From: Stigmatella ashevillena
GTDB taxonomy: Bacteria; Myxococcota; Myxococcia; Myxococcales; Myxococcaceae
Reading direction: 5' to 3'
NCBI RefSeq assembly: GCF_028368975.1
Contig: NZ_JAQNDM010000002.1
Location: 4,706,425 to 4,770,424, forward strand
DNA: 64,000 nt
The position numbers and the translations under genes were made by a program. Of the stretch, positions 1 through 64,000 are shown in pieces; the stretch's first letter is position 1, and every line of letters begins with the position of its first letter. The notes below the pieces were generated by a model, which made no database searches, was not told the origin of the DNA, and saw nothing but the letters and a program-made list of their open reading frames with translations.

Positions 1-521
1 AGCATCGCCAGGAGCAGCCAGTGCGCGCACAAGGCGGGGTGGCCAAAACGGGCCGCCAGGACCGGGGCCAGGGCCAGCAGCACGCCTCCCAGCACCCGGG
101 GCACCGCGCGGGGCGACGCCACCGCCACCAGCCGGGAGCCGAAATACCCCATCAGCGCGTAGCACAGCGCCAGCCACGCGCCGGTGTACTGGAAGTCCAC
201 CGGCAACCACCCCGAGAAGGGCTTGAGCCCCACCGCCACCCAGGGGATGCCATCCGTGAGTGACACCCGCGTTCCATAAGGATGAAAGAGATTGGGCATG
301 TCGCCCAGGGGCAACCCCCAAGGGGCCTGACGCAGGAAGAGCCAGCCAAAGAGGTTCATGGCCCAATCCCCCTGCGTCAGCCAATCGATGCGCGTGGGCG
401 GGAGCACCGCCCCACCGCCCAGCCACAGGAACCACCCCAGCCCGCCCAGGGCGGCGAGCCACTCGGGCAGGCGGTCGAGCAACGCGGAGCCTTCGTCACG
501 GCGTACGGACTTCGGGAGCAT
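1..521 (-). CDS. DUF6311-like polytopic membrane protein (3' end outside window)
   Basis: The minus strand is open from an ATG at 521 to the window edge, giving 173 residues without a stop. The N-terminal region reads as a first membrane helix (LAALGGLGWFLWLGGGAVLP) followed by a periplasmic loop containing TQGDWAMNLFGWLFLR, LPLGDMPNLFHPYGT and FQYTGAWLALCYALMGYFGS, then further hydrophobic helices rich in Ala and Leu. This order (GDW, FHP-GT, QY-G-W) matches my recollection of the DUF6311 family, polytopic proteins related in topology to glycosyltransferase-C membrane transferases. Function in that family is not established; a role in surface glycoconjugate assembly is inference. It runs in the same direction as the pirin gene upstream of it, with a 36-bp gap. 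The gene is cut by the window, so length and catalytic residues cannot be judged. Confidence 0.6.
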   Translation of the reverse strand, partial: MLPKSVRRDEGSALLDRLPEWLAALGGLGWFLWLGGGAVLPPTRIDWLTQGDWAMNLFGWLFLRQAPWGLPLGDMPNLFHPYGTRVSLTDGIPWVAVGLKPFSGWLPVDFQYTGAWLALCYALMGYFGSRLVAVASPRAVPRVLGGVLLALAPVLAARFGHPALCAHWLLLAM

Positions 522-557
522 GGCACCTCGTCCGGCACGAGAGCCCAATCTCCGCGC

Positions 558-1253
558 TCAGGCCAGATCGAAAAGCAGCGCCTCGAGAGGCTCGGTGGCG
601 GAGAGTACCAGCCGGGACTCCTCGGACACCGCCACCCCATCGCCCGCGCTCACCGCCACGCCGTTGAGCGTTCCTGCCCCCCGGGCCATCTGCAGCCACG
701 CGTGCCGGCCCGGGGCCAGCGTGTACTCGGTCTGCTCGCCCTTGCCCAACAAGGTGCTGTACAGCCGCATGTCCTGGTTCACCTTCAGCGAGCCATCCTC
801 CCCCTTGGGAGACACCACCAGCCGGAACCGCCCCTGGCGCTCCTGCTCCGGGAAGGCCTTCTGCTCGTAGCTCGGCGTCAGCCCGGCCCGCTCGGGGAGA
901 ATCCAGATCTGCAACAGGTGCAGCTCCTCTCCCGTCGGGTTCTGCTCGCTGTGCAGCACGCCCGTGCCCGCCGTCATCCGCTGCAGTTCGCCCGGGCGCA
1001 GGATGCCCACCGAGCCCATGCTGTCGCGGTGCTCGACGGCACCCGAGAGCACATAGGTGATGATCTCCATGTCCTGGTGGGGGTGGGTGCCAAAGCCGCG
1101 GCGGGGCGCCACGCGGTCCTCGTTGATGACGCGCAGCGCGCGGAAGTTCATGTGCGCCGGATCGTAATAACCCGCGAACGAGAACGTGTGGTGGGCATCC
1201 AGCCAGCCATGATTCGCATGGCCACGCTGATTCGACGGTCGAACGGTCAACAT
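558..1253 (-). CDS. pirin family protein, YhhW/quercetin 2,3-dioxygenase type
   Basis: A 231-residue bicupin of the usual length for the E. coli YhhW group. The four metal ligands are present at the same numbers as in YhhW: His57 and His59 in THPHQDME, His101 and Glu103 in VLHSEQNP. YhhW-type pirins bind a divalent metal and can oxidise quercetin in vitro; the physiological substrate is usually unknown. There is no signal peptide, so the protein is cytoplasmic. The start is supported by AAAAGGAG about 7 bases upstream of the ATG. It lies just downstream of the LysR gene on the same strand, and a palindrome (1340-1355) shared with the YceI promoter region lies 87 bp upstream of its start, which suggests LysR control. 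A second, exported pirin is encoded at 8737. Confidence 0.9.
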   Translation of the reverse strand: MLTVRPSNQRGHANHGWLDAHHTFSFAGYYDPAHMNFRALRVINEDRVAPRRGFGTHPHQDMEIITYVLSGAVEHRDSMGSVGILRPGELQRMTAGTGVLHSEQNPTGEELHLLQIWILPERAGLTPSYEQKAFPEQERQGRFRLVVSPKGEDGSLKVNQDMRLYSTLLGKGEQTEYTLAPGRHAWLQMARGAGTLNGVAVSAGDGVAVSEESRLVLSATEPLEALLFDLA

Positions 1254-1339
1254 GGTGGGCTCCTTTTCCCAAACCTCATCTGTGAACCATCATGGGGGCG
1301 AGCCCCCTCCATGACAAAGAACCTCTGGCGGGAAGGACG

Positions 1340-1355
1340 GTTCCATGGATGGAAC
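1340..1355. promoter_or_regulatory. candidate LysR operator, copy 1
   Basis: GTTCCATGGATGGAAC: arms GTTCCA and TGGAAC around four bases. It sits between the LysR stop and the pirin start. The same arms with a 4-base spacer recur at 2281-2298, before the YceI gene and the LysR gene itself. Dyads of this size are typical LysR-family sites; assignment to this regulator is inference from the two matched positions. Confidence 0.5.
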
Positions 1356-1376
1356 AACAGGCGGAGCGGCCCCTCC

Positions 1377-2258
1377 CTATGGGGTGGGCCAGTGCTCCCG
1401 CAGGAAGTCCACGAAGGCCATCACCTTCGGCGAGTGGTGCCGAGTCACTGGGTAGATGGCATGCACCGACGCCCCCGACGAACTCCACTCCGGAAGGATG
1501 CGTTGCAGCCGTCCGGAGGCAATGTCCTCGACGTAGAGACTGTTGGGCAGCAGGGCGACTCCAAAGCCTGCCAGCGTCACCGCGCGCAACATGTCGGGCT
1601 CGTTCACGGTGAGCCGCGCGCGAATGGGCACCTCGGCGGACCGGTTCCCGGAGAACAGGGACCAGACGTTGCCCCCTGTCCCCGAGCCAAAGAGCAGACA
1701 GTCATGCGACGCCAACTCCCGGGGAGACTTGGGGGCGCCGTGCTCCTGGATGTAGCGGGGCGAGGCCATGACGCCCCGCTCGATGCTCCCGAGCCTGCGG
1801 GCGATGAGCGAGGAGGAGTCGGGCAGCCGCCCGGCGCGCACGGCCAGGTCGAACCCTTCCTCCACCAGGTCCACCGTGCGGTCCGTGCACACCATGTCGA
1901 TCTGCACCTCGGGGTAGTGCGTCAGGAACTCCGCGAGGATGCTGCCCATGAAGTTGAAGGCCAGCGGGGCTGTCACGCGGAGCAACCCATGCGGCGCGGA
2001 CTGCATGCGGGTGACGGCCAGCTCGGCCAGCTCGGCCTCGGCCACGATGCGGGCACAGTGCTCGTAGTAGGCCTGCCCCACCTCCGTGAGGCGCAGCTTG
2101 CGCGTGGTGCGCTGTAGGAGCTGGGCACCCACGCGCTCCTCCAGCTCGGACACCTTGCGGCTCACCGTGGACTTGGGCATGCGCAATCCCCGCGCCGCCA
2201 AGGTGAAGCTGCCAGCCTGGACGACCTTCGCGAAGACGAGGAGTTCGTTGAGATCCAT
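1377..2258 (-). CDS. LysR-family transcriptional regulator
   Basis: A 293-residue LysR protein. The winged helix-turn-helix lies at residues about 1-60 (VVQAGSFTLAARGL, MPKSTVSRKVSELEERVG, TTRKLRLTEVG), followed by a periplasmic-binding-like effector domain to the C-terminus. An in-frame extension to 2318 is open, but family alignment places the start at MDLNELLVFAKVV, ATG at 2258; no good ribosome-binding site is visible there. It belongs to the subgroup that resembles regulators of electrophile or quinone stress genes, judging by its pirin neighbour; that is inference. It lies between a pirin gene (same strand, downstream) and a divergent YceI gene, with one copy of the same palindrome in each intergenic space, so autoregulation plus control of both neighbours is likely. 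The effector is unknown. Confidence 0.9.
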   Translation of the reverse strand: MDLNELLVFAKVVQAGSFTLAARGLRMPKSTVSRKVSELEERVGAQLLQRTTRKLRLTEVGQAYYEHCARIVAEAELAELAVTRMQSAPHGLLRVTAPLAFNFMGSILAEFLTHYPEVQIDMVCTDRTVDLVEEGFDLAVRAGRLPDSSSLIARRLGSIERGVMASPRYIQEHGAPKSPRELASHDCLLFGSGTGGNVWSLFSGNRSAEVPIRARLTVNEPDMLRAVTLAGFGVALLPNSLYVEDIASGRLQRILPEWSSSGASVHAIYPVTRHHSPKVMAFVDFLREHWPTP

Positions 2259-2280
2259 GACGGTGCGGAGTCCGGGGAGT

Positions 2281-2298
2281 TGTTCCACCCATGGAACA
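2281..2298. promoter_or_regulatory. candidate LysR operator, copy 2
   Basis: TGTTCCACCCATGGAACA: perfect 7-base arms around four bases, in the divergent promoter region between LysR (start 2258, minus) and YceI (start 2388, plus). It shares arms and spacing with the site at 1340-1355. A dyad between a LysR gene and its divergent target is the classical position for a LysR site. Confidence 0.55.
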
Positions 2299-2387
2299 GA
2301 ACGTCCAGTTCGTCCCATCTAATCAAGGACGGTGCCCACCGCTAGCTTCAGTCCTGTCAGCAGCGCCTTTTTCCAAGGAGAACCGCC

Positions 2388-2939
2388 ATGGCCCACAGCA
2401 CCTGGAACATCGACCCCACCCACTCTGGCGTCCACTTCACCGTCCGCCACATGGTCATCTCGAAGGTCCGCGGAAACTTCCGCAAGTTCACCGGGACGGT
2501 CTCCCTGGACGAGCAGGCGCTCGACACCTCGTCGGTGACGGCAACCCTCGAAACGGCGAGCATCGACACGGGCGTCGAGCAACGGGACAACCACCTGCGC
2601 TCGCCGGACTTCTTCGACGCGGCGAAGTTCCCCACCATCACCTTCCAGAGCACGAAGGTGGAGAAGGGCTCGGGCGACGGCTTCCGGGTGACCGGCAAGC
2701 TGACCATCCGCGACATCACCCGCGACGTGGTCCTCGAGGCCGAGCAGCTCGGCATTGGCAAGGACCCCTGGGGCAACACCAAGGCCGCCTTCGAGGCGAA
2801 GACCTCCATTGACCGCAAGGACTTCGGCCTGACCTGGAATCAGGCGCTGGAGGCGGGCGGCGTGCTCGTCGGCGAGAAGATCGAGATCGGCCTGGAGATC
2901 CAGGCGGTCAAGGCCCAGGCCTCCGACAAGGCCGCCTGA
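2388..2939 (+). CDS. YceI-family lipid-binding-like protein, cytoplasmic form
   Basis: A 183-residue YceI-domain protein filling almost the whole length: WNIDPTHSGVHFTVRHM at residues about 5-21, then the conserved SIDTGVEQRDNHLRSPDFFD and the FPTITFQST strand. The family forms a lipocalin-like barrel that binds polyisoprenoid or similar amphiphiles. Most members are secreted; this one has no signal sequence and should be cytoplasmic. The ATG is preceded by AAGGAG with normal spacing. It is divergent from the LysR gene and has the second copy of the shared palindrome about 90 bp upstream. The LysR-pirin-YceI grouping suggests a stress response to a hydrophobic compound, which is inference. 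Confidence 0.9.
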   Translation: MAHSTWNIDPTHSGVHFTVRHMVISKVRGNFRKFTGTVSLDEQALDTSSVTATLETASIDTGVEQRDNHLRSPDFFDAAKFPTITFQSTKVEKGSGDGFRVTGKLTIRDITRDVVLEAEQLGIGKDPWGNTKAAFEAKTSIDRKDFGLTWNQALEAGGVLVGEKIEIGLEIQAVKAQASDKAA

Positions 2940-2951
2940 GCCCTTCCCACG

Positions 2952-2980
2952 GAGGGCGAAGGTCCCATTCCTTCGCCCTC
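2952..2980. terminator. bidirectional hairpin terminator between convergent genes
   Basis: Perfect 11-base arms GAGGGCGAAGG (2952-2962) and CCTTCGCCCTC (2970-2980) with a 7-base loop. It lies in the 52 bp between the YceI stop and the stop of the convergent RCC1 gene. There is no clear T-run on either side, so termination efficiency is uncertain. Confidence 0.6.
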
Positions 2981-2991
2981 ATGAGAGGCCA

Positions 2992-5394
2992 TTACGGAGC
3001 GGGAGCGATGACCTGGATGTCCCCCGCGACGGAAGGCAGTTCGTTGTCACCGATGTGATTGGTATTGCCATAACCAATCTGGCCGTAGGTACCGGCGCCC
3101 CAGCAACGGGCCGCCCCCGTGCTCAGCAGAGCGCACGAGTGCGCTCCTCCCGTGGCCACCTGGTACGCGGTCGCTCCGTCCAGGTCCACCGTGGCGGTGG
3201 GAGGCGCGTTCTGCTGGGTGGTGTTGCCATAACCCAACCGGCCTTCATTGCCCGCTCCCCAGCACTTGATGCCGCCGCTGCTCAGCAAGGCACACGTGTG
3301 CGCCTCGCCCGCCGCCACCTGGAGCACCTTGCCGCCCGTATTCACGTCACCCGCGTTGGCGGGCGCCTCATTGTCTCCCACATCGTTATTGAAGTAGTTC
3401 CAAGGGCTGTTCGGGTTCGTATAGCTGTAATTGCCATATCCGAGCTGACCGTAGTTGTTGTAACCCCAGCAGCGGACGTAACCCGTCGTGAGCAGCGCGC
3501 AGGTGTGGTGGGAACCCGCCGACAGCTGCAGGACGTTCCCACCCACGTTCACGTCTCCCGCCACTGACGGCAACTCATTGTCTCCAATGGTGGTGAGATT
3601 GCCGTAGCCCAGGCGGCCTTCACCACCGGCCCCCCAGCAGCGCACCTTCCCCGTGTCCATCAGCGCGCACGTGTGAGCACTGCCTGCCACGATGTCCTTG
3701 ACGGTGCCGCCCACCTGCACGTCTCCCACGCTCCACGGCTGCTCGTTGTCTCCCACGTTCTGCGTGTTTCCGTAGCCCAACTGTCCGGAGTTGTTGCGGC
3801 CCCAGCAGCGCACCTTCCCCGTGTCCATCAGCGCGCACGTGTGCGTGGCTCCCGCCGCCAGCTTCACCGCGATACCACCCACGTTCACATAGCCATAGCT
3901 GGCGATGGCCTCACCATCCCCCACGTGCTGCGTGGTGTTGTACCCCAGCTGCCCGTAGGTGTTCTCACCCCAGCACCGCACCAAGCCCGTGTCGAACAGC
4001 GCGCACGTGTGGTTGGCTCCGGCCACAATCTTCGCTGCCACACCCACCAGCGCCACGTCCCCCGCCGTGTACGGCTTCTCGTTGTCTCCCATGGTGAACG
4101 TGTTCCCGTAACCCAACTGGCCAAACTGGTTGCGGCCCCAGCACCGCATCGTCCCGTTGTTGAACAACACGCACGTGTGGGTGCTCCCCGCCCGGATGGC
4201 GTTGAAACCCGTCACCGGCCCCTCCGCCACCGGGTTGTCCGGGAACTGGTCCGGCGTCAGCGGGTACGACAGCGTCGTCTTCCCGCCCTTGCTGTCCGTC
4301 ACCTCCAGATTCACCGTCCCCTGCACCTGCACCGTGTAGTTCTCCAGCGTCGACGGGTTCGTGCCTCCCGTGAACGCGGGCAGCGGCTCGAACGTCGTCC
4401 CCGCCGCGGGCGTAAAGCTCCACGCGTAGCTCAGCGCTGCCTCCGCGTCGTCGTCCGCCACCTCCGCCTTGAACAGCACGTTCCCCGTTCCCGTCAGCCG
4501 GTGCGTCGTGATGCTGTTGATCACCGGGTTGAACAGCACCTGCAACACGCTGTCCCTCACTCCGTCTGTCGTCCCCGGCGGCTTCACCTTCGTCTGGAAC
4601 GTCGTCACCACCGAGTGCCCTGCCTCGTTCGTCACCTTCACCGTGTGCGTGTACTCCGTCACCGCGCTCACCGTCGGCGGCGCGTACTGGCTCACGAACG
4701 TCCCCGCCACCGCGGCCAGCGTGATTCCTCCCGTCAACGGGTAGAACGTCCCCCCTCCCACCGCGGGCTTAATCTCATACGTCAGCGACTCCCCCGTGTT
4801 CGCCTCCACGGAGAACGACACGTTTCCGCTCTGGTCCGACCCAAACGCCGACGGCACCGAGATCTTCTTGATTCTCGGGATGGTGATGGACTGCCCATCA
4901 TTCGCCGCCGCCAAGGTGATGACCACCTTGTCGTTGTTGATCGCCAGCGTCTGCTCCGTTGTCCCCTGGAACAGCAGCTTGCCCGCCGTGTCGGTCGCCT
5001 TCGCCGAGAACACCAGCGCCTTGCCCTTGGGCAGGAACGGAATCGTTCCCGTCCACTGGTCCGCCGACTTGAACAAGTCGAAGTTCACGTACAGCGGCGT
5101 GCTCGAGTCCTTCTCCTTCACATCGATCCGGATGGCCGCCACATCCGTGTAAGCAAACGCCTGCTGCGCATGCAGCGACGAGGCGGAATACATCCGCACC
5201 TTCGAGGCGCCGCTGGAGGTATAGATGTCCGACGCCTGAATCGCGAAGGAGGCGCTGGTGGACGCCTCTTCCTGCTGCCCTGGCATCTCCGAAGGTTGGG
5301 AACCGCAGCCTACCGTCCCAAACGTGAAGGCTGACAAAACAAGGACGGTCTTCCTCAACATCCGCTGCGTGCTCTTGAAACAGGGATTGCGCAT
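2992..5394 (-). CDS. RCC1-repeat lipoprotein
   Basis: An 800-residue exported protein. The start at 5394 has GGAG five bases upstream; an ATG at 5412 is also in frame. The N-terminus is a lipoprotein signal with lipobox TVGC, so it should sit on the outer membrane or surface. Residues about 40-390 look like several beta-sandwich (Ig/cadherin-like) modules, including repeated TYEIKP and YAWSFTPAAG type strands. From about residue 393 there are seven RCC1 repeats, each carrying an HTCAL...G.VRCWG.N..GQLGYGN core, the number needed to close one seven-bladed propeller. Repeat 5 carries an extra loop of about 16 residues rich in Asn, Tyr and Pro. RCC1-type lipoproteins are abundant in myxobacteria; the eukaryotic guanine-exchange activity should not be assumed. 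The ligand is unknown. Confidence 0.85.
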   Translation of the reverse strand: MRNPCFKSTQRMLRKTVLVLSAFTFGTVGCGSQPSEMPGQQEEASTSASFAIQASDIYTSSGASKVRMYSASSLHAQQAFAYTDVAAIRIDVKEKDSSTPLYVNFDLFKSADQWTGTIPFLPKGKALVFSAKATDTAGKLLFQGTTEQTLAINNDKVVITLAAANDGQSITIPRIKKISVPSAFGSDQSGNVSFSVEANTGESLTYEIKPAVGGGTFYPLTGGITLAAVAGTFVSQYAPPTVSAVTEYTHTVKVTNEAGHSVVTTFQTKVKPPGTTDGVRDSVLQVLFNPVINSITTHRLTGTGNVLFKAEVADDDAEAALSYAWSFTPAAGTTFEPLPAFTGGTNPSTLENYTVQVQGTVNLEVTDSKGGKTTLSYPLTPDQFPDNPVAEGPVTGFNAIRAGSTHTCVLFNNGTMRCWGRNQFGQLGYGNTFTMGDNEKPYTAGDVALVGVAAKIVAGANHTCALFDTGLVRCWGENTYGQLGYNTTQHVGDGEAIASYGYVNVGGIAVKLAAGATHTCALMDTGKVRCWGRNNSGQLGYGNTQNVGDNEQPWSVGDVQVGGTVKDIVAGSAHTCALMDTGKVRCWGAGGEGRLGYGNLTTIGDNELPSVAGDVNVGGNVLQLSAGSHHTCALLTTGYVRCWGYNNYGQLGYGNYSYTNPNSPWNYFNNDVGDNEAPANAGDVNTGGKVLQVAAGEAHTCALLSSGGIKCWGAGNEGRLGYGNTTQQNAPPTATVDLDGATAYQVATGGAHSCALLSTGAARCWGAGTYGQIGYGNTNHIGDNELPSVAGDIQVIAPAP

Positions 5395-5748
5395 ACCAGC
5401 TCCAGGACGCAAGTCCGCCGTGCCGCCTCACGCAGCCCTGCGAACCCACGTCGCGTCATGACCTCGGTTGGAAAGCGAAACCCAGTGGGCTGGGCATCGC
5501 CGCCCAAGCCCTGAGCAACATCCAAGCCACTTCGCTGGCCTCGGGAACGCCCGGCCCCTCAGTTCAGTTTTTGAACTGCTGTGTGGGAAGCCTTGGGGCG
5601 GGTCGCTCGCAACCCCCTGGATCCACTGGTTTTTTGCAAATGTTCAGAATTTAAACTATCAGTAACGAAATCTAAACTCGGCGCAGTCCAGAATTCCTGC
5701 CTTGCCCTGCACGTGGGGGACACAGGCTTTGTCTGGTCTTGTATTTTC
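5395..5748. other. intergenic region upstream of the sigma54 activator gene
   Basis: 354 bp between divergent genes. The part from about 5625 to 5750 is unusually AT-rich for this window (runs such as TTTTTTGCAAA, AATTTAAACTA, TATTTTCATG), as expected for a promoter region. An open frame extends into it from 5581, but its composition is unlike coding sequence here. I saw no sigma54 site with correct spacing and no structured RNA. Confidence 0.4.
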
Positions 5749-8712
5749 ATGTCACGGAAATCTTCCAGCATCAATGGCTTTCACATTCTGGAGCCCCTGG
5801 TCGGAGAGCGTCCGCTGGGGTCGCGTCTGGAAGAAGCACGCATGCGATTCGACCGTGGCCGAGGGGCGCATCAAGTCCTGGCCGCGCTGGAATGCGCGGT
5901 GCTCGCCGCGCTCGTGGGCCGACGCGCCGAAGCGGAGTCCTTCCTTCTGAGAGGCAGGTCCGTGGCCACCCCTGAGTTGGAGGGGCAGGTGGAGCTGGCG
6001 TCTGCCCTGGTCTTGTTGGAGGCCGGCTACTCCGCCCGTGTCGCCGGCGCCCTGGAGCGTGCCGAGGCCTTCTGGAGCACGCAGGAGGCACCTGCCTCGC
6101 GGGCGCTCAGCCTGGTCCTCTACGCCCAGGTGCTGTTGTTGGATGGCATGAGCACCGCCGCGGTGCGGGCCTCCTTGGAGGGACTGGATCAACTGCCTCC
6201 CAGCGAGGAGGAGACGCCGCTGACGGTCCACGCCCACCTCGTCGCGGCCGAGTGCCTGCTGACGGTGGGCACCCTGCCCGAGGCCCTGGCGCTTCTGGAG
6301 AAGGCAGCGCGCATGGCCGCGTGTACAGGGCTGCTCGCGGCCCGCGCGGAGATGCTGAGGGTGCGCGGAGGGCTGGCCCAGGGCACTCCCAACCCCGAGG
6401 TGCTCCGCGCCGCGCTGGCCCGGGCCACGGAGCGGTTCGAACTGCTGGAGGCCCCCCGGGAGCAGGCACTGGCCCATATGACCCATGCGGCGCTCGTGGC
6501 GAGGGGCGCCGCCGGTACGCCCGAGCACTGGCTGGCCCGGGCCCATCCCCTGCTGGTCAAGGTGGGCACCGCGAAGGATCTCCGTCAGCTTCGGCAAGCC
6601 TTCCGGAGCTTCAATCCGCACAAGGCCGATGGGTTCATCGACACGGACCTCTTCTCGGTGATGGAGGAACTGCGCGAGCGCCACGCCCGGCTCAAGGACA
6701 TCCTCTCCGCTCAGCGCGATGCCCGCTCATCCGAGCACCCTCACCTGGCCGCGCTCCCCAGCCCCCTGGCGAAGATCGCCGATGACGCGCTGGAGTCGGT
6801 CCACCTCACGGAGGAGGCGCTCATCCGGGCCCTGGAGCACACCCTGCTCGACCGGGAGCGACTGGGCCTGCTGGTGGTCGTCAGCCAACAGCTCTCCGGC
6901 ATCGGGGAGATGGAGGAGCTCCTGGCGACGATTCCCCGGCTGGCCATGGGGCTCATTGCCGCGACGGTGGCGGGCCTCGTGGAGCTTGACGACGAGGGAA
7001 ACCTCCAGGAACTCCGGCAGGGAAGCCTCCCGCAGGAGCTTCCTTCCGAATGCTTCCGCGAGGCCGTCCTCTCCGCGTTCCAGCAGGGCGCCCCCCAACG
7101 CATTCCCGACAAGGTCCGCCCCGCACAGTTCGGGCGCTCCCTGGACCGAGCGCCCCAGGGCCAGTGTGTCCTGATTCCCCTGTACGGCCAGAACAGGAAG
7201 CGGCTGGGGCTGGTGCTGGGCCTGTCCGACGCACGGACGGTCCTTTCGGACAGGGATCTCGAACAGCTCGCCGTCTTCGGCTCTCTCTGCGGCGCGGCCA
7301 TCGCGCGTGTCAGTGCCAGCCTCTCACTGCATCAGGCCGCCGCGCGCGATGCAGCGACCCTCGGCGCCATCCGCGAGGGTGTCCTCACGCTGGACCATGC
7401 GGGGCTCGTCTGCGCCCTCAATCACTCCGCCGCGCGCCTGCTCCGGATCCAGCCCGCCCAGCTCCTCGGCCGACCGCTGCGGAGCATCGCGGCGCTCGAG
7501 CCCTTGGGAGAGGCGCTGAAGGCGGGCAGGCCGCTCTTGAACGAGGTCATCGCGCTCCCCCAGGGGGAGCTGATCGTCTGCGCCCAGACCTATGAAGGCG
7601 GCGTCGTGGCGACCCTTCAGGAGCTCGCCAGCGCGCAGCGGCTCGCGCACAAAATCACCAGCTCCCAGGCACGCTTCACCTTCGAGGATCTCCTCGGCGA
7701 GGACCCTGCCTTCCTCTCCTGCTTGAAAGATGCGCGTCAGGCGGCCCGCTCGGACGTTCCCATCCTCATCACCGGGGAGAGCGGCACCGGCAAGGAGCTG
7801 CTCGCGCAAGCCATTCACCGGGCGTCCCCCAGCGAGGCCTTTCCTTTCGTCGGCATCAACATGGCGGCCTTTCCTCGGGAGCTGCTGGAGAGCGAGCTGT
7901 TTGGCTACGAGCGCGGGGCCTTCACGGGCGCCCGGGCCGGAGGCAATCCGGGGAAGTTCGAGTTGGCGGACCGGGGCACGTTGCTGCTCGATGAGATTGG
8001 CGACATGCCCCTGGAGATGCAGGTCAAGCTGCTGCGCGTCTTGCAAGAGCGGATATTCCAGCGGCTGGGGGGCGCGCGAGACCTTCCCGTCATGGCCCGC
8101 GTGGTGGCGACGACCCACCGGGACCTCGAGCGGGCCATCGAAGAAGGGAGCTTCCGGTTGGATCTCTTCCACCGCCTGCGGGCCGTGCACCTGCGCCTGC
8201 CGCCGCTCCGGGAGCGGCCCTGCGACATTCCCGGGCTGGTGGACTACCACCTGCGGCGCTACACCTCGCGGCTCCACCGCCGCCCCATCCAGGTGGCGCC
8301 GCACGTCATGGCGGACCTGGAGGCCTATGACTGGCCCGGAAATGTGCGTGAGCTGGCGAACCTCATGGAAGGGGCGGCCAGCCTGCTCCTCGACGATCAG
8401 GACGTTCTGGTCCGGACCCCACCCGCCGTTGCACGCGCCCTCCAGCGCGCGCGCCCTCCGGTGTCCAAGCTCCCCGGGGGAGCCCCTCCCGAGAAGTCCG
8501 TGCTTCCCTTCGCGGAGGTCGAGCGCCGCGCCTTCGAGCATGCCCTGCAACACTTCGCGGGAAACGTGGCCCAGGCCGCCAAGGCGCTGGGGGTGGCCAA
8601 GGCTACCTTCTATAGCAAGATCCGGCGCTACGGCCTGGGGGTGCAGGCGCAGGAGCCGGTGGCCCCCTCCGCCCTGGCAAACCGTGGGCGCTCCGGAAAA
8701 ATGCTGAGCTGA
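5749..8712 (+). CDS. sigma54-dependent activator with TPR-like, GAF and PAS domains
   Basis: A 987-residue NtrC-class enhancer-binding protein. Residues about 1-310 are helical and TPR-like (Ala/Leu/Glu-rich repeats), about 365-515 a GAF domain, about 530-625 a PAS domain, about 650-880 the AAA+ core, and the last 60 residues a Fis-type helix-turn-helix (NVAQAAKALGVAKATFYSKI). The AAA+ core has Walker A GESGTGKE near residue 675, the sigma54-contacting GAFTGA loop near 722, and Walker B LLLDEIGDM. All catalytic features are intact, so it should open sigma54-RNA polymerase complexes in answer to a signal sensed by GAF or PAS. There is no receiver domain, so control is by ligand or protein rather than phosphorylation. 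The frame is open back to 5581, but the ATG at 5749 (MSRKSSSINGF) begins the part with normal codon use. No cognate kinase lies beside it. Confidence 0.88.
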   Translation: MSRKSSSINGFHILEPLVGERPLGSRLEEARMRFDRGRGAHQVLAALECAVLAALVGRRAEAESFLLRGRSVATPELEGQVELASALVLLEAGYSARVAGALERAEAFWSTQEAPASRALSLVLYAQVLLLDGMSTAAVRASLEGLDQLPPSEEETPLTVHAHLVAAECLLTVGTLPEALALLEKAARMAACTGLLAARAEMLRVRGGLAQGTPNPEVLRAALARATERFELLEAPREQALAHMTHAALVARGAAGTPEHWLARAHPLLVKVGTAKDLRQLRQAFRSFNPHKADGFIDTDLFSVMEELRERHARLKDILSAQRDARSSEHPHLAALPSPLAKIADDALESVHLTEEALIRALEHTLLDRERLGLLVVVSQQLSGIGEMEELLATIPRLAMGLIAATVAGLVELDDEGNLQELRQGSLPQELPSECFREAVLSAFQQGAPQRIPDKVRPAQFGRSLDRAPQGQCVLIPLYGQNRKRLGLVLGLSDARTVLSDRDLEQLAVFGSLCGAAIARVSASLSLHQAAARDAATLGAIREGVLTLDHAGLVCALNHSAARLLRIQPAQLLGRPLRSIAALEPLGEALKAGRPLLNEVIALPQGELIVCAQTYEGGVVATLQELASAQRLAHKITSSQARFTFEDLLGEDPAFLSCLKDARQAARSDVPILITGESGTGKELLAQAIHRASPSEAFPFVGINMAAFPRELLESELFGYERGAFTGARAGGNPGKFELADRGTLLLDEIGDMPLEMQVKLLRVLQERIFQRLGGARDLPVMARVVATTHRDLERAIEEGSFRLDLFHRLRAVHLRLPPLRERPCDIPGLVDYHLRRYTSRLHRRPIQVAPHVMADLEAYDWPGNVRELANLMEGAASLLLDDQDVLVRTPPAVARALQRARPPVSKLPGGAPPEKSVLPFAEVERRAFEHALQHFAGNVAQAAKALGVAKATFYSKIRRYGLGVQAQEPVAPSALANRGRSGKMLS

Positions 8713-8736
8713 GGCGCGGCGACCGCTCACGGCGGT

Positions 8737-9717
8737 ATGCTCGCCCCCATGAACGTGACGCGCCGACGGTTCCTCCGCGACTCGACCCTGGCCCTGATGT
8801 CCGTGGCGGCGGGATGCCGCTCGGCCTCGGAACCTGGCTCACAGGCTCCCCTCTTCGTCCCCACCTCCGATCGAACCGTGGTGCGAACCCTCTCGGGGAT
8901 TCCCGCGACCGACGGCGCTGGGGTGAAGCTCACGCGCGTCATCAACCAGCCCGCGCTGCGGAACCTGGATCCGTTCTTGATGCTCGACCGGTTCCACTCG
9001 AACGACGCCAATGCCTACATCGCTGGCTTCCCGAACCACCCGCACCGCGGCTTCGAAACCGTGACGGTGATGCTCGAGGGGCGCATGCGGCACCGCGACA
9101 GCCAGGGCAACTCCGGGCTCATCCAGGGCCGGGGCGCGCAATGGATGACGGCCGGCCGCGGCATCATCCACTCCGAGATGCCCGAACAGGAATCCGGGCT
9201 GATGTCTGGCTTCCAGCTGTGGATCAACCTCCCGGCGAAAGAGAAGATGTGCCCGCCGTACTACCAGGACCTTCAGCCCGAGCGGCTCGCCGAGGCGTCG
9301 CTCTCCTCCGCCGGGAGCCGGCTGCGCGTCATTGCGGGCACCCCCCAGGGATTGGCGGGGCCGGTGAGGGACCGCCCCACCCAGCCCACCCTGTTGACCC
9401 TCACGCTGGAAGATGACCAGCCGTTCGAGTTCGAGCTGCCCGAGGGGCACGTGGCCTTCGCGTTCATCCACAGCGGCAAGGTCCACCTGGGGCCCGAGGC
9501 GAAGGCCTCGGCGGTGCGCGAAGGGCAGCTCGCGCTGCTCAGCCAGGGCAAGCGCCTGCGCCTCCAGGCCCGGGACCAGCGCAGCTCGGTGCTCGTCGCC
9601 GCCGCGAAGCCGCTCCATGAGCCCATCGTCCAGCACGGCCCTTTCGTCATGAACACCGAGGCGGAGATTCACCAGGCCATCGCGGATTACCAGCGGGGCG
9701 TGCTGGACAAGGCGTAA
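8737..9717 (+). CDS. Tat-exported pirin family lipoprotein
   Basis: A 326-residue pirin with a twin-arginine signal: MNVTRRRFLRDSTLALMSVAAGC, where RRRFLR is the Tat motif and AAGC a lipobox. It should therefore be exported folded and anchored by lipid. The cupin metal motifs are intact: FPNHPHRGFETVTVMLEG, GRGIIHSEMPE. Exported pirins are less common than cytoplasmic ones; the Tat route fits a metal-loaded cupin. The first ATG is at 8737 and a second at 8749 begins immediately before the Tat motif; neither has a strong ribosome-binding site, so the start may be 8749. It shares the pirin fold with the protein at 558-1253 but differs in location in the cell. It may be an extracytoplasmic dioxygenase; the substrate is unknown. 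Confidence 0.85.
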   Translation: MLAPMNVTRRRFLRDSTLALMSVAAGCRSASEPGSQAPLFVPTSDRTVVRTLSGIPATDGAGVKLTRVINQPALRNLDPFLMLDRFHSNDANAYIAGFPNHPHRGFETVTVMLEGRMRHRDSQGNSGLIQGRGAQWMTAGRGIIHSEMPEQESGLMSGFQLWINLPAKEKMCPPYYQDLQPERLAEASLSSAGSRLRVIAGTPQGLAGPVRDRPTQPTLLTLTLEDDQPFEFELPEGHVAFAFIHSGKVHLGPEAKASAVREGQLALLSQGKRLRLQARDQRSSVLVAAAKPLHEPIVQHGPFVMNTEAEIHQAIADYQRGVLDKA

Positions 9718-9912
9718 GCGCGGGAGACGTCCCGGGAGGGGTTGCCAAAAAACAGCGGAAGACCGTCCTGGGACACCTCCGGGAGTCCTGGGATGTCAGA
9801 TGCCTCGCGTACTGTGCTTCCCACGTCGCCGCTTGAAGACAGCGGCTTCTCCCTCGATGGCCGCGTGATGCGGCCAAAGGGGTCCACGCCCTTTTCAGAG
9901 GTGTCAGCAGCC

Positions 9913-10272
9913 ATGGAACAGCGACTGGCGACCATCATCGGAACGGCCGTACGCACGGCCCGGCAGCGGTTGGACCTCACCCAGGCGGATGTGGCGGAAC
10001 GGGTGGGCATCGCCACGGAGGTTTATGGGCGGCTCGAGCGCGGCCACATGCTGCCCAGCGAGAAGACGCTGCGGCGGTTGTGTCTGGTGCTCAGCTGCTC
10101 CTCGGATGTGTTGCTCGGAGTCACCTCACCGGAGAAACCCGTGGAGGTGGCCGAGGATCCCCACGAATATGGTGAGCGGCCCGAGGTCCGGAGGGTGCTG
10201 CGCACCCTGCGGCGGCTCGAACCGGCCCAGTTGAAGCTCATCAGCCAGGTCGCGGGGGCCATTCACCGCTAA
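9913..10272 (+). CDS. XRE-family helix-turn-helix regulator
   Basis: A 119-residue protein with a lambda-Cro/XRE DNA-binding domain at residues about 5-65 (RQRLDLTQADVAERVGI, then YGRLERGHMLPSEKTL). The C-terminal 50 residues are charged and include two Arg/Leu-rich helices. An in-frame extension to 9742 is open but lacks coding character; the ATG at 9913 follows AGAGGTG at a long spacing. Small XRE proteins of this form are common in myxobacteria. It lies 73 bp upstream of the desaturase gene on the same strand, and a perfect 9-base dyad (10306-10335) lies between them, so it may control the desaturase; that is inference. Confidence 0.8.
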   Translation: MEQRLATIIGTAVRTARQRLDLTQADVAERVGIATEVYGRLERGHMLPSEKTLRRLCLVLSCSSDVLLGVTSPEKPVEVAEDPHEYGERPEVRRVLRTLRRLEPAQLKLISQVAGAIHR

Positions 10273-10305
10273 CCGCCCTGGGAGGTTCGTTTTTTCGTAA
10301 CTTCT

Positions 10306-10335
10306 TGGCGCCTGAAAAGAAGCGCACAGGCGCCA
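10306..10335 (+). promoter_or_regulatory. hairpin or operator in the desaturase leader
   Basis: Perfect 9-base arms TGGCGCCTG (10306-10314) and CAGGCGCCA (10327-10335) separated by 12 bases that include AAAAGAAG. It ends 10 bases before the desaturase ATG, where a ribosome-binding site would be expected, and none is visible. It could be a protein operator or an RNA stem controlling translation; without a following T-run it is unlikely to be a terminator. Confidence 0.5.
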
Positions 10336-10345
10336 TAAGACGTAC

Positions 10346-11254
10346 ATGTGCGGGGTGACTTCCCCTGCCGTGAAGCCGCCCGCGCTGGATGTGCCCAGCC
10401 TTGCCGTTCATGCGCTCTGGTGGGTGTGGTTCCCCACCTTCCTTACCACCTGGGGGGCGCTGACGTGGGGGGGACGGCTGGGAATGCTCGGGCTGGGGTG
10501 GGCGGTGCTGTTCTGGAATTACGCCGTGCTGCACAACCACATGCACGTGCCCATCGCCCGGCCCCGCCTGCTCAAGGCGGTGGTGTCCCGCACGCTGGGG
10601 CTCGCGTGTGGCTTCCCCTACCGCGGCTACTCCCTCCACCACTTCAACCACCACAAATACAATGATGGGCCTGGGGACTGGGGCCAGCGCCACCCGAGCG
10701 AGAGCGTGCCGCACTACCTTGTCCGCTCCACCCTGACGCCCTGGGTGTGGCCCTTCGCGACGGTGGCCAACGTGTGGCGGGCCGCGAAAACCCGGCAGTG
10801 GCGGTTGGAGCTGGTGCTGGACTTCGCCGTGGTGGATGGCTTCCTGGTGGGGCTCTTCTTCTGGGAGCCTGCCCAGGGGCTGGCCCTCCTGGCCCTGTGG
10901 CTGGTTGGGCAGTTCTCCATCTATTGGCTCAACCTCGCGTCCCACTTCGACACGGACTCCCGCCAGAGGGATGCGCTCGCCATCACCTCGACTTCCTGGT
11001 TTTATAACTTCTTCTTTTTCAACGCCGGCCACCACCAGGCCCACCACCTCCGGCCCCAAACACCGTGGCGGGAACTGTCCTCTGCCACGCAAAAACTGGC
11101 CGCTGAAGGGCGCGTTCGTCCAGCACTGCAAACCTCCCAGTCGCCCATCAATCCCTTGTGGGTGATGCGCGTGGTCCGGAGCTATGGTGCGTCGCCGTGC
11201 GCTCGGCAGACGGAGTCGACGATTACCTCCGGGACCCCATCGGCCGATACCTGA
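10346..11254 (+). CDS. membrane fatty acid desaturase
   Basis: A 302-residue di-iron membrane desaturase. The three histidine clusters are present: HNHMH near residue 71, HHFNHH near 98 and GHHQAHH near 230, separated by hydrophobic helices. It should introduce a double bond into acyl chains or a related lipid in the inner membrane, using ferredoxin- or cytochrome-type electrons. Length and motif spacing are normal. The final 30 residues overlap the start of the AraC-type gene by about 97 bp in a different frame and look less conserved in character (Ser/Thr-rich), so the C-terminus may have been extended by a frameshift. A 30-bp dyad lies just before the ATG. Regulation by temperature or membrane state is plausible but not shown. 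Confidence 0.85.
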   Translation: MCGVTSPAVKPPALDVPSLAVHALWWVWFPTFLTTWGALTWGGRLGMLGLGWAVLFWNYAVLHNHMHVPIARPRLLKAVVSRTLGLACGFPYRGYSLHHFNHHKYNDGPGDWGQRHPSESVPHYLVRSTLTPWVWPFATVANVWRAAKTRQWRLELVLDFAVVDGFLVGLFFWEPAQGLALLALWLVGQFSIYWLNLASHFDTDSRQRDALAITSTSWFYNFFFFNAGHHQAHHLRPQTPWRELSSATQKLAAEGRVRPALQTSQSPINPLWVMRVVRSYGASPCARQTESTITSGTPSADT

Positions 11255-12033
11255 TTGGGGATTGCTTCCTCCATTGGTATGCCTCGGCCGGCCTCTGCGG
11301 GTTCGTTCTCTGGGGCCGCCCGACGGAGTCCCAGGCCCGGCGGCTCATCCAGGTCCTGGACGTGGAGCGGACGCCACGAGCGCCGCACGCCTCCCTGGTG
11401 GACGCCCGGTGGCTGGAGGTGCCGGACCCGACGGCCTTCGCCCTGTTCGTGAAGTACATGCAGCAACGCGAGCGGGAGTTCGCCTCCTCCGTGGTGCGGC
11501 AGGCGCTGCTCAGGCCCGAGGGGCTCATGGGCGCCACCGTCGGCGGCTTCTACAGCCTGCTGAGCCCCTCTTATCCCAGCAAGGTGTTTACCGACGCGAT
11601 GGAGGCCATGGCCTGGCTGGGCCAGCCGGAGGCACAAGCCACCCCGCTGCTCGCCCAAATCCAGCAGCTCATCAATGAAGCCACCGGCCAGTCCCCCGTG
11701 TTGCAGGAGCTGCACCGTGTGCTGCGCCCCCGGCTGGTGAACGCCAACCTGGCGGACACGGCGCGCGAGATGGGCATGTCCGAGCGCACGCTCCAGCGCC
11801 GGCTGAAGGAGACAGGCACCTCCTTCCAAGCCGAGCTCAACGCGGTGCAGGTGCGCACCGCGCAGACGCTGCTGATGGAGACGGACATGAAGCTGACGGC
11901 GGTGGCGGTGGAGGTCGGCTGCGCCTCGCTGCAACACTTCAGCAGCTTGTTCCGCAAGCTGGTGGGCGAATCCCCGAGCACCTGGAGGGATCAACACCGC
12001 CGCACCGCTCCCGAGCCCGCGGACACGCCCTGA
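11158..12033 (+). CDS. AraC-family transcriptional regulator
   Basis: Up to 291 residues with a C-terminal double helix-turn-helix of the AraC class: NLADTAREMGMSERTLQRR, then LTAVAVEVGCASLQHFSSLF. The N-terminal 170 residues match a myxobacterial type that begins with a GRYLIGDCFLHWY...LCGFVLWG segment, resembling stand-alone MEDS/SpoIIAA-like sensory parts; the ligand is unknown. The start is uncertain: GTG at 11158 gives a 97-bp overlap with the desaturase, while GTG at 11197 shortens it; neither has a good ribosome-binding site. A 3' neighbour (PLD-like) is convergent. The tight overlap suggests co-transcription with the desaturase and therefore a possible role in lipid metabolism control. 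Confidence 0.8.
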   Translation: MGDARGPELWCVAVRSADGVDDYLRDPIGRYLIGDCFLHWYASAGLCGFVLWGRPTESQARRLIQVLDVERTPRAPHASLVDARWLEVPDPTAFALFVKYMQQREREFASSVVRQALLRPEGLMGATVGGFYSLLSPSYPSKVFTDAMEAMAWLGQPEAQATPLLAQIQQLINEATGQSPVLQELHRVLRPRLVNANLADTAREMGMSERTLQRRLKETGTSFQAELNAVQVRTAQTLLMETDMKLTAVAVEVGCASLQHFSSLFRKLVGESPSTWRDQHRRTAPEPADTP

Positions 12034-12058
12034 CCAACAGCTTTCCGCGCCTGCCTCG

Positions 12059-12664
12059 TCAGCGCCGAAGGCGCCGGGACTGTCCCAGCCGAATGGCGCC
12101 GGGCCCCTGCTTCTTTGCCGCCGCCTGGGCAGAGGACACAATCGGGTCCGGACACACCGCCCTCAACCGGCACCCCTGACACTCCGCGCCGTCCCAGACC
12201 GCCGCATAGAGCGCCATCACGCGGTCAATGACGTCGAAGTCCTCGGTGACGAAGCCGAGCTCGAAGTTGCGCACGTCCTCGCCCTTGGCGCCCAGCCCCG
12301 CGCCGGTGAGGTTGGCGCTGCCCACGTAGGCCCAGGCCCCATCCACCACCACGGCCTTGAAGTGGACCCGCGGGCACACCTTCAACTCCAGCCCCCCGCG
12401 CACCAACCGGGAGCGCGCGTCGAAGGCCTCGCGAAAAGGCCGGCTCGGCAGCTCCGCGTGCAGCAGCCGCAGGGCCACCCCGCGCGCCGCCAGCCGGTCG
12501 AACAACTCCAACACCGGAGCGAACTTCCCCCCCTGCTCCACGAACATCGCCTTCACGTTCGCGGTGGCCACCCACACGGACTCCCGGGCGTGCGCCAACT
12601 TGCCCAGCACCACTTCCCGGTAGAGCGCCCGGCCTTGGAGGAGTTCTGCCTGAAGGGGCCGCAT
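12059..12664 (-). CDS. phospholipase D-like protein with a single HKD motif and C-terminal Cys cluster
   Basis: A 201-residue protein with one PLD active-site motif: HFKAVVVDGAWAYVGSANLT, giving the His, Lys, Asp and the GS-N that follow. Single-motif members (Nuc type) work as dimers and cleave phosphodiesters in DNA, RNA or lipid. The last 40 residues carry CQGCRLRAVCPDP, a possible metal-binding cluster not found in the minimal Nuc fold. No signal peptide is seen, so it is probably cytoplasmic. ATG at 12664 follows GGGA at suitable spacing; a GTG at 12685 is also in frame. It is divergent from the TetR gene, with the TetR-type palindrome between them, so it may share that control. Substrate cannot be told from sequence. 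Confidence 0.75.
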   Translation of the reverse strand: MRPLQAELLQGRALYREVVLGKLAHARESVWVATANVKAMFVEQGGKFAPVLELFDRLAARGVALRLLHAELPSRPFREAFDARSRLVRGGLELKVCPRVHFKAVVVDGAWAYVGSANLTGAGLGAKGEDVRNFELGFVTEDFDVIDRVMALYAAVWDGAECQGCRLRAVCPDPIVSSAQAAAKKQGPGAIRLGQSRRLRR

Positions 12665-12721
12665 CATTATCCCACATAATCGCACAACCCTGCCGGGCAG
12701 CCAATTGTCCCCTCGTGAATA

Positions 12722-12779
12722 AATGACCCAGGGTCATTGACAAGGGCCCTGCTGGCTTCTACGAAATGACTCATGGTCA
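12722..12779. promoter_or_regulatory. two TetR-type operator copies before tetR
   Basis: Site 1 (12722-12738) is a perfect palindrome with 8-base arms, AATGACCC A GGGTCATT. Site 2 (12767-12779) reads TGACTCATGGTCA, matching the core of site 1, TGACCCAGGGTCA, at 11 of 13 positions, and covers the start codon of the TetR gene. This placement fits autorepression and control of the downstream aldehyde dehydrogenases and perhaps of the divergent PLD gene. Confidence 0.6.
12737..12765 (+). promoter_or_regulatory. candidate promoter of tetR giving a leaderless mRNA
   Basis: TTGACA at 12737-12742, a 17-base spacer and TACGAA at 12760-12765. The -35 box overlaps operator 1. Transcription would begin close to 12772, directly at the ATG at 12773, and no ribosome-binding site is seen. 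The -10 box is weak, so confidence is limited. Confidence 0.4.
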
Positions 12780-13453
12780 GCAAAGGGGCGGCGAAGGAGA
12801 AGCGGGTCCTGCCGTTGAGGGCGCGCAAGGAGGAGGACAAGGAGGCGCGGCGGCGGCTCATCCTGGAAGAGGCGCGGGTGCTCTTCACCACCACCTCCTA
12901 TGCCGAGGTGAAGATGGCGGACGTGGCGGAGAAGGCACGGCTGGCCAAGGGGACGGTGTTCCTCTACTTCCCCACGAAGGAGGCGCTGTTCCTGGCGCTC
13001 CTGGAGGAGCTGCTGTTCGCCTGGTTCCAGCAACTGGACCGGTGGCTGGAGCAGGGCGCGGGGCCTTGGACGGGCGCGCGCCTTGCGGGCTGGGTGGCGG
13101 AGTCGGTCGAGCACCAGGCGTCACTGCCCCGGCTGATGGGCATCCTTCAGAACGTGCTGGAGCACAACATCCCCTTGGAGCACGCGCGCGCCTTCAAGGA
13201 GCGGCTGCGAGAGACGCTGGGGCACACCGGCGCGCTGCTGGAGCACCGGCTCTCCTTCCTGAAGCCGGGCGAGGGCCGGCAACTGCTGCTGCGTCTGAAT
13301 GCCCTGATGATGGGGCTGTGGCTGATGGCGGACGAAGCCCCGGTGACACGCACCCTGTTGGACCTGCCCCACCTGTCCGTCCTGCGCGTGGATTTCCAGC
13401 GAGAGCTGGCCGAGTCGATGACGTTGTTGCTGCGCGGGCTCGAGACCCGCTGA
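12773..13453 (+). CDS. TetR-family transcriptional regulator
   Basis: A 226-residue TetR protein. The DNA-binding domain covers residues about 20-75: RRRLILEEARVLFTTTSYAEVKMADVAEKARLAKGT is continuous with the usual VFLYFPTKEALF recognition region. The C-terminal ligand-binding domain is helical. The ATG lies inside the second operator copy. It is followed 49 bp later by two class-3 aldehyde dehydrogenase genes on the same strand, so it probably represses an aldehyde or fatty-alcohol oxidation operon and is relieved by an acyl compound; the ligand is inference. No other in-frame start gives a complete first helix, so the leaderless-looking start is retained. Confidence 0.88.
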   Translation: MVSKGAAKEKRVLPLRARKEEDKEARRRLILEEARVLFTTTSYAEVKMADVAEKARLAKGTVFLYFPTKEALFLALLEELLFAWFQQLDRWLEQGAGPWTGARLAGWVAESVEHQASLPRLMGILQNVLEHNIPLEHARAFKERLRETLGHTGALLEHRLSFLKPGEGRQLLLRLNALMMGLWLMADEAPVTRTLLDLPHLSVLRVDFQRELAESMTLLLRGLETR

Positions 13454-13502
13454 ACTGTCTGTCTTTTTCCCTGCGTCCCGCAGTTCTTCCAGGAGCATTG
13501 CC

Positions 13503-15011
13503 ATGATTGAAAACGTGAAGACGGCCTCCTCCCAGTCCATTCCCTTTCCCATGGTGGCGCCCGTCCCGAAGGTGGAGGCGGTGCCCGAGGACTTCGTGGA
13601 CCCGAAGCGGGTGCGCGAAGTCTTCGAGGCGCAGCGGGCCCACCGCTGGACGATGTCGCGCACCACGGCGGCCGAGCGCATCGCCCGGCTGCTCAAGCTG
13701 AAGACGGCCATCCTGGAGCGGCGCGAGGCGCTCACGGCCGCCATCCATGCGGACTTCCGCAAGCCGGGCACCGAGGTGAACATCTCGGAGATCCAGGCGG
13801 TGATCGGCGAGCTGAACCACACGGTGAAGCACCTGAAGTCGTGGATGAAGCCCACGCGCGTGGGCACCCCGCCGCTGCTGGCGGGCACCACGAGCCAGAT
13901 CCGCCCCGAGGCCAAGGGCGTGGTGCTGATCATCTCGCCGTGGAACTACCCGTTCGCCCTGGCCATCAACCCGCTCATCGCCGCGCTGGCCGCGGGCAAC
14001 TGCGTGGTGCTCAAGCCCAGCGAGAAGACGCCTCACACGGCCGCGTTCCTGGAGACACTCATCGGGGATGTGTTCGAGGAGCGCGAGGTAACGCTGCTGC
14101 GCGGCGGCGCGGCGCTGGGCGATGCACTGCTGGAGCAGCCCTTCGACCACTTCTTCTTCACCGGCAACCCGCGCATCGGCCAGCGGGTGATGGCGGCGGC
14201 GGCCCGGCACCTGGCCGGGGTGACGCTGGAGCTGGGCGGCAAGTCGCCGGTCATCGTCGATGCCACGGCGGACGTGAAGGCCGCGGCGGAGCGAATCATG
14301 TGGGGCAAGTGCATCAACGCAGGGCAGACCTGCATCGCGCCGGACTACATCTTCGTCCACGCCTCCCGGGAGAAGGAGTTCCTGGAGCACGCCAAGCAGG
14401 CCTTGACGGCCTTCTACGGCGCGGAGGAGAAGGCGCGCCAGGAGAGCCCCGACTTCGCCCGCCTGGTGGACAACGGAGCGTTCCGGCGCATCCAGGACCT
14501 GATTGCCCGCTCGGTGTCCGCAGGAGCGAAGCTCGAGGTGGGAGGCCAGGCCGACGAGGCGGCGCGGTACGTGGCGCCCACCCTGCTCTCGGGCGTCCGG
14601 CCGGACATGGCCGTCATGGAAGGCGAGATTTTCGGCCCCGTGCTGCCGGTGATGACCTTCCAGCGACTGGACGAGGTGGTCGAGCACATCCACGCGGGAG
14701 GCAAGCCGCTCGCCCTCTACATCTTCAGTGAGGACTCGAAGAACATCGAGGAGATTCTCCAGCGCACCACCTCGGGAGGGGTGGTGGTGAACAACGTGCT
14801 CCTGCACTTCATCAACCCCAACCTGCCCTTTGGCGGCGTGGGCCTGAGCGGACTGGGCAGCTACCACGGCCACCATGGGTTCCGGACGTTCAGCCACGAG
14901 CGCTCGGTGCTGACGCAGACCCTGCCCTCGGCCGCCTCGGTTTTCTTCCCGCCCTACACCGGAAAGGGCCTGAAGGGGCTTGCGGCGCGGCTGTCCCGTT
15001 GGCTTGAGTAA
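13503..15011 (+). CDS. class-3 aldehyde dehydrogenase, copy 1
   Basis: A 502-residue NAD(P)-dependent aldehyde dehydrogenase of the ALDH3/coniferyl-aldehyde type. Catalytic Cys277 lies in NAGQTCIAPDY and general-base Glu243 in LELGGKSP, spaced 34 apart as in ALDH3. Other family marks are ISPWNYPF, FFTGNPRIG and NLPFGGVGLSGLG. The first 30 residues are an extra Pro/Val-rich leader. Start supported by AGGAG before the ATG. It would oxidise medium- or long-chain or aromatic aldehydes to acids in the cytoplasm or at the membrane; the C-terminal KGLKGLAARLSRWLE could be an amphipathic membrane-contacting helix. It is the first of two tandem paralogues behind a TetR gene. Confidence 0.92.
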   Translation: MIENVKTASSQSIPFPMVAPVPKVEAVPEDFVDPKRVREVFEAQRAHRWTMSRTTAAERIARLLKLKTAILERREALTAAIHADFRKPGTEVNISEIQAVIGELNHTVKHLKSWMKPTRVGTPPLLAGTTSQIRPEAKGVVLIISPWNYPFALAINPLIAALAAGNCVVLKPSEKTPHTAAFLETLIGDVFEEREVTLLRGGAALGDALLEQPFDHFFFTGNPRIGQRVMAAAARHLAGVTLELGGKSPVIVDATADVKAAAERIMWGKCINAGQTCIAPDYIFVHASREKEFLEHAKQALTAFYGAEEKARQESPDFARLVDNGAFRRIQDLIARSVSAGAKLEVGGQADEAARYVAPTLLSGVRPDMAVMEGEIFGPVLPVMTFQRLDEVVEHIHAGGKPLALYIFSEDSKNIEEILQRTTSGGVVVNNVLLHFINPNLPFGGVGLSGLGSYHGHHGFRTFSHERSVLTQTLPSAASVFFPPYTGKGLKGLAARLSRWLE

Positions 15012-15084
15012 CGGCGGGAAACCTCGGGAAGAGGCAGGGGCCTCTCCGCGTTGGGGGCTTCTCGAACGGAGCAGGAGGGAAGCC

Positions 15085-16527
15085 ATGCGCCTCGTGGTGA
15101 CGGAAGAAGCGGCGGAGACCCATCGGCCGCTGCAAGAGGCCTTCGAGCGGCTTCAGTCCCGGCGCTGGGAGATGGCCCAGACGGGCGCGCCAGAGCGGCT
15201 GGCCCGGCTGGCCAAGCTGAAGACGAACCTCCTGGCCCGGCGCGAGGCGCTCGCCGAGGCCATGTTCTCGGACTTCCGCAAGCCGCGCACGGAGGTGGAG
15301 AGCACCGAGGTGCTGCCCGTGCTGCTGGAGCTGGCGCACACCGCGCGGCACCTGAAGTCGTGGATGAAGCCGCGCCGGGTGGGGGCCCCCGTGCTGCTGG
15401 CGGGCACGCGCAGCGAGGTGCACTCCGAGCCCAAGGGCGTGGTGCTGATCCTCTCGCCGTGGAACTACCCCTTCTGCCTGGCCATCAACCCGCTCATCGC
15501 CGCGGTGGCCGCGGGCAATTGCGTGATGCTCAAGCCCAGCGAGAAGACGCCCCATACGGCCGCGTTCCTGGAGGCGTTGGTGCGCGACACCTTCGAGCCC
15601 TCCGAGGTGACGGTGGTGCAGGGGGGACCGGAGGTGGGCGACGCGCTGTTGCAGTTGCCCTTCGACCACTTCTTCTTCACGGGCGGAGGACGCGTGGGCC
15701 AGAAGGTCATGGCCGCGGCGGCCCATCACCTGGCCGGGGTGACGCTGGAGCTGGGGGGCAAATCGCCCGTGGTGGTGGATCCAACGGCGGACGTGAAGGC
15801 CGCGGCGGAGCGCATCGTCTGGGGCAAGTTCGTCAACGCCGGGCAGACGTGTGTCGCGCCGGACCACGTCTACGTGCACGCCTCCCGCGAGGAGGAGCTG
15901 CTCGCCAGGATGAAGGACGCGCTGGAGCGCTTCTACGGCAAGACAGAGGAAGCGCGGCGAGCCAGCCCGGACCTGTGCCGGATGGTGGACGACGCGGCCT
16001 TCTCCCGGGTGCGGGGCCTGCTGGACCGGACGGTGCATGCGGGGGCGCGGCTGGTGGCCGGCGGCGGGGTGGACGCGGCGAGCCGGTACATCGCCCCCAC
16101 CCTGCTCGCGGACGTGACGGCCCACACCCCCGTGATGGAGGAGGAGATCTTCGGCCCCCTGCTCCCGGTGCTGCGCTACGAGAAGGTGGAGACGCTGGTG
16201 GAGCACCTCCGCGCGGACGGAAAGCCCCTGGCGCTGTACCTCTTCAGCCAGGACGCCGCCGCGGTGGAGTACCTGCTGAAGCGAACGAGCGCGGGAGGCA
16301 CGGTGGTGAACAACGTCCTCCTCCAGGTGACCAACCCTCACCTGCCCTTCGGCGGCGTGGGCCAGAGCGGCCTGGGCGCCTACCACGGCGAGCAGGGCTT
16401 CCGGGAGCTGAGCCACGCGCGGGCCGTGCTCTGGCAGGGGCGCACCTCGCTCGCGCACTTCTTCTTTCCCCCGTATGCCGGCAAGGCCCAGCAGCTCGCG
16501 CGCCTCGCCAGCCGCATGTTCGAGTAG
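15085..16527 (+). CDS. class-3 aldehyde dehydrogenase, copy 2
   Basis: A 480-residue paralogue of the preceding gene. Glu222 (LELGGKSP) and Cys256 (NAGQTCVAPDH) keep the 34-residue spacing. Long blocks are shared with copy 1, for example LAGVTLELGGKSPV and FGGVGQSGLGAYHG, pointing to tandem duplication. Start chosen at 15085 because GGAGGGA precedes the ATG; the frame is open upstream to 14980 inside the end of copy 1. The 73-bp gap contains no terminator, so the two genes and tetR probably form one transcript. Differences in the substrate-entry region (copy 2 lacks the N-terminal leader) suggest different aldehyde preference, which is inference. Confidence 0.92.
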   Translation: MRLVVTEEAAETHRPLQEAFERLQSRRWEMAQTGAPERLARLAKLKTNLLARREALAEAMFSDFRKPRTEVESTEVLPVLLELAHTARHLKSWMKPRRVGAPVLLAGTRSEVHSEPKGVVLILSPWNYPFCLAINPLIAAVAAGNCVMLKPSEKTPHTAAFLEALVRDTFEPSEVTVVQGGPEVGDALLQLPFDHFFFTGGGRVGQKVMAAAAHHLAGVTLELGGKSPVVVDPTADVKAAAERIVWGKFVNAGQTCVAPDHVYVHASREEELLARMKDALERFYGKTEEARRASPDLCRMVDDAAFSRVRGLLDRTVHAGARLVAGGGVDAASRYIAPTLLADVTAHTPVMEEEIFGPLLPVLRYEKVETLVEHLRADGKPLALYLFSQDAAAVEYLLKRTSAGGTVVNNVLLQVTNPHLPFGGVGQSGLGAYHGEQGFRELSHARAVLWQGRTSLAHFFFPPYAGKAQQLARLASRMFE

Positions 16528-16562
16528 GCCTTCCGCCCACGGCCCAGCGTAGAGTCCTTCCC

Positions 16563-17189
16563 GTGCTGACCCTCGATCCTCACCCCCTGCTGGACACCCT
16601 CGCCTTCACCACCACCTTGCCAGGGCCACTGTCCTCGGTGCCCTCGCCGGAGGGGTTGACGGCGCTGCTCAAGGCCGATGCGCCGGCGCCCCTGGCCAGC
16701 GATGACGCCGTGCGGAGCGCCGTCCGCGACCTGCTCCGCCACGGGGGCTACAAGCCCACCGGACGTGGCAAACCCGCCTCGGAGTACCTCGTGCGCGCCG
16801 CGGGGGATGGGACGCTCGGCGCCATCAACGCCGTGGTGGACGTGTGCAACGCCGTCTCCCTCCACAGCGGCCTGCCCATCAGCGTGGTGGACCTGGACCG
16901 CGCCCAGGCCCCGTTCCGCATCGGCATCGCGCCGGAGGGCTCGCAGTACATCTTCAACGCCTCCGGGCAGACCATCGAACTGGCGGGGCTCTTGTGCCTC
17001 TTCGACGCGGAGGGGCCCTGCGCCAATGCGGTGAAGGATGCCCAACGCACCAAGACGGCGGCGGACACGCGCCGCACCCTCACCGTGCTGTGGGGAACAA
17101 AGGCCCTGGGAGACCGCACAGCGCGCGCCTTCGCCTGGTACCGCGAGCTGCTCGAGCGCCTGGGCGCCACGGTGGAGCCCCTCTCCTGA
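16563..17189 (+). CDS. B3/B4 tRNA-binding domain protein
   Basis: A 208-residue protein made almost entirely of a B3/B4 domain, the fold of the editing module in the beta subunit of phenylalanyl-tRNA synthetase. The conserved core is ALKADAPAPL... region through RGKPASEYLVRAA, INAVVDVCNAVSLHSGLPIS and VVDLDRA. Free-standing members (COG3382) are proposed tRNA or amino-acid editing or binding proteins, with function unproven. Start is GTG at 16563; the frame is open far upstream inside the aldehyde dehydrogenase gene, but the domain begins here. It is 35 bp downstream of copy 2 of the dehydrogenase on the same strand and convergent with gntK. Confidence 0.8.
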   Translation: MLTLDPHPLLDTLAFTTTLPGPLSSVPSPEGLTALLKADAPAPLASDDAVRSAVRDLLRHGGYKPTGRGKPASEYLVRAAGDGTLGAINAVVDVCNAVSLHSGLPISVVDLDRAQAPFRIGIAPEGSQYIFNASGQTIELAGLLCLFDAEGPCANAVKDAQRTKTAADTRRTLTVLWGTKALGDRTARAFAWYRELLERLGATVEPLS

Positions 17190-17195
17190 CCCCCT

Positions 17196-17681
17196 CTACA
17201 CCCCCAGCCCCGCGCGAATGGCCTCGACCACGGCCTGGGGCCCCTGCGACACATCCACCCCCAGGGCCTCCGCCGGCTCCTCGAGCACATTGAATTGGCT
17301 GTCCAGCAGGCTGGCCGGCATGAAGTGCCCCCGGCGATTCGAGAGCCGCTGAGCGATCAGCGTCTGTGTCCCCCGGAGATACACCCACCGGACACGCTCC
17401 GGATCCACCGAGAGCACCCGCCGGTAGCTCTCGCGCAGGGCCGAGCAGGCCAGGACCACATTCTCGCCGCGCGCGATTGCCTCCGAGAGGAGCGTGCGCA
17501 ACTTGTCCAACCAGGGCGCGCGATCCGCATCGGTCAGCGGCACGCCCGCATGCATCTTCGCCACGTTTTCGGGAGGATGGACATCGTCCCCCTCCAGGAA
17601 GCGCCAACCCAGTTCCTGCGCCAACAAGTGGCCGATGGTCGTCTTCCCCACGCCCGACACACCCATGAGAATGACGACCAT
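17196..17681 (-). CDS. gntK: gluconokinase
   Basis: A 161-residue thermoresistant-type gluconokinase, full length for the family. Walker A is GVSGVGKT at residues 7-14. Family marks are LEGDDVHPPENVAKM, PLTDADRAPWL, VLACSALRESYR and GHFMPASLLDSQF. It phosphorylates D-gluconate to 6-phosphogluconate with ATP, feeding the pentose phosphate or Entner-Doudoroff route, in the cytoplasm. ATG is preceded by GGGAG about 8 bases upstream. It is convergent with the B3/B4 gene, 6 bp apart, and no gluconate transporter or GntR regulator lies nearby, so it is probably an isolated gene. Confidence 0.95.
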   Translation of the reverse strand: MVVILMGVSGVGKTTIGHLLAQELGWRFLEGDDVHPPENVAKMHAGVPLTDADRAPWLDKLRTLLSEAIARGENVVLACSALRESYRRVLSVDPERVRWVYLRGTQTLIAQRLSNRRGHFMPASLLDSQFNVLEEPAEALGVDVSQGPQAVVEAIRAGLGV

Positions 17682-17811
17682 TCGCCGCGCTCCCGTGACC
17701 CAGCTCCCGGCCCATGGTGCCCCAAGAAGCGTTCCCTTTCCAACGGCCGCCGGGCCTCACCTCGGGTCTGGCTCCTGTCCCCCCCGGGGCACGCGGTACC
17801 GTGCGGGCATC

Positions 17812-18645
17812 ATGATCTGGAGGTTTCGTCACGCGAGCGGGGCCGGCTGGCGGGCCCCGTGGCTCTGGGGCGTCATGCTGCTGGGGTTGCTCCTCGGCGG
17901 CTGCCGGGATGCCACGAAGGCCTCTGGGACCGCCCTCTTTGTCACCCTCGACTTCCCGCCCACGCTGTTCATCGACCAGCTCGTCGTCTCGGGCAGTGTG
18001 GACGGCAACGGCATCGGTCCCTATGTCCTGCCCGAGCAACCCGAGCGGCTGCTCTCCAATGGGGAGACGTTCCGCATCCTCGTGCCCTCCGCGGCGGACG
18101 GGGTCCCAGCGGAAGTCACCGTCGAGGGTCTGCGCGAAGGCTCGCGGGTGGCACTGGGCTCCGGCTCGGTGAACACCCGCAAGGGCTACGAGGTGGAGCT
18201 CACCGTGAGGCTGGAGCCCGCCTCTCCCCCGGACACCACCTTCTGTGTGGATTGCCCCTCGGGCTGCTGCATGAACGGCTACTGCGCCGTCTCCACCTTC
18301 CAGACCTGCGGCACGGGTGGCATCAGCTGCACGGCGTGCAATCCGGCCACCGCGGATGCCTGCTCCCCGGATGGCTTCTGTGCCTGTGGCGCGAGCCCGG
18401 CGTGCAATCCCCTCAACGCGGACCGGTGCGACAAGGGCAAGTGCCGGTGCGGCAACAAGGACGCGTGTGGCCCCGGCCTGGAGTGCGTCTCGGGCCAATG
18501 CATGTGCTCCGCGGCCTCGTGCAGCGGGTGTTGCGACGGCAACACCTGCGTTGCGGGCAACCAACGGGACCGGTGCGGCGCGGGCGGCGCGGCCTGCAAG
18601 AATTGCCTCCTCCAGCAGTGCAGGGCCGGCGGGGTCTGCGGCTGA
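17812..18645 (+). CDS. cysteine-rich lipoprotein
   Basis: A 277-residue lipoprotein: signal sequence with helix WLWGVMLLGLLLGG and Cys as the first mature residue (GGC). Residues about 35-140 form a beta-rich domain beginning GTALFVTLDFPPTLFIDQLV. The C-terminal 130 residues hold about thirty cysteines in repeated short units such as CPSGCCMNGYC, CGNKDACGPGLECVSGQC and CSGCCDGNTC, resembling EGF- or Dickkopf-like disulphide modules that are frequent on myxobacterial surface proteins. It is probably an outer-membrane, surface-exposed adhesion or matrix protein; no enzymatic motif is visible. The ATG at 17812 was chosen because it starts the signal peptide; the open frame runs back to 17494. 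It ends 7 bp before the convergent hybrid kinase gene. Confidence 0.8.
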   Translation: MIWRFRHASGAGWRAPWLWGVMLLGLLLGGCRDATKASGTALFVTLDFPPTLFIDQLVVSGSVDGNGIGPYVLPEQPERLLSNGETFRILVPSAADGVPAEVTVEGLREGSRVALGSGSVNTRKGYEVELTVRLEPASPPDTTFCVDCPSGCCMNGYCAVSTFQTCGTGGISCTACNPATADACSPDGFCACGASPACNPLNADRCDKGKCRCGNKDACGPGLECVSGQCMCSAASCSGCCDGNTCVAGNQRDRCGAGGAACKNCLLQQCRAGGVCG

Positions 18646-18652
18646 GCGCGGC

Positions 18653-21166
18653 CTACCTGCTGCGAGAGAGCACTTCGATCATCAGGCGCTGCACGTCCAC
18701 CTTGTCGAAGGGCTTGTCCAGCACGCGGTGAGGGCCGCTGGCGAGGAACTCGCGCGCGCGGGGGGTGAAGCCTCCCCCCGTCATGAAAATGAACCGGTGG
18801 GCGAGCGCGGGCAGCCGGGCGGAGACCTCCGCGTGGAAGTCCATGCCCGTCAGCTCGGGCATCAGCAGATCGCAGAAGATGATGTCGTACTGCTCTCCGA
18901 GCAGCACCAGGTCCAGGCCCTGGACCCCGCCGTGGGCGATGTCCACCGAGTGGTCTTCCAGCAGGCGGCCCAGCGCGGCGGCCACCTGAGGCTCGTCATC
19001 CACGATGAGCACCCGCATGCGCGCGGGCACCGCCACCAGGGCGGGCGCCGGGTTCGCGCCCCCCACGTTCCGGGAGGGAGGCAACGTCACCCGGAACACC
19101 GTCCCCTTGCCCACCGTGGACTCCACCGCGATGTCGCCCCCGTGCGCGCGCACCAGGGTCAGGCAGATGGACAGGCCGAGCCCCGTGCCCACCCCCTGCG
19201 GCTTGGTGGTGAAGAAGGGCTCGAAGATGCGGCTCAGGTTCTCCGGACGGATGCCCCCGCCTGTGTCCCGCACCTCCACCACCGCCCACCCCCGCGCATC
19301 CTCGAAGGTCGTCAGGCGGATCTCATGGTCCTCCACGCACCCTTCGGGGATGGCGTGCGCGGCATTGATGACGAGGTTGAGGAAGACCTGGAAGAGCTTG
19401 CCGTCATTGCCGATGATGGTCGGCAGCGCCCCGTACTGCTTCACCAGCCGGGCCCGGTGCTTCACCTCGCTGGTCGCCATCTGCGCCACCGAGTCCAGCA
19501 CCCGGTGCAGCTCCACCTGCTCCTGGCGCTCCTCCTCCACGCGGGAGAAGGTCTTCAGCTGGCGGACGATCTGCCGCACGCGCTCGGCGCCCTCCCGGGC
19601 CTCATCCAGCACCTGCCGCCACTCCGGCATGCGCGCCGCGTCGAACTCCGCCGGCTGCATGGTGGCGTGGACGAACTCCAGGTTGGCGATGACGTAGGAG
19701 AGCGGGTTGTTCAGCTCGTGCGCGATGCCGGCCGACAGCGTCCCCATGGAGGCCATGCGGTCACTGAGCATCAGCCGCGCCTGCATCTGTTTGCGCTCGG
19801 TGTAGTCCCGCGCGATGGTGACGAGCGCGGGCCAGCCCTCGAAGGTCATCCCCAGGGTGACGATGTCCGCCACCACCTCCTGCCCATCCTTGCGCAGCAG
19901 CGTCACGTCCTGGGAGCGCACGGACGTCAAACCGCTGCGCGCCTCGGAGACGTGCCGCACCAGCGCGTCATGGTCCGCGGGCAGCAGCAGCCGCTGCAAG
20001 GGCAGCCCCACGAGCCCATCCTGCCCTTCATGCCCCAGGTAGCGCACCGCGGCGGGGTTCGCGTAGAGCACCTGCAGGTTGGCATGGACCACCACCGGAT
20101 CCGGGAACCCCTCGATGAGCAGGTGGAACCCCGCCTCGGTGCGCCGCAGCGTGGCCTCGGCGCGGGCCCGGAGCGCATCCGTGGAGCGCTGCTCCAGCGC
20201 CAGGGACAGGGCGCCGGCCGCCCCCGCAAGCAGGCTGACCGCCACCGCCTCCCAGGGGCGCGCCTCCACGCAGTTGTCGAAGCCGATGAAGCCAAACACC
20301 TCCCCATGCACCCGCACCGGCAGCAGCAGCACCGACAAGATGCCCAGGCCTCCCAAGCTCACACGCAGCCTCGGAGGCGTGTCGGCCGTCAGGAACTGCA
20401 GCGGCTGCCCGGCGGAGAGCAAGGCCGCTTGCTCCGGGTAGAGCTCCTCCTCCAGGGCGACCTCGTCGGAGGTTTCGCACCGCGGGGGGATGCCCGCCAT
20501 GCACCACTCGGCCTTCTGGACGACCCGGAGACGCCCCATCACGTCCCGGTGGGCCTCGAAGACATAGACGCGGCTGGCGCCCGAGGCCCGCCCCAACGGC
20601 GCGAGGATGTCCTGATAGAGGTAGCCCTCCGGCTCGTGCGTCAACAGCCGGCGCTGCACCTCCACCACGGCGGCCAGGCAGCGCTCCCGGGTGGTGACGG
20701 CATCCTGCGCACGGCGGCGCTCGGAGATGTCCGTCAGCAGGCCCACCACCTCTCCAGTGATGGACGGCGAGCTCTGGGCGAACAACTCCACCCAGCAGGT
20801 GCCCGTGCGCGTGAGGATCCGCACCTCCTGCCGGAGGCTCTCCTGGTCCCGCGACGACAGCGCACGCAGCCAGCCACTGGCCCGCTCGCGATCCACCGGG
20901 TGCAGGGCCTCCACCAGCGAGCTGCCCAGCGAAGAGGCCACCTTCAGCTCCGTCAGCTCCTCCCAAGAGGCGCCCAGGACGGTGAAGTGGCCGCGCGCAT
21001 CCACCTGGAAGACGACGGCACGCAGGTGCTTGGCCAGCAGGCGATAGCGCAGCGCGTCCGCTTCCACGTCCGAGCCCACCCGCGCCAGCGGCTTCGAGCC
21101 TTGGGGTGTCCCCGCCGGACCCGCCCGAGGCCCCTGCCCCGGTCCTGGCACCCACTCCTCAGCCAC
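18653..21166 (-). CDS. hybrid histidine kinase, PAS-GAF-PAS-HisKA-HATPase-REC
   Basis: An 837-residue soluble hybrid kinase. Order: PAS about 40-150, GAF about 165-330, PAS about 345-465, HisKA with phospho-acceptor His483 in IAHELNNPLS, HATPase about 580-700 with RDTGGGI and GTGLGLSI, and a C-terminal receiver with phospho-acceptor Asp766 in FCDLLMPELTG. No transmembrane segment is seen, so it senses a cytoplasmic signal. Start is GTG with a strong GAGGAGG site 6 bases upstream. The fused receiver suggests a phosphorelay to an unlinked histidine phosphotransfer protein or direct self-control; no output regulator is adjacent. All catalytic residues are present. Signal unknown. Confidence 0.92.
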   Translation of the reverse strand: MAEEWVPGPGQGPRAGPAGTPQGSKPLARVGSDVEADALRYRLLAKHLRAVVFQVDARGHFTVLGASWEELTELKVASSLGSSLVEALHPVDRERASGWLRALSSRDQESLRQEVRILTRTGTCWVELFAQSSPSITGEVVGLLTDISERRRAQDAVTTRERCLAAVVEVQRRLLTHEPEGYLYQDILAPLGRASGASRVYVFEAHRDVMGRLRVVQKAEWCMAGIPPRCETSDEVALEEELYPEQAALLSAGQPLQFLTADTPPRLRVSLGGLGILSVLLLPVRVHGEVFGFIGFDNCVEARPWEAVAVSLLAGAAGALSLALEQRSTDALRARAEATLRRTEAGFHLLIEGFPDPVVVHANLQVLYANPAAVRYLGHEGQDGLVGLPLQRLLLPADHDALVRHVSEARSGLTSVRSQDVTLLRKDGQEVVADIVTLGMTFEGWPALVTIARDYTERKQMQARLMLSDRMASMGTLSAGIAHELNNPLSYVIANLEFVHATMQPAEFDAARMPEWRQVLDEAREGAERVRQIVRQLKTFSRVEEERQEQVELHRVLDSVAQMATSEVKHRARLVKQYGALPTIIGNDGKLFQVFLNLVINAAHAIPEGCVEDHEIRLTTFEDARGWAVVEVRDTGGGIRPENLSRIFEPFFTTKPQGVGTGLGLSICLTLVRAHGGDIAVESTVGKGTVFRVTLPPSRNVGGANPAPALVAVPARMRVLIVDDEPQVAAALGRLLEDHSVDIAHGGVQGLDLVLLGEQYDIIFCDLLMPELTGMDFHAEVSARLPALAHRFIFMTGGGFTPRAREFLASGPHRVLDKPFDKVDVQRLMIEVLSRSR

Positions 21167-21563
21167 TGCGCCTCCTCACGTCCTACAGGGACGGTATGGC
21201 CAGGAGACCCACTGGCCGCCACTGAGGTTCACGATGCCCCCGTCATCCTCCAGCAGCCTTGTCTCCAGGTCAGGATAAAGACCCAAGGTGTGTAAAAGTC
21301 AACCACTGCTGGAACAACACCTTGCCTGCCTACCCAGGGACCGTCCCCACGGCCCCTGGCTGCCCCCTCATGCCGGTAATCGGGCGCCCGCCCGGCCGCC
21401 TGACTACTCATGATACGAGGGGACGAGCGCTCCCTTCTCTCGAAGTGTCTCCACCCAGACATCCTTGCACACCCCTCCCGGGGCTGCAGTGCCTGAGGAA
21501 TGTTCAATACGCTTCGCCTCCTTACCTTCTGTTCCCTCCCTGAATCGTCTGGAGTCCCGCCTC

Positions 21564-22829
21564 ATGAAGACCGCGCCGCTGCCCCGGAACGAGGAGGCAC
21601 GCCTGGAAGCCCTGGCCTCACATGGCATCCTCGATACCCCTCCCGAACAGGGCTTCGATGATCTGACGCGGCTGGCCTCACAGCTCTGCGGGACACCGGT
21701 GGCCCTGGTGTCCCTGTTGGACCAGGGCCGGCAATGGTTCAAGGCCCGCGTCGGGGTCGATGCGACCGAAACGCCCCGGGATTTCGCCTTCTGCGCCCAC
21801 GCCATCCTCCAGGACGAGCTCTTCGTGGTGCCCGATGCGCACCTGGACGAACGATTCCAGGACAATCCGCTTGTCGTGGGAGAGCCGCATGTCCGCTTCT
21901 ACGCGGGCACCCCGCTCAAGACGGTGAGCGGGCACAACCTGGGAACCTTGTGTGTCATTGACCATGTTCCCCGCGAGCTGAAGCCCGAGCAGGCCGAGGC
22001 GCTGCGGCTGCTGGGCCGGCAGGTGGAGTCCCAGCTCCAGCTTCGCCTGCACGCGCAGGAGCTGACGCGGCGGGAGGCCGAGAGCCGTTCTCAGCGGGAC
22101 GCGCTCGCGCGGATGCAGCGCCACAAGGATGAGCTCCTGCAACTGGTCGCCAGGGACTTGCAGGCGCCGCTGGGCGCCATCCAGACGCACGCGGCGCTCA
22201 TGCAGGTGCGGCCCCAGATTCCCGATGACGCGCGGGGGGCCGCCCGCGACATCCGCGAGACGGTCGAAGGCGTCCAGCGGCTGGTGAGCAACCTGCTGGA
22301 GGCCAGCCGCGACGACTCGCCGCTGGTGCCCCGGCTGACCGAGTTCGATTTCACCGCGTTGATGGCCGAGGTGGCGCGGGACTTCTCGATGCGCACGCAC
22401 GGCACCCATCGCCAGTTCACCCACGGCATCCGCGTGACGGAGCGGCTTGTCACCGCGGACAGAGACTTGCTGCGGCGCGCGGTGGAGAACCTGCTGGACA
22501 ACTCGTTCCGCTTCACGGCGCTGGGCAGCGGCAAGGTGGCGCTGGAGGCAACGCAGCCGGAGCTGGGGTTGCTGGAGGTGCGAATCCGCGATGAGGGCCC
22601 GGGCATCCCCTCCAACGCCCGGGCCCATGTGTTCGAGACGCAGTTGCCCGAGGGCGTGCCCAGCGCCGCGCGCGCCCGGGCCAGCAACAGCCTGGGGCTG
22701 GCCTTCAGCCGGAGGGCCATCGAGGCCCACGGGGGATGGATCTGGGTGGAGGACAACCAGCCCAAGGGCACCCTCTTCTGCGTGCGAATCCCCGTGCGGC
22801 CGGGCACCAAACAGGCCCTGGCCTCTTAA
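21564..22829 (+). CDS. GAF-domain histidine-kinase-like protein without the acceptor His
   Basis: A 421-residue protein: GAF domain about 20-165 (GFDDLTRLASQLCGTPVALVSLLD, with FCAHAI), a coiled coil, then a HisKA-like helical pair and an HATPase domain. The H-box, normally SHDLR-PL, reads VARDLQAPLGAI, so the phospho-acceptor His is Arg197. The ATP-binding part looks usable: N-box ENLLDNSFRF, G1 RDEGPGIP, and a G2 loop reading SNSLGLAFS instead of GTGLGL. It may be a pseudokinase, a partner that dimerises with another kinase, or an ATP-binding switch. ATG at 21564 follows GGAG at good spacing; the frame is open to 21465. The 3' end overlaps the convergent deacetylase gene by 4 bp. Confidence 0.85.
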   Translation: MKTAPLPRNEEARLEALASHGILDTPPEQGFDDLTRLASQLCGTPVALVSLLDQGRQWFKARVGVDATETPRDFAFCAHAILQDELFVVPDAHLDERFQDNPLVVGEPHVRFYAGTPLKTVSGHNLGTLCVIDHVPRELKPEQAEALRLLGRQVESQLQLRLHAQELTRREAESRSQRDALARMQRHKDELLQLVARDLQAPLGAIQTHAALMQVRPQIPDDARGAARDIRETVEGVQRLVSNLLEASRDDSPLVPRLTEFDFTALMAEVARDFSMRTHGTHRQFTHGIRVTERLVTADRDLLRRAVENLLDNSFRFTALGSGKVALEATQPELGLLEVRIRDEGPGIPSNARAHVFETQLPEGVPSAARARASNSLGLAFSRRAIEAHGGWIWVEDNQPKGTLFCVRIPVRPGTKQALAS

Positions 22830-24313
22830 CCGCAGCGGGCCTGGGGCGCTCCCGGCAGCGAGGACTCGGCGGGCGGGAAGAACACGCCCCGCAGCCCGAG
22901 CCTCTGAGCCATGAAGCGCAGCATCTCCAGCACTTCGCGGGCCCCTTCCCCTTCCTCCACCGGAGGGCTGGCGGCGGCGCGCGGCTGGGGCAAGAGGAGC
23001 TTGTCGACGAACAGGACGTCGGCGCCCTCCACCCGCTGGCGGCTCAGGACACAGTCCATCAAGACGTGCTCCCGCCCGTGGGCGTGGCCCAGGAGTTGGA
23101 GGCGCTCGCCCGCCGCCGAGACGTCCACGGACACCCGCGGCGGGCCATAGCCCAGGCGCTCCAGGGACGGTCCCACGCCGGAGCGGAACAGGGCGTACTC
23201 CAGCGACTGCTCGGTGTAGTGGCCCAACAACCGCGGACGGCCCGGGTCCGCGTAGCCCAGGGCGCCCTCCAGATCCTCCAGGGTGATGGCTTCCCAGGCC
23301 TGCTGCCGCTCGAGGGCCTTCAGCGGAGAGGGGTGCCGCGCGAGCATGCCACGCGGATCAAACCGTTCCTGGATCGGCTCGTGTCCTCGCTCGTCCAGGA
23401 CCAGCACCGAGCCGACGAACACCTTCCAGGCCTCCGCATGGTAGCCGCCTCCGGGCAACCACACGGAGGGCACCCGGTGAAGCGCGCGCGCCACGGCAAG
23501 GTCCCTCCGCCGGGCCCCCTTCAGGCTGAGGCCGAGGAGGCCGAAACGGTCTCCCCGCAGCACATCCCCCCCGGCGATGACGAAGGCCAGCTCCGCCCGG
23601 GGCATGCGCTCCAGCAGCGCCTCCAACGCCGCGAGGTACTCGGCATCCCCACAGCCGCGGGCCAGCAACACCTCGTCCGCGCCGGGCACGAGCCCCCAAT
23701 CGCTGCCGGACAGAGAGCCCACCCACACATGGGGGTCCCCGGAGAGGCACGCGGCGGTGCCATCCGAGGGGTGGGCATCCAGGTCGAGCACCGCCACGGA
23801 ACCGCCGAAGCCCTCCTGGCGCAAGGTGGTGATCGCCACGGCGATGTCGTTGAGCACGCAGAAGCCGCCGCCGTGGTCCGGCGCGGCATGGTGAAAGCCC
23901 CCCGCCATGTTGACGGCGGGCCGCCGGGTGCAGAGGGCCAGCCGGGCCGCTTCCAACGTCCCGCCGCAGATCCGCCTCACCGTGTCCAGCACGGTATCCA
24001 CCGGCACCACGGAGGGCTCCACGGCGAAGATGCTTGCGAGCGTCTCGGGCGCCTCCAGCGATTCCAGGTAGGCCGCATCATGCACGCGGGCCAACTGCGC
24101 GTAGGAGACCGGCCGGGGACGGTGGATGTCCGTGGCCCGGACAATCCCCGCCTCCAACAGGTACCCGGTGGTGAAGTCCACCTGGCGCGGCTCCAATCCG
24201 TGGTGGGCGTCGAGGCGGGCGAACGGAAGCCGGTACGGCTCGTCATAGAAGACTGGCACCCGCGCCCTGTCTGGACGCAGTCGCCTCTTCCACTCCTGCA
24301 GCCAGGCTCTCAT
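22826..24313 (-). CDS. histone deacetylase-family protein with C-terminal extension
   Basis: A 495-residue protein; residues about 20-310 form the arginase/deacetylase fold of the HDAC superfamily. Zinc ligands are Asp179 and His181 in DLDAHPSDGT and Asp250 in IAGGDVLRGD; the catalytic pair is in GGFHHAAPDHGGGFCVLND. These are the residues for metal-dependent removal of acyl groups from lysine or polyamine amines. The last 180 residues lie outside the fold, contain a His-rich YTEQSLEYALFR...HGREHVL stretch and are not recognised. Bacterial members act on acetylated proteins, acetylpolyamines or acetoin-linked targets. The gene immediately upstream on the same strand encodes a lysine-rich, histone H1-like protein, an obvious candidate substrate. 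Confidence 0.88.
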   Translation of the reverse strand: MRAWLQEWKRRLRPDRARVPVFYDEPYRLPFARLDAHHGLEPRQVDFTTGYLLEAGIVRATDIHRPRPVSYAQLARVHDAAYLESLEAPETLASIFAVEPSVVPVDTVLDTVRRICGGTLEAARLALCTRRPAVNMAGGFHHAAPDHGGGFCVLNDIAVAITTLRQEGFGGSVAVLDLDAHPSDGTAACLSGDPHVWVGSLSGSDWGLVPGADEVLLARGCGDAEYLAALEALLERMPRAELAFVIAGGDVLRGDRFGLLGLSLKGARRRDLAVARALHRVPSVWLPGGGYHAEAWKVFVGSVLVLDERGHEPIQERFDPRGMLARHPSPLKALERQQAWEAITLEDLEGALGYADPGRPRLLGHYTEQSLEYALFRSGVGPSLERLGYGPPRVSVDVSAAGERLQLLGHAHGREHVLMDCVLSRQRVEGADVLFVDKLLLPQPRAAASPPVEEGEGAREVLEMLRFMAQRLGLRGVFFPPAESSLPGAPQARCG

Positions 24314-24461
24314 CGGCCAGAGAACCCTACGCCCGGAGGGCGCGGGGCGGGTGGACTTTCAACCCCTCGCCGCTCACACGAAGATTCGCCGCACTGCGTT
24401 AATGGCCTTGAGACTTCAGGCGTTTGACTTTGTTCGCCTGCCTGGAGAGGGGGGCCTCTTT

Positions 24462-24803
24462 TCAGCGCGTGCGCTTGGCGGCCGCGCGCTTGGCAGCCGT
24501 GGAACGCTGGACGGTCTTGCGCTTGCGCGTCGCCGCGGCCTTCTTCGCAGCGGCTGAGCGCTGGGCCTTCGTGCGGCCAGCCTGGCTCCGCTTGCCTCCC
24601 CGGCGCGAGGCCTGGTGCGTTTCAGGCTTCCCATACCCAGAGCCACCGGGCTTCTCGCCCCCATGCGATTCGGCATTCACGGTGGCCCATGCCCGGCGCT
24701 TGGCCTCCTTCTCGTGGGTCCCGCGCTCGGTGTAACCCTCGGCGATGTGCTCCGCGCGCCGCTTCTGCTTGTCGGTGTACTTGCTCTTGTCTCCACGAGG
24801 CAT
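24462..24803 (-). CDS. small basic protein with histone H1-like tail
   Basis: A 113-residue, very basic protein. The N-terminal 50 residues carry a conserved proteobacterial module (MPRGDKSKYTDKQKRRAEHI, then ERGTHEKEAKRRAWATVN) often labelled plasmid-stabilisation protein without firm evidence. The C-terminal half is built of Lys, Ala, Arg, Ser and Thr, for example SAAAKKAAATRKRKTVQRST, as in histone H1 and bacterial H1-like nucleoid proteins. It probably binds nucleic acid through the tail. The promoter-proximal position relative to the HDAC-family gene (148 bp gap, same strand) invites a link between basic-tail acetylation and deacetylation. ATG follows GGAGAACGGC. Confidence 0.75.
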   Translation of the reverse strand: MPRGDKSKYTDKQKRRAEHIAEGYTERGTHEKEAKRRAWATVNAESHGGEKPGGSGYGKPETHQASRRGGKRSQAGRTKAQRSAAAKKAAATRKRKTVQRSTAAKRAAAKRTR

Positions 24804-24862
24804 GCCGTTCTCCTTCTCCCTTCCCCAAGGTCTGCATCCGAGGGCCAGATGGGAACCTGGCC

Positions 24863-25627
24863 TCAGGCAGCAGGGTCCGGCGGCGGCTCACCGGGCCCGC
24901 TCGCGCCCTTGCGCACCTCATCGCGCAGGGCGGGGCTGGTGCGCTTCGCACCACTCACCAGCAGCCCCGTCAACAGCGCCCAGGCCAGCCCCACCATCCA
25001 TCCCCCGAGGATGTCCGTGAGGTAGTGCACGCCCAGGTACACGCGCGTCAGCCCGACCAGGAAGCTCAACAGCACCGCCATCCCCAGCACATAGGCCTTG
25101 AGCCTGCGGCGCTCGGTGAGCTGCGACAAGAGGGTGCCCAACGTGAGGTACACGATGGCCGACAGCATCGCGTGTCCGCTGGGAAAGCTCGGCGCGAACA
25201 CCTCGGCGAGGTGCGGCACCACCGAGGGCCTCGGCCGGGCGAAGAAGTGCTTGAGCAAGGAATTCACCAGGGCGCCCCCCGCCGTGGACCCGGCCACCAG
25301 CAGCAGCGAGCGGAAGCGGCGGATGAGGACGAGGAAGCCACACACCCCCACCGTGATGAGCGCCAGCACCGTGCCGCTCCCGAGGGACGTCACATCCCGG
25401 GCCGCGGCGAGCAGCCACTTCGGCCCCACGGGAATCCGTGGGTCATCCGTCCGCCGCAGCGAGCGGACCACCGTCTCGTCAAAGGATTGCGTCTCGCGCT
25501 CCACGACTTCATCCGCCAGCATCGCGAAGCCCAGGCAGCAGGCCGCGATCGCGGCCAGCAGCCCCCACAGGCGCAGCCGCTCCGACCCCGTCAGCGGGGC
25601 AATCCATTCTCCCAATCGACGTCGCAT
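24863..25627 (-). CDS. PAP2-family membrane phosphatase
   Basis: A 254-residue polytopic protein with the three phosphatase motifs of the PAP2 superfamily: KHFFARPRP, PSFPSGHAM and RVYLGVHYLTDILGG, with five or six hydrophobic helices around them. It should remove phosphate from phosphatidic acid, undecaprenyl diphosphate or a related lipid at the outer face of the inner membrane. The C-terminal 30 residues are a charged and Pro-rich tail. It lies 59 bp upstream of the H1-like gene on the same strand; whether these are co-transcribed is unclear. Substrate choice among lipid phosphates cannot be decided from sequence. Confidence 0.9.
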   Translation of the reverse strand: MRRRLGEWIAPLTGSERLRLWGLLAAIAACCLGFAMLADEVVERETQSFDETVVRSLRRTDDPRIPVGPKWLLAAARDVTSLGSGTVLALITVGVCGFLVLIRRFRSLLLVAGSTAGGALVNSLLKHFFARPRPSVVPHLAEVFAPSFPSGHAMLSAIVYLTLGTLLSQLTERRRLKAYVLGMAVLLSFLVGLTRVYLGVHYLTDILGGWMVGLAWALLTGLLVSGAKRTSPALRDEVRKGASGPGEPPPDPAA

Positions 25628-25736
25628 GGAGCCCCCACCCTATGCATTTCCCCCCGTGTCGCGGCGGCCGTGCCGATGCTGCCGCCTGGAAGTGCACAAA
25701 GCCGCCGCGGCCCCCCGCGTCCGCCGGCCGGTACCG

Positions 25737-25973
25737 CTAGATGCGAATGCGGTCCCGTCCCGCACTGCCGAGCACGGCGCCCGTCACACAGAAGAAGTGA
25801 ATGATGATGCCGGGAAACACCAGCGCCAAGTAGCCGATGCCGGTGACGATGAACCAGAGCAAGGCTCCCCAGAATTGCCCTTTGTAGAGCTGTCCCAGGC
25901 CCGGTATGAAAAAGGATAACACCCCAGCAACAACAGGATTGAAACGGCGCTCTTGGACCAGTTCATAGTTCAT
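25737..25973 (-). CDS. TM2-like small membrane protein
   Basis: A 78-residue protein. After a charged N-terminus (MNYELVQERRFNP) come two hydrophobic helices, with the family-like turn FIPGLGQLYKGQFWGALLWF and a second helix GYLALVFPGIIIHFF. This is the pattern of TM2 or DUF5683-type small membrane proteins, whose role is unknown. ATG at 25973 is supported by GGAGG five bases upstream; the frame is open further to 26165 without coding character. It stands between the PAP2 gene and the divergent semialdehyde dehydrogenase. Confidence 0.7.
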   Translation of the reverse strand: MNYELVQERRFNPVVAGVLSFFIPGLGQLYKGQFWGALLWFIVTGIGYLALVFPGIIIHFFCVTGAVLGSAGRDRIRI

Positions 25974-26186
25974 TAGAGCCTCCGGACAGCGATCAAGGCA
26001 GCGCCTGCGGGCCGCAGCGTAGTCCGCCCAGCCACCAATGTGGAATTCACCCCCCCCCAGCAATGACTTCCATTGCGCTACAGGTCTGTAGACAACCCAA
26101 CCGCCGTGCGGGGCTGAACCCTTGGTGCAAGTGCCGGTTGTCCTGGCGCAACAGGCTGCTATCACTGCCTACAGGAGGGAACACAC

Positions 26187-27593
26187 TTGGCCATCGCCAC
26201 CATCGAGCCGACGACCGGCACCACCCTGCGGACCTTCAACGCGCTCTCCCCAGAGGAGACCGAGGCGCGGCTGCGCCTCGCCGAGGAGACGTTCCGCACA
26301 TACCGCCACACCTCTTTCGCCGACCGCAAGCGCTGGCTGGCCCGGGCCGCCGAGCTCCTGGAGACCGAGGCCGCCACCTTCGGGCGCATCATGACACAGG
26401 AGATGGGCAAGCCCTTCGAGGCCGCCAAGGCCGAGTCCCAGAAGTGCGCCCAGGCGTGCCGGTATTACATCGAGCACGGTGAGGCCTATCTGCGGGACGA
26501 GCCCATCGACACGGGCAAGGACCGCAGCTACGTGCGCTACGAGCCGCTGGGGCCCGTGCTGGCCATCATGCCGTGGAACTTCCCCTTCTGGCAGGTCATC
26601 CGCTTCGCCGCCCCGGCGCTGATCGCTGGCAACGTGGGATTGCTCAAACACGCGCACAATGTGCCGCAGTGCGCCCTGGCGCTGGAGGATCTCTTCCTGC
26701 GGGCAGGCTTCCCTCGGGGCGCGTTCCAAAACCTGTTCATCGAAACGCGAGACATCGAACGCGTCATCGAAGACAGGCGCGTGAAGGCGGTCACCCTGAC
26801 AGGCAGCGAAGGGGCCGGCCGGGCGGTCGGAGCCCAAGCAGGCAAGGCACTCAAGAAGGTGGTGCTCGAGCTGGGCGGCAGCGATCCGTTCATCGTCATG
26901 CCGAGCGCGAAGCTGGAAGACGCGGTGGAGACGGCGGTGAAGGCGCGGCTCATCAACAATGGCCAGTCCTGCATCGCGGCCAAGCGCTTCATCGTCCACG
27001 AGGCCATCTATCCGGAGTTCGAGCGGCGCTTCGTGGAGCGCATGGGCCGCGTGAAGGTGGGGGACCCGATGGAGCCCCAGACGGAGGTGGGCCCCCTGGC
27101 GACCGAGGGGATCCGCCAGGGCCTGCACGCCCAGGTGGAGAAGAGCCTCGCGGCGGGCGCGAAGGCCCCTGTGGGCGGCAAGCTCCCCTCGGGCGCGGGG
27201 TACTACTACCCGCCCACGGTGCTGACCGACGTGCCCGACGCGTCTCCGGCCGCCCGCGAGGAGCTGTTCGGTCCGGTGGCGGTCCTCTTCCGGGCGAAGG
27301 ACGTGGCGCACGCCATCACGCTGGCCAACGACACGCCCTACGGCCTGGGCGCGAGCGTGTGGACCCGGGATGAGGCGGAGGCCCAGCAATTCATCGCGGG
27401 CATCGAGACGGGCATGGTGTTCGTCAACGCGATGGTGGCCTCGGACGCGCGGCTGCCCTTTGGCGGGGTGAAGAACTCGGGCCATGGGCGCGAGTTGGCG
27501 CTGCACGGCCTGCGCGAGTTCCTCAACGCGAAGACGGTCCGCATCAGCGCGGGCGCCCTGCCTCCCCCCACCGAGGCCTCCGCCAACGAGTAG
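26187..27593 (+). CDS. NAD(P)-dependent succinate-semialdehyde-type dehydrogenase
   Basis: A 468-residue aldehyde dehydrogenase of the GabD/Sad class, distinct from the two class-3 enzymes at 13.5-16.5 kb. Glu228 (LELGGSDPF) and Cys262 ([12 protein letters not shown]) are in place, with MPWNFPFWQ and LTGSEGAGR of the cofactor site. The GSDPF and QSCIAAKRF forms are typical of succinate-semialdehyde dehydrogenases, giving succinate from the GABA shunt; related semialdehydes are possible. The start is TTG at 26187, fixed by a strong AGGAGGG eight bases upstream and by the family N-terminus ([10 protein letters not shown]). No aminotransferase or permease gene is adjacent. Confidence 0.92.
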
Positions 27594-27770
27594 GCCCCTG
27601 GGCTCCCCCGGCCGTATCCTGGGCTCGCCTGTCTCCTCGCCAGGAGAGCCCCCACGACCGCAACTGATGGCGGCGATGGCCCCCGACGGGGCCTGGGACG
27701 GCGGGTGGGAGGCGTCCGGGCGCAAAGTGCGTTAGGGAGGAGCCACTCGCCTCCCCGAGCTGGCCACCCG

Positions 27771-28769
27771 ATGAACGTCCCCGCCTCGTCCCGCCGCTTC
27801 CAGATCTTCAGCTACGCCGTGCTCGCCTACACGTTGGCCGTGGTGTTGTGGGGCGCCTTCGTGCGCGCCACGGGTTCGGGCGCGGGCTGTGGGGACCACT
27901 GGCCCCAGTGCAATGGCGTGGTCGTGCCGCGCGAGCCCACCGTGGCCACGCTCATCGAATACACCCACCGGGTCACCAGCGGCCTGGCCCTGGTGCTGGC
28001 CGTGGTGCTGTGCGTCTGGGGCCTGCGCGCCCACGCCAAGGGGCACCCCGTGCGCGGCGCGGCCGTGTTGTCGCTCGTCTTCATGCTGACGGAGGCCGCG
28101 GTCGGCGCGGGGATCGTCCTCTTGAAATACGTGGCGGACAACCCCTCCATCGCGCGGGCGTACTGGATGGCGATCCACCTCCTCAACACCTTCCTGCTCG
28201 TGGGCGCCCAGGCACTCACGGCGTGGTGGGCCGGGGGACGCTCGCGGTGGGTGATGCGCGGCCAGGGACTGGCCGGAACGCTGGTGGGCGTGGGAATCGC
28301 TGGGCTGCTGCTGCTGGGAGTCACCGGAGCCATCGCGGCACTGGGGGACACGCTCTTTCCGGCCACCAGCTTCACGGAAGGCTTGCAGCAAGACATGTCC
28401 GAGACGGCGCACATCCTGCTGAGGCTGCGCGTGCTGCACCCGGTGCTGGCGGTAGGACTGGGCGCGCTGCTGGTGGCGGTGGGCAACATGCTGGCCCGCT
28501 TACGGCCCTCGGAGAGCGTGAAGCGCTCGGCCACCCAGCTGACCGTGCTGTATGCGATTCAGCTGGGCGCGGGGCTGACCAACCTGGTGCTGCTGGCGCC
28601 GGTGTGGATGCAGCTCGTCCACCTGCTGCTGGCAGACCTGGTATGGATTGCCCTGTTGCGGCTGAGCGTGGCAGCGCTCGCGGAGGACGCGCCCCGGGCC
28701 ACCGTCACGGGCGGACCTCCGGCGCGGGCACCTGCTCCCAGAGATCCAGCCCGTCCACTCCCTCCGTGA
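27771..28769 (+). CDS. ctaA: heme A synthase (CtaA/Cox15 family)
   Basis: A 332-residue inner-membrane protein with about eight helices. The four His residues of the family are seen in EYTHRVTSG, WMAIHLLNTFLL, RVLHPVLAVG and LVHLLLADLVW, and the N-terminal WGAFVRATGSGAGCGDHWPQC carries the conserved RATGSG...C..WP...C motif. It oxidises heme O to heme A for cytochrome oxidase. ATG at 27771 begins the first helix region; the frame is open upstream. The last 20 residues are Pro/Ala-rich and overlap the convergent transferase gene by 65 bp. No cytochrome oxidase subunits lie nearby. Confidence 0.92.
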   Translation: MNVPASSRRFQIFSYAVLAYTLAVVLWGAFVRATGSGAGCGDHWPQCNGVVVPREPTVATLIEYTHRVTSGLALVLAVVLCVWGLRAHAKGHPVRGAAVLSLVFMLTEAAVGAGIVLLKYVADNPSIARAYWMAIHLLNTFLLVGAQALTAWWAGGRSRWVMRGQGLAGTLVGVGIAGLLLLGVTGAIAALGDTLFPATSFTEGLQQDMSETAHILLRLRVLHPVLAVGLGALLVAVGNMLARLRPSESVKRSATQLTVLYAIQLGAGLTNLVLLAPVWMQLVHLLLADLVWIALLRLSVAALAEDAPRATVTGGPPARAPAPRDPARPLPP

Positions 28770-30219
28770 GAAAGCGCCGGACGAAGCGGGCATGAAGCCA
28801 ATGCTGGCTCTCCTCGGAGAGCTGCCACCGTCCGCGTCCCGCGACCACCACGAAGTGGCTCCGGGCGAGCACTTCACGGACACGTGCTTGGGCGGCCGGT
28901 GTCTGGAATGCGTCCTCGACGAGGGCAAAGCGCGCCCCGGAGCCCAGGGCCCCCAGCAGCATCTCCCCATAGGAATCCACCACGAGGGGCGCTCCGGAGA
29001 TGACGGGTGGCAGATGCCCTCCCGCGAGCCCCCAGGCCGGCTCGAATGAGAAGAGCGCGACTCTCGGCGGAACGGACTGGAGGATGAATCGCCTCAACGC
29101 CACCACCTCGGGCGCCTGGGCCAGGACGCCCCAGCAGAGAGACTTCCACGGAGGCACCAGCACGGCCACCCCCAGCAGCACGGCGACCCCCCGTGCGGCC
29201 CAGGGCCGATGGGCCTGGAACCCGCCCTGGAGCGCCGCGGCCGCCAGCCCCGCGAGCAAGGACTCCGGACCCGCCAGGTAAGCGTTGTACTGGCTCCAGT
29301 AGCTCGGCGAGGTGAGGAAGGCGAAGACCGTGAGGCCATAGGCCACGGCGGCAAACCGCTCCGCGGACCTCTCCTCCCCGGTCCGCTGAAACAGGCGGCG
29401 CACCACCAGGGCAAGCCCCAGCAGCGCCAGCCCCACGCCCACCCCTCTGCTCGTGGGAAACAGCTCCCGCAGTCGGCCGAGCCGGCTCAGCTCTCCGTCA
29501 CCTGGGCGGAGCGCCTGGAAGAGAAACACCTCCGAGAGAAAAGACGACGGGGCCCTCCAGAGAAAGGGGCCCACCAGGAGCACCAGGGTGCCCGCCACGG
29601 TGAGGACCAGACCCGCCCGCGACTTCCAGGACGTCCCAGCGGGAGGTGCCACCAGCGCGGCGGCAAGCCAGATTCCTCCCAACACCTTCACCGAGATGGC
29701 CACGCCCAGGAGGATGCCCGTCCATCCCCACCGGGGCTCCTGTCGGCCATGCCGGGAGCAGGCCAGCCACATGTTCGCCGCGGCCAGGCATGCGAGGTTG
29801 AGCCACGGCTCCAGGAAGGGGCCCCGCTCGACGAGGACCAGCTCGGGATGGCTCGCATACACGAGCGCCGCCACGAGCGCCGCCACGGGCCCCCACATGC
29901 GCAGGGCCAAACGCCCCACGCACCAGACGCTCAGGGCTCCACACAGGGCCGCCATCCACCGGGCCAGGGTGAACCCCGCGCTGACGCCCAGCCAGGACAC
30001 GCTCGCGCCCGCGGGCCCCCACAGCAACAACGACCCGGGCGGGTGGACGAAGGCGAAGTCCCGATAGGGCCAGTGCCCTTGAAACAAGAGCGCCGAAGCC
30101 GAGAAATAGACGCCCTCGTCATAGTCGATGGGGTAGCCGAAAGCGCCCTCCGCTCGCGTGAGCGGCGCCACGCGCAGCACCCACGCCGCCACGGCCACGA
30201 GCACCAGCACCCACTCCAT
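28705..30219 (-). CDS. GT39-like polytopic membrane glycosyltransferase
   Basis: A 504-residue membrane protein of the PMT_2/ArnT type (GT-C fold). The first periplasmic loop has the acidic motif IDYDEGVYF followed by YRDFAFVHPPGSLL, which holds the catalytic Asp and the conserved HPPG; about eleven hydrophobic helices follow, and the C-terminal 130 residues are a soluble periplasmic domain. These enzymes move a sugar from a polyprenyl phosphate carrier to a lipid or protein. Start at 30219 precedes the first helix; the open frame extends to 30534 through the divergent MATE gene and is rejected there. Acceptor unknown. Confidence 0.82.
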   Translation of the reverse strand: MEWVLVLVAVAAWVLRVAPLTRAEGAFGYPIDYDEGVYFSASALLFQGHWPYRDFAFVHPPGSLLLWGPAGASVSWLGVSAGFTLARWMAALCGALSVWCVGRLALRMWGPVAALVAALVYASHPELVLVERGPFLEPWLNLACLAAANMWLACSRHGRQEPRWGWTGILLGVAISVKVLGGIWLAAALVAPPAGTSWKSRAGLVLTVAGTLVLLVGPFLWRAPSSFLSEVFLFQALRPGDGELSRLGRLRELFPTSRGVGVGLALLGLALVVRRLFQRTGEERSAERFAAVAYGLTVFAFLTSPSYWSQYNAYLAGPESLLAGLAAAALQGGFQAHRPWAARGVAVLLGVAVLVPPWKSLCWGVLAQAPEVVALRRFILQSVPPRVALFSFEPAWGLAGGHLPPVISGAPLVVDSYGEMLLGALGSGARFALVEDAFQTPAAQARVREVLARSHFVVVAGRGRWQLSEESQHWLHARFVRRFLTEGVDGLDLWEQVPAPEVRP

Positions 30220-30301
30220 GCAGGGATTCCAGCGGATCGAGTTCCGGACACCCGGGCCAAAAAACGGTGCTTTCACCTCCGCACCGGTACAGGCTCCGCG
30301 C

Positions 30302-31726
30302 ATGCAACCAGGCTTCGGACGTGATCTAACGACCGGCAGCATCCCCAGGCACATGATCGCCTTCTCCCTGCCGATGCTCTTGGGCAGCTTCCTCCAGACA
30401 GCATACAGCTTCGTCAATGCCATCTGGGTGGGGCAGTACCTGGGCACCTCCGCGCTCGCCGCGGTGACGGTGAGCTTCCCCATCGTCTTCGTCCTGTTCG
30501 CCATCGGCATGGGCCTCACGCTGGCGACGAACATCCTCGTGTCCCAGAGCTACGGCGCGCGGAGGATGGACGAGCTGCGCAAGGCCGTGGACAGCTCCAC
30601 CGTGCTCATGGTCTCCCTGGGCATCGTGTTCACCATTCTGGGAGAGCTCTTCGCCCCCAGCGTTCTGCGCGCCATGGACACGCCCCCGGAGATCCTCGAC
30701 GCGTCCATCCACTACCTCCGGATCTTCCTGCTCTCGCTGCCGCTGGGGTTCAGCCTCTTCCTGATTCGAAGCCTGCTCCAGGGCGTGGGCGACTCGAAGA
30801 CACCGCTCTACTTCCAGTTCGGCTCGGTGCTCCTCGCCGCGGCGCTGGACCCCGTACTGATGTTCGGCTGGCTGGGGTTCCCGAAGCTCGGACTCAATGG
30901 CACCGCCTGGGCCACCGTGTTCTCGCAGCTCGTGTCGCTCACCGCGTTGATCACCTACCTGCGCGCGAAGAAGGTTCCCGTCGCGCCCTCCTGGCCCCGG
31001 TTCGACCACCTGGGCCCCATCACCTGGAAGACGCTGCGCATCGGACTGCCCTCCGCCGTGCAGCAGTCGCTCGTCTCCATTGGCATGGTCTTCGTCACCG
31101 GCATCGTCAACGGCTTCGGCGAGGTCTCGACGGCCGCGTTCGGGGCCGCCTCGCGCATCGATCAGATCGCCTTCCTGCCCGCCATGACCTTCGGCATGGC
31201 CATCTCGACCCTGGCGGGCCAGAACCTCGGGGCGGGCCGCCAGGACCGGATCCGGGAGATCTTCCTCTGGGGTTGCCTGTTCAGCGGCGGCATCACGCTG
31301 ATCATCACCGCGGTGACCGTGTCGGTTCCCGGCGCGCTCCTCAGAATCTTCGTCACGGACACCGCCGTCATCGAGCCCGGAATCGCCTACCTGCGCATCG
31401 TCGGCGCCTGCTACCTCTTCTTCGCCCTCGTCTTCGTCAGCAACGGCATCATCAATGGCGCCGGCCACACGATGACCACCACGGTGATTTCCCTGATCAG
31501 CCTGTGGGTCATCCGCGTTCCGGGCGCCTACTGGCTGTCGCGGCGCATGGAGAGCGTGAAGGGTGTCTGGTATGCGATTGCGCTGAGCTTCGCCGTGTCG
31601 CTGACCGCCAGCATGGCCTACTACTTCTCGGGCCGGTGGAAGCGCTCGGCGGGGAAGAAGCCGCCCAAGGGCCCCCCAGCGCCGGACGCCCGCGAGGCCT
31701 TCGGCCACAGCACGGGCGAGGCATAG
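30302..31726 (+). CDS. MATE-family efflux transporter
   Basis: A 474-residue exporter with twelve predicted helices in two halves: LPMLLGSFLQTAYSFVNAIW opens the first, LPSAVQQSLVSIGMVFVTG the second. MATE proteins exchange Na+ or H+ for cationic drugs or metabolites. The motif following helix 1, VNAIWVGQYLGTSALAAV, and the A-GAASRIDQIAF stretch of the second half are typical. The C-terminal 30 residues are a basic, Pro-rich cytoplasmic tail. The start (30302) is chosen at MQPGFGRDLTTGSIPRHM, with only a weak ribosome-binding site. It is divergent from the GT39-like gene, 82 bp apart. Substrate not inferable. Confidence 0.88.
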   Translation: MQPGFGRDLTTGSIPRHMIAFSLPMLLGSFLQTAYSFVNAIWVGQYLGTSALAAVTVSFPIVFVLFAIGMGLTLATNILVSQSYGARRMDELRKAVDSSTVLMVSLGIVFTILGELFAPSVLRAMDTPPEILDASIHYLRIFLLSLPLGFSLFLIRSLLQGVGDSKTPLYFQFGSVLLAAALDPVLMFGWLGFPKLGLNGTAWATVFSQLVSLTALITYLRAKKVPVAPSWPRFDHLGPITWKTLRIGLPSAVQQSLVSIGMVFVTGIVNGFGEVSTAAFGAASRIDQIAFLPAMTFGMAISTLAGQNLGAGRQDRIREIFLWGCLFSGGITLIITAVTVSVPGALLRIFVTDTAVIEPGIAYLRIVGACYLFFALVFVSNGIINGAGHTMTTTVISLISLWVIRVPGAYWLSRRMESVKGVWYAIALSFAVSLTASMAYYFSGRWKRSAGKKPPKGPPAPDAREAFGHSTGEA

Positions 31727-32117
31727 CCCGCTTCCCGGCCTCGCAGGCCTTCTCATCCAGAGAGGGATTTCGAGAATAAGTTCAAAATGGACGGGTTTTG
31801 CTGCCCTCTCAGGCAGTAGCCTTAAAACTTTCCGTCTGCTTTCCTACCGGGTAGCAAAGTGTTGCAAAAGAGCGGGCGCAATACGTGGCAGCAGTTGCGA
31901 ATCTCTTACGACCAGCATTAGGCTCTGAAATGAGACGCAATCTCGGAGGTGGGATCCGCCCGACGGGTCCTCCCGCTGAGGCGAACGTCTCTCGAAGCGA
32001 GGGTGAACGGGAAATCCGGACGCCTGGCGCTTCCTGGTGGGGTGGGTAGCGGGCAGCGGGCCTGCCTCTCTGCACTCTCGGGGGATGGTGCAGAGGGGGG
32101 CCCGCTGTGGGTGTTTC
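31727..32117. other. 391-bp intergenic region of unknown content
   Basis: Between convergent MATE and MscS genes. Composition is mixed, with AT-richer parts at 31770-31920. A short hairpin CTGCC...GGCAG (about 31802-31816) could help terminate MATE transcription. The rest includes dyad-rich stretches around 31940-32010 (for example CGTCTCTCGAAGCGAGG) that may be structured RNA, but no known RNA family was recognised. A minus-strand open frame of 88 codons lacks codon bias. Confidence 0.35.
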
Positions 32118-33389
32118 TTACTCCCCGGAGCCGACCGGGCGAGCGTGAGCCCCCACCCGTCCCGGCGAGGAGGCGCTCACTCCCAACGGGAGGACCGGCT
32201 CTCCGGCCGGGGCCAGGTGGCTTGCCTCGGCGCGCAGCAGGGGCAGGCCGTGCGTCTGCGCCTGGAGGAAGGTGATGAGTTTCTCGCGCACCACGCACCG
32301 CAGATCGAACGCCTTGCCCGCATCCGAGGCGCTGACCAGGGCGCGCAGCTTCATGGTGCGCTCGGTGCACTCCGTCACCTGCAACCCTTGCACCTTGCCA
32401 TCCCAGAGCCCCTGGGACTCGTTCTGAAGGATGCGCTGGAGCTCCGCGCGCACCGACGCCACGTTGGTGCGGAAGTCCACATACAGCTCCGCCGTGCCCA
32501 GGATGTCCGGCGACACCTTGCTCCAGTTCTGGAAAGGCTTCTCCAGGAAGTGCGTCATGGGCACGATGAGCCGCCGCAAGTCCCACACCTTCACCACCAC
32601 GTAGGTGAGGGTGATTTCCTCCACCCACCCCCACTCGTTCTCCACGATGACGGTATCGCCGATGCGGATCGGCTGGGTGATGGACAGCTGGATGCCGGCC
32701 AGCAACGTGGAGATGGACTTCTGCGCCGCCAGACCAATAACGAGGCCCGCGATGCCCGCCGAGGCCAGCAGCGACACCCCCACGTTGCGCACCGCCTCGA
32801 ACTGCAACAACAGCAAGGAGCCCGCCACCAGCACCACGGCGACCTCGATGATGTGACGCATTACCACCAACTGCGTGCGCAGCCCCCGGATGCGCCCCAC
32901 CTCCGCGCCGGTCGCCGTGCGGCTGTTCACCTTCTGCTCCACGAAGCGGGCAGCCGACCGCAGGAAGCTCATCAGAAACCAAGCCAGGGCAATGATGATG
33001 ATCGACCGCGCCCCCACATCCACCACATGCTGGACCGAGGCGGACAAGCCCAACATGCGCGAGCCCGAGGCCACCAGGATGGCGAACACGGGATAGCGCA
33101 GGGGGCCTCGCCCCGCCGCCACCAGCTGATCATCCCAGCCCGACCGCGTCAGCCCCGAGGCGCGGATGCCCACGCGCAGCAGCAGCCCTTCCAGCACGCG
33201 CCCCACGAGCACGCTGCCCGCGAGGAGCAGCGCCAGCCCCAGCGCCTGCCACAGCTCCACTTCCCAGAGGGGCCGGTTGAGCAGAAACGCCGGGAGTTGC
33301 TGCCGCAGGGCGGGCCCTCCTTCTGCCTCGAGCGCCAGCACCGGCGTGGACGGCAGCTCCAACGAGAGGACGGCGAGGCGGCGGAACAT
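32118..33389 (-). CDS. MscS-family mechanosensitive channel
   Basis: A 423-residue membrane protein. Hydrophobic helices cover residues about 35-215; the pore helix and beta domain of MscS follow: VSLLASAGIAGLVIGLAAQK, then PIRIGDTVIVENEWGWVEEI, the usual signature. The C-terminal 170 residues are the cytoplasmic alpha/beta cage plus a Pro-rich tail. Such channels open on membrane tension and release solutes at osmotic downshock. ATG at 33389 has AGGAG nine bases upstream; the frame is open to 33569, which is not used. It is divergent from the CHASE kinase gene, with about 200 bp between. Confidence 0.9.
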   Translation of the reverse strand: MFRRLAVLSLELPSTPVLALEAEGGPALRQQLPAFLLNRPLWEVELWQALGLALLLAGSVLVGRVLEGLLLRVGIRASGLTRSGWDDQLVAAGRGPLRYPVFAILVASGSRMLGLSASVQHVVDVGARSIIIIALAWFLMSFLRSAARFVEQKVNSRTATGAEVGRIRGLRTQLVVMRHIIEVAVVLVAGSLLLLQFEAVRNVGVSLLASAGIAGLVIGLAAQKSISTLLAGIQLSITQPIRIGDTVIVENEWGWVEEITLTYVVVKVWDLRRLIVPMTHFLEKPFQNWSKVSPDILGTAELYVDFRTNVASVRAELQRILQNESQGLWDGKVQGLQVTECTERTMKLRALVSASDAGKAFDLRCVVREKLITFLQAQTHGLPLLRAEASHLAPAGEPVLPLGVSASSPGRVGAHARPVGSGE

Positions 33390-33596
33390 GAGCGGGCGCT
33401 CCTGACATCGGGGCCGTGGGGCCCAAAAATAGTTTGACCTCAAATATACTAGTGAACCCTCGTGCCATGTCCACCCATCCGAGAACAAGCCCTCAGGCAG
33501 GCGTGTGACAGCCCAGGTGTCATAAATCAGGGAGTTTCTGGACGCATCCCGGGCTGAGCAGGGGTTCAATGGTATCTGCTCATCGCGAGTCCGCGC

Positions 33597-36269
33597 GTGT
33601 CCCTGCCTCTACCTCCATTGCTGCCCCCTCGCTCCACCTCGGGGCCCCCCCGGCCTGGGCAACGGCTCGCGAGCGAGGCCTCCCCCGCTTCCCGGCGCTT
33701 CACCGGGTTGACGCCCGCCATGGTGCTGGTCATCTGTCTGCTGCTGACGGCCGCCTCCACGGCGCTCTTCTCGCTGACGACTCGGGCGGGAGATCTCACT
33801 CGGTTCGAGAACATCACCCGGACGGTCCAGGAGCGGATCTCCTCCCATCTCAACGCGGACGAGGCCCTGCTGCGGGGCACCGCGGGCTTGTTCTCCGCCA
33901 GCGAGCAGGTCACCCACGAGGAGTTCAGCATCTATGTCGAGCGCCTGGACCTGAAGCGGTACGGCCCCGGCATTCGCGAGATCGGCTTCAGCCAACGCAT
34001 CCCCGCGGAGCAGAAGGACGCCACGGTGGCCAGCCTGCGAGGCCTGGGCTTCTCCACCTTCCGCCTCATGCCCGACACGCCCCGCGAGGAGTACCACGCC
34101 ATCACCTACCTGGAGCCGGCCGCCCTTCGTCCCCCGGAGGCGATGGGGTTCGACATGTTCACCGAGCCGGTCCGCCGTGCCGCGATGGAGCGGGCCTGGC
34201 AGACCGGCGCCCCGGCCCTCTCCGGCAAGGTCACGCTGGGACAAGAGACGGAAGCCAGCGGCCAGGAGGGCTTCGTGATGTACGTCCCCGTGTACCAGGG
34301 GCATGCCCTTCCGGAGACCGAACAGAAGCGCTGGCAGCTGCTGGAAGGGTTCGTCTACACCCCCTTTTCCGCCAACGCCCTGTTCTCGGGGCTGTTCACC
34401 CCTCTGCTCCAAACCCGTGTCACCTTCCGCCTCTACGACGGGCAGGAGCCAGTCCCCGAGGCCTTGCTGTATGACTCGGGCGCCACCTTGGAGAAGACCC
34501 ATGCCCGGCCCGTCTTCACGTCTGCCTCCCAGTTCGAGGTGGCCGGCCACCCCTGGACCCTCGCCTTCACCTCTCAGCCTGACTTCGATCACTCGTTGAT
34601 GGCCACCTGGGCTCCGGGCGTGGGAGGGATTGGAACGCTCATGAGCCTGCTGGTGTTCGCCTTCGCGCGATCTCAGCAGAATGCCCGGAAGCGCGCGGAG
34701 GACAACGAGGCGGAGCGGGCCTGGCTGCTGGCGCGCGAGCGGTTGGCCCGCGCCGAGACCGAGGCCCAACGCACCCACTTGCAGGACATCTTCATGCAGG
34801 CCCCAGCGATCATCGCCATCCTGGGGGGCCCTCGGCAGGTCTTCGAGTTCGCCAACACCGCCTGCCAGGAGGTCCTGGGCCACCGCGAGCTGCTGGGCAA
34901 GCCCCTCCACGAAGCGGTCCCTGACCTGAAGCAGCACGGCCCTGCCCTGATCGAGAAGGCCTACCGCACGGGAAGACCCCTCTCCGGCCGGGAGGTGTGC
35001 CTGCCCTTGCGCTACACGCTGGGGGGACGCATCGAGGAGCGGTACTGGGACTTCTTCTTCCAGCCCCGCCGCACCCCGGACGGCGCGGTGGATGGGATGA
35101 TGGTGTTCGCCTTCGAGGTGACCGACCAGCTCCAGGCGCGCCAGGAGGTGGAGCTCAGCCGGGAAGAGGCCCGGCGCAGCGCCGCCCAGCTCCAGGCCAT
35201 CACCGACACGCTGCCCGCGCTCGTGGCCTACCTGGATCTGGCGGAGCGCTACCGCTTCGCGAACCAGGCCTATGAGAGCTGGTTCGGGGTGAAGCCCGAG
35301 GACGTCTTGGGCAAGACGGCAGCGGAGTTCGTCGGGGCGGAGGCCTACGAGGGGGTGAGGCATCAGCTCCGGCAAGCCCTCTCGGGCGAGATCGTCCGGT
35401 ACGAAGTGGAGCTGAAGGTCCGGGGCGGCCGGAAGATCTACATGCAGTCCAACTACCTTCCGGACCGGGACGCCCAGGGGCACGTGCGAGGCATCGTGGT
35501 GCTCGCCCATGACCTGACGGAGCGCAAGAAGGAGGAAGAGATCGTCCGCAACGCCGTGCGCCTGCGCGACGAGTTCCTGTCGGTCGCCAGCCACGAATTG
35601 AAGACCCCGCTCACGCCGCTGAGCCTGAAGCTCCAGGCGCTCGCACGCGCGGTGGAGAACGAGCCCGAGACGCCGTTCACCGTGAAGGTCCGCGCGCACG
35701 TGGAGGCGGGGCGCAAGCAGCTCAACCGGCTGTCGGTCCTCATTGGGGACTTGCTGGATGTGTCGCGGATCAGCTCCGGCCAGATGCGGCTGCGCTGGGA
35801 GCCGGTGGACTTCGCGGCCCTGGTGCGGGACGTGGTGACGCGACTGGAGCCCGAGGCACTCCGGGCCGAGTCTCCCCTGAGCGTTGAGGCGCCCGGGAGC
35901 CTCGCGGGGAGCACGGACCGGCTGCGGTTCGAGCAGGTGGTGGAGAACCTGCTGACGAACGCCATCAAGTACGGCGCGGGCAAACCCATCCACATCGTTC
36001 TGAAGGAAGAGGCGGGGGCCGTGGTGCTGCGCGTGGAGGACCACGGCATCGGCATCGAGCTTGAGCACCAGGAGCGCATCTTCGAGCGATTCGAGCGCGC
36101 CGTCTCGGAGCGCAACTACGGCGGCCTGGGGTTGGGGCTCTACATCACCCGCACCATCGTGGAGCTGCTCGGCGGCACCATCCGCGTGCAGAGCCAGCCC
36201 GGCCAAGGCGCGGCCTTCACCGTGGACCTGCCCCGGGAACCGCCCTCAGGCACGCCCAGCACGGGCTGA
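33597..36269 (+). CDS. CHASE-PAS-PAS sensor histidine kinase
   Basis: An 890-residue membrane kinase. First helix about 42-60, periplasmic CHASE domain about 70-300 (with GIREIGFSQRIPAEQKDA and EPVRRAAMERAW), second helix about 337-358, coiled coil, two PAS domains (about 390-520 and 530-650), HisKA with His666 in SVASHELKTPLTPL, and HATPase with the DHGIGI and GGLGLGLYI boxes. All catalytic residues are present. Start is GTG at 33597; an ATG at 33720 would begin just before the first helix. CHASE domains sense small ligands outside the inner membrane. A piece of this gene is repeated at 40198-40588. It stands at the left edge of the toxin-immunity island, and whether it controls the island is unknown. 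Confidence 0.9.
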   Translation: MSLPLPPLLPPRSTSGPPRPGQRLASEASPASRRFTGLTPAMVLVICLLLTAASTALFSLTTRAGDLTRFENITRTVQERISSHLNADEALLRGTAGLFSASEQVTHEEFSIYVERLDLKRYGPGIREIGFSQRIPAEQKDATVASLRGLGFSTFRLMPDTPREEYHAITYLEPAALRPPEAMGFDMFTEPVRRAAMERAWQTGAPALSGKVTLGQETEASGQEGFVMYVPVYQGHALPETEQKRWQLLEGFVYTPFSANALFSGLFTPLLQTRVTFRLYDGQEPVPEALLYDSGATLEKTHARPVFTSASQFEVAGHPWTLAFTSQPDFDHSLMATWAPGVGGIGTLMSLLVFAFARSQQNARKRAEDNEAERAWLLARERLARAETEAQRTHLQDIFMQAPAIIAILGGPRQVFEFANTACQEVLGHRELLGKPLHEAVPDLKQHGPALIEKAYRTGRPLSGREVCLPLRYTLGGRIEERYWDFFFQPRRTPDGAVDGMMVFAFEVTDQLQARQEVELSREEARRSAAQLQAITDTLPALVAYLDLAERYRFANQAYESWFGVKPEDVLGKTAAEFVGAEAYEGVRHQLRQALSGEIVRYEVELKVRGGRKIYMQSNYLPDRDAQGHVRGIVVLAHDLTERKKEEEIVRNAVRLRDEFLSVASHELKTPLTPLSLKLQALARAVENEPETPFTVKVRAHVEAGRKQLNRLSVLIGDLLDVSRISSGQMRLRWEPVDFAALVRDVVTRLEPEALRAESPLSVEAPGSLAGSTDRLRFEQVVENLLTNAIKYGAGKPIHIVLKEEAGAVVLRVEDHGIGIELEHQERIFERFERAVSERNYGGLGLGLYITRTIVELLGGTIRVQSQPGQGAAFTVDLPREPPSGTPSTG

Positions 36270-36271
36270 AC

Positions 36272-36661
36272 TCACTTTGAATTCTTCTTCATGAGTTCTT
36301 CTGGCAGAGGCGTCCTGAGGAAACGAAATCCTTTTCCATCCCGCTGCGGGATGACTTGAAACCCCTCACCAGCAACCCTGACAAGATCACCGTCGCGAGG
36401 TTTTCCACGGACAAGCCACTCATCTGCTTCTTCTCTCGTCGCGAACGACTGAGAGACGAGCACGGATTCAACTGCGGGTGTGTAGAACTTGCGAAAGAAC
36501 TCGCGGTAGTCCTCTAACTTCTGGGCCGTACGAACGTATAGCAGCGCTACCGCAGCAACCCGGATCGCTTCGTCCTCTGAAGATCCTTCCTGATACTTTC
36601 CATTGATCCCCTTCAGCACATCCAAAACGGCATCAACATCGAAATTGGGATTGTATTTCAT
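36272..36661 (-). CDS. 131-aa-type partner protein, candidate immunity protein
   Basis: A 129-residue protein (131 if the ATG at 36667 is used; the ATG at 36661 has AGGA at better spacing). The first 75 residues are helical (VDAVLDVLKGINGKYQ, AAVALLYVRTAQKLEDY); the rest contains TREEADEWLVRGKPRDGD and GFQVIPQRDGKGFRFLR. No catalytic motif is seen. It starts 8 bp downstream of the frameshifted lipoprotein gene on the same strand, the usual spacing of effector-immunity pairs, so it is a candidate immunity protein; that is inference. Its C-terminal coding part (36316-36437) is repeated at 38450-38572 in a truncated form. Its stop lies three bases from the stop of the convergent kinase gene. Confidence 0.65.
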   Translation of the reverse strand: MKYNPNFDVDAVLDVLKGINGKYQEGSSEDEAIRVAAVALLYVRTAQKLEDYREFFRKFYTPAVESVLVSQSFATREEADEWLVRGKPRDGDLVRVAGEGFQVIPQRDGKGFRFLRTPLPEELMKKNSK

Positions 36662-36674
36662 CGCCATGTCCTAA

Positions 36675-37180
36675 CTAGAAGGCAGCACCAACACCGAGCG
36701 GAACAAGCACCAACCAGCCAAGAGGGCTTACTGCCAGAACAAACGCCACCCCGCCTACGATCACTACCGTCCCAATCGTTATCTCTCCCTTGTGTTCCTT
36801 GATCCATTCAATCGCTCGTTCCATATGTGAGAAACTCAGCCTCTTTTCTCGCTCCCGCAGGGGCTGTTCCTTCTCTTCCTCACACGCAACGAACTGCTCG
36901 CGGCATTTTGTAATGCATGTTTCGTAGTACCACCCGCTCTGCTCTTTGCTGTGGGGCCAGGGGAGCGCTGTTCCCAGCACCTCCCCATACACTCTTCGTG
37001 CTCTTTTTGGCAGTCATGGCCGCCAGCGCCTCCCATTGCAAGCGTGGTTCCTACGCCTTCAGAACTCTCGGAAATGACATAGATTCTCTGCTCTGGCCGC
37101 TGACTGTGAGCACATCCTGCATTCGCCAGCAGCGCAGCCGTCAGCAAAATAACCAGCCCCGTCAGAACAACTGGCCTCAT
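36675..37180 (-). pseudogene. frameshifted Cys-rich lipoprotein, Sit-like effector
   Basis: Two overlapping reading frames make one protein of about 168 residues if a single-base shift near 36952-36967 (a C-rich run) is corrected. Frame 1 starts at 37180 with a lipoprotein signal (LILLTAALLANAGC type lipobox NAGC) and a Cys-containing stretch HDCQKEHEECMGRCWEQ. Frame 2 continues with PHSKEQSGWYYETCITKCRE and ends in a glycine-rich hydrophobic segment, GEITIGTVVIVGGVAFVLAV. The Cys pattern and terminal hydrophobic segment recall lipoproteins seen in myxobacterial polymorphic toxin loci. It may be dead, a sequencing error or a shifted product. The partner gene lies 8 bp downstream. Confidence 0.65.
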
Positions 37181-37310
37181 AGCTTAGCCCTTCTTGCGGC
37201 AACGCCTTATCTTCCTATTCACTTTGGAAGGAGTATATCAGCCCAACACACCGCGAGGCACTGGAAATAAGAACGCCTGACAAAAAGCCCTTTTCGAGGG
37301 CATCTCCCCA

Positions 37311-37402
37311 TAGGATTACGCCCTGTATCCACTTCGGGTTCACCCACAATCGATGTTCGTATCCCCGAGATTGGAATCCGCGAAATCAAATTCATCCCAT
37401 GA
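37311..37402 (+). pseudogene. orphan C-terminal tail of the SitA-like toxin
   Basis: About 29 codons encoding LRPVSTSGSPTIDVRIPEIG plus IREIKFIP and a stop, matching the last residues of the toxin at 40632-41945 with only a few changes. No toxin body precedes it; the region upstream is the minus-strand lipoprotein. The stop overlaps the next ATG exactly as in the intact pair (ATGA). Confidence 0.8.
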
Positions 37403-37728
37403 ATATCCACGACACACTGAAGGGCGCTCAAAGGCGATGGGCCGAGACCTGCGCGAACAGTGATGTCGGCTTGTGGTGGATCGCCGATGATGTCCGCCAG
37501 TTCTGGCCAGGAGCTTCGGAGGACCAGATCCGCCTTGAGACCCTGCGCGCAATTCGTCCTCTTCTGAACGACGGCTCGCTCCGGGCAGTCAACCTCCTAC
37601 CGGGAGGCTCCTATCAGCCGTGGGAAGGCTCCGTTGATGAGCACCTTGCCAGGATCGACGCAGAATGGGCCGCGCTGAAGCGCCCTCCTGACCTCGGCGA
37701 CATCGTCTGGTTCATCGGGACTCGCTGA
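37399..37728 (+). CDS. duplicated immunity protein, left copy
   Basis: 109 residues, 102 identical to the copy at 41942. All seven differences fall within the first 42 residues; residues 43-109 are identical. Marks are VGLWWIADDVRQFWPG, RAIRPLLNDGSLRAVNLLPG and LGDIVWFIGTR, with an overall resemblance to DUF596-type small proteins that is tentative. It keeps the ATGA overlap with a toxin stop, but here only the toxin tail remains, so this is an orphan immunity gene. It would protect the cell against a related toxin delivered by a neighbour. Without a complete upstream gene its expression must come from read-through or a local promoter. Confidence 0.8.
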   Translation: MNIHDTLKGAQRRWAETCANSDVGLWWIADDVRQFWPGASEDQIRLETLRAIRPLLNDGSLRAVNLLPGGSYQPWEGSVDEHLARIDAEWAALKRPPDLGDIVWFIGTR

Positions 37729-37872
37729 ACAACTCCGGCTGTCCGGGATCGTGAACCGTCATGCGTCCCGCCCCGCCGCAAGATAGGCATCCTTTTTTCT
37801 GTCCTCATTCATGGATTGTCGGTGGGGAACTTCGCTGTCACCGCTCGCACAGCATCCATTACAGTCGTGCCG

Positions 37873-38276
37873 TCATACCTCTTCGAACCGCGCCCCCGTA
37901 GCCCCCTTGCGTTCCAAGGCCTCTCTGATCTCGCCTGAAACGATAAGGGCGACTTCCCATCCTTCAGGGCGAAAGACCTTGGCCCTTCCCACCTGGGTTG
38001 GGTCTTGGCAATACGCATGTCACGCACAGATGCGTGGGTCCCCGCCATCTCAGGGAGCCCATCTGCGTGGGTCCAGAGACGAATCTGGGACGCCTTTTCA
38101 TCGGTGCAGCGGATGAGGCGTGTGGCCACGAGAACAAGGTACTGATCCGGCTGGCCCTCGACGTTCACAGGAATCAGTTGGACGTCCTCGGGTGCCTGTT
38201 CCGCGAAAATGCTCGCCACCTGCCAACGACGCGGGAAGGAGACGTCATCGGACAGTTCGAAGAATCGCCGGGACAT
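37873..38276 (-). pseudogene. degenerate Imm11-family immunity gene
   Basis: Begins like the intact gene at 42982 (MSRRFFELSDDVSFPRRW) but jumps after residue 18 to VASIFAEQAPEDVQLIPV, an in-frame loss of 56 codons, and a 5-base insertion near 37993 then shifts the frame, so the conserved end (VFRPEGWEVALIVSGEIREA) is out of frame. An open frame continues to 37809 with meaningless sequence. Two separate lesions show a decayed duplicate. Confidence 0.85.
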
Positions 38277-38285
38277 AGAGACGAC

Positions 38286-38576
38286 TTATCTCGGGCGGCG
38301 CCCAGTGACCACCAGGTTGAGTTCCGTGCCCGGTGTGGCGATTTCCTTGCCCAATACTCGAAGTGCCCATGTCAGCTTTGCCCGGCAGATGGCCATGGTC
38401 CGGCAGTCCGACCTCGCCTTGTACAATCGGGTAAGCAGAGGCCCCATGCGGAGGAACCGGAACCCTTTTCCATCTCGCTGCGGGATGACTTGAAAACCCT
38501 CACCAGCGATTCTGACAAGCTCACCGTCGCGAGGGTTTCCACGGACAATCCACTCATCTGCTTCTTCTCTCGTCAA
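38286..38576 (-). pseudogene. chimeric remnant: partner-protein tail fused to an AHH-type toxin tail
   Basis: A 96-codon open frame joins two unrelated pieces. The first 42 residues (TREEADEWIVRGNPRDGE through GFRFLR) match the C-terminal half of the 36272-36661 protein. The remainder (CRTMAICRAKLTWALRVLGK, then EIATPGTELNLVVTG) looks like the C-terminus of an AHH/HNH-type nuclease toxin of the kind that precedes Imm11 genes in myxobacteria. It lies directly upstream of the degenerate Imm11 copy. The toxin assignment rests on memory of family endings. Confidence 0.6.
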
Positions 38577-38830
38577 TATTCACCGCGCGCCGTGCTCCAC
38601 CGGCTCCGTTGGCCGCTCCCTCTCCTCTTCTCATTCTCAGACGCAGCACGGAATCTTGCCCTCCCTCTTTTTAGGTGCCAACCCGAAGATTACTGCAACT
38701 ACGAAGTCAGAACAGAGCGGTGATGGAGACAACGAGTAGATATCTCTCGCGTCGAGCCTCGGTGCAGTGGCTCGCGGGTGCCCTCCACGCGAATGGGAAG
38801 GGGGTACCCTGCATTGATGCGCGGTTGGGG

Positions 38831-39619
38831 CTACGGTCCTGTGAGTGGTTCGTCCAGGTCCGCGAGGTTCTCCTCAGCGGCCCGGCGGAATCTTGGGACA
38901 ACCTCCACGGCGAGCCAGTCGCGGATCTGCTGGCGTGCCCCTTCGAGATCGCCAGCATCCCGGAGTTCCGACATTCTTGAGAGAGCACTCTCAAGACGGT
39001 CCGCAGCGTCACGGAAGCGCCCCATGATCTGCCTGAGAAGCGCCCCGGCACTCTCAGAACTCACGAGAGCCTCAGCCGTCTTTGCCTCGCTCAAGCCCAC
39101 GTCAGCGGCGGCCTGTCGTAGGAAGGCGCGCATTTCCTCGTTGAGTTCGAGCGATTGCCCTTGCTGGACGCGGTGGAGAAGGACAGGGATCTGTACACGA
39201 CCAGAGAGCTTCGGATCTGCCTGTCCGCTCGCAGCAACCCACTTGAGCCGGGTTGCTTCGCGAAGCTGGGACTCGGCTATCCTCCGGTAGTGCGGAACGA
39301 CCTCAACGGCGAGTACCTCTTCCATCAGCCTGCATGCGCCGTCCAGGTCTCCAGCATCCTGGAGGTCATCCGCCCGGAGTTCAGCCTTGCAGAGACGGTC
39401 CGATCCCTCCCTGATGCGGCGCATGATCTCCCCGAGCAGTGTGGTGGCCGTGGGCACACTGCCTAGAGCGTTCTCCGCATCCTCTGGAGGGATCGCCACT
39501 TCCGAGGCGGACCTTCGCAGGAGGCCGCGCACCTCATCCGTGAGTTCAAGCAGTTCGCCGCGCTCGATCACACGCTGCCCCAGTGCCCGAATGGGTCCCC
39601 AATCAAGCTCAGCGGTCAT
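38831..39619 (-). CDS. tandem DUSAM-domain protein
   Basis: A 262-residue protein with two copies of a roughly 120-residue myxobacterial DUSAM domain: WGPIRALGQRVIERGELLEL...TDEVRGLLRRSASEV and IPVLLHRVQQGQSLELNEEM...RAFLRQAAADVGLS, each followed by an LLxxIMxRxRxxxDRL helix and an AxDLxxARxxxxxxLAVEVVP helix. DUSAM proteins are known only in Myxococcales and have no assigned role. No signal peptide. ATG at 39619 is preferred over GTG at 39634. It follows the Cys-rich lipoprotein by 8 bp on the same strand, which suggests they work as a pair, possibly effector and immunity. Confidence 0.8.
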   Translation of the reverse strand: MTAELDWGPIRALGQRVIERGELLELTDEVRGLLRRSASEVAIPPEDAENALGSVPTATTLLGEIMRRIREGSDRLCKAELRADDLQDAGDLDGACRLMEEVLAVEVVPHYRRIAESQLREATRLKWVAASGQADPKLSGRVQIPVLLHRVQQGQSLELNEEMRAFLRQAAADVGLSEAKTAEALVSSESAGALLRQIMGRFRDAADRLESALSRMSELRDAGDLEGARQQIRDWLAVEVVPRFRRAAEENLADLDEPLTGP

Positions 39620-39627
39620 GGTCTTAC

Positions 39628-40125
39628 CTACCACTGGTCATCCTCTGGGAAGCAGCGATCTCTTGGCCACTGCCCCTGCTGGCCTTCACAGTACCGGAGA
39701 CAGTCAACACAATTCCACGTTCCGACCCACCCCTTATTGATGCACTTGGTGTAGAGACGGCGGCACTCCTTCTTCCAAGCTGGCTCCTTCCGTCCCGCCG
39801 CCTCCAGGACCCGTGCGGCGGCTGCAAGTTGCCCGAGCGCTTCGAGAATCTCCGCCGCTTCCAAAGGGTCAGCGCCGCAACTCTGCACTGGGGTGAGGGG
39901 GTAATTCTGGATACAGCAGCTCATCGAGTTCCAGCAGGCCCCAGCCGCCTGGGCAACGGCGGAAGGTGGATTCGGGGCGGTCATGGAGCGCACGTTCGGG
40001 TTCGTCACGGAAAGCGGCGCGAGAGCACGGACAGAAGTGGTGTGGGAGCCCGTGGAACAGCCTCCCATCAGAGCCGCGAGCATGACCGGCAACCAGAGAG
40101 CAAGGGCTCGATGGGTCGACTTCAT
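39628..40125 (-). CDS. Cys-rich lipoprotein with SitA-locus-type C-terminal domain
   Basis: A 165-residue lipoprotein (168 with the ATG at 40134). Signal sequence ALALWLPVMLAALMGGC with lipobox MGGC. The C-terminal domain has about nine Cys in a pattern I associate with myxobacterial toxin loci: CWNSMSCCIQNYPLTPVQSC, later WKKECRRLYTKCINKGW, CVDCLRYCEGQ. No catalytic motif was recognised. It would be exported and sorted to the outer membrane, and could be exchanged between cells. The DUSAM gene follows at 8 bp. Its 5' end lies 72 bp from the start of the duplicated kinase fragment. Confidence 0.7.
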   Translation of the reverse strand: MKSTHRALALWLPVMLAALMGGCSTGSHTTSVRALAPLSVTNPNVRSMTAPNPPSAVAQAAGACWNSMSCCIQNYPLTPVQSCGADPLEAAEILEALGQLAAAARVLEAAGRKEPAWKKECRRLYTKCINKGWVGTWNCVDCLRYCEGQQGQWPRDRCFPEDDQW

Positions 40126-40197
40126 GGATTCCATGGTAGAGCGGCAGAGGATCGCAGGGCTGGCCACGCCAATAGGAGCCCGTCGTCCAGCGAACTA

Positions 40198-40588
40198 TGT
40201 TCGCCTTCGAGGTGACCGACCAGCTCCAGGCGCGCCAGGAGGTGGAACTCAGCCGGGAAGAGGCCCGGCGCAGCGCCGCCCAGCTCCAGGCCATCACCGA
40301 CACGCTTCCCGCGCTCGTGGCCTACCTGGATCTGGCGGAGCGCTACCTCTTCGCGAACCAGGCCTATGAGAGCTGGTTCGGGGTGAAGCCCGAGGACGTC
40401 TTGGGCAAGACGGCAGCGGAGTTCGTCGGGGCGGAGGCCTCGGCCTGGGGTTGGGGCTCTACATCACCCGCACCATCGTGGAGCTGCTCGGCGGCACCAT
40501 CCGCGTGCAGAGCCAACCCGGCCAAGGCGCGGCCTTCACCGTGGACCTGCCCCGGGAATCGCCCTCAGGCACGCCCAGCACGGGCTGA
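40198..40588 (+). pseudogene. fragment of the CHASE kinase gene, with internal deletion
   Basis: Bases 40198-40440 match 35104-35346 (second PAS domain), then the sequence jumps to match 36122-36268 (end of HATPase and stop). About 775 bases are missing at the join GGCCT/CGGCCT, where both parents carry GGCCT, a short direct homology. The second part is out of frame. It can encode no kinase. It marks the left edge of the right-hand repeat unit. Confidence 0.95.
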
Positions 40589-40631
40589 TCTTCCGATAGA
40601 CTGACGCCCTCCTCAAGCTGAAGGGTGTCTT

Positions 40632-41945
40632 GTGGTGCTTCGTCTTATCCTTGGGGGTCTGCTCTTGACCCTGTCCACCGCTTGCGCTCCCCAGCGCGTG
40701 GTACGCTTCGATACGGGTCAGGGGCTCCCATGGGATTACCAGCCACCTTCCTCAAACAAATCGGCCAAAGTGAGTGCGGACGCATTTGAAGAAGCCTTAG
40801 GGCAGTGGGTGCTGCATGCGCCTCTGAACCTGCGCTCGCCATCTCACGGCTGGTTGTTGCGCACCTCATACTCCAGCAATGATGCGGATACTCGATGGCA
40901 ACGCCTCATGAGTAAGAGCTTTGGCGGCCTCTGCCAGAAAGATCAGCGCGAATCTCACTGCCTGTCGCCGCTCGACGACGTGATGAGCCTGAGTCCACAT
41001 GGCAAGTTGGGATTAGCCCTGAGTCTATCACTCACTCCGATGCGCGAGAGCATCTCCAGAGCGGTGAAGGACAGCCTTTCTCCACAGCTTTTCTACACGG
41101 TGATCACCACAAGCCTCATCGCCTGGGCTGTTTTAGCAGCAAATCCCGAGCCAGTATTCACTAAGGCAGCAGCGATTGTCTCGGCCCTCCTGCTGATCTA
41201 CCTGGGAGTGGAGACCTTCCTCGAGGTGGTGGATGCAACCCGGGAGTTGAAGCGCGCCACCGACAAAGCCTCCACTCCCGAGGAGCTGGAAAAGGCAAGC
41301 AAGCGCTTCGCAGACCGGGTGGGCCCGGAGATCACTCGCACTGCCATTACCGCAGCAACAGTGGCTCTCACCCATGGCATGGCAAGGGGTACAACGTGGA
41401 TCGCCTCTCAACTCTCCATGTTGCCCAGCCTGGCGGAGGCAACGGCGGTGGGAGCCTCGCAAGTGGGAATTCACCTGGCGAACGTGGGACAGGTCCGTGC
41501 GGTGGCCGTTGTAGGAAACACCCTCGTCATCTCCTTGCCTGCAACGGCAGTCGCAATGTCGGTCCAGGATGAGGATGGCGGCAGCCGCGGAAATGCAGCT
41601 CGTCAGCACGGTCACGAGCGGCAGCCCAGCTCACAAACAACGGATACCCGAGCGCTGGTAGAAACCATTGAAACGCTACTGAAGCCTGGTGGACGTCTCA
41701 TTGGAGAGGCGGGTTCCGGTCCGCAGGTCAGAATCGTGAAGGGAAGCATGCATGAGGCACAAGATTTCTTCAGTCGCCTCTCGGCACGAGGTACCCTCAT
41801 GCAAGGGACAACCTACCCTGGCACTCTCATGCGGCTTCACACAGGAGGCACTGTAGGGCTACGCCCTGTATCCACTTCGGGTCCACCCACAATCGATGTT
41901 CGTATCCCCGGGATTGGAATCCGCGAAATCAAATTTATCCCATGA
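40632..41945 (+). CDS. SitA-like polymorphic toxin lipoprotein
   Basis: A 437-residue lipoprotein. Signal LILGGLLLTLSTAC puts Cys18 first in the mature protein, followed by the family opening RVVRFDTGQG. Residues about 140-250 carry two long hydrophobic helices (FYTVITTSLIAWAVLAANPE and AAAIVSALLLIYLGVETFLE), then a conserved region TAITAATVALTHGMARGTTW to about 310. The last 100 residues (LVETIETLLKPGGRLIGEAG to the end) differ in character and are the presumed toxin. This layout matches Sit toxins of Myxococcus, lipoproteins passed between siblings by TraA/TraB-dependent outer-membrane exchange. The toxin activity is not recognised. GTG start with AAGGG six bases upstream. Stop overlaps the immunity ATG (ATGA). 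Confidence 0.82.
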   Translation: MVLRLILGGLLLTLSTACAPQRVVRFDTGQGLPWDYQPPSSNKSAKVSADAFEEALGQWVLHAPLNLRSPSHGWLLRTSYSSNDADTRWQRLMSKSFGGLCQKDQRESHCLSPLDDVMSLSPHGKLGLALSLSLTPMRESISRAVKDSLSPQLFYTVITTSLIAWAVLAANPEPVFTKAAAIVSALLLIYLGVETFLEVVDATRELKRATDKASTPEELEKASKRFADRVGPEITRTAITAATVALTHGMARGTTWIASQLSMLPSLAEATAVGASQVGIHLANVGQVRAVAVVGNTLVISLPATAVAMSVQDEDGGSRGNAARQHGHERQPSSQTTDTRALVETIETLLKPGGRLIGEAGSGPQVRIVKGSMHEAQDFFSRLSARGTLMQGTTYPGTLMRLHTGGTVGLRPVSTSGPPTIDVRIPGIGIREIKFIP

Positions 41946-42271
41946 ATACCCACGACACCCTGAAGGACGCTCAAAGACGATGGGCCGAGATCTGCGCGAC
42001 CAGTGATGTTGGCTTGTGGTGGATCGCCGATGATGTCCGCCAGTTATGGCCAGGAGCTCCGGAGGAGCAGATCCGCCTTGAGACCCTCCGTGCGATTCGT
42101 CCCCTTCTGAACGACGGCTCGCTCCGGGCAGTCAACCTTCTACCGGGAGGCTCCTATCAACCGTGGGAAGGCTCCGTTGATGAGCACCTCGCCAGGATCG
42201 ACGCAGAATGGGCCGCACTGAAGCGCCCTCCTGACCTCGGCGACATCGTCTGGTTCATCGGGACTCGCTGA
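41942..42271 (+). CDS. cognate immunity protein of the SitA-like toxin
   Basis: 109 residues, translationally coupled to the toxin by an ATGA overlap, the standard order for polymorphic toxin-immunity pairs. Acidic and Trp-rich (VGLWWIADDVRQLWPG, EWAALKRPP, DIVWFIG), without signal peptide, so it acts in the cytoplasm; a toxin that reaches the cytoplasm is implied. Seven N-terminal residues differ from the left copy at 37399 while the last 67 are identical. Family is not certain; DUF596-like is the closest guess. Confidence is high that it is a gene and good, from context, that it is the immunity partner. Confidence 0.85.
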   Translation: MNTHDTLKDAQRRWAEICATSDVGLWWIADDVRQLWPGAPEEQIRLETLRAIRPLLNDGSLRAVNLLPGGSYQPWEGSVDEHLARIDAEWAALKRPPDLGDIVWFIGTR

Positions 42272-42415
42272 ACAACTCCGGCTGTCCGGGCTCGTGAACC
42301 GTCATGCGTCCCGCCCCGCCGCAAGATAGGCATCCTCTTTTCTGTCCTCATTCATGGATTGCCGGTGGGGAACTTCGCTGTCACCGCTCGCACAGCATCC
42401 ATTACAGTCGCGCCG

Positions 42416-42982
42416 TCATACCTCTTCGAACCGCGCCCCCGTAGCCCCCTTGCGTTCCAAGGCCTCTCTGATCTCGCCTGAAACGATAAGAGCGACTTCC
42501 CATCCTTCAGGGCGAAAGACCTTGGCCTTTCCCACCTGGGTCTTGGCAATACGCATGTCGCGCACAGATGCGTAGGTCCCCGCCATCTCAGGGAGCCCAT
42601 CTGCGTGGGTCCAAAGACGAATCTGGGACGCCTTTTCATCGATGCAGCGGATGAGGCGTGTGGCCACGAGAACAAGGTACTGATCCGGCTGGCCCTCAAC
42701 GTTCACAGGAATCAGTTGGACGTCCTCGGGTGCCTGTTCCGCGAAAATGCTCGCCACCTTGACATGCACAATCGGGACCTTCGCTCCCGCTTCTGAAAAG
42801 TCCAGCGGACTGCCTGCATGCTCAACAGACACCTGCAAGGGACCCTCAACGTCCACGGGATGCCCCCGATTGAACTGGATTGGATCCTCAAACTCGCGCC
42901 CCTGGCGACTCCTCGGGAACGACAAGTGCCAACGGCGCGGGAAGGAGACGTCATCGGACAGTTCGAAGAATCGCCGGGACAT
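42416..42982 (-). CDS. Imm11-family (DUF1629) immunity protein
   Basis: A 188-residue protein with the myxobacterial Imm11 sequence type: MSRRFFELSDDVSFPRRWHL, PVDVEGPLQVSVEHAG, ASIFAEQAPEDVQLIPV, RLIRCIDEKASQIRLW and a C-terminal VFRPEGWEVALIVSGEIREA. Imm11 proteins neutralise nuclease toxins, often of AHH or HNH type, in the cytoplasm. Only a 12-codon remnant of the toxin lies upstream (42992-43030), so it is now an orphan. It is convergent with the 109-residue immunity gene. A broken second copy is at 37873-38276. Full length and intact here. Confidence 0.85.
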   Translation of the reverse strand: MSRRFFELSDDVSFPRRWHLSFPRSRQGREFEDPIQFNRGHPVDVEGPLQVSVEHAGSPLDFSEAGAKVPIVHVKVASIFAEQAPEDVQLIPVNVEGQPDQYLVLVATRLIRCIDEKASQIRLWTHADGLPEMAGTYASVRDMRIAKTQVGKAKVFRPEGWEVALIVSGEIREALERKGATGARFEEV

Positions 42983-43216
42983 AAAGACGACTTATCTCGG
43001 GCAGCTCCCAGTGACCAGCAGGTTGAGTTCGGACGAGCCTCCCAGGCCCTCCGGCACAATGAATCCTTTCACATCCTCCATGTGAAGCCAGTCACAGCGC
43101 CTGTGAGGCTGGCAAGGCAGTCTGCGTTCCACCAAGGGGCACGAAAGAGCTGCCCTTGGGGACCAGATGCGGCCAACCGGCCCGTGTCGGTGCAACCCGT
43201 GAACAGGAGAAAAATC

Positions 43217-43552
43217 ATGGAAGGTATCTGGACTATCACTCAGACGTGGCAGGGCATTCCCGCTTACAAGTTCTCGGCGACGTTCGCCGCGAATGGCACC
43301 ATCACTGTCGACGGTGGGTACTTCGGCGTCTGGGACCGGCTGGGGAATTCCAATCAGGTCAGCCTGGCCATCGCCAACTTCGGGCAGTCCTCCATCACGG
43401 CCTATGTCGGCAACGTCGTCGGCCCGGCCATGGGTGGCCAGATGACGGGCTGCACCAAGGGGGGAACTCCCCTCCATGGCGAGTGGTCCGCTGCCCAGCA
43501 GCAGCACGCGGACGCGGTGCAGGGCGCGCTCCGCCCGCCTGGCGAGCGCTAA
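43217..43552 (+). CDS. small beta-rich protein of unknown function
   Basis: A 111-residue protein with AGGAG eight bases before the ATG. Sequence alternates short strands: GIWTITQTWQGIPAYKFSAT, FAANGTITVDGGYFGVWDRL, then QVSLAIANFG, ITAYVGNVVG and GGQMTGCTKGG. The pattern (W-strand, NGT turn, G-W, GQMTG) recalls small lipocalin or avidin-like barrels that measure substrate in a closed barrel, but no family is assigned. The C-terminal 20 residues are Gln/His-rich. No signal peptide. A hairpin terminator follows at 43599. It lies between the Imm11 block and an IS3 remnant, so it may be a cargo gene of the island. Confidence 0.65.
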   Translation: MEGIWTITQTWQGIPAYKFSATFAANGTITVDGGYFGVWDRLGNSNQVSLAIANFGQSSITAYVGNVVGPAMGGQMTGCTKGGTPLHGEWSAAQQQHADAVQGALRPPGER

Positions 43553-43598
43553 ACCACCGGAAGGTGCCGTTGTTCGCGGAAGGCAGCCTTTGCCTGCC

Positions 43599-43640
43599 CA
43601 GGCCCTGCATGGCTTTTGCGGCCACGCAGGGCCTGTCCTT
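43599..43640 (+). terminator. rho-independent terminator
   Basis: Perfect 10-base arms CAGGCCCTGC (43599-43608) and GCAGGGCCTG (43626-43635) with a 17-base loop, followed by TCCTTTTT. It lies 47 bp after the stop of the small beta-rich protein gene. Confidence 0.7.
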
Positions 43641-43661
43641 TTTCCAGGCACCTGGCGCGCC

Positions 43662-43749
43662 TGGACTTGCCTCCTTCTCTGGCTAGCCTCACTGCTTCGG
43701 CCTTGAGCTCCTCGGTGAACTTCCGCCTCTTCCTTCTCTCCATGGACAC
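43662..43749 (-). pseudogene. IS3-family OrfA N-terminal remnant
   Basis: About 27 codons reading MERRKRRKFTEELKAEAVRL plus AREGGKS, the typical start of an IS3-type OrfA helix-turn-helix. After GGKS the sequence no longer resembles a transposase. No OrfB or inverted repeats were found, so it is a small relic of insertion inside the island. Confidence 0.75.
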
Positions 43750-43925
43750 TCCTCCTTGTGCTTCGACTCATCGGGGGTGTCCACTCAATCGGGGCAGGCT
43801 CAGCACGCCCACGCATGTCGCTACGGTTTTGCGCCAGTTCACCCGTTGCACCGATGGCACTCTTCTGAGTCCTCTTTACCCGTCCTGCAAACTTCTCTGG
43901 GCTTCATGTCTTAAAGGGTGTCGCT

Positions 43926-44405
43926 TCAGGAAATGGGTTGGCCGATGCAAGCCTCCTCGTAGTCCCAACGTTCCTGGGCTTGCCCCAGTTCCAACTCCCG
44001 TTGGAGTCCCGCAAGAGAAACGGCTGGGGGCACATCGAGGGCAATAAGTCCCGGGATGTGGCTGCGCTCGCTCAGACACCCTTTCTGGCGGAAGTGCTCG
44101 AGGATCTTGGGGACCTCTGCCTCGTCGTAGACGATGAGGCGGAGGGTGCTATGACCCGAGGCTTGAACCACCTCTTTGAAACGCAGTGCCCCTCCCTCAG
44201 GAGTGGCCGCGACCAAGTCTCCCAACGCGATGCTGTGGGCAAAGAAGGGGATGTTGTCGACCCGGAAGAGCCCTTTTCCCACAGGAGTGGACCAGAGATT
44301 TTCATACTCGACAGGGGGATAGTCATCCTCGTCCCTTTCCAGGGCGACCACGATTTTGACCCGGTCTCCATCCTGCGATTCGCGCATGGTGTGCATTCCC
44401 GTCAC
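43926..44405 (-). CDS. DUF4265 protein, candidate immunity protein for the HNH nuclease
   Basis: A 159-residue DUF4265-type protein: KIVVALERDEDDYPPVEYEN, LFRVDNIPFFAHSIALGDLV, GGALRFKEVVQASGHSTLRL, HIPGLIALDVPP and RWDYEEACIG. The family is abundant in myxobacteria and actinobacteria; the role is not established, but members often sit beside toxin genes. Here the GTG start at 44405 overlaps the stop of the HNH gene (GTGA), so the two are translationally coupled, in the order toxin then immunity. It lacks a signal peptide and should act in the cytoplasm. Acidic overall, as suits a nuclease inhibitor. Confidence 0.8.
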   Translation of the reverse strand: MTGMHTMRESQDGDRVKIVVALERDEDDYPPVEYENLWSTPVGKGLFRVDNIPFFAHSIALGDLVAATPEGGALRFKEVVQASGHSTLRLIVYDEAEVPKILEHFRQKGCLSERSHIPGLIALDVPPAVSLAGLQRELELGQAQERWDYEEACIGQPIS

Positions 44406-44845
44406 GGCGCCTTGTCACTCTTCTCAAGATTGCAGTCACGGCACAGCACCTGACCGTTGTCAGGTTCCCCAGCACCCTCTTTGGCCTTGGGAACGATGTG
44501 ATCGACATGGGCCTCGTTGGGCGGTGGAGTCACATCCTTCTCGTGCTTCTTGGGCGAAACCGTCTCGGTGCCGCAGTTCTCACAACGGTTCTTTCCATCA
44601 TTCTGTGCAGCGTTCCTCTCCTTGACGATCGCCTTTCCCTTCTTGGTGAAGGGCTTGCCCGCGCGACTGCCAGCCGCAAATCCCCTCGCGTCCTCGGATG
44701 AGACAGAGGCGTCAGGGAGACCCACAAGCTCCACGCCAATGAATCCATTCAATCTTGGATGGCAGGCCAGATTGGCCTCAGAGGCCGGTAACGTCGTCTC
44801 CAGAATGAGCGGTAGAAGCACCAGCAGGAGGGGGGAGATGTGCAT
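44402..44845 (-). CDS. secreted HNH endonuclease, candidate toxin
   Basis: A 147-residue protein with a Sec signal (MHISPLLLVLLPLILETTLP) and, at residues about 80-145, an HNH nuclease with zinc-holding Cys pairs: RCENCGTE, EAHVDHIVPKAKEGAG, DNGQVLCRDCNLEKSD. The HVDHI His and downstream Asn are the catalytic residues for Mg2+-dependent DNA cleavage. An exported nuclease directly followed by a coupled small gene (DUF4265) has the form of a toxin-immunity pair. There is no long delivery domain and no lipobox, unlike the Sit toxin nearby, so the export route to a target cell is unknown; it could also be a trimmed toxin. A TTG at 44875 is an alternative start. Confidence 0.8.
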   Translation of the reverse strand: MHISPLLLVLLPLILETTLPASEANLACHPRLNGFIGVELVGLPDASVSSEDARGFAAGSRAGKPFTKKGKAIVKERNAAQNDGKNRCENCGTETVSPKKHEKDVTPPPNEAHVDHIVPKAKEGAGEPDNGQVLCRDCNLEKSDKAP

Positions 44846-44995
44846 TGACGGAGGGTACCTGCCTTCGCTGTGCAAGGGCGCAAGAAGGCATCCTTATGCA
44901 GAGTCCGCCCATGCCCCCGGCATCCATTAATGGACGAAGCCGCGTTTTGTAGGCAGCGCTCGTACCCGGGAAGCCCCAGCTTGGCGGGCGCAACC

Positions 44996-46816
44996 ATGAC
45001 CATCGCCATCGTTCTGGGCATCGTCTTCATCGCTCTGGTGCTGTTCTCGCTGGACACCCTCCCCATCGAGGTGAGCGCACTCACCATCGTCTGCCTCCTC
45101 GCGCTCACCCGGGTGCTCACCCCAGCACAGGCCTTCGAGGGGTTCAGCAATGACACCGTCATCTTCATCTTCTGCCTGCTGGCGATGACGCAGGGGCTCG
45201 CCTCCACGGGGGTGGTGCAGCTCATCGGGCAGCGGCTCTCCTTCTTCGCGCGCTACGGCCATCAGGTCTTCGTGCTCGCGATGATGGGCGCCGTGGCCGT
45301 CTTCTCCTCTGTCATCTCCAACACGGTGACGACAGCCGCCTTCCTGCCCGTGGCCATCGGCGCGGCCCATCGCGCCAAGGTCCCCAAGAGCAAGGTGCTC
45401 ATGCCCCTGGCCTACGCGTCGATGCTGGGGGGCATGGTCTTTCTCTACGGCACCTCCACCAACCTCGTGATGTCGGCGGCGATGCAAAAGCTGGGGATGA
45501 AAGGCATTGGCGTCGCAGAGCTGGCCCCCGTGGGGCTGCCCGTGGCGGTGCTGGGCATCCTCGTGGTGGTGCTGCTGGGCCCCCTGCTGTTGCCCGCACG
45601 CGAGGGCCAGGGGAGCGATGGCGGCTGGGCCTTGCGCGACTACCTCACGGAGGCCGTGTTGCCCGAGGGCTCGGCCTACCAGGGCAAGGAGCTCGGAGAC
45701 ATCTCCGAGGGCCTGGGACTGCGCGTCATCGGTATCCTCCGCGAGGGCCAGGCCATCGCGGCGGTCCCCTCCTACCGGCTGGAGGGCGACGAGCGGCTCA
45801 TCATCGAGGGCCGTCGCGAGGACATCCTCCGGGTCAAGGACCTTCGAGGCATCGAGCTCCGCTCGGACATGAAGCTGGGAGAGGGGGCTTTGGATTCCCG
45901 GGACACGGTGCTGGTGGAGGCCAGTGTGCCCGCGGGCAGCCCGCTCACGGGACGCAGCCTGAAAGAGGCGCTCTTCGCGGAGCGCTTCGGACTGGTGGCG
46001 CTGGCGCTGCACCGCAAGCCGGCCATTCAACGGCTCACCAAGCTGCAGATGCTGGGGCGCATCTTCGGCCAGCAGTCGCTCTCGACGATGCCCCTCTCCG
46101 TAGGCGATGTGCTGCTGCTGCGCGGGCCGCGCTCGCGCGTGGCGGAGCTGGCCGATGGCACGGCGCTGCTGGTGCTCTCCGACTACGAATATCAACCGCC
46201 GCGCTACGGCAAGGCGCTGCTCGCGGTGTGCTTCTTCCTGGGAGCGCTGGGAGCAGGCTCGCTGGGGCTGTTGCCCCTGTCGGTGGCGGGACTCGCGGGG
46301 ATGTTGGGGATGATCGCCACCGGGTGCGTGGACGCACGCGTTGCCTTCCGGGTGGACTGGCGGGTGGTGCTGCTCATCGGCTCGATGATGGCGCTGGGCG
46401 TGGCGATGGAACAGAGCGGGGCGGGGAAGTTCCTCGGCAGCCGGGTGGCGGAGCTCGGCGCCTATGGTGGCCCCCGGCTGGTGCTGACGATGCTGATGCT
46501 GATGACCATCCTGCTGTCGGCCCCCATGAGCAACCAAGCCGCAGCCTTGGTGGTGCTCCCGGTGGCGGTGAGCGCAGCAGCACAACTCGGAGTGGACGTG
46601 CGCCCGTTCGCCATCGGGGTGACCCTCGCCGCGAGCTGCTCGTTCATCACCCCCCTGGAGCCCAGCTGCGTGCTCGTCTACGGCCCCGGGCACTACCGCT
46701 TCACGGACTTCTTCCGGCTGGGCACGCCGCTGACCGCCGTGCTGGTGGTGTTCCTGGTCTTCGCGGTCCCCCTCGTGTGGCCCTTCGAGGGGGCACTCCC
46801 GACCGCCGCCCGGTAA
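44996..46816 (+). CDS. SLC13/DASS-type permease with two TrkA-C (RCK_C) domains
   Basis: A 606-residue membrane protein. Helices at residues about 5-230 and 395-600 surround two cytoplasmic RCK_C domains at about 205-380 (YQGKELGDISEGLGLRVIGI and AGSPLTGRSLKEALFAERFG). Family marks are SNTVTTAAFLPVAIGAA, GTSTNLVMSAAMQKLGMKG and SAPMSNQAAALVVLPVAVSA, the paired SNT-type loops that bind Na+ and the dicarboxylate or sulfate. Probably an anion:Na+ symporter regulated by the RCK domains. ATG at 44996 begins the first helix; the frame is open upstream to 44870. Confidence 0.88.
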   Translation: MTIAIVLGIVFIALVLFSLDTLPIEVSALTIVCLLALTRVLTPAQAFEGFSNDTVIFIFCLLAMTQGLASTGVVQLIGQRLSFFARYGHQVFVLAMMGAVAVFSSVISNTVTTAAFLPVAIGAAHRAKVPKSKVLMPLAYASMLGGMVFLYGTSTNLVMSAAMQKLGMKGIGVAELAPVGLPVAVLGILVVVLLGPLLLPAREGQGSDGGWALRDYLTEAVLPEGSAYQGKELGDISEGLGLRVIGILREGQAIAAVPSYRLEGDERLIIEGRREDILRVKDLRGIELRSDMKLGEGALDSRDTVLVEASVPAGSPLTGRSLKEALFAERFGLVALALHRKPAIQRLTKLQMLGRIFGQQSLSTMPLSVGDVLLLRGPRSRVAELADGTALLVLSDYEYQPPRYGKALLAVCFFLGALGAGSLGLLPLSVAGLAGMLGMIATGCVDARVAFRVDWRVVLLIGSMMALGVAMEQSGAGKFLGSRVAELGAYGGPRLVLTMLMLMTILLSAPMSNQAAALVVLPVAVSAAAQLGVDVRPFAIGVTLAASCSFITPLEPSCVLVYGPGHYRFTDFFRLGTPLTAVLVVFLVFAVPLVWPFEGALPTAAR

Positions 46817-46826
46817 AGCCAGCCCG

Positions 46827-47018
46827 TTACCCCTGGCTGGGCTCCAAGGGCTTGGGCCGGAAGAGCGCGCACGCGTGCACCGGCTGCGGGGGATATTTTT
46901 GCGGCAACAGCGGGCACAGGATGAACGTCGAGGTCTTCGACTGGACGTACCGCGGCGGCGCGGCGCAGCGGTGGCAGAGGCTGGTGGGAAACGGCAACAC
47001 GGCCGGTGGAGTCTCCAT
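46827..47018 (-). CDS. small conserved CxxC protein
   Basis: A 63-residue open frame, with AGAGGGG just upstream of the ATG. It reads METPPAVLPFPTSLCHRC and later FILCPLLPQKYPPQPVHAC, giving four Cys in a CxxC...C...C arrangement suited to a small zinc site. I recall near-identical short proteins in other myxobacteria, so it is probably real. It is the last gene of an apparent minus-strand operon, 23 bp behind the Ser/Thr kinase gene, and convergent with the SLC13 gene, 10 bp apart. Function unknown. Confidence 0.6.
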   Translation of the reverse strand: METPPAVLPFPTSLCHRCAAPPRYVQSKTSTFILCPLLPQKYPPQPVHACALFRPKPLEPSQG

Positions 47019-47041
47019 GGGCCCCTCTTCTCTTTCTGGAA

Positions 47042-48040
47042 TCAGACGGAGGGATGCTGGGCGGCGGTGGACAAGACCAGCGGCCACAGGTCCCTCAGCG
47101 CCACGCGCAACGCCGAGGCGCTCGGGAAACGGGCCTGGGGTTGCTTGGCCATCAGGGTGAGGATGACACGCTCGAACGGCACGGGCAGGTGGGGGCAGAG
47201 GGTGCGCGGCGGCGCGGGAAGCTGCTGCACCTGGAGAAACATGAGCGGCACGGGCTGGGGATGGCGGAAGGGAAGCTGGCCCGTCACCAGTTCGTAGGCC
47301 ACCACCCCCAACGAATACAGGTCGGTGGCCGCCGAGGCGGGAGGCGCGCCCATCACCTGCTCCGGGGCCATGTACTCGGGCGTCCCCATCACCGTGCCCT
47401 GGGTCGTGCTGCTGTCCACATGCGCGCTCTTGGCGAGCCCGAAGTCCATCAGCTTGAGGATCCCCGTCGGGGTGATGAAGAGGTTGGGCGACTTCACGTC
47501 CCGGTGCAGCACCCCGTGCGCATGCGCATGCTCCAGGGCACACGTCGCATGGGTGAGCCAACGCAAAGACTCGGCGAGGCTGGGACGCCGAGAGGCAATC
47601 AGCCGCTTCAGGTCCATGCCCTCGAGCAGCTCCACGACGAGGAAGTGCCGCTGCCCATCCAGCCCCACGTCGAGGACGCGGGCGATGTTCGGATGCTCGA
47701 GGACGCGCACGTGGTCCACTTCCTTGCGGAAGCGCGTCACCATCTCCGTATCGTCGACGGAGGCCATCAGCAGCTTGAGCGCCACCTGCGCTCCGGAGCG
47801 GAGGTCCGTGGCGGCATGCACCGTCGAGGTTCCTCCCGCGCCCAGCCACCGCTCCACGCGGTAGCGGCCCGCGATCACCTGCCCAGGAACCGGGCCGCGC
47901 ACCCCCGGCGTCACGGGGGGATGAGGAGTCACCTGCCCCTGGATGAGCGTCCCCGTCGGGGCCCGGGCCGCCAGTTGGGTCTGGGCCTCGAAGTCTCCCA
48001 GGTAGCTCAGTCCTCCCGCCTCATCATCACCCTCCTGCAC
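47042..48040 (-). CDS. Hanks-type serine/threonine protein kinase, soluble
   Basis: A 332-residue kinase with all subdomain marks: glycine loop LGAGGTSTVHAATD, invariant Lys in VALKLL, catalytic loop HRDVKSPN, DFG in LMDFGLAKS and GTPEYMAPEQ. The first 55 residues are a Thr/Pro-rich leader, likely autophosphorylated. There is no transmembrane helix or sensor domain after the kinase fold, so it is a cytoplasmic kinase that acts on partner proteins. GTG start has GGAGG six bases upstream. It is 16 bp downstream of the metallo-beta-lactamase-fold gene, so that protein is the natural candidate for upstream sensing or as substrate. Confidence 0.92.
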   Translation of the reverse strand: MQEGDDEAGGLSYLGDFEAQTQLAARAPTGTLIQGQVTPHPPVTPGVRGPVPGQVIAGRYRVERWLGAGGTSTVHAATDLRSGAQVALKLLMASVDDTEMVTRFRKEVDHVRVLEHPNIARVLDVGLDGQRHFLVVELLEGMDLKRLIASRRPSLAESLRWLTHATCALEHAHAHGVLHRDVKSPNLFITPTGILKLMDFGLAKSAHVDSSTTQGTVMGTPEYMAPEQVMGAPPASAATDLYSLGVVAYELVTGQLPFRHPQPVPLMFLQVQQLPAPPRTLCPHLPVPFERVILTLMAKQPQARFPSASALRVALRDLWPLVLSTAAQHPSV

Positions 48041-48056
48041 GTGGGCCTCCGCTGGG

Positions 48057-49199
48057 TCAGCTGTTGATCAGGGAAACACTTCCCGGCGCCGCGCTCCCTT
48101 CGATGTCGATGTGAGGGGTGGGCAGATTGTACTCGGCGGCGGCGCTCGTCGCCTCGACGATGATGGGGCCGGAAATCTCGGGTGGCTCGCCCTGGCAGAG
48201 CAGCTCCACGACGTGCTCCAGGGTCCACTTGCCCATCCGGTTCACCTTCAGGCGTTGGCCCTCGATGACCGCCGTGTCCGCCAGCTCCCGGCTGGCCACG
48301 AGCTTGGCCTCCACGGAAGCGCCCAGGTAGCCCCGCGCGAGCGACACCACCCGGTCCACCACGGAGTTCCAGGCCTGCAGGTGGGAGCGATCCTGCGCAT
48401 CGTCCATGATGTCCAGGCCCACCCGCAGCCGCTCCATGCGCTCCAGGAACTGCGCGACGAGGGGCCCACGCACCACGCGCCCATGCTGGGGAGCGATGAT
48501 TTCCACCGCGGGCTGGAGCTTGCGGATGGCCGCCACGGCACGCATCAGGGCCGCGTTCACCGGCATGTAGATCTGATGGAAGGCGCGGATGCCCGTCCAG
48601 TCCGCCTCCTGCGCCCACAAGTCCTGCACCTTCGCCTCGGTGAGGCCGCCGAACAGGTCCCCGGAGAAGAGCACCCGGGTCTGGGGATCATAGAGCATCA
48701 CCGCGCCCCGAAAGTGGCAGAACGGGGAGGGCACCGGTATCAACCGGTGGCCGGTGGGGATGTTGAGCCCTTGGGTGAACTTCTCGGTGGCGATGAAGCG
48801 CCCGCGCGGCAGGTTGAAGTGGACAATGAGCCGCCAGGTGTCCTCCGAGCAGATGATGCCCGCACGGGGCGAGTAGCGCGCCGAGATGATGGCCGCCGAG
48901 GAGCCGACGTCCGGGTCCTGGTGGTTGATGAACATGGCCGACAGCCGCTCCATCCCGCCAATCAGCCCCGACACCTTGGTGTGGATGGTGGAGAAGTCAC
49001 TGCTGGAGCCTGGGTCCACCAACAGGTTGAACTCGTTGGGCTTCTGCGTCTTGGCGTCGACGCCCCGGAAGCGCCTCAAGAACGGGTTGGCGTGGAAGAT
49101 GCTGCCGGGTTCCCGCTTTCCAACCCAGAAGGTCTCGGCGGCAATCTCGATGGGAACCAGGCGCAAGTCCTGGTTGGGCTGGGAAGGCGGGCTGGTCAT
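48057..49199 (-). CDS. metallo-beta-lactamase-fold (ODP-like) protein
   Basis: A 380-residue protein. Residues about 15-260 form a di-iron-type metallo-beta-lactamase fold: FINHQDPDVGSS is the metal-binding HxDxD stretch, VPSPFCHFRGAVMLYDPQTR with VLFSGDLFGG gives the next His and Asp, and IAPQHGRVV the last His. This is the ODP/FprA-like subgroup that binds O2 or NO at a di-iron site, for example oxygen sensors in chemotaxis systems. The C-terminal 110 residues are a helical domain not recognised. It opens the operon with the Ser/Thr kinase, so it may sense oxygen or redox state for it; that is inference. ATG start. Confidence 0.82.
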   Translation of the reverse strand: MTSPPSQPNQDLRLVPIEIAAETFWVGKREPGSIFHANPFLRRFRGVDAKTQKPNEFNLLVDPGSSSDFSTIHTKVSGLIGGMERLSAMFINHQDPDVGSSAAIISARYSPRAGIICSEDTWRLIVHFNLPRGRFIATEKFTQGLNIPTGHRLIPVPSPFCHFRGAVMLYDPQTRVLFSGDLFGGLTEAKVQDLWAQEADWTGIRAFHQIYMPVNAALMRAVAAIRKLQPAVEIIAPQHGRVVRGPLVAQFLERMERLRVGLDIMDDAQDRSHLQAWNSVVDRVVSLARGYLGASVEAKLVASRELADTAVIEGQRLKVNRMGKWTLEHVVELLCQGEPPEISGPIIVEATSAAAEYNLPTPHIDIEGSAAPGSVSLINS

Positions 49200-49291
49200 C
49201 GCAGACTCGGAAGAGAGGGCTCGTTCGCGTATAGCGTACTGGGCATGCTACCAAAGGACCTTCTGTCGTTTCCCCTCCGAGGTAGAGGCGC

Positions 49292-49717
49292 ATGGCCGTC
49301 CAGAGTCAAACCGAGCAGCGAGGCGCATTCCGTCAGGTCCTCCACGTCGGGAGCCACACCTTCCACGCCGACACCCCGCTCACACCGGGAGAGGCCGCCT
49401 CCGCTCCGGGACCTCACGACTACTTCGATGCCGCCCTGGCCTCCTGCAAGGCGCTGACGGCCATGTGGTACGCGAAGAAGTCCGGCATGGCCCTGGAGCG
49501 CGTGGAGACTCAGGTGGAGCGTGATGACTCGCGCGAGCGGCAGGGCACCTACGTCCTGCACGTGAAGCTCGCCTTCCACGGAAACCTCACCCCGCAAGAC
49601 AAGCAGAAGCTGCACGACGCGGTCGCGCGGTGCCCCATCCACAAGTTGATGACCTCGGCGACCATCGAAGTGGTCACGGCCCCCCTCGAGCCGGGGGACG
49701 CCGGGACTCCCGGGTAA
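49292..49717 (+). CDS. OsmC/Ohr-family peroxidase
   Basis: A 141-residue OsmC-fold protein. The two catalytic Cys are Cys52 (ALASCKALTAMWYAKKSG) and Cys114 (VARCPIHKLM), the standard pair for reducing organic hydroperoxides with dihydrolipoyl or other thiol donors, in the cytoplasm. The ATG has AGAGG upstream. It is divergent from the metallo-beta-lactamase-fold gene by 92 bp and convergent with the TetR gene by 14 bp. No OhrR-like MarR regulator is adjacent; the nearby TetR may serve, but this is not shown. Confidence 0.9.
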   Translation: MAVQSQTEQRGAFRQVLHVGSHTFHADTPLTPGEAASAPGPHDYFDAALASCKALTAMWYAKKSGMALERVETQVERDDSRERQGTYVLHVKLAFHGNLTPQDKQKLHDAVARCPIHKLMTSATIEVVTAPLEPGDAGTPG

Positions 49718-49731
49718 GCAGGCGCGCCCCC

Positions 49732-50307
49732 CTAGCCCGGGGGGCTGGCGGACAAGGCCCCTACGGACCGGAGGATGTCCCGCGAGAGCTGGGGATCCTC
49801 CACGCTTCGGGCCAGGACCATGGCCCCGATGAGGCTGGCATAGGCGGCCAGCGCCTTCTGCTGCCGGGCCGCCTCGGTCCGGCCCGGAAACAGGGGGGCC
49901 AGAATGGCAAGAAGGCCGCGCAGGCCCCGAGTAACCGCGGCGCGAACCGGCGGCGCCTGCCGCGAGATGTCCTGGCCCAACGAGGCAAAGGGACAGCCCT
50001 CTCCTGGACTCTCGAAGTGCCGGGCGGACAGATAGCTCGAGGTGATGCGCTCGAGCGCCTGGGGCCCCTCCGCGTCGATGACGCGCCGCCAGTTCGCCGC
50101 CACGTTGTCGAGTACCCGTCCGCACACCTCCGCCGCCAAGTCCTCCTTGGAAGCGAAGTGGCCATAAAAGGCGCCGTGGGTCAGGCCCGCGGCCTTCGAA
50201 ATCTCGGCCAGGCTGACCCCTCCAAAGCCGCGTTCCCGGAACAACCTTCCGGCCGCCTCGATGAGCGCTTCCCGGTGCGCGGCGGCCTCTTCCTTCGTGA
50301 CTTTCAT
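49732..50307 (-). CDS. TetR-family transcriptional regulator
   Basis: A 191-residue TetR protein: helix-turn-helix at about 10-58 (HREALIEAAGRLFRERGFGG, SLAEISKAAGLTHGAFYGHF), then a ligand domain with CPFASLGQDISRQAP, typical of the group that controls efflux or electrophile defence. ATG at 50307 follows GGGAGAGG; a perfect 22-bp dyad lies 13 bases further upstream (50320-50341), just where an autorepressor site is expected. The gene follows infC on the same strand after 92 bp, and is convergent with the OsmC gene. The ligand is unknown. Confidence 0.9.
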   Translation of the reverse strand: MKVTKEEAAAHREALIEAAGRLFRERGFGGVSLAEISKAAGLTHGAFYGHFASKEDLAAEVCGRVLDNVAANWRRVIDAEGPQALERITSSYLSARHFESPGEGCPFASLGQDISRQAPPVRAAVTRGLRGLLAILAPLFPGRTEAARQQKALAAYASLIGAMVLARSVEDPQLSRDILRSVGALSASPPG

Positions 50308-50319
50308 GTGCCTCTCCCT

Positions 50320-50341
50320 ATTCATGATGAATATCATGAAT
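50320..50341. promoter_or_regulatory. operator of the TetR gene
   Basis: Perfect 9-base arms ATTCATGAT (50320-50328) and ATCATGAAT (50333-50341) around GAAT. It lies between the infC stop and the tetR ribosome-binding site and is AT-rich against a GC-rich background. Autoregulation is the simplest reading. Confidence 0.65.
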
Positions 50342-50398
50342 GAGGGGTAAACCAGGCCTCCCGACGAGGGGGGCCTGCCCGCTTGGGGGGCCATGGAC

Positions 50399-51082
50399 TC
50401 AGGGAGCGGCTGGCTGCTCGTCCGGCACTGCGTCCGGCACTGCATCCGGAGACGAGGCCTCGGGCGCTGGCTTGCTCGCCGCATGGGCGCGCTTCGCGGT
50501 CACCGCGGCCTGCTTGACCAGCTCGCGGGCGCGCTGGGCCACCTTGGGCGTGGGCGCGAGGATCATGAACATCAGGCGCCCTTCCATCCGGGGAGGCTGC
50601 TCCACCACCGCCACGTCCTTCAGGTCCTGCGCCACGTCATTGAGGATGACGGTGCCCTGCTCGCGGTGGGTGATTTCCCGGCCCCGGAACTGGATGACGA
50701 CTTTCGCCTTGTTCCCATCTTCCAGGAACCGGCGCATGTTGCGGACCTTGAACTCGTAGTCGTGCTCTTCCGTCTTCGGCCGGAGCTTCACTTCCTTGAG
50801 CTGAATGACGACCTGCGCACGCTTCGATTCGGCGGCCTTCTTCTTCTCCTCGTACTTGAACTTGCCGTAGTCCATGAGCTTGCAGACCGGCGGACTGGCC
50901 ATGGGGCTGATCTCGACCAGATCGAGCCCCTCGGTCCGGGCCCGTTCCAGCGCGGCCTCGATGGGCATGACGCCAAGCTGCGAGCCGTCGGCGCCCACCA
51001 CGCGGACCTCGCGGGCGCGGATACGGCGGTTGGTTCTCTGGTCACGGCTCCCGCCGCGGCTGCTTCTCTGTTCGCGAATGAT
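50399..51082 (-). CDS. infC: translation initiation factor IF-3 (dsg homologue), ATC start
   Basis: A 227-residue IF-3, longer than the enterobacterial 180 because of a Pro/Ala-rich C-terminal tail of about 40 residues, as in Myxococcus. It directs correct start-codon choice on the 30S subunit. Marks: QRTNRRIRAREVRVVGADG, GLDLVEISPMASPPVCKLMD and the C-domain FRGREITHREQGTVIL with RMEGRLMFMILAPTPK. Family alignment puts the first residues at IIREQRSSRGG, so the start codon is ATC at 51082, preceded by GAGGAG at 8-9 bases. The frame stays open to an ATG at 51193, but those 37 residues look non-coding. Rare start codons on infC allow IF-3 to autoregulate its translation. The rpmI-rplT genes do not follow. 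Confidence 0.92.
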   Translation of the reverse strand: MIREQRSSRGGSRDQRTNRRIRAREVRVVGADGSQLGVMPIEAALERARTEGLDLVEISPMASPPVCKLMDYGKFKYEEKKKAAESKRAQVVIQLKEVKLRPKTEEHDYEFKVRNMRRFLEDGNKAKVVIQFRGREITHREQGTVILNDVAQDLKDVAVVEQPPRMEGRLMFMILAPTPKVAQRARELVKQAAVTAKRAHAASKPAPEASSPDAVPDAVPDEQPAAP

Positions 51083-51131
51083 GGTGAGGCTCCTCTGGAG
51101 TGGGTAACCGGCAGCTTCAAGGTAATGCCCG

Positions 51132-51152
51132 GTCCCTGCGCCTGCCAGGGAC
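51132..51152 (-). promoter_or_regulatory. hairpin in the infC leader
   Basis: Arms GTCCCTG (51132-51138) and CAGGGAC (51146-51152) with a 7-base loop, about 50-70 bases upstream of the infC start on its transcript. It may take part in leader structure; no T-run follows, so it is not an obvious terminator. Confidence 0.35.
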
Positions 51153-51356
51153 TCTACCCCCTCGCCAGCACCATTCCCTAGCGCTCGTTTCATGTGCTGA
51201 ACGGACCGTCATTCCCGTGTCTTTTGGGACAGGCGTCCGATGGTTCGCCTGCCCGTCCCCGCCGCCCTCGGAGGGTACTCTCAGTCCGGCAAGCAATATC
51301 TTCCAACACTGTCGCGCGGGTGGCACTCCCCGCGCGCACAGCGAACCTTTCACGCC

Positions 51357-54300
51357 GTGAATGGGGATTCCGGCAAGAGGGTGGGGAGGTGGCTTCTCGG
51401 GACGCTCCTGGCCGTAGGTGCGCAGCACCCCGCGACAGCGCGCGCCGAGGGACCGCAGCGGTGTCCGCAGCGTCAACCGGCCTGGACCAACATCGCGCCC
51501 GAAGCGCGGATCACCACGTCCTCGGCCTATACCGACCCCCAGGGCGTCACCCAGGGTGGGTGTCAGGCCGTGGACGGGCTCATCGGCCTCGATGGCCGTG
51601 GCGAGTGGGTCTCCCACTGGGAAGTGAATCCGTGGATCCAGCTGGAGTGGGACACCGCGCGGACCCTCCACTCCATCGACCTGTATGATCGCGCGCACCC
51701 CTGGCCCAACCTGAACACCGGCATCCTGAGGTTCAGCGACAACACGGAGATCGACGTCAGCGGGATTCCCACCGACGGCGCCCTCAAATCCATCACGTTC
51801 GCGCCCAAGACGGTGACGTGGGTGAAGTTCGAGGCCACGGGCGGCGCAGGCAACCTCAATGGCCTGTCGGAGATCGCGGCCGGCGAAGCACAGCCTCTCA
51901 CGCGCAGCTACGCCCGAAGCGAGCAGGTCAACCTGGTCTTCTGGCCCGGCACCCGGCTGACCTCCAGCACGCCGTCCCAGGTGGGAACACGCCAGCTCCA
52001 CACCAAGTTCGGCGAAGACGCGAACAACTACCATGACTTTCCCAACGGCTCGTGGCTCCAGCTCGACCTGGGGGCGGGCAACGTGCAGCAGATCCACAAG
52101 GTGCGCCTGCGTTTTGGCACCGCCAGCACCGTCGCTACGGCGTACAAAATCTGGGTCGGCCCCACGCCAGACCTCGTGAACAGCACCCTGGCCGCCGACG
52201 TGAGCAACAACACCCGGCAGATCGTGACCCAGAAGTTCACGCCCATCCCCGGACGCTTCGTGCGCGTGCAGGTGTTCAATGCCGCCGCAGGCTCCCAGCC
52301 CGTGCGGGTGGACGGGTTGTCGGTCTACTCGACCGACCCGAAGCCGGTGACGCGGTACTATCCGGTCAACGAGCGCGGCTCTGGCAAGGCGAAGATCGAG
52401 CCGCTCCAGGGGTGGGGCTGGTACCACGCGGCGCGCAAGGCGGCCAACCTCCTCTCCGATGATCCGGTGACCGTCGCGCCGGACGACCGCGACGACAGCA
52501 ACACCCAGCTCGATCTGGCCCACGAGGGCGCGGCGTTCCGCGTCGAGTTGGATGACACCTACGCGCTGGAGAAGATGATCCTCGGCTTGGGCCGCATTCC
52601 TTCCACGCCCACGGCGCTCAAGGTCGAGCTGTCCGTCGATGACCTCCACTACCACACGGTCTTCGACGGCGACCTCCCCCCAGGTCACGCGCCGGTCCTG
52701 ACATGGTCCACGGACAGGGGCCAGGGTGATGCCAGGTATGTCCGCGTCACCCTTCCCAAGACGGCCGCGCCCCACCACGTGCGGGTGCTGTCCCGCCTGG
52801 AGCTGTACGGTTTGCCCGTGGCCTCGCCGGCGATCCTCCCCGGCGAAGAGCCCGAGGGCTTTCGCCCGGTAGGCACCCTCGATGTCCCCTTCGACGGCTA
52901 CCTCAGCGCCGCGATCTACAGCGCGCAGGGCCAGCTTGTCCGGACCCTGAAGAGCCGCGAACCCGTAGCCAGGGGCACGGACCGTCCGCTCTCCTGGAAT
53001 GGAAAGGACGATTTCGGCCGCGAGCTCCCGCCGGGTCCCTATCAGTGGAAGGCCGCCGTCAGCAGGGTGTCCTCCCGAGACGATGGCAGCGTGGGCAATA
53101 CGGGCAATCCCTCTCATGGACTGACCCATGCGCCCTACCACGCGGCGGCGCTGGCTTATGATGCGGAGGGCTATCTCTACACGGCCAGTTCCTGGGAAGA
53201 GCCCGAGATGGACTTGCGCCGCTACAAGCCCAATGGCACGCCGGATTGGGCCGTGCCGGGCAAGCTCAACACCGCCGTGGCCACCGATGGCCAGCATGTC
53301 TATGTGGCGCAGTGGAAGGAACACGATGGCCTCATGGCCAACATGATTCGCCGCCACCGTGCCAACGATGGCACCCCCTCGGGCTTCACCGGTACGGCCG
53401 ATGGAACGATTCTCATCAATCCCCCCGCCGCCAACCCCAAGCCCTCGACCCAACGCCGGGCCACGGCGGACCAGAGCCGCTGGTACGTGGGCATCAATGG
53501 ATTGGCCGTCGATGCCACCCGTGTCTGGGTAAGCAACTACCGGATGAACCGTGTCGAGTGCTACGACAAGGTGTCGGGCGCCCTCCACGGCTCCTTCGCC
53601 GTGAGCCAGCCGGTCGGCATCGCGGCCGGGGCCGACGGGTTCTTGTGGGTGGCCCACGCGGGCAGCCGTGTCACGAAGTTCCGCGCATCCATGCCGCAAG
53701 ATCCTTCCTGGGGAAAGCCCGCGGGCGGCATCTCCGGATTGGCCGATCCCTATGCCCTCTCGCTGGGGCTTGGCGGCCAGCGGCTGTTCCTGACCGAACA
53801 GGGCACCGGGAGCGTCCTGGAGTACAACACCTCCCAAGGCAAGCGCCTTGCCACCCATGGCAGGAAGGCCCAGCCTGGCCCGATGCAGGTGGATCATTTC
53901 CGCCTGGGCCACCGTGCCGGCATCGCCGTGGATGAGCAGGGCCGCTACGTCGTCGCGGACACCGGCAACCACCGTCTGCAATGGTTCTACGCCAATGGCA
54001 CCCTGCGACGCTCAATGAGCAGCGAGTTCATCTCCGCCCCGTTCGTTGATGAGACCGGTGCCAGCCCTCACTTCGTCCTCAGTGGACCGCGCCAATACAC
54101 GGTCGACCTGGCCACTGGAACGTGGCAGTACACACACAACTGGACGCCCACCGACAATGCGTTCTTCGATGAGGTCTCCAAGCGGCGCCGCTTGCAGGTG
54201 GGAACCCACCAAGGCACTCCCCTCTACCGGGATTTTCTTTTCTATACCTCCGACGGCTTCAGGGGAGGCGTGACCGTCTACCTGCTCGAACCTGGCGACA

Positions 54301-55166
54301 CCGGCATGCGCCGCGCCGCGAGCATTGGCTCGGGCTGGACCGGCGCCGAGGACAACACACTCCCGGGAAACCGCTGCTTCCGCTGGATCGACTCCTCCGC
54401 GGATGGCGTGGTCGATCCCCTGTCCGAAGTCACCTTCCCGGACCGCTGCATCGCGGGCGACATGAACGTCTGGGTCAGCGAGACCGGAGACCTATGGCTG
54501 TCGCAGACCTCGCCCGCGGAAGGGGCGGTGGTCATCCCCCTCCAGGGCTTCGATGCGCATTTCAATCCCATCTACGACTTCGCCTCCCGGACGTCTGTTC
54601 TGCCCTTGGACACCTCCCCCACGAGCTACCGCGCGGCGCTGATCCGTTCCATTCCTCACAGCAAGCAATTCCTCACCCTCGGTTCGACAGCGCAGAGCAA
54701 TCAGGCCCGTGGCACCAAGGGCTTCGGCCATGGCTACGTCGCTACGCTCCACCATCCCGATGGGTCGGAGAAGGTGCGCGTCAACCTCCCGGACGAGTGG
54801 AAGGCTTTCACCATCGCTGCGGATGGCGAGTACTGGTACACGGGCCACTCTCGCGATGACCAGCATTGGGTTCATATGTATGACGAAGATGGGTTGCTCA
54901 TCGCAACGATGCGCCCTGGTGCGCCCAGCCGCTGGGGGGCCGGCTGGATGGACCACTCCTCGTCCATGACGGCCCGGAAAGAGCCCGGCACCCACACCCA
55001 CTACGTCTACGCCGAGGATGTCTTCTGGGGCCGGATGATCCGCTACGCCACGGTGGTCAACCCTGGCGACGTGAGCCGGAGCAGTGGCACCTTCACGTGG
55101 CCTGCTTGGCGAGCTGCGTCCCTTCGACTTCCCCGGATACTCGCCCAGAAGTTGCCAGCGCGATGA
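51357..55166 (+). CDS. large secreted discoidin / FlgD-Ig / beta-propeller protein
   Basis: A 1269-residue exported protein. The GTG at 51357 begins a Sec signal (RVGRWLLGTLLAVGAQHPAT), though the frame is open to 51240. Residues about 40-175 and 185-330 are F5/8 type C (discoidin) jelly-roll domains (GEWVSHWEVNPWIQLEWD; SWLQLDLGAGNVQQIHKVRL), and a third such domain covers about 350-510. Next is an FlgD-like Ig strand set (YSAQGQLVRTLKSREPV, LSWNGKDDFGRELPPGPY), then to the C-terminus NHL/SMP-30-like propeller repeats such as GIAVDEQGRYVVADTGNHRL and GFLWVAHAGS. Discoidin domains usually bind glycans, so adhesion to matrix or prey polysaccharide is likely. No catalytic site was identified. 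Confidence 0.8.
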   Translation: MNGDSGKRVGRWLLGTLLAVGAQHPATARAEGPQRCPQRQPAWTNIAPEARITTSSAYTDPQGVTQGGCQAVDGLIGLDGRGEWVSHWEVNPWIQLEWDTARTLHSIDLYDRAHPWPNLNTGILRFSDNTEIDVSGIPTDGALKSITFAPKTVTWVKFEATGGAGNLNGLSEIAAGEAQPLTRSYARSEQVNLVFWPGTRLTSSTPSQVGTRQLHTKFGEDANNYHDFPNGSWLQLDLGAGNVQQIHKVRLRFGTASTVATAYKIWVGPTPDLVNSTLAADVSNNTRQIVTQKFTPIPGRFVRVQVFNAAAGSQPVRVDGLSVYSTDPKPVTRYYPVNERGSGKAKIEPLQGWGWYHAARKAANLLSDDPVTVAPDDRDDSNTQLDLAHEGAAFRVELDDTYALEKMILGLGRIPSTPTALKVELSVDDLHYHTVFDGDLPPGHAPVLTWSTDRGQGDARYVRVTLPKTAAPHHVRVLSRLELYGLPVASPAILPGEEPEGFRPVGTLDVPFDGYLSAAIYSAQGQLVRTLKSREPVARGTDRPLSWNGKDDFGRELPPGPYQWKAAVSRVSSRDDGSVGNTGNPSHGLTHAPYHAAALAYDAEGYLYTASSWEEPEMDLRRYKPNGTPDWAVPGKLNTAVATDGQHVYVAQWKEHDGLMANMIRRHRANDGTPSGFTGTADGTILINPPAANPKPSTQRRATADQSRWYVGINGLAVDATRVWVSNYRMNRVECYDKVSGALHGSFAVSQPVGIAAGADGFLWVAHAGSRVTKFRASMPQDPSWGKPAGGISGLADPYALSLGLGGQRLFLTEQGTGSVLEYNTSQGKRLATHGRKAQPGPMQVDHFRLGHRAGIAVDEQGRYVVADTGNHRLQWFYANGTLRRSMSSEFISAPFVDETGASPHFVLSGPRQYTVDLATGTWQYTHNWTPTDNAFFDEVSKRRRLQVGTHQGTPLYRDFLFYTSDGFRGGVTVYLLEPGDTGMRRAASIGSGWTGAEDNTLPGNRCFRWIDSSADGVVDPLSEVTFPDRCIAGDMNVWVSETGDLWLSQTSPAEGAVVIPLQGFDAHFNPIYDFASRTSVLPLDTSPTSYRAALIRSIPHSKQFLTLGSTAQSNQARGTKGFGHGYVATLHHPDGSEKVRVNLPDEWKAFTIAADGEYWYTGHSRDDQHWVHMYDEDGLLIATMRPGAPSRWGAGWMDHSSSMTARKEPGTHTHYVYAEDVFWGRMIRYATVVNPGDVSRSSGTFTWPAWRAASLRLPRILAQKLPAR

Positions 55167-55236
55167 GACGCAAAGACGTGCCGATGATGCCCACACGGCG
55201 TGAACTTGTTCGCATAGTGAAGTCGGCTCGTTAGAC

Positions 55237-55545
55237 CACCCGCGTGCGGCGCTGCTGGCCTTTGGCGTGTCGGTGATGGCCTACAACGTGCTGGCCGTCT
55301 TGCTGGGGCAGTCGAGGAGGAGCATCACCTGCAGGCGACGGAGGTGTCCTCCTACTACGTCGCGGGCGAAGTGGAAGCCACCTACAACGGGATGATGATT
55401 GCCCATCCTGAGAAGACCTGGGACAGTTTCGAACCCCAGTCAGACGAGTAGCTGTGTCAGACGCAGCAGCAGATAGCCCGGCAGGTTAACCCGGCCAAGC
55501 TGCGCAAGCACCCTCAAGGGCCTAAGAAGAAGGTAACCGTTCACC
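55237..55545 (+). pseudogene. IS4-type transposase C-terminal remnant
   Basis: Reads HPRAALLAFGVSVMAYNVLA in one frame and, after a shift near 55311, EEEHHLQATEVSSYYVAGEV, EATYNGMMIAHP and, past an in-frame stop at about 55449, ARQVNPAKLRKHPQGPKKKV. This is the C-terminus of an IS4-like transposase with at least one frameshift and one stop. The catalytic core is missing. Confidence 0.75.
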
Positions 55546-55548
55546 ACC

Positions 55549-56856
55549 TCAGGCAGCGTTGGCAAGCTGAGGAGTCTCCGCAACGGGCAGCAGCGAGGGT
55601 GTCTGAAGGCCGCGTCGGTGCGAGTGTAACGTATCCGTCAGGAAGTTCAGCACGCCGCGCTGTTGGAGCTTGAGGGTGGTGACTTCTCCCACTGGAGAAT
55701 CTCCCGGGCCATCCCTGCCGTCTTCTCCGCGCCCACTGCGGCACGGCGCAGCAGTCGCCCCACTTCGCGCTCTACCTCGGGCATTCTCTTCTCGAACTCT
55801 TGGCGAGTCATGGTCCCATCTCGCGCGCGGTGGTACCAAGTGAAGAAGCGGTTTCTCTGGCGCATCAACTTCTTGCCCAGGCGGCCGCCCTTGCCGCCGC
55901 GGTCAATGAAGCCCTGGAAGTCTCGGGTGAGGTGCGCCCAGCACACTTGCCGCAGGCCCGCGTCGTACCACGCGTAGCCGCTCCACCTGTCGGTGCCGAG
56001 GAAGCCTGTGAAGTCCTCTCCCAGCAGGGTACGCGCTACCTTGCTGCCTCGACTCGTGGCGGATATGGAAGAGAGCCACCCACGCGGTGGCCACCCTCCA
56101 CAGCCAAGCGCGCTTGCCTCGGCCGCCCTCGCGCCCCTCCACCCATCTCGTTTCATCCGCATGCACCGTGGTGGCTGACTGCACGCACTGGGCGGCTTGG
56201 GCCACCCCAGGCGCCAGCGCATCGACCATCTCCTCTTCGAGGTTGACCCCACTGCCCACACACAATTCGACACCCAACATGTCTGACAGCGCGTCCTTCA
56301 CCAGCCGCTTGGACAGCCGGTACTTGCCCACCAGGAGGCTGGCCAGGGCACCCAACCTGTCCCCGAAGGCGCTGCGCGCATGCGCCGACACCGGCTGTCG
56401 CGTCACCGTACCGCACGCGCTGCACTCCAACGCGTGGCTGCGGTACTCGGTGATGACAGCCGACAGGGGCGGCACCTCCACCACTTGATGCCGCTGCGGC
56501 TTTGCGTCCCGCCCTATCAGCTTTCTGCGACAGCTCTTGCATTGCGTGGGAACCAACTCGACGAAGTGCTGCACGGCCTCGGACGGCACCAGCCTTCGCT
56601 CATGCTTCTTGTGTCCGGGCTGGCCGCCGGGTCGCTTCCCGGTGAGCTTCTTCCCGGGGCGCGGGCTGCCAGGCGCATCAGATGAGGGGGGACGCGAGGA
56701 GTTGCTGGAGTTCTGGGCCAGCCGCTGCTCCAGTTCCGCCACCCGTTGGGTGAGCGCACTCACCAGCGCCATCAGCTGCGCAATGCGCTCGTCCCTCTGC
56801 GCCACCTGCGCTTCCAGCTCCGCGATTCGGACATCTCTGGCATCTCCTGGGCTCAC
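55549..56856 (-). pseudogene. IS66-family transposase, broken
   Basis: The N-terminal 270 residues are in one frame from the ATG at 56856: a coiled coil and leader (LEQRLAQNSSNSSRPPSSDA, KKLTGKRPGGQPGHKKHERR), a Cys zinc motif (CKSCRRK, CSACGT) and VHADETRWVEGREG. Near 56050 the frame shifts to EDFTGFLGTDRWSGYAWYDA and CWAHLTRDFQGFID. A second break with loss of the catalytic-Glu region precedes the terminal VLNFLTDTLHSHRRGLQT. Two lesions make it inactive. Terminal inverted repeats were not identified. Confidence 0.85.
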
Positions 56857-57200
56857 CTCACAGGTAGTATCTTCCTCGGCCTACCCTGTCGACAGATTCC
56901 TCTGCCCTCTGTCCTCTCCCGCTCGCCCCTCAGACAGCCCAGTCCGGTGAACGCTTACGCTCGTCCGAGGCCCCCCCTCCATCACCTTCAAAGGGAGTGC
57001 CTCTAAGCGCAGGAGCGCTACAGTAACCCAATCACATGGACCTTGAGGGAGAACGGGCCCCTGTGCGCGTCTCGGATGGTGTCTGGATAGACCCGTCAAA
57101 CCTCCTCGGGCAGAGCAACGAGGTGCCTATCTGGTCGATCCCACAACGCTCCCTAACTTAGTAGCCGACCCGGTCGATGGCCCGAAAAAACGTGGGAGTA
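56857..57200. other. 344-bp stretch without a recognised gene
   Basis: Lies between the IS66 remnant and the MITE-like element. Composition is mixed; no open frame shows codon bias. I see nothing assignable; it may contain the lost left end of the IS66 copy. Confidence 0.4.
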
Positions 57201-57288
57201 GCTCAGAGCTCCTAACAAAAATAAGGACTGGGGCCATCTCCCGAGGGGAAGCCCCCCTCGGAAGGGACTTTTGTTAGGAACTCTCAGC
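57201..57288. mobile_element. MITE-like element with 20-bp terminal inverted repeats
   Basis: Left end GCTCAGAGCTCCTAACAAAA (57201-57220), right end the inverse of GCTGAGAGTTCCTAACAAAA (57269-57288), 18 of 20 positions matching, around 48 bases. The centre has its own dyad, CCCGAGGGG and CCCCCCTCGG. The CTAACAAAA ends resemble those of IS5-group elements as I recall them. No coding capacity, so it is non-autonomous; as RNA it would form a long hairpin. Confidence 0.65.
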
Positions 57289-57291
57289 CGC

Positions 57292-57489
57292 ATGGAGACG
57301 AAGACGGCTCTTTCATGTCCTGAGGCCGCAGCTCCGCAGGACTCAAATGGGCGCGTCCGGGGCATGACAACTCTTCCCCTCTTTCTTTACAGGGAGACTG
57401 AACTGTCCTCGGATAATTCGACTCCCAACTTCCTGGAGTCTGCCTCTGTATTGTTAGTCAGCCAGTGCTGCTGTGCTGGGCACATTTGA
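57292..57489 (+). CDS. hypothetical small Cys-tailed peptide
   Basis: A 65-codon open frame starting four bases after the MITE-like element, with AGGAA ten bases upstream of the ATG. It reads METKTALSCPEAAAPQDSNG and ends LLVSQCCCAGHI. Three adjacent Cys at the end and position upstream of an ATP-grasp operon make a precursor peptide conceivable, but composition gives no clear coding signal and no leader family is recognised. Treat as doubtful. Confidence 0.2.
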   Translation: METKTALSCPEAAAPQDSNGRVRGMTTLPLFLYRETELSSDNSTPNFLESASVLLVSQCCCAGHI

Positions 57490-57524
57490 ATCCCAGGCGC
57501 TCCCAAGACTTCACTGGAAATTTA

Positions 57525-57605
57525 CGGAGTTATTGACATTCAAATAAAAGACTTCACGCAGTTTGCTTTCCTTTTAAAAATACGTATTCTGGCCTCACGG
57601 GCTAA
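57525..57605 (+). promoter_or_regulatory. AT-rich candidate promoter region of the FAD/ATP-grasp/MFS operon
   Basis: TTGACA at 57533-57538 followed by an AT-rich run (CAAATAAAAG, CCTTTTAAAAATACGTATTC) in otherwise GC-rich sequence, 45-120 bp before the first gene of the operon. No clear -10 box was fixed at 17 bases. Confidence 0.3.
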
Positions 57606-57649
57606 ACCCGTAGTTCCACTCGTGGAATCCTTTCCGTTTCTCCATCGGC

Positions 57650-59158
57650 ATGAGTGCTCACAATAGCGACGCGAAGAATATCACCGTCGTGGGGGGCGGG
57701 GCTTCGGCTGTCTCCCTTTTGGCGAATCTGGCTGACCTGACATCAGGCCAAGCGGAATCCTGTCAACGGAGCCCTCTTGGCAAGGCTGGAGGTTATACCG
57801 TTCGCATCATCGAGATGGCACATTGCGTGGGGCCTGGACGTGCCTACCGGCATCGCTCAGATGAATTGAGCCTCAACACCGATGCCGATACGATGGGCAT
57901 ACGAAGCAAGCAAGAGTTCTCGAATTGGCTAAGGGAGAAGAACATCGCGCAGGGAAGCATCCCTCGGAGCCTGTTTGCTCAGTATTTAAGACAGAAATTA
58001 GAGCATGCGATAGCGCAACTCGCGCTGTCTGGTGTTCATGTGGAACTAGTACGGGCTGAGGTCCGAGATATCGAACGGCATCTGGCAGGTTACGCCATTC
58101 GAACCGACCGCCAGGAGATATTTCAGTCAGACCTCCTGGTGCTTGCATCCGGGGGAAGCTATGGCACACCCTATGAAAGCCTGAGCCACCCTCAGGAGCA
58201 GTGCCTCACACTGGACAACCTGGAGGATGCAGCTCCCCTATTGCAGAATGAAGCCGAAATCGTGGTGCTGGGAACAAGCCAGAGCGCCATCGACGCGGCA
58301 CTCTTCCTATCACGAACTACTTCCGCCCGTATCACCCTGGCTTCCCGGTGGGGAGGGCTTCCCTTGACCAAGGGGAAGCCCAAGGCTTACATCAACCAGC
58401 GGTTGAACGCCACCCACTGCCCACTGACGCTTCAGGAGTTCATGAGGCTTCTGGAAGAAGAACTCCAGTGCGCGGAAGCCTATCCCTCTCAGCCACATCA
58501 CATCCCCAGGGGTGCCTCTCTTCTGACCTCGATCAGCTCACGGTCCTTCAACGAGAGCATCCAGGAGGCGAGAATATTCCGGCTTGGTTGGCAAGCGGTG
58601 ATGAACAACCTCACACCTCAGCTACAGGCCATCTACGAACGCTTTACCCCAGAAGAAAAGCTTCAATTCGCGGATACGTGCCTCCCCTCGTTGCGGCGGC
58701 TGCGGGGTGCCATTCCCCTGCAGAATGCGGAAAGACTCTTCCGGCTGCTCGATCACCAACGTGTTCGCGTATTGCCGGGTGTTCGTGACGTAAGGTACAG
58801 TGCTCGAACCGGTTATTACTCTTTGGTATTCGATGCATCCATGTTGGAGAGCAAGTTCATTGTCAATACAACCGGCCTAGTTTACAAAGCTCAGGCTCAT
58901 CCGCTGCTGAAGCGCCTTCCCTTCATTCGCACCAATCTATTGGGTGGCGTCAGTGTGGACGTGCATACCATGCGGGTTATTGATGGCTTGGGGAAGCCAG
59001 ACCCTACGTGCTACTGTCTTGGAGCCAACACCTACGGCGACTTCATCATCACCAACTCGATGGAGATCTGCGCAAGACAGGCGCGCAGCGCCGCAGCCAG
59101 CATCCTTCAAATGTTCCTTACTGACCCCTTGTCGCCGTCGCCTCGAGCCGCCTCATGA
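57650..59158 (+). CDS. FAD/NAD(P)-binding oxidoreductase (COG4529-like)
   Basis: A 502-residue flavoprotein. Dinucleotide fold 1: ITVVGGGASAVSLLANL near residue 10. The segment GPGRAYRHRSDELSLNTDAD near 70 is the family mark of COG4529-type proteins; a second nucleotide site is IVVLGTSQSAIDAALFLS near 200. The C-terminal part ends with a flavin-contact style YCLGANTYGDFIITNS. Such proteins resemble N-hydroxylating or Baeyer-Villiger monooxygenases, but this branch has no defined reaction. It is the first of three genes joined by 4-base overlaps (ATGA, then GTGA). GC is clearly lower than in the surrounding chromosome. Probably a tailoring oxidase acting on a small substrate made with the ATP-grasp ligase. 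Confidence 0.82.
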   Translation: MSAHNSDAKNITVVGGGASAVSLLANLADLTSGQAESCQRSPLGKAGGYTVRIIEMAHCVGPGRAYRHRSDELSLNTDADTMGIRSKQEFSNWLREKNIAQGSIPRSLFAQYLRQKLEHAIAQLALSGVHVELVRAEVRDIERHLAGYAIRTDRQEIFQSDLLVLASGGSYGTPYESLSHPQEQCLTLDNLEDAAPLLQNEAEIVVLGTSQSAIDAALFLSRTTSARITLASRWGGLPLTKGKPKAYINQRLNATHCPLTLQEFMRLLEEELQCAEAYPSQPHHIPRGASLLTSISSRSFNESIQEARIFRLGWQAVMNNLTPQLQAIYERFTPEEKLQFADTCLPSLRRLRGAIPLQNAERLFRLLDHQRVRVLPGVRDVRYSARTGYYSLVFDASMLESKFIVNTTGLVYKAQAHPLLKRLPFIRTNLLGGVSVDVHTMRVIDGLGKPDPTCYCLGANTYGDFIITNSMEICARQARSAAASILQMFLTDPLSPSPRAAS

Positions 59159-60405
59159 AAGTTTTCATCCTCTCTGCCCGGAATGCTGATTTCTACTCTC
59201 TGAAGAATATTTCCCGCCAATGCGATCTCTTCTTGATTGCGACCCCGGCACAAGTCCGGGGTATGCGGGAAGACGTACGTCAGCATTTCCAAGAGATCAT
59301 CGAAGTGCGAGAGGTCCTGGACCGGGTCTCGCGTGTATCCACCTTCGATAAGAGCGAGACAGCCCAAGCCATCCGGCGCCGCATTCAAGAGGGCGAGAAC
59401 TTCCGCATTATTTGCAACCAAGAAGCCAATCTGTTGGTAGCCTCGGAGTTGCGCGAGGAGTTTGGGATTCCGGGTCCCAGGCCCCGCCAGATCGAGCCTT
59501 TTCGCAATAAGCTGCTCATGAAGAGCCGTCTGAGCAGCTTGAGTAACCACCTGCCCCGCTATGTAGACCTGGAGGGAGTACAGGACTCTCTGCGGTCGAG
59601 TCCGCACGCCGCCTACTCTCTGCTGAGAGAACAGCTCGGGTCCGCGCTGATCCTCAAGCCCAAGAGTTCTGTGGGCAGCCGAGGCGTCTACTTGGTTCGC
59701 GAGTGGGAGGAGTTCGAATCGTTTCTCACAAACGAGTCCGAGTTCATCCCGTCGTATGAGGCTGATGAGTATATCCAGGGAACCTTGTACGAATGCGATT
59801 CCGTTGTCCAGCGTGGGCAATTTCTTTTTTCTGAATGCAGCCTGTATACTTGCCCCAACCTTGAGTTTCAATTTGGCAAGAACCTCGGCAGCCTACCCTT
59901 GGCCCCAAACAACCCAGAGGCCATCAAACTCAAGGAGTTCTCCCGCCAGGTTCTCTCCAATTTCGATCTTCCTGATTCAGCTTTCCACATGGAGATCTTT
60001 CTCCGGCCTGATGGGACACCCGTATTCCTCGAAGTGGCTGCTCGCGTCCCCGGGCTTGCCTCCGTGCCGCTCTACGCCATCCAGCACGGGGTCAATATGC
60101 TCGACCTCGAGTTTAGAGTGCAGACAGGCATCCAGTTCGACTCTGACATCAAGGCGCGCGCGGAAAGTTGCTTCTACATGGTTTTCCCGAAGAAAGATGG
60201 GCTCATCACGGAGCTTTGCAATCCGCCCGTGGAAAGTCCCTATACGCTTGACTGGAAGGTGAAGGAGGGGGAGCGCACAACACGAACCACAACCAACATC
60301 GAATACGCAGGATTGCTGGTAGCGCACGGCACAGCCCAACAAGTGTTCCAAGAGTTCGAGCGAACCCGGAGCTTCGATCCCATCCGGACGAGTCAGCGCT
60401 CGTGA
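59155..60405 (+). CDS. ATP-grasp ligase
   Basis: A 416-residue ATP-grasp enzyme of the carboxylate-amine ligase type. N-terminal Rossmann-like part (MKVFILSARNADFYSLKNIS), central ATP-grasp with FRNKLLMKSRL, the lysine/glycine loop ALILKPKSSVGSRGVYLV, and the Mg-binding strand RPDGTPVFLEVAARVPG. It should activate a carboxylate as acyl phosphate and join it to an amine or thiol, as in dipeptide synthases (BacD, DdaF) and related antibiotic ligases. It does not look like graspetide ligases, which need a peptide precursor. The ATG overlaps the stop of the FAD gene (ATGA). Substrates unknown. Confidence 0.85.
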   Translation: MKVFILSARNADFYSLKNISRQCDLFLIATPAQVRGMREDVRQHFQEIIEVREVLDRVSRVSTFDKSETAQAIRRRIQEGENFRIICNQEANLLVASELREEFGIPGPRPRQIEPFRNKLLMKSRLSSLSNHLPRYVDLEGVQDSLRSSPHAAYSLLREQLGSALILKPKSSVGSRGVYLVREWEEFESFLTNESEFIPSYEADEYIQGTLYECDSVVQRGQFLFSECSLYTCPNLEFQFGKNLGSLPLAPNNPEAIKLKEFSRQVLSNFDLPDSAFHMEIFLRPDGTPVFLEVAARVPGLASVPLYAIQHGVNMLDLEFRVQTGIQFDSDIKARAESCFYMVFPKKDGLITELCNPPVESPYTLDWKVKEGERTTRTTTNIEYAGLLVAHGTAQQVFQEFERTRSFDPIRTSQRS

Positions 60406-61658
60406 ATGTCTCGCACCCTGGCCCTTCTACGCCGCCGGGTGGCCGGTCGCGGCCACTCCACGTCTCTCTGCTGTGTCTGACCATCGCCCAGATCGGAATT
60501 ACCTTCTATCTGCCTGCATTTCCTCTTTACGCAGCGGACATCGGCGAGCCCCTAGAAAAGATTCTCGGCACGGTAGCGATCTATCTTTTATTTTACGGTG
60601 TCGCACAATTGCTGGCGGGGCCTCTCTCAGATCGGGTGGGCCGACGCCCCCTGCTTCTGACAGGCCTAGGCATCTTTACACTTTGTGCGCTGCTCATACC
60701 GCTCGCGAAAAGCGCCTCCGCTCTCCATGTTCTACGCGCAATTCAAGGCGCAGGCGGAGGCGTGCTGTCCGTCATGGTGAAGTTGATTCTTCGCGACTCA
60801 TACGCAGAAGGAGAGTTGACCCGGGCCTTTTCCATATTGGAAGCAGCATCGAGCGCAACACCTGCGATTGCTCCATTCCTGGGTGGGCTAATTTGCTCAA
60901 GATGGGGCTGGCAGGCGAGCTTCTTGGCCGTGGGGGCATGGGCCGCATTGGCAGGGTCTACCGTACTGGGGCTTTACGACACGCGCTGGCAAGAACGTTC
61001 CGTTCCCACGGAAACGGTCTCCTTCAGATCATTTTTGAAGTCATACTTGCACTTGTTCAATCGCATGGAATTCGTTTTCGCCGGGATGATCGTTCTCATG
61101 ACCTACGTGGCGAACCTCGTTTTCCTGTCTTTTTCTCCCATGTTGTTTCAAAGAGACTTGCATCTCTCTGCATCGAACTATGGGCAGCTCATGATGCTCC
61201 CAGCGGCAGCCACAGCGCTCGGAGGATTTGTGGGATCTCGTCTGTCCACGCGGCTGGCGTCCATGCGCGTGCTCCAAGCGGGTGCTTCAGGGTTGCTGCT
61301 CTCAGGGGGCTTCCTCTGCTCGTTCTGGTTCTGGCCGACGCTCTCTGTCATGAGAGCGCTGCTTCCCTTCATGGGAATGGCTTTCTCTGCGTCACTCATT
61401 TTTCCTTGTGCCTATAGTATCGCTTTTAGCGCTCACCCAGCCAAAGGAGGGTTTGTCGCGGCAATGCTGGGATGTCTCCAGCTCTCGGGCGCATCTTTCT
61501 TCCGGCTCTGGTTGGCGCCAGGCCTTTCGAATTTGGTGGAGATCGGTGTTCTGTACTCAGCCATTTCTCTGGTGCTGCTCTTCATGGCAGTAGGTCTGAG
61601 CCTCTTTCGAGGGAAGGACGAGCCAACAGTTTTTCCTGAGAGCATCAAGATCAAGTGA
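60402..61658 (+). CDS. MFS exporter, Bcr/CflA-like
   Basis: A 418-residue, twelve-helix major facilitator. Motif A is GPLSDRVGRRPLLL in loop 2-3; helix 4 has LRAIQGAGGGVLSVM, the usual drug:H+ antiporter form of Bcr/CflA. The start is GTG at 60402 overlapping the stop of the ATP-grasp gene (GTGA), so expression is coupled. As the last gene of the set it most likely exports the operon's product and may give self-resistance. No terminator hairpin is clear after the stop. Confidence 0.88.
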   Translation: MNVSHPGPSTPPGGRSRPLHVSLLCLTIAQIGITFYLPAFPLYAADIGEPLEKILGTVAIYLLFYGVAQLLAGPLSDRVGRRPLLLTGLGIFTLCALLIPLAKSASALHVLRAIQGAGGGVLSVMVKLILRDSYAEGELTRAFSILEAASSATPAIAPFLGGLICSRWGWQASFLAVGAWAALAGSTVLGLYDTRWQERSVPTETVSFRSFLKSYLHLFNRMEFVFAGMIVLMTYVANLVFLSFSPMLFQRDLHLSASNYGQLMMLPAAATALGGFVGSRLSTRLASMRVLQAGASGLLLSGGFLCSFWFWPTLSVMRALLPFMGMAFSASLIFPCAYSIAFSAHPAKGGFVAAMLGCLQLSGASFFRLWLAPGLSNLVEIGVLYSAISLVLLFMAVGLSLFRGKDEPTVFPESIKIK

Positions 61659-62065
61659 CTGGGCTCTTGAACTCACTCCTTTCAAGATGTCGAGGCGTGT
61701 CGCTGGGCATGTTCGGCGGGCACGCAGGGTGCATTTCCGCCACCTGCTGTACCCCCATGCGCGGGCAAGTAGATTCGTCAAGAATCGAACGCAGGTGTCG
61801 CCTTTCTGGTGGGCTCGTTCAGACACGCCCTCAGGGCGCTGTTGGCGGAAATGCAAACAGCTTCGTGAAATGCTCTCCTTACCTCGACAACGGCTCAAGA
61901 GCCTTCCACCGCATATGCCCCCTGGTCACCTCTTGTGGGTGTACTACTGAATTTCCTGATACTGCCAACCGTTCCGTATCTATCGAACGGAATGGCTTCA
62001 AGGTAGCTAGCTCTCTGGGAAGTAAGTGAGCACCCTTCCACCAATTGAGGACGGAGGGGAGACTC
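61659..62065. other. 407-bp intergenic region after the biosynthetic operon
   Basis: No supported gene. It holds a 12-bp inverted repeat (61731-61742 and 61843-61854). A minus-strand open frame of 113 codons crosses it but enters the MFS gene antisense and lacks codon bias. Confidence 0.4.
61731..61854. repeat. 12-bp inverted repeats 100 bp apart
   Basis: GCATTTCCGCCA (61731-61742) and TGGCGGAAATGC (61843-61854) are perfect inverse copies. The 124-bp unit could be a short non-autonomous element or a structured leader; no direct target repeats were found. Confidence 0.4.
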
Positions 62066-63349
62066 ATGGGGTGGACGGGATGGTTCTCGGGAAAAGTGTT
62101 GACCGTTGCACTGCTCGCACAGGCTGCGGGCTGCTCTTCAGAAGAGTCGGCTCCGGGTGAGTCCCCCCCTCGCGAGGAGCAACTGCCCACCTATCAAGAG
62201 CCGCCCGAGGAGCAGGCACCTGGAGAGCCTCCCCCCGGGCAGCAACCTCCCCCGGCGCCGGAGAACCCTCCCGCCAAGCCTGAGAATCCCTGGCCATCAC
62301 TTTCATGCGAGGCGATTCGGCCAGGAGAACTCGGCCCTGGCATGAGCATCGTCCTCGACGCGAATGCACCTGAGGCCAACTGTGGCCCTGGAGTGACCGA
62401 TGGCGCGGGATTCCTGGCGCTCATGAATTCCGGGCCGATTGGGGCACGGGCCTGGGATGTCGTGTCCCCCATGGGAGTCTTCACGGGGAATCTGATGCTA
62501 GGCGGTGATATGGCTTTCGACGTCTCGCCCCAGCCGAGCGGATTCCACGTCATTCGCATCACTCCGCCCGGCGGCCTCTCGATGACGGTCCACTCCTCCG
62601 AGGGGATTTTCGTGCGGTCCGTTTCGCTGTTCGCGGACGATGACGTGCCTTCCTTCGTGACCGAGGATCCCCGAGGCGGCGAGCTGATCGCCCAGTGGGC
62701 TCCGCGAACAGACGGCACCCAAGTCCTGACGTTCCAATTCCTCGACGTGGCGGGATTGCCTCGCACGCAACCCATCGAGGCCGTGTCCGCGCCCCTGAGC
62801 GAGACCCGCTCCATCGTCGCGGGAGTGGACACCTGGGGCCGTGCGCTCCTGTTGTGGAAGGAGCCCAGCACCTGGAAGGGGCAGTGGTGGAACCGGCAGG
62901 GAGTTCCTGTCACGCAGCCCTTCTCCGTCCCGAGTCTCGCCTCCACCCCACCGGGAGGGCTGATCCCGCTGGCCGGAGGAGGGCTCGCGGTGCAGAGCAA
63001 TGGCCAATGGGTCGCGAAGTTCCCCAGCGGGCAGGCCGTGGCACAGCCTGCCCCGGCGTGGTTGGCGAGCCATCCCAATACCCAATTGGTCCTCATCCGC
63101 GGCCAACAGGCCAACGCCCTGGTGCCCCCCCCAGTGTTCGTCGAAGACTCAGGGTGCCAGGAGACCCTCCTTCTCTTCGCCCGTGATGGCACGGCGTGTG
63201 GCGAGCTTCTCCTGCCGCCCGATGGGTCCACCTGCTTCCTCCGAAGACTCGGCATCGGCCCGGATGGAACGGTTACCCAGCAGATCGACCTGAGCGCTCA
63301 ATCCACGAATCAATGCTCCTGGCGCTGGTGGCCCGGGCTGCTTCAGTAA
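62066..63349 (+). CDS. Pro-rich lipoprotein, probable beta-propeller
   Basis: A 427-residue lipoprotein: signal VLTVALLAQAAGC with lipobox AAGC. Residues about 22-75 are a Pro/Glu linker (PPEEQAPGEPPPGQQPPPAP), then a domain of about 340 residues with repeated short strands (VLTFQFLDVAGLPRTQPIEA, ALLLWKEPSTWKGQWWNRQG) in the manner of a propeller. Several Cys in the last third may form disulphides. GGAGGGGA before the ATG supports 62066. Probably surface-attached; function unknown. Confidence 0.75.
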   Translation: MGWTGWFSGKVLTVALLAQAAGCSSEESAPGESPPREEQLPTYQEPPEEQAPGEPPPGQQPPPAPENPPAKPENPWPSLSCEAIRPGELGPGMSIVLDANAPEANCGPGVTDGAGFLALMNSGPIGARAWDVVSPMGVFTGNLMLGGDMAFDVSPQPSGFHVIRITPPGGLSMTVHSSEGIFVRSVSLFADDDVPSFVTEDPRGGELIAQWAPRTDGTQVLTFQFLDVAGLPRTQPIEAVSAPLSETRSIVAGVDTWGRALLLWKEPSTWKGQWWNRQGVPVTQPFSVPSLASTPPGGLIPLAGGGLAVQSNGQWVAKFPSGQAVAQPAPAWLASHPNTQLVLIRGQQANALVPPPVFVEDSGCQETLLLFARDGTACGELLLPPDGSTCFLRRLGIGPDGTVTQQIDLSAQSTNQCSWRWWPGLLQ

Positions 63350-63357
63350 GGATCCCC

Positions 63358-63386
63358 GCGGGCCGTTCTGGATCCGAACGGCCCGC
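63358..63386. terminator. strong hairpin after the Pro-rich lipoprotein gene
   Basis: Perfect 11-base arms GCGGGCCGTTC (63358-63368) and GAACGGCCCGC (63376-63386), 7-base loop, 9 bp after the stop. No T-run follows, so it may terminate or protect the 3' end. Confidence 0.5.
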
Positions 63387-63553
63387 CGGTGATGTGGGTT
63401 TCCACTCAAGGCGTGGGCCAGCGGCCGAAGGCGCCTTCGTGCCGCAGCCTGTCCTTTACAAAACACACTGAACGGACGCACGATCTCCATTCCCTCTCTC
63501 TCTTTTCTTCGCTGTGGCCGTGAGTGGGGGGCCGCGCCTGGCGTGGAGGTCGC

Positions 63554-64000
63554 ATGAAAGCCAGGAACACGGTGTTGCGCCGTAACGTTTGGATCACCTT
63601 TGCCGCTGTGGGATTGCTCGTGGGTTTACTGGTGGGCCGCGATGTCTCCGCAGCCCCCTACACCCTCTTCGAAAGCGGTCAGGTCCGACCCCTCGCACTC
63701 TCTCCCAGTGGCGAATTTCTCTTCGCCGTCAACACCCCAGACAACCGCCTCGAGGTCTTTAAAAACACTCCCAGCGGCCTCACCCATCTCAGCTCGATCC
63801 CCGTAGGGCTGGAGCCCGTCGCGGTCGCGGTGCGAAGTGACACCGAGGCCTGGGTCGTCAATCACCTGTCTGACAGTGTAAGCGTTGTGCAAATTCACGC
63901 GGGGGGATTGGGGGGTGTGGTGATGCGGACCCTCCTCGTCGGCGATGAGCCGCGCGACATCGTCTTCGCCGGCACTGGCAAGAACCGAGCCTTCATCACC
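63554..64000 (+). CDS. YVTN/YncE-type beta-propeller protein (3' end outside window)
   Basis: 149 residues before the window edge, starting with a signal or anchor helix ([20 protein letters not shown]) after [12 protein letters not shown], then propeller blades: [51 protein letters not shown]. These are 40-residue YVTN-type repeats, typical of secreted myxobacterial propeller proteins. ATG is preceded by GGAGG. Not complete; domain content downstream cannot be seen. Confidence 0.8.

Follow-up and report, generated by a model that had tools for sequence, protein, structure and literature searches.

A putative FAD oxygenase, ATP-grasp ligase and MFS exporter operon on a stretch of candidate foreign DNA in Stigmatella ashevillena

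Can an oxygenating flavoenzyme, a ligase and an exporter, encoded side by side, constitute a self-contained pathway to a small amino-acid product? The question is raised by three genes in the window, i.e., the whole 64,000-nucleotide stretch of Stigmatella ashevillena DNA analysed here. All three lie on the forward strand as intact open reading frames, encoding a FAD- and NAD(P)-binding protein (57650 to 59158; 502 aa), an ATP-grasp protein (59155 to 60405; 416 aa) and an MFS exporter (60402 to 61658; 418 aa). As the initial annotation had described, the genes are coupled by 4-base stop/start overlaps, ATGA (59155 to 59158) between the FAD and ligase genes and GTGA (60402 to 60405) between the ligase and exporter genes, and the GC content of the operon (55.9%) is indeed lower than that of the window (65.7%). 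The same tendency was found at third codon positions, with GC fractions of 0.63, 0.68 and 0.62 in the three genes versus 0.83 in the gene at 51240 to 55163, and when 300 stretches, each of 4009 bases, were compared along the window, GC was lowest in the one starting at 57201. A search with PADLOC models returned nothing at E ≤ 0.1.

The firmest sign of foreign origin for the operon is its absence from close relatives: blastn revealed that all three compared congeners (G096, G097 and G095) lack, at the same site, the whole stretch of approximately 8.25 kb (55110 to 63358; about 55.1 to 63.36 kb) in which it lies, with edges varying by up to about 30 bases among the three. Upstream of the operon, a frame-broken IS66 transposase remnant was identified on the reverse strand (55647 to 56856), whose two ORFs, in different frames, matched DDE_Tnp_IS66 with 28.8 and 38.1 bits (cut-off 23.1), followed by a MITE-like element (57201 to 57288) with 20-nt inverted ends that are 90% complementary. 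This element occurs at 8 places in the genome, itself counted and several of them partial, and had no match in plasmids. Thus, the earlier description of borders formed by IS remnants and a MITE holds on the upstream side, but downstream there is just a dispersed repeat fragment (61861 to 61933), which is similar to 7 other places in the same genome at 73–76% identity, matches no Pfam family and is compatible with a mobile-element remnant. Horizontal acquisition is the favoured explanation for the presence of the proposed three-gene pathway.

A low-GC stretch adjoining a transposase remnant might also be a chance assembly of three unrelated genes by a mobile element, in keeping with the finding that promoter-like sites at the operon did not rise above chance; terminator-like sites did not either. 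Recurrence of the unit, however, largely refutes this reading and leaves it very improbable. In a second genome of the same family (G065), the gene order and overlaps are as here, with ATGA between the FAD and ligase genes and TTGA between the ligase and exporter genes, and on plasmid pCN101 of Pantoea stewartii the order FAD/ATP-grasp/MFS is likewise repeated with overlaps, including the ATGA between the first two genes. In a further genome (G139), the FAD and ligase parts are fused into a single 921-aa protein. Moreover, comparison of the window with G065 gave dN values of 0.28, 0.17 and 0.20 against dS values of 1.51, 1.40 and 1.45 for the three genes, respectively, ratios that indicate purifying selection on all of them and thereby also argue against chance neighbours.

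The initial annotation had left room for the FAD/ATP-grasp pair being absent as a unit elsewhere; genomes of the phylum as well as plasmids were found to carry it. Among 195 genomes of the phylum, the FAD protein was detected in three (E ≤ 1e-15) and the ligase in five (E ≤ 1e-30), the present genome included in both counts, and at all four FAD loci in these genomes (three genomes, with the present one) a ligase gene is adjacent or fused. Of the 27 plasmid records matched by the FAD protein, 11 loci were inspected: an ATP-grasp gene was adjacent or one gene away in six, and no annotated ATP-grasp gene was present within 8–10 kb in the remaining five. The unit is also present in Photobacterium with a changed gene order, and the exporter family varies next to the constant FAD/ligase pair. 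Counting against the proposed unit, besides these five plasmid loci, is the correlation between the distances of FAD proteins and those of their partner ligases, which fell from 0.94 to 0.42 when the two near pairs were left out. A scan of genome contigs with the FAD protein sequence alone recovered no relative, and a genome search with a three-sequence FAD alignment, which contained only two weak patterns, recovered at least four loci, all of them general PF13454 relatives; no ATP-grasp gene was seen among the ORFs of these loci, two of which had short flanks. A search of E. coli genomes with the DNA of the Pantoea operon gave no match.

What, then, would the first enzyme do? The FAD protein scored 78 bits against PF13454 (cut-off 21.8), a family matched by all ten members of FAD-protein set A1, and exceeded the cut-off of the lysine/ornithine monooxygenase family PF13434 (24.2 vs 21.3). 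The best match in the profile search was the L-aspartate N-hydroxylase FzmM (8cp2; 3.6e-15), followed by a flavin-containing monooxygenase (4e-9). Foldseek with the predicted model likewise ranked FzmM first (8cp5/8cp2), followed by SidA, DesB and other amine N-hydroxylases. VIA-align, by contrast, tied disulphide reductases and other flavoproteins with FzmM (Z of 22.4 over 309 residues vs 21.4 over 445), using a model of pLDDT 64.6 that was worst in the substrate domain. A viral fold search returned weak and short matches only, including a phage lysine/ornithine monooxygenase. Asn76 of the FAD protein, conserved in all 20 aligned sequences, corresponds to Asn62 of 8cp2, described in PMC10404684 as the catalytic Asn above flavin C4a. 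The product of 57650 to 59158 is thus a probable class B flavin monooxygenase and, judged from sequence and the Foldseek ranking, likely an amine N-hydroxylase. At the position of FzmM Arg13, which contributes to aspartate binding, the FAD protein has Ser19, and Arg occurs in none of the 20 aligned sequences; therefore, an amine other than aspartate is the likelier substrate. The other chamber residues of FzmM (Arg276, Asn413, Arg416 and Arg577) lie in a helical domain that aligns without reliability to the FAD protein.

The same replacement of Arg13 would also suit an enzyme of the same biosynthetic cassette that oxygenates carbon or sulphur (ring hydroxylation, Baeyer-Villiger reaction or S-oxidation), yielding a C-hydroxylated or S-oxidised dipeptide. 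Ring hydroxylation is known from the PF13454 member HpyO, and flavin-containing monooxygenases, besides being the next profile matches after FzmM, rank high in VIA-align. Against this stand the first place of FzmM in both the profile and Foldseek searches with amine N-hydroxylases in the next Foldseek rows, the PF13434 score, and the general PF13454 relatives without a ligase, which form a branch separate from the ligase-paired FAD proteins. Oxygenation at carbon or sulphur is regarded as a less likely course, with a probability of roughly one in four, while N-oxygenation in particular is given even odds.

For the second enzyme, a sequence search of solved structures at E ≤ 0.01 returned RizA (4wd3; 1.3e-13) as the sole match, and a close profile at 1e-5 matched RizA, BacD and 30vh only, while in a wide profile glycinamide synthetase (4dim) scored near BacD. 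Residues K119, K168, E280, E293 and R297 of the ligase are shared with RizA and BacD; across 11 ligase sequences, four of these catalytic residues are invariant and E280 nearly so. The protein stays under the Pfam cut-offs (ATP-grasp_4, 22.3 bits vs 27) and is therefore named by its nearest relatives. These are L-amino-acid ligases, not a known primary-metabolism enzyme, an identity that the initial annotation had considered as damaging to its proposal. The product of 59155 to 60405 is thus closest to ATP-grasp L-amino-acid ligases and is predicted to synthesize a peptide. The exporter scored 146.6 bits against PF07690 (cut-off 33.4), and the EmrD and Bcr/CflA models also matched it, each under its own cut-off; TIGR00710 (Bcr/CflA) gave 159.7 bits over residues 22–362 and did not reach its cut-off of 200.9. 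As classified by these models, it is a predicted relative of EmrD and of the Bcr/CflA group, not a formal member of the latter.

Taken in sequence, the FAD protein, reduced by NADPH, would react with O2 to form a C4a-hydroperoxyflavin whose target would be an amino acid or an amide, with the amine nitrogen as the most probable site of oxygenation. The ligase would use ATP to convert a carboxylate to an acyl phosphate, which would then be coupled to an amine or hydroxylamine to yield an N-oxygenated dipeptide or amide; either oxygenation or ligation may come first. The MFS protein, judged by its family, would export the product and so protect the producer. In G139, the fusion of both enzymes suggests a short-lived intermediate between the two sites. 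Since a number of copies stand without any other evident biosynthetic gene nearby, the substrates are probably primary metabolites, and the most likely product of the operon would be an exported N-oxygenated dipeptide or amide made from common amino acids. The proposal of an oxidase, an amide ligase and an exporter making a modified dipeptide or conjugate without NRPS, PKS or RiPP enzymes thus persists as the best-supported reading, with the correction that the product of the first gene resembles N-hydroxylating flavin monooxygenases rather than an oxidase.

The enzymes might instead protect the host by oxidising and conjugating a toxic amino-acid analogue from other organisms, with the MFS protein expelling the conjugate. 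The unit is small and mobile and carries a drug-type exporter, and neither a regulator nor a resistance target was seen beside the operon; conversely, the fused pair of G139 lies in biosynthetic-looking surroundings (an adenylation-thioesterase protein, a PhyH oxygenase and an EamA transporter), and the Phaeobacter and Leisingera copies adjoin a second ATP-grasp gene, an aldolase and an aminotransferase. Such a protective role appears unlikely. A biosynthetic oxygenase-ligase-exporter unit is given good confidence, and the complete three-step, self-contained and horizontally gained pathway is assigned a probability of about 0.5. A tentative and more far-reaching suggestion is that the N-oxygenase and the amino-acid ligase form a minimal mobile system, widely distributed, that produces N-oxygenated dipeptides of a new class (N-hydroxy, nitroso, nitro or hydroxamate). 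A labile intermediate would be handed from one enzyme to the other, in some cases inside a single protein chain, the exporters would be interchangeable, and plasmids and insertions would spread the pair among distant bacteria.

If the pathway is as proposed, about 4 kb of easily expressed DNA would be enough to turn ordinary amino acids into an N-oxygenated dipeptide and to export it, and the fused FAD-ligase protein would offer a direct way to probe channelling of the unstable N-hydroxy intermediate. Cluster finders that look for signatures of NRPS, PKS or RiPP enzymes would probably overlook such an operon. ATP-grasp dipeptide pathways are already known; no pairing of such a ligase with a PF13454 oxygenase was found among the open-licence PMC papers listed, of which the search wording gave incomplete coverage.

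Among known systems, the L-aspartate N-hydroxylases FzmM and CreE (fosfazinomycin and cremeomycin) share the catalytic Asn and include the top structural match, but they are approximately 600 aa long and, according to PMC7347517, the partner of the oxygenase in their pathways is a lyase instead of a ligase. RizA and BacD, the nearest solved relatives of the ligase, share its catalytic residues at low identity and have different partner enzymes. In pseudouridimycin biosynthesis, likened here by its published description, an ATP-grasp ligase and an N-hydroxylating flavoenzyme (PumK/PumE) are proposed to act successively on a Gly-Gln unit, according to PMC10127198, albeit within a larger nucleoside cluster. 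The mangotoxin mbo operon is similarly short and combines an oxygenase with ATP-grasp amino-acid ligases; according to PMC13185094, however, there are two ligases, and the oxygenase, MboA, belongs to the heme-oxygenase-like diiron enzymes instead of the flavoproteins. Pantoea PNP-1 and HiVir were also considered as known matches and set aside, their gene sets being different. The pCN101 operon of Pantoea stewartii has a FAD protein and a ligase with 27% and 35% identity, respectively, to those described here, and its MFS protein belongs to a different family (PF05977).

On the forward strand, the operon at 57650-61658 comprises three genes of 502, 416, and 418 codons, encoding a FAD protein (57650-59158), an ATP-grasp ligase (59155-60405), and an MFS exporter (60402-61658), with ATGA common to the first and second genes and GTGA common to the second and third. 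Its GC content was 55.9% versus 65.7% for the window, and the third-position GC of its genes was 0.63, 0.68, and 0.62, respectively, versus 0.83 in the gene at 51240-55163. Among 300 stretches of 4009 bases tested over the whole window, the GC minimum started at 57201, and 8 were at or under the GC of the operon or within half a per cent of it; another low-GC stretch (57-64%) was located at 36001-45000. The gene at 51240-55166 was matched in five of six other congeners. In the three used for the insertion comparison (G096, G097, and G095), the matches stopped at window positions 55110, 55081, and 55098 and restarted at 63358, 63370, and 63370, respectively, after a gap of just 77-107 bases, indicating that about 8.25 kb present here is absent in them. 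The initial annotation, which described three coupled genes of low GC in a mobile-element setting, was right, and this absence makes the observation stronger than could be seen from the sequence alone. Besides the operon, the 8.25-kb stretch contains a frame-broken IS66 transposase, a MITE-like element occurring at 8 places in its own genome (itself counted), a 73-base fragment found at 7 other places in that genome, and a gene without a Pfam match (62069-63349).

The FAD protein exceeded the Pfam cut-offs of PF13454 (78 bits; cut-off 21.8) and PF13738 (41.2; cut-off 30), as well as that of PF13434, a family of lysine/ornithine N-monooxygenases (24.2; cut-off 21.3). As a single sequence it gave no convincing match in the PDB (best 0.0066), and a profile of ten relatives placed 8cp2/8cp5, titled L-aspartate N-hydroxylase FzmM in the PDB entries, at the top (3.6e-15), followed by flavin-containing monooxygenases (4e-9). 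In a model built from five sequences (pLDDT 64.6, pTM 0.64), of which the substrate domain was modelled poorly, Foldseek likewise ranked FzmM first (E 8e-20; TM by query length 0.63-0.65), ahead of SidA, DesB, and the putrescine, lysine, and cadaverine hydroxylases. Structural alignment with VIA-align gave Z 21.4 for FzmM (rmsd 4.8, 445 residues) and a tied Z over a shorter match for disulphide reductases (Z 22.4, 309 residues), indicating that the dinucleotide domains are generic; as modelled, FzmM is favoured over the reductases by its coverage of the remainder of the protein. According to PMC10404684, 8CP2 is the aspartate complex of FzmM. Of the residues given there, Asn62 corresponds to Asn76 of the FAD protein and was kept in all 20 aligned sequences, whereas Arg13 corresponds to Ser19 and was Arg in none of the 20. 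The FAD protein is probably a class B monooxygenase, predicted to be an amine N-hydroxylase, and aspartate is probably not its substrate.

The ligase fell under the Pfam cut-offs of ATP-grasp families, and its sole PDB match under 0.01 by phmmer was the L-amino-acid ligase RizA (4wd3, 1.3e-13). When the three nearest ligases were combined into a profile, the only matches at 1e-5 were RizA, BacD, and a further L-amino-acid ligase (30vh); these three also led a wider profile of 11, in which a glycinamide synthetase came next, scoring close to BacD, followed by D-Ala ligases. Residues K119, K168, E280, E293, and R297 of the operon ligase were shared with both RizA and BacD. Two more ATP-grasp genes in the same genome (L018 8546-9796 and L019 7781-8944) were distant from the operon ligase (29% and 26% identity), and each adjoined a similar esterase-like gene.

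At E <= 1e-15, the search of 195 genomes of the phylum located the FAD protein at four loci, the window among them, distributed over three genomes, with the ligase beside or fused to it in all four. G065 harbored all three genes, arranged as in the window (63%, 72%, and 74% identity for FAD protein, ligase, and exporter), with dN/dS against the window of about 0.19, 0.12, and 0.14, respectively, at a dS near saturation (1.4-1.5). In G139, the ligase and FAD domains form a single 921-aa protein, and a second G065 locus held the same fused gene, broken by a frameshift. Ligase relatives in G066 and G097 had no FAD match at E <= 1e-15. On plasmids, tblastn revealed relatives of the FAD protein in 27 records, of which 11 were inspected for neighbours. 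An ATP-grasp gene was adjacent or one gene off in six (Pantoea stewartii, Phaeobacter, Vibrio coralliilyticus, Photobacterium, Streptomyces anulatus, and Leisingera), and none was annotated within 8-10 kb in the other five (Streptomyces NBC_00335, Thioclava, Paracoccus, Mesorhizobium, and Rhizobium). The Pantoea operon had the gene order of the window, overlaps of 4 and 8 bases, and a GC of 39.5% versus 48.7% in the surrounding stretch; an arylamine N-acetyltransferase gene lies 80 bases beyond it.

Of 20 FAD proteins placed in a tree (10 paired with a ligase, 10 unpaired), those of the window, G065, and Pantoea clustered together (support 0.977), and seven unpaired proteins formed one branch (1.0) adjoined by an eighth (0.736); the remaining two, from Thioclava and NBC_00335, sat among paired proteins. 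FAD identities between paired loci were 18-27%, two near pairs excepted, and removing these lowered the correlation of FAD and ligase distances from 0.94 (36 pairs) to 0.42 (34 pairs). Vibrio and S. anulatus had a common ligase subtype (28%) but not a common FAD subtype (18%), suggesting that the two genes may have come together on more than one occasion and that the products of different pairs may differ.

The third gene encodes an MFS protein related to the EmrD and Bcr/CflA exporters, under their formal cut-offs. This type was found beside the pair in the window and G065, MFS proteins of PF05977/TIGR00900 type in Pantoea and Photobacterium (not linked to the window MFS by blastp at E <= 1), an EamA protein in G139, and a PF05145 protein in Phaeobacter. 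The Leisingera counterpart of the last carries the same annotation, and both are recorded as AbrB regulators; PF05145 is a membrane family. With these two counted, an exporter-like gene adjoined the pair in 7/10 paired loci, the exceptions being Vibrio, S. anulatus, and the broken G065 locus. Exporters that vary beside an unchanging pair of enzymes are the pattern predicted by a secreted product.

The chemistry inferred for the operon is oxygenation, amide formation, and export: NADPH would reduce the FAD of the first protein, the reduced FAD would oxygenate an amine with O2, the ligase would form an acyl phosphate and then an amide, and the exporter would take the product out of the cell. Common amino acids are the probable substrates, because the copies in the window, Pantoea, Photobacterium, and Vibrio are not directly adjoined by other obvious biosynthetic genes. 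The large divergence between pairs, the lower distance correlation once the near pairs are removed, and the poorly modelled substrate domain count against this interpretation. The closest functional parallel is pseudouridimycin, whose N-hydroxylated Gly-Gln unit is proposed to be made by an ATP-grasp ligase together with a flavoenzyme (PMC10127198). On this interpretation, the operon would be a new form of ATP-grasp small-peptide biosynthesis.

Further genes were observed around some related loci. About 185 bases 3' of its exporter gene, G065 encodes a class V aminotransferase (L014 5198-6529) in the same direction; none was seen beside the window operon. In G139 (L012, G139:C64, 3971-14050), an EamA transporter gene and, by eye, a CsiD-like reading frame come after the fused gene, and an adenylation-thioesterase protein and a PhyH-family oxygenase are encoded close by, possibly a larger cluster built on the pair; the iron site of the oxygenase is His-x-Ala, as in SyrB2-type halogenases. 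The Phaeobacter (L021 8706-17020) and Leisingera (L031 6549-14743) plasmid loci harbored a second ATP-grasp gene alongside the pair. They also encode a 4-hydroxy-2-oxovalerate aldolase, an aminotransferase, and an acetaldehyde dehydrogenase, a set that could be the source of a hydroxynorvaline-like amino acid. On plasmids of Burkholderia glumae and Pantoea sp. (L025 and L026), a related ATP-grasp gene belongs to a different short operon, which also encodes an iron-containing redox enzyme, an aminotransferase, a FAD protein of another kind, and a TauD-type oxygenase.
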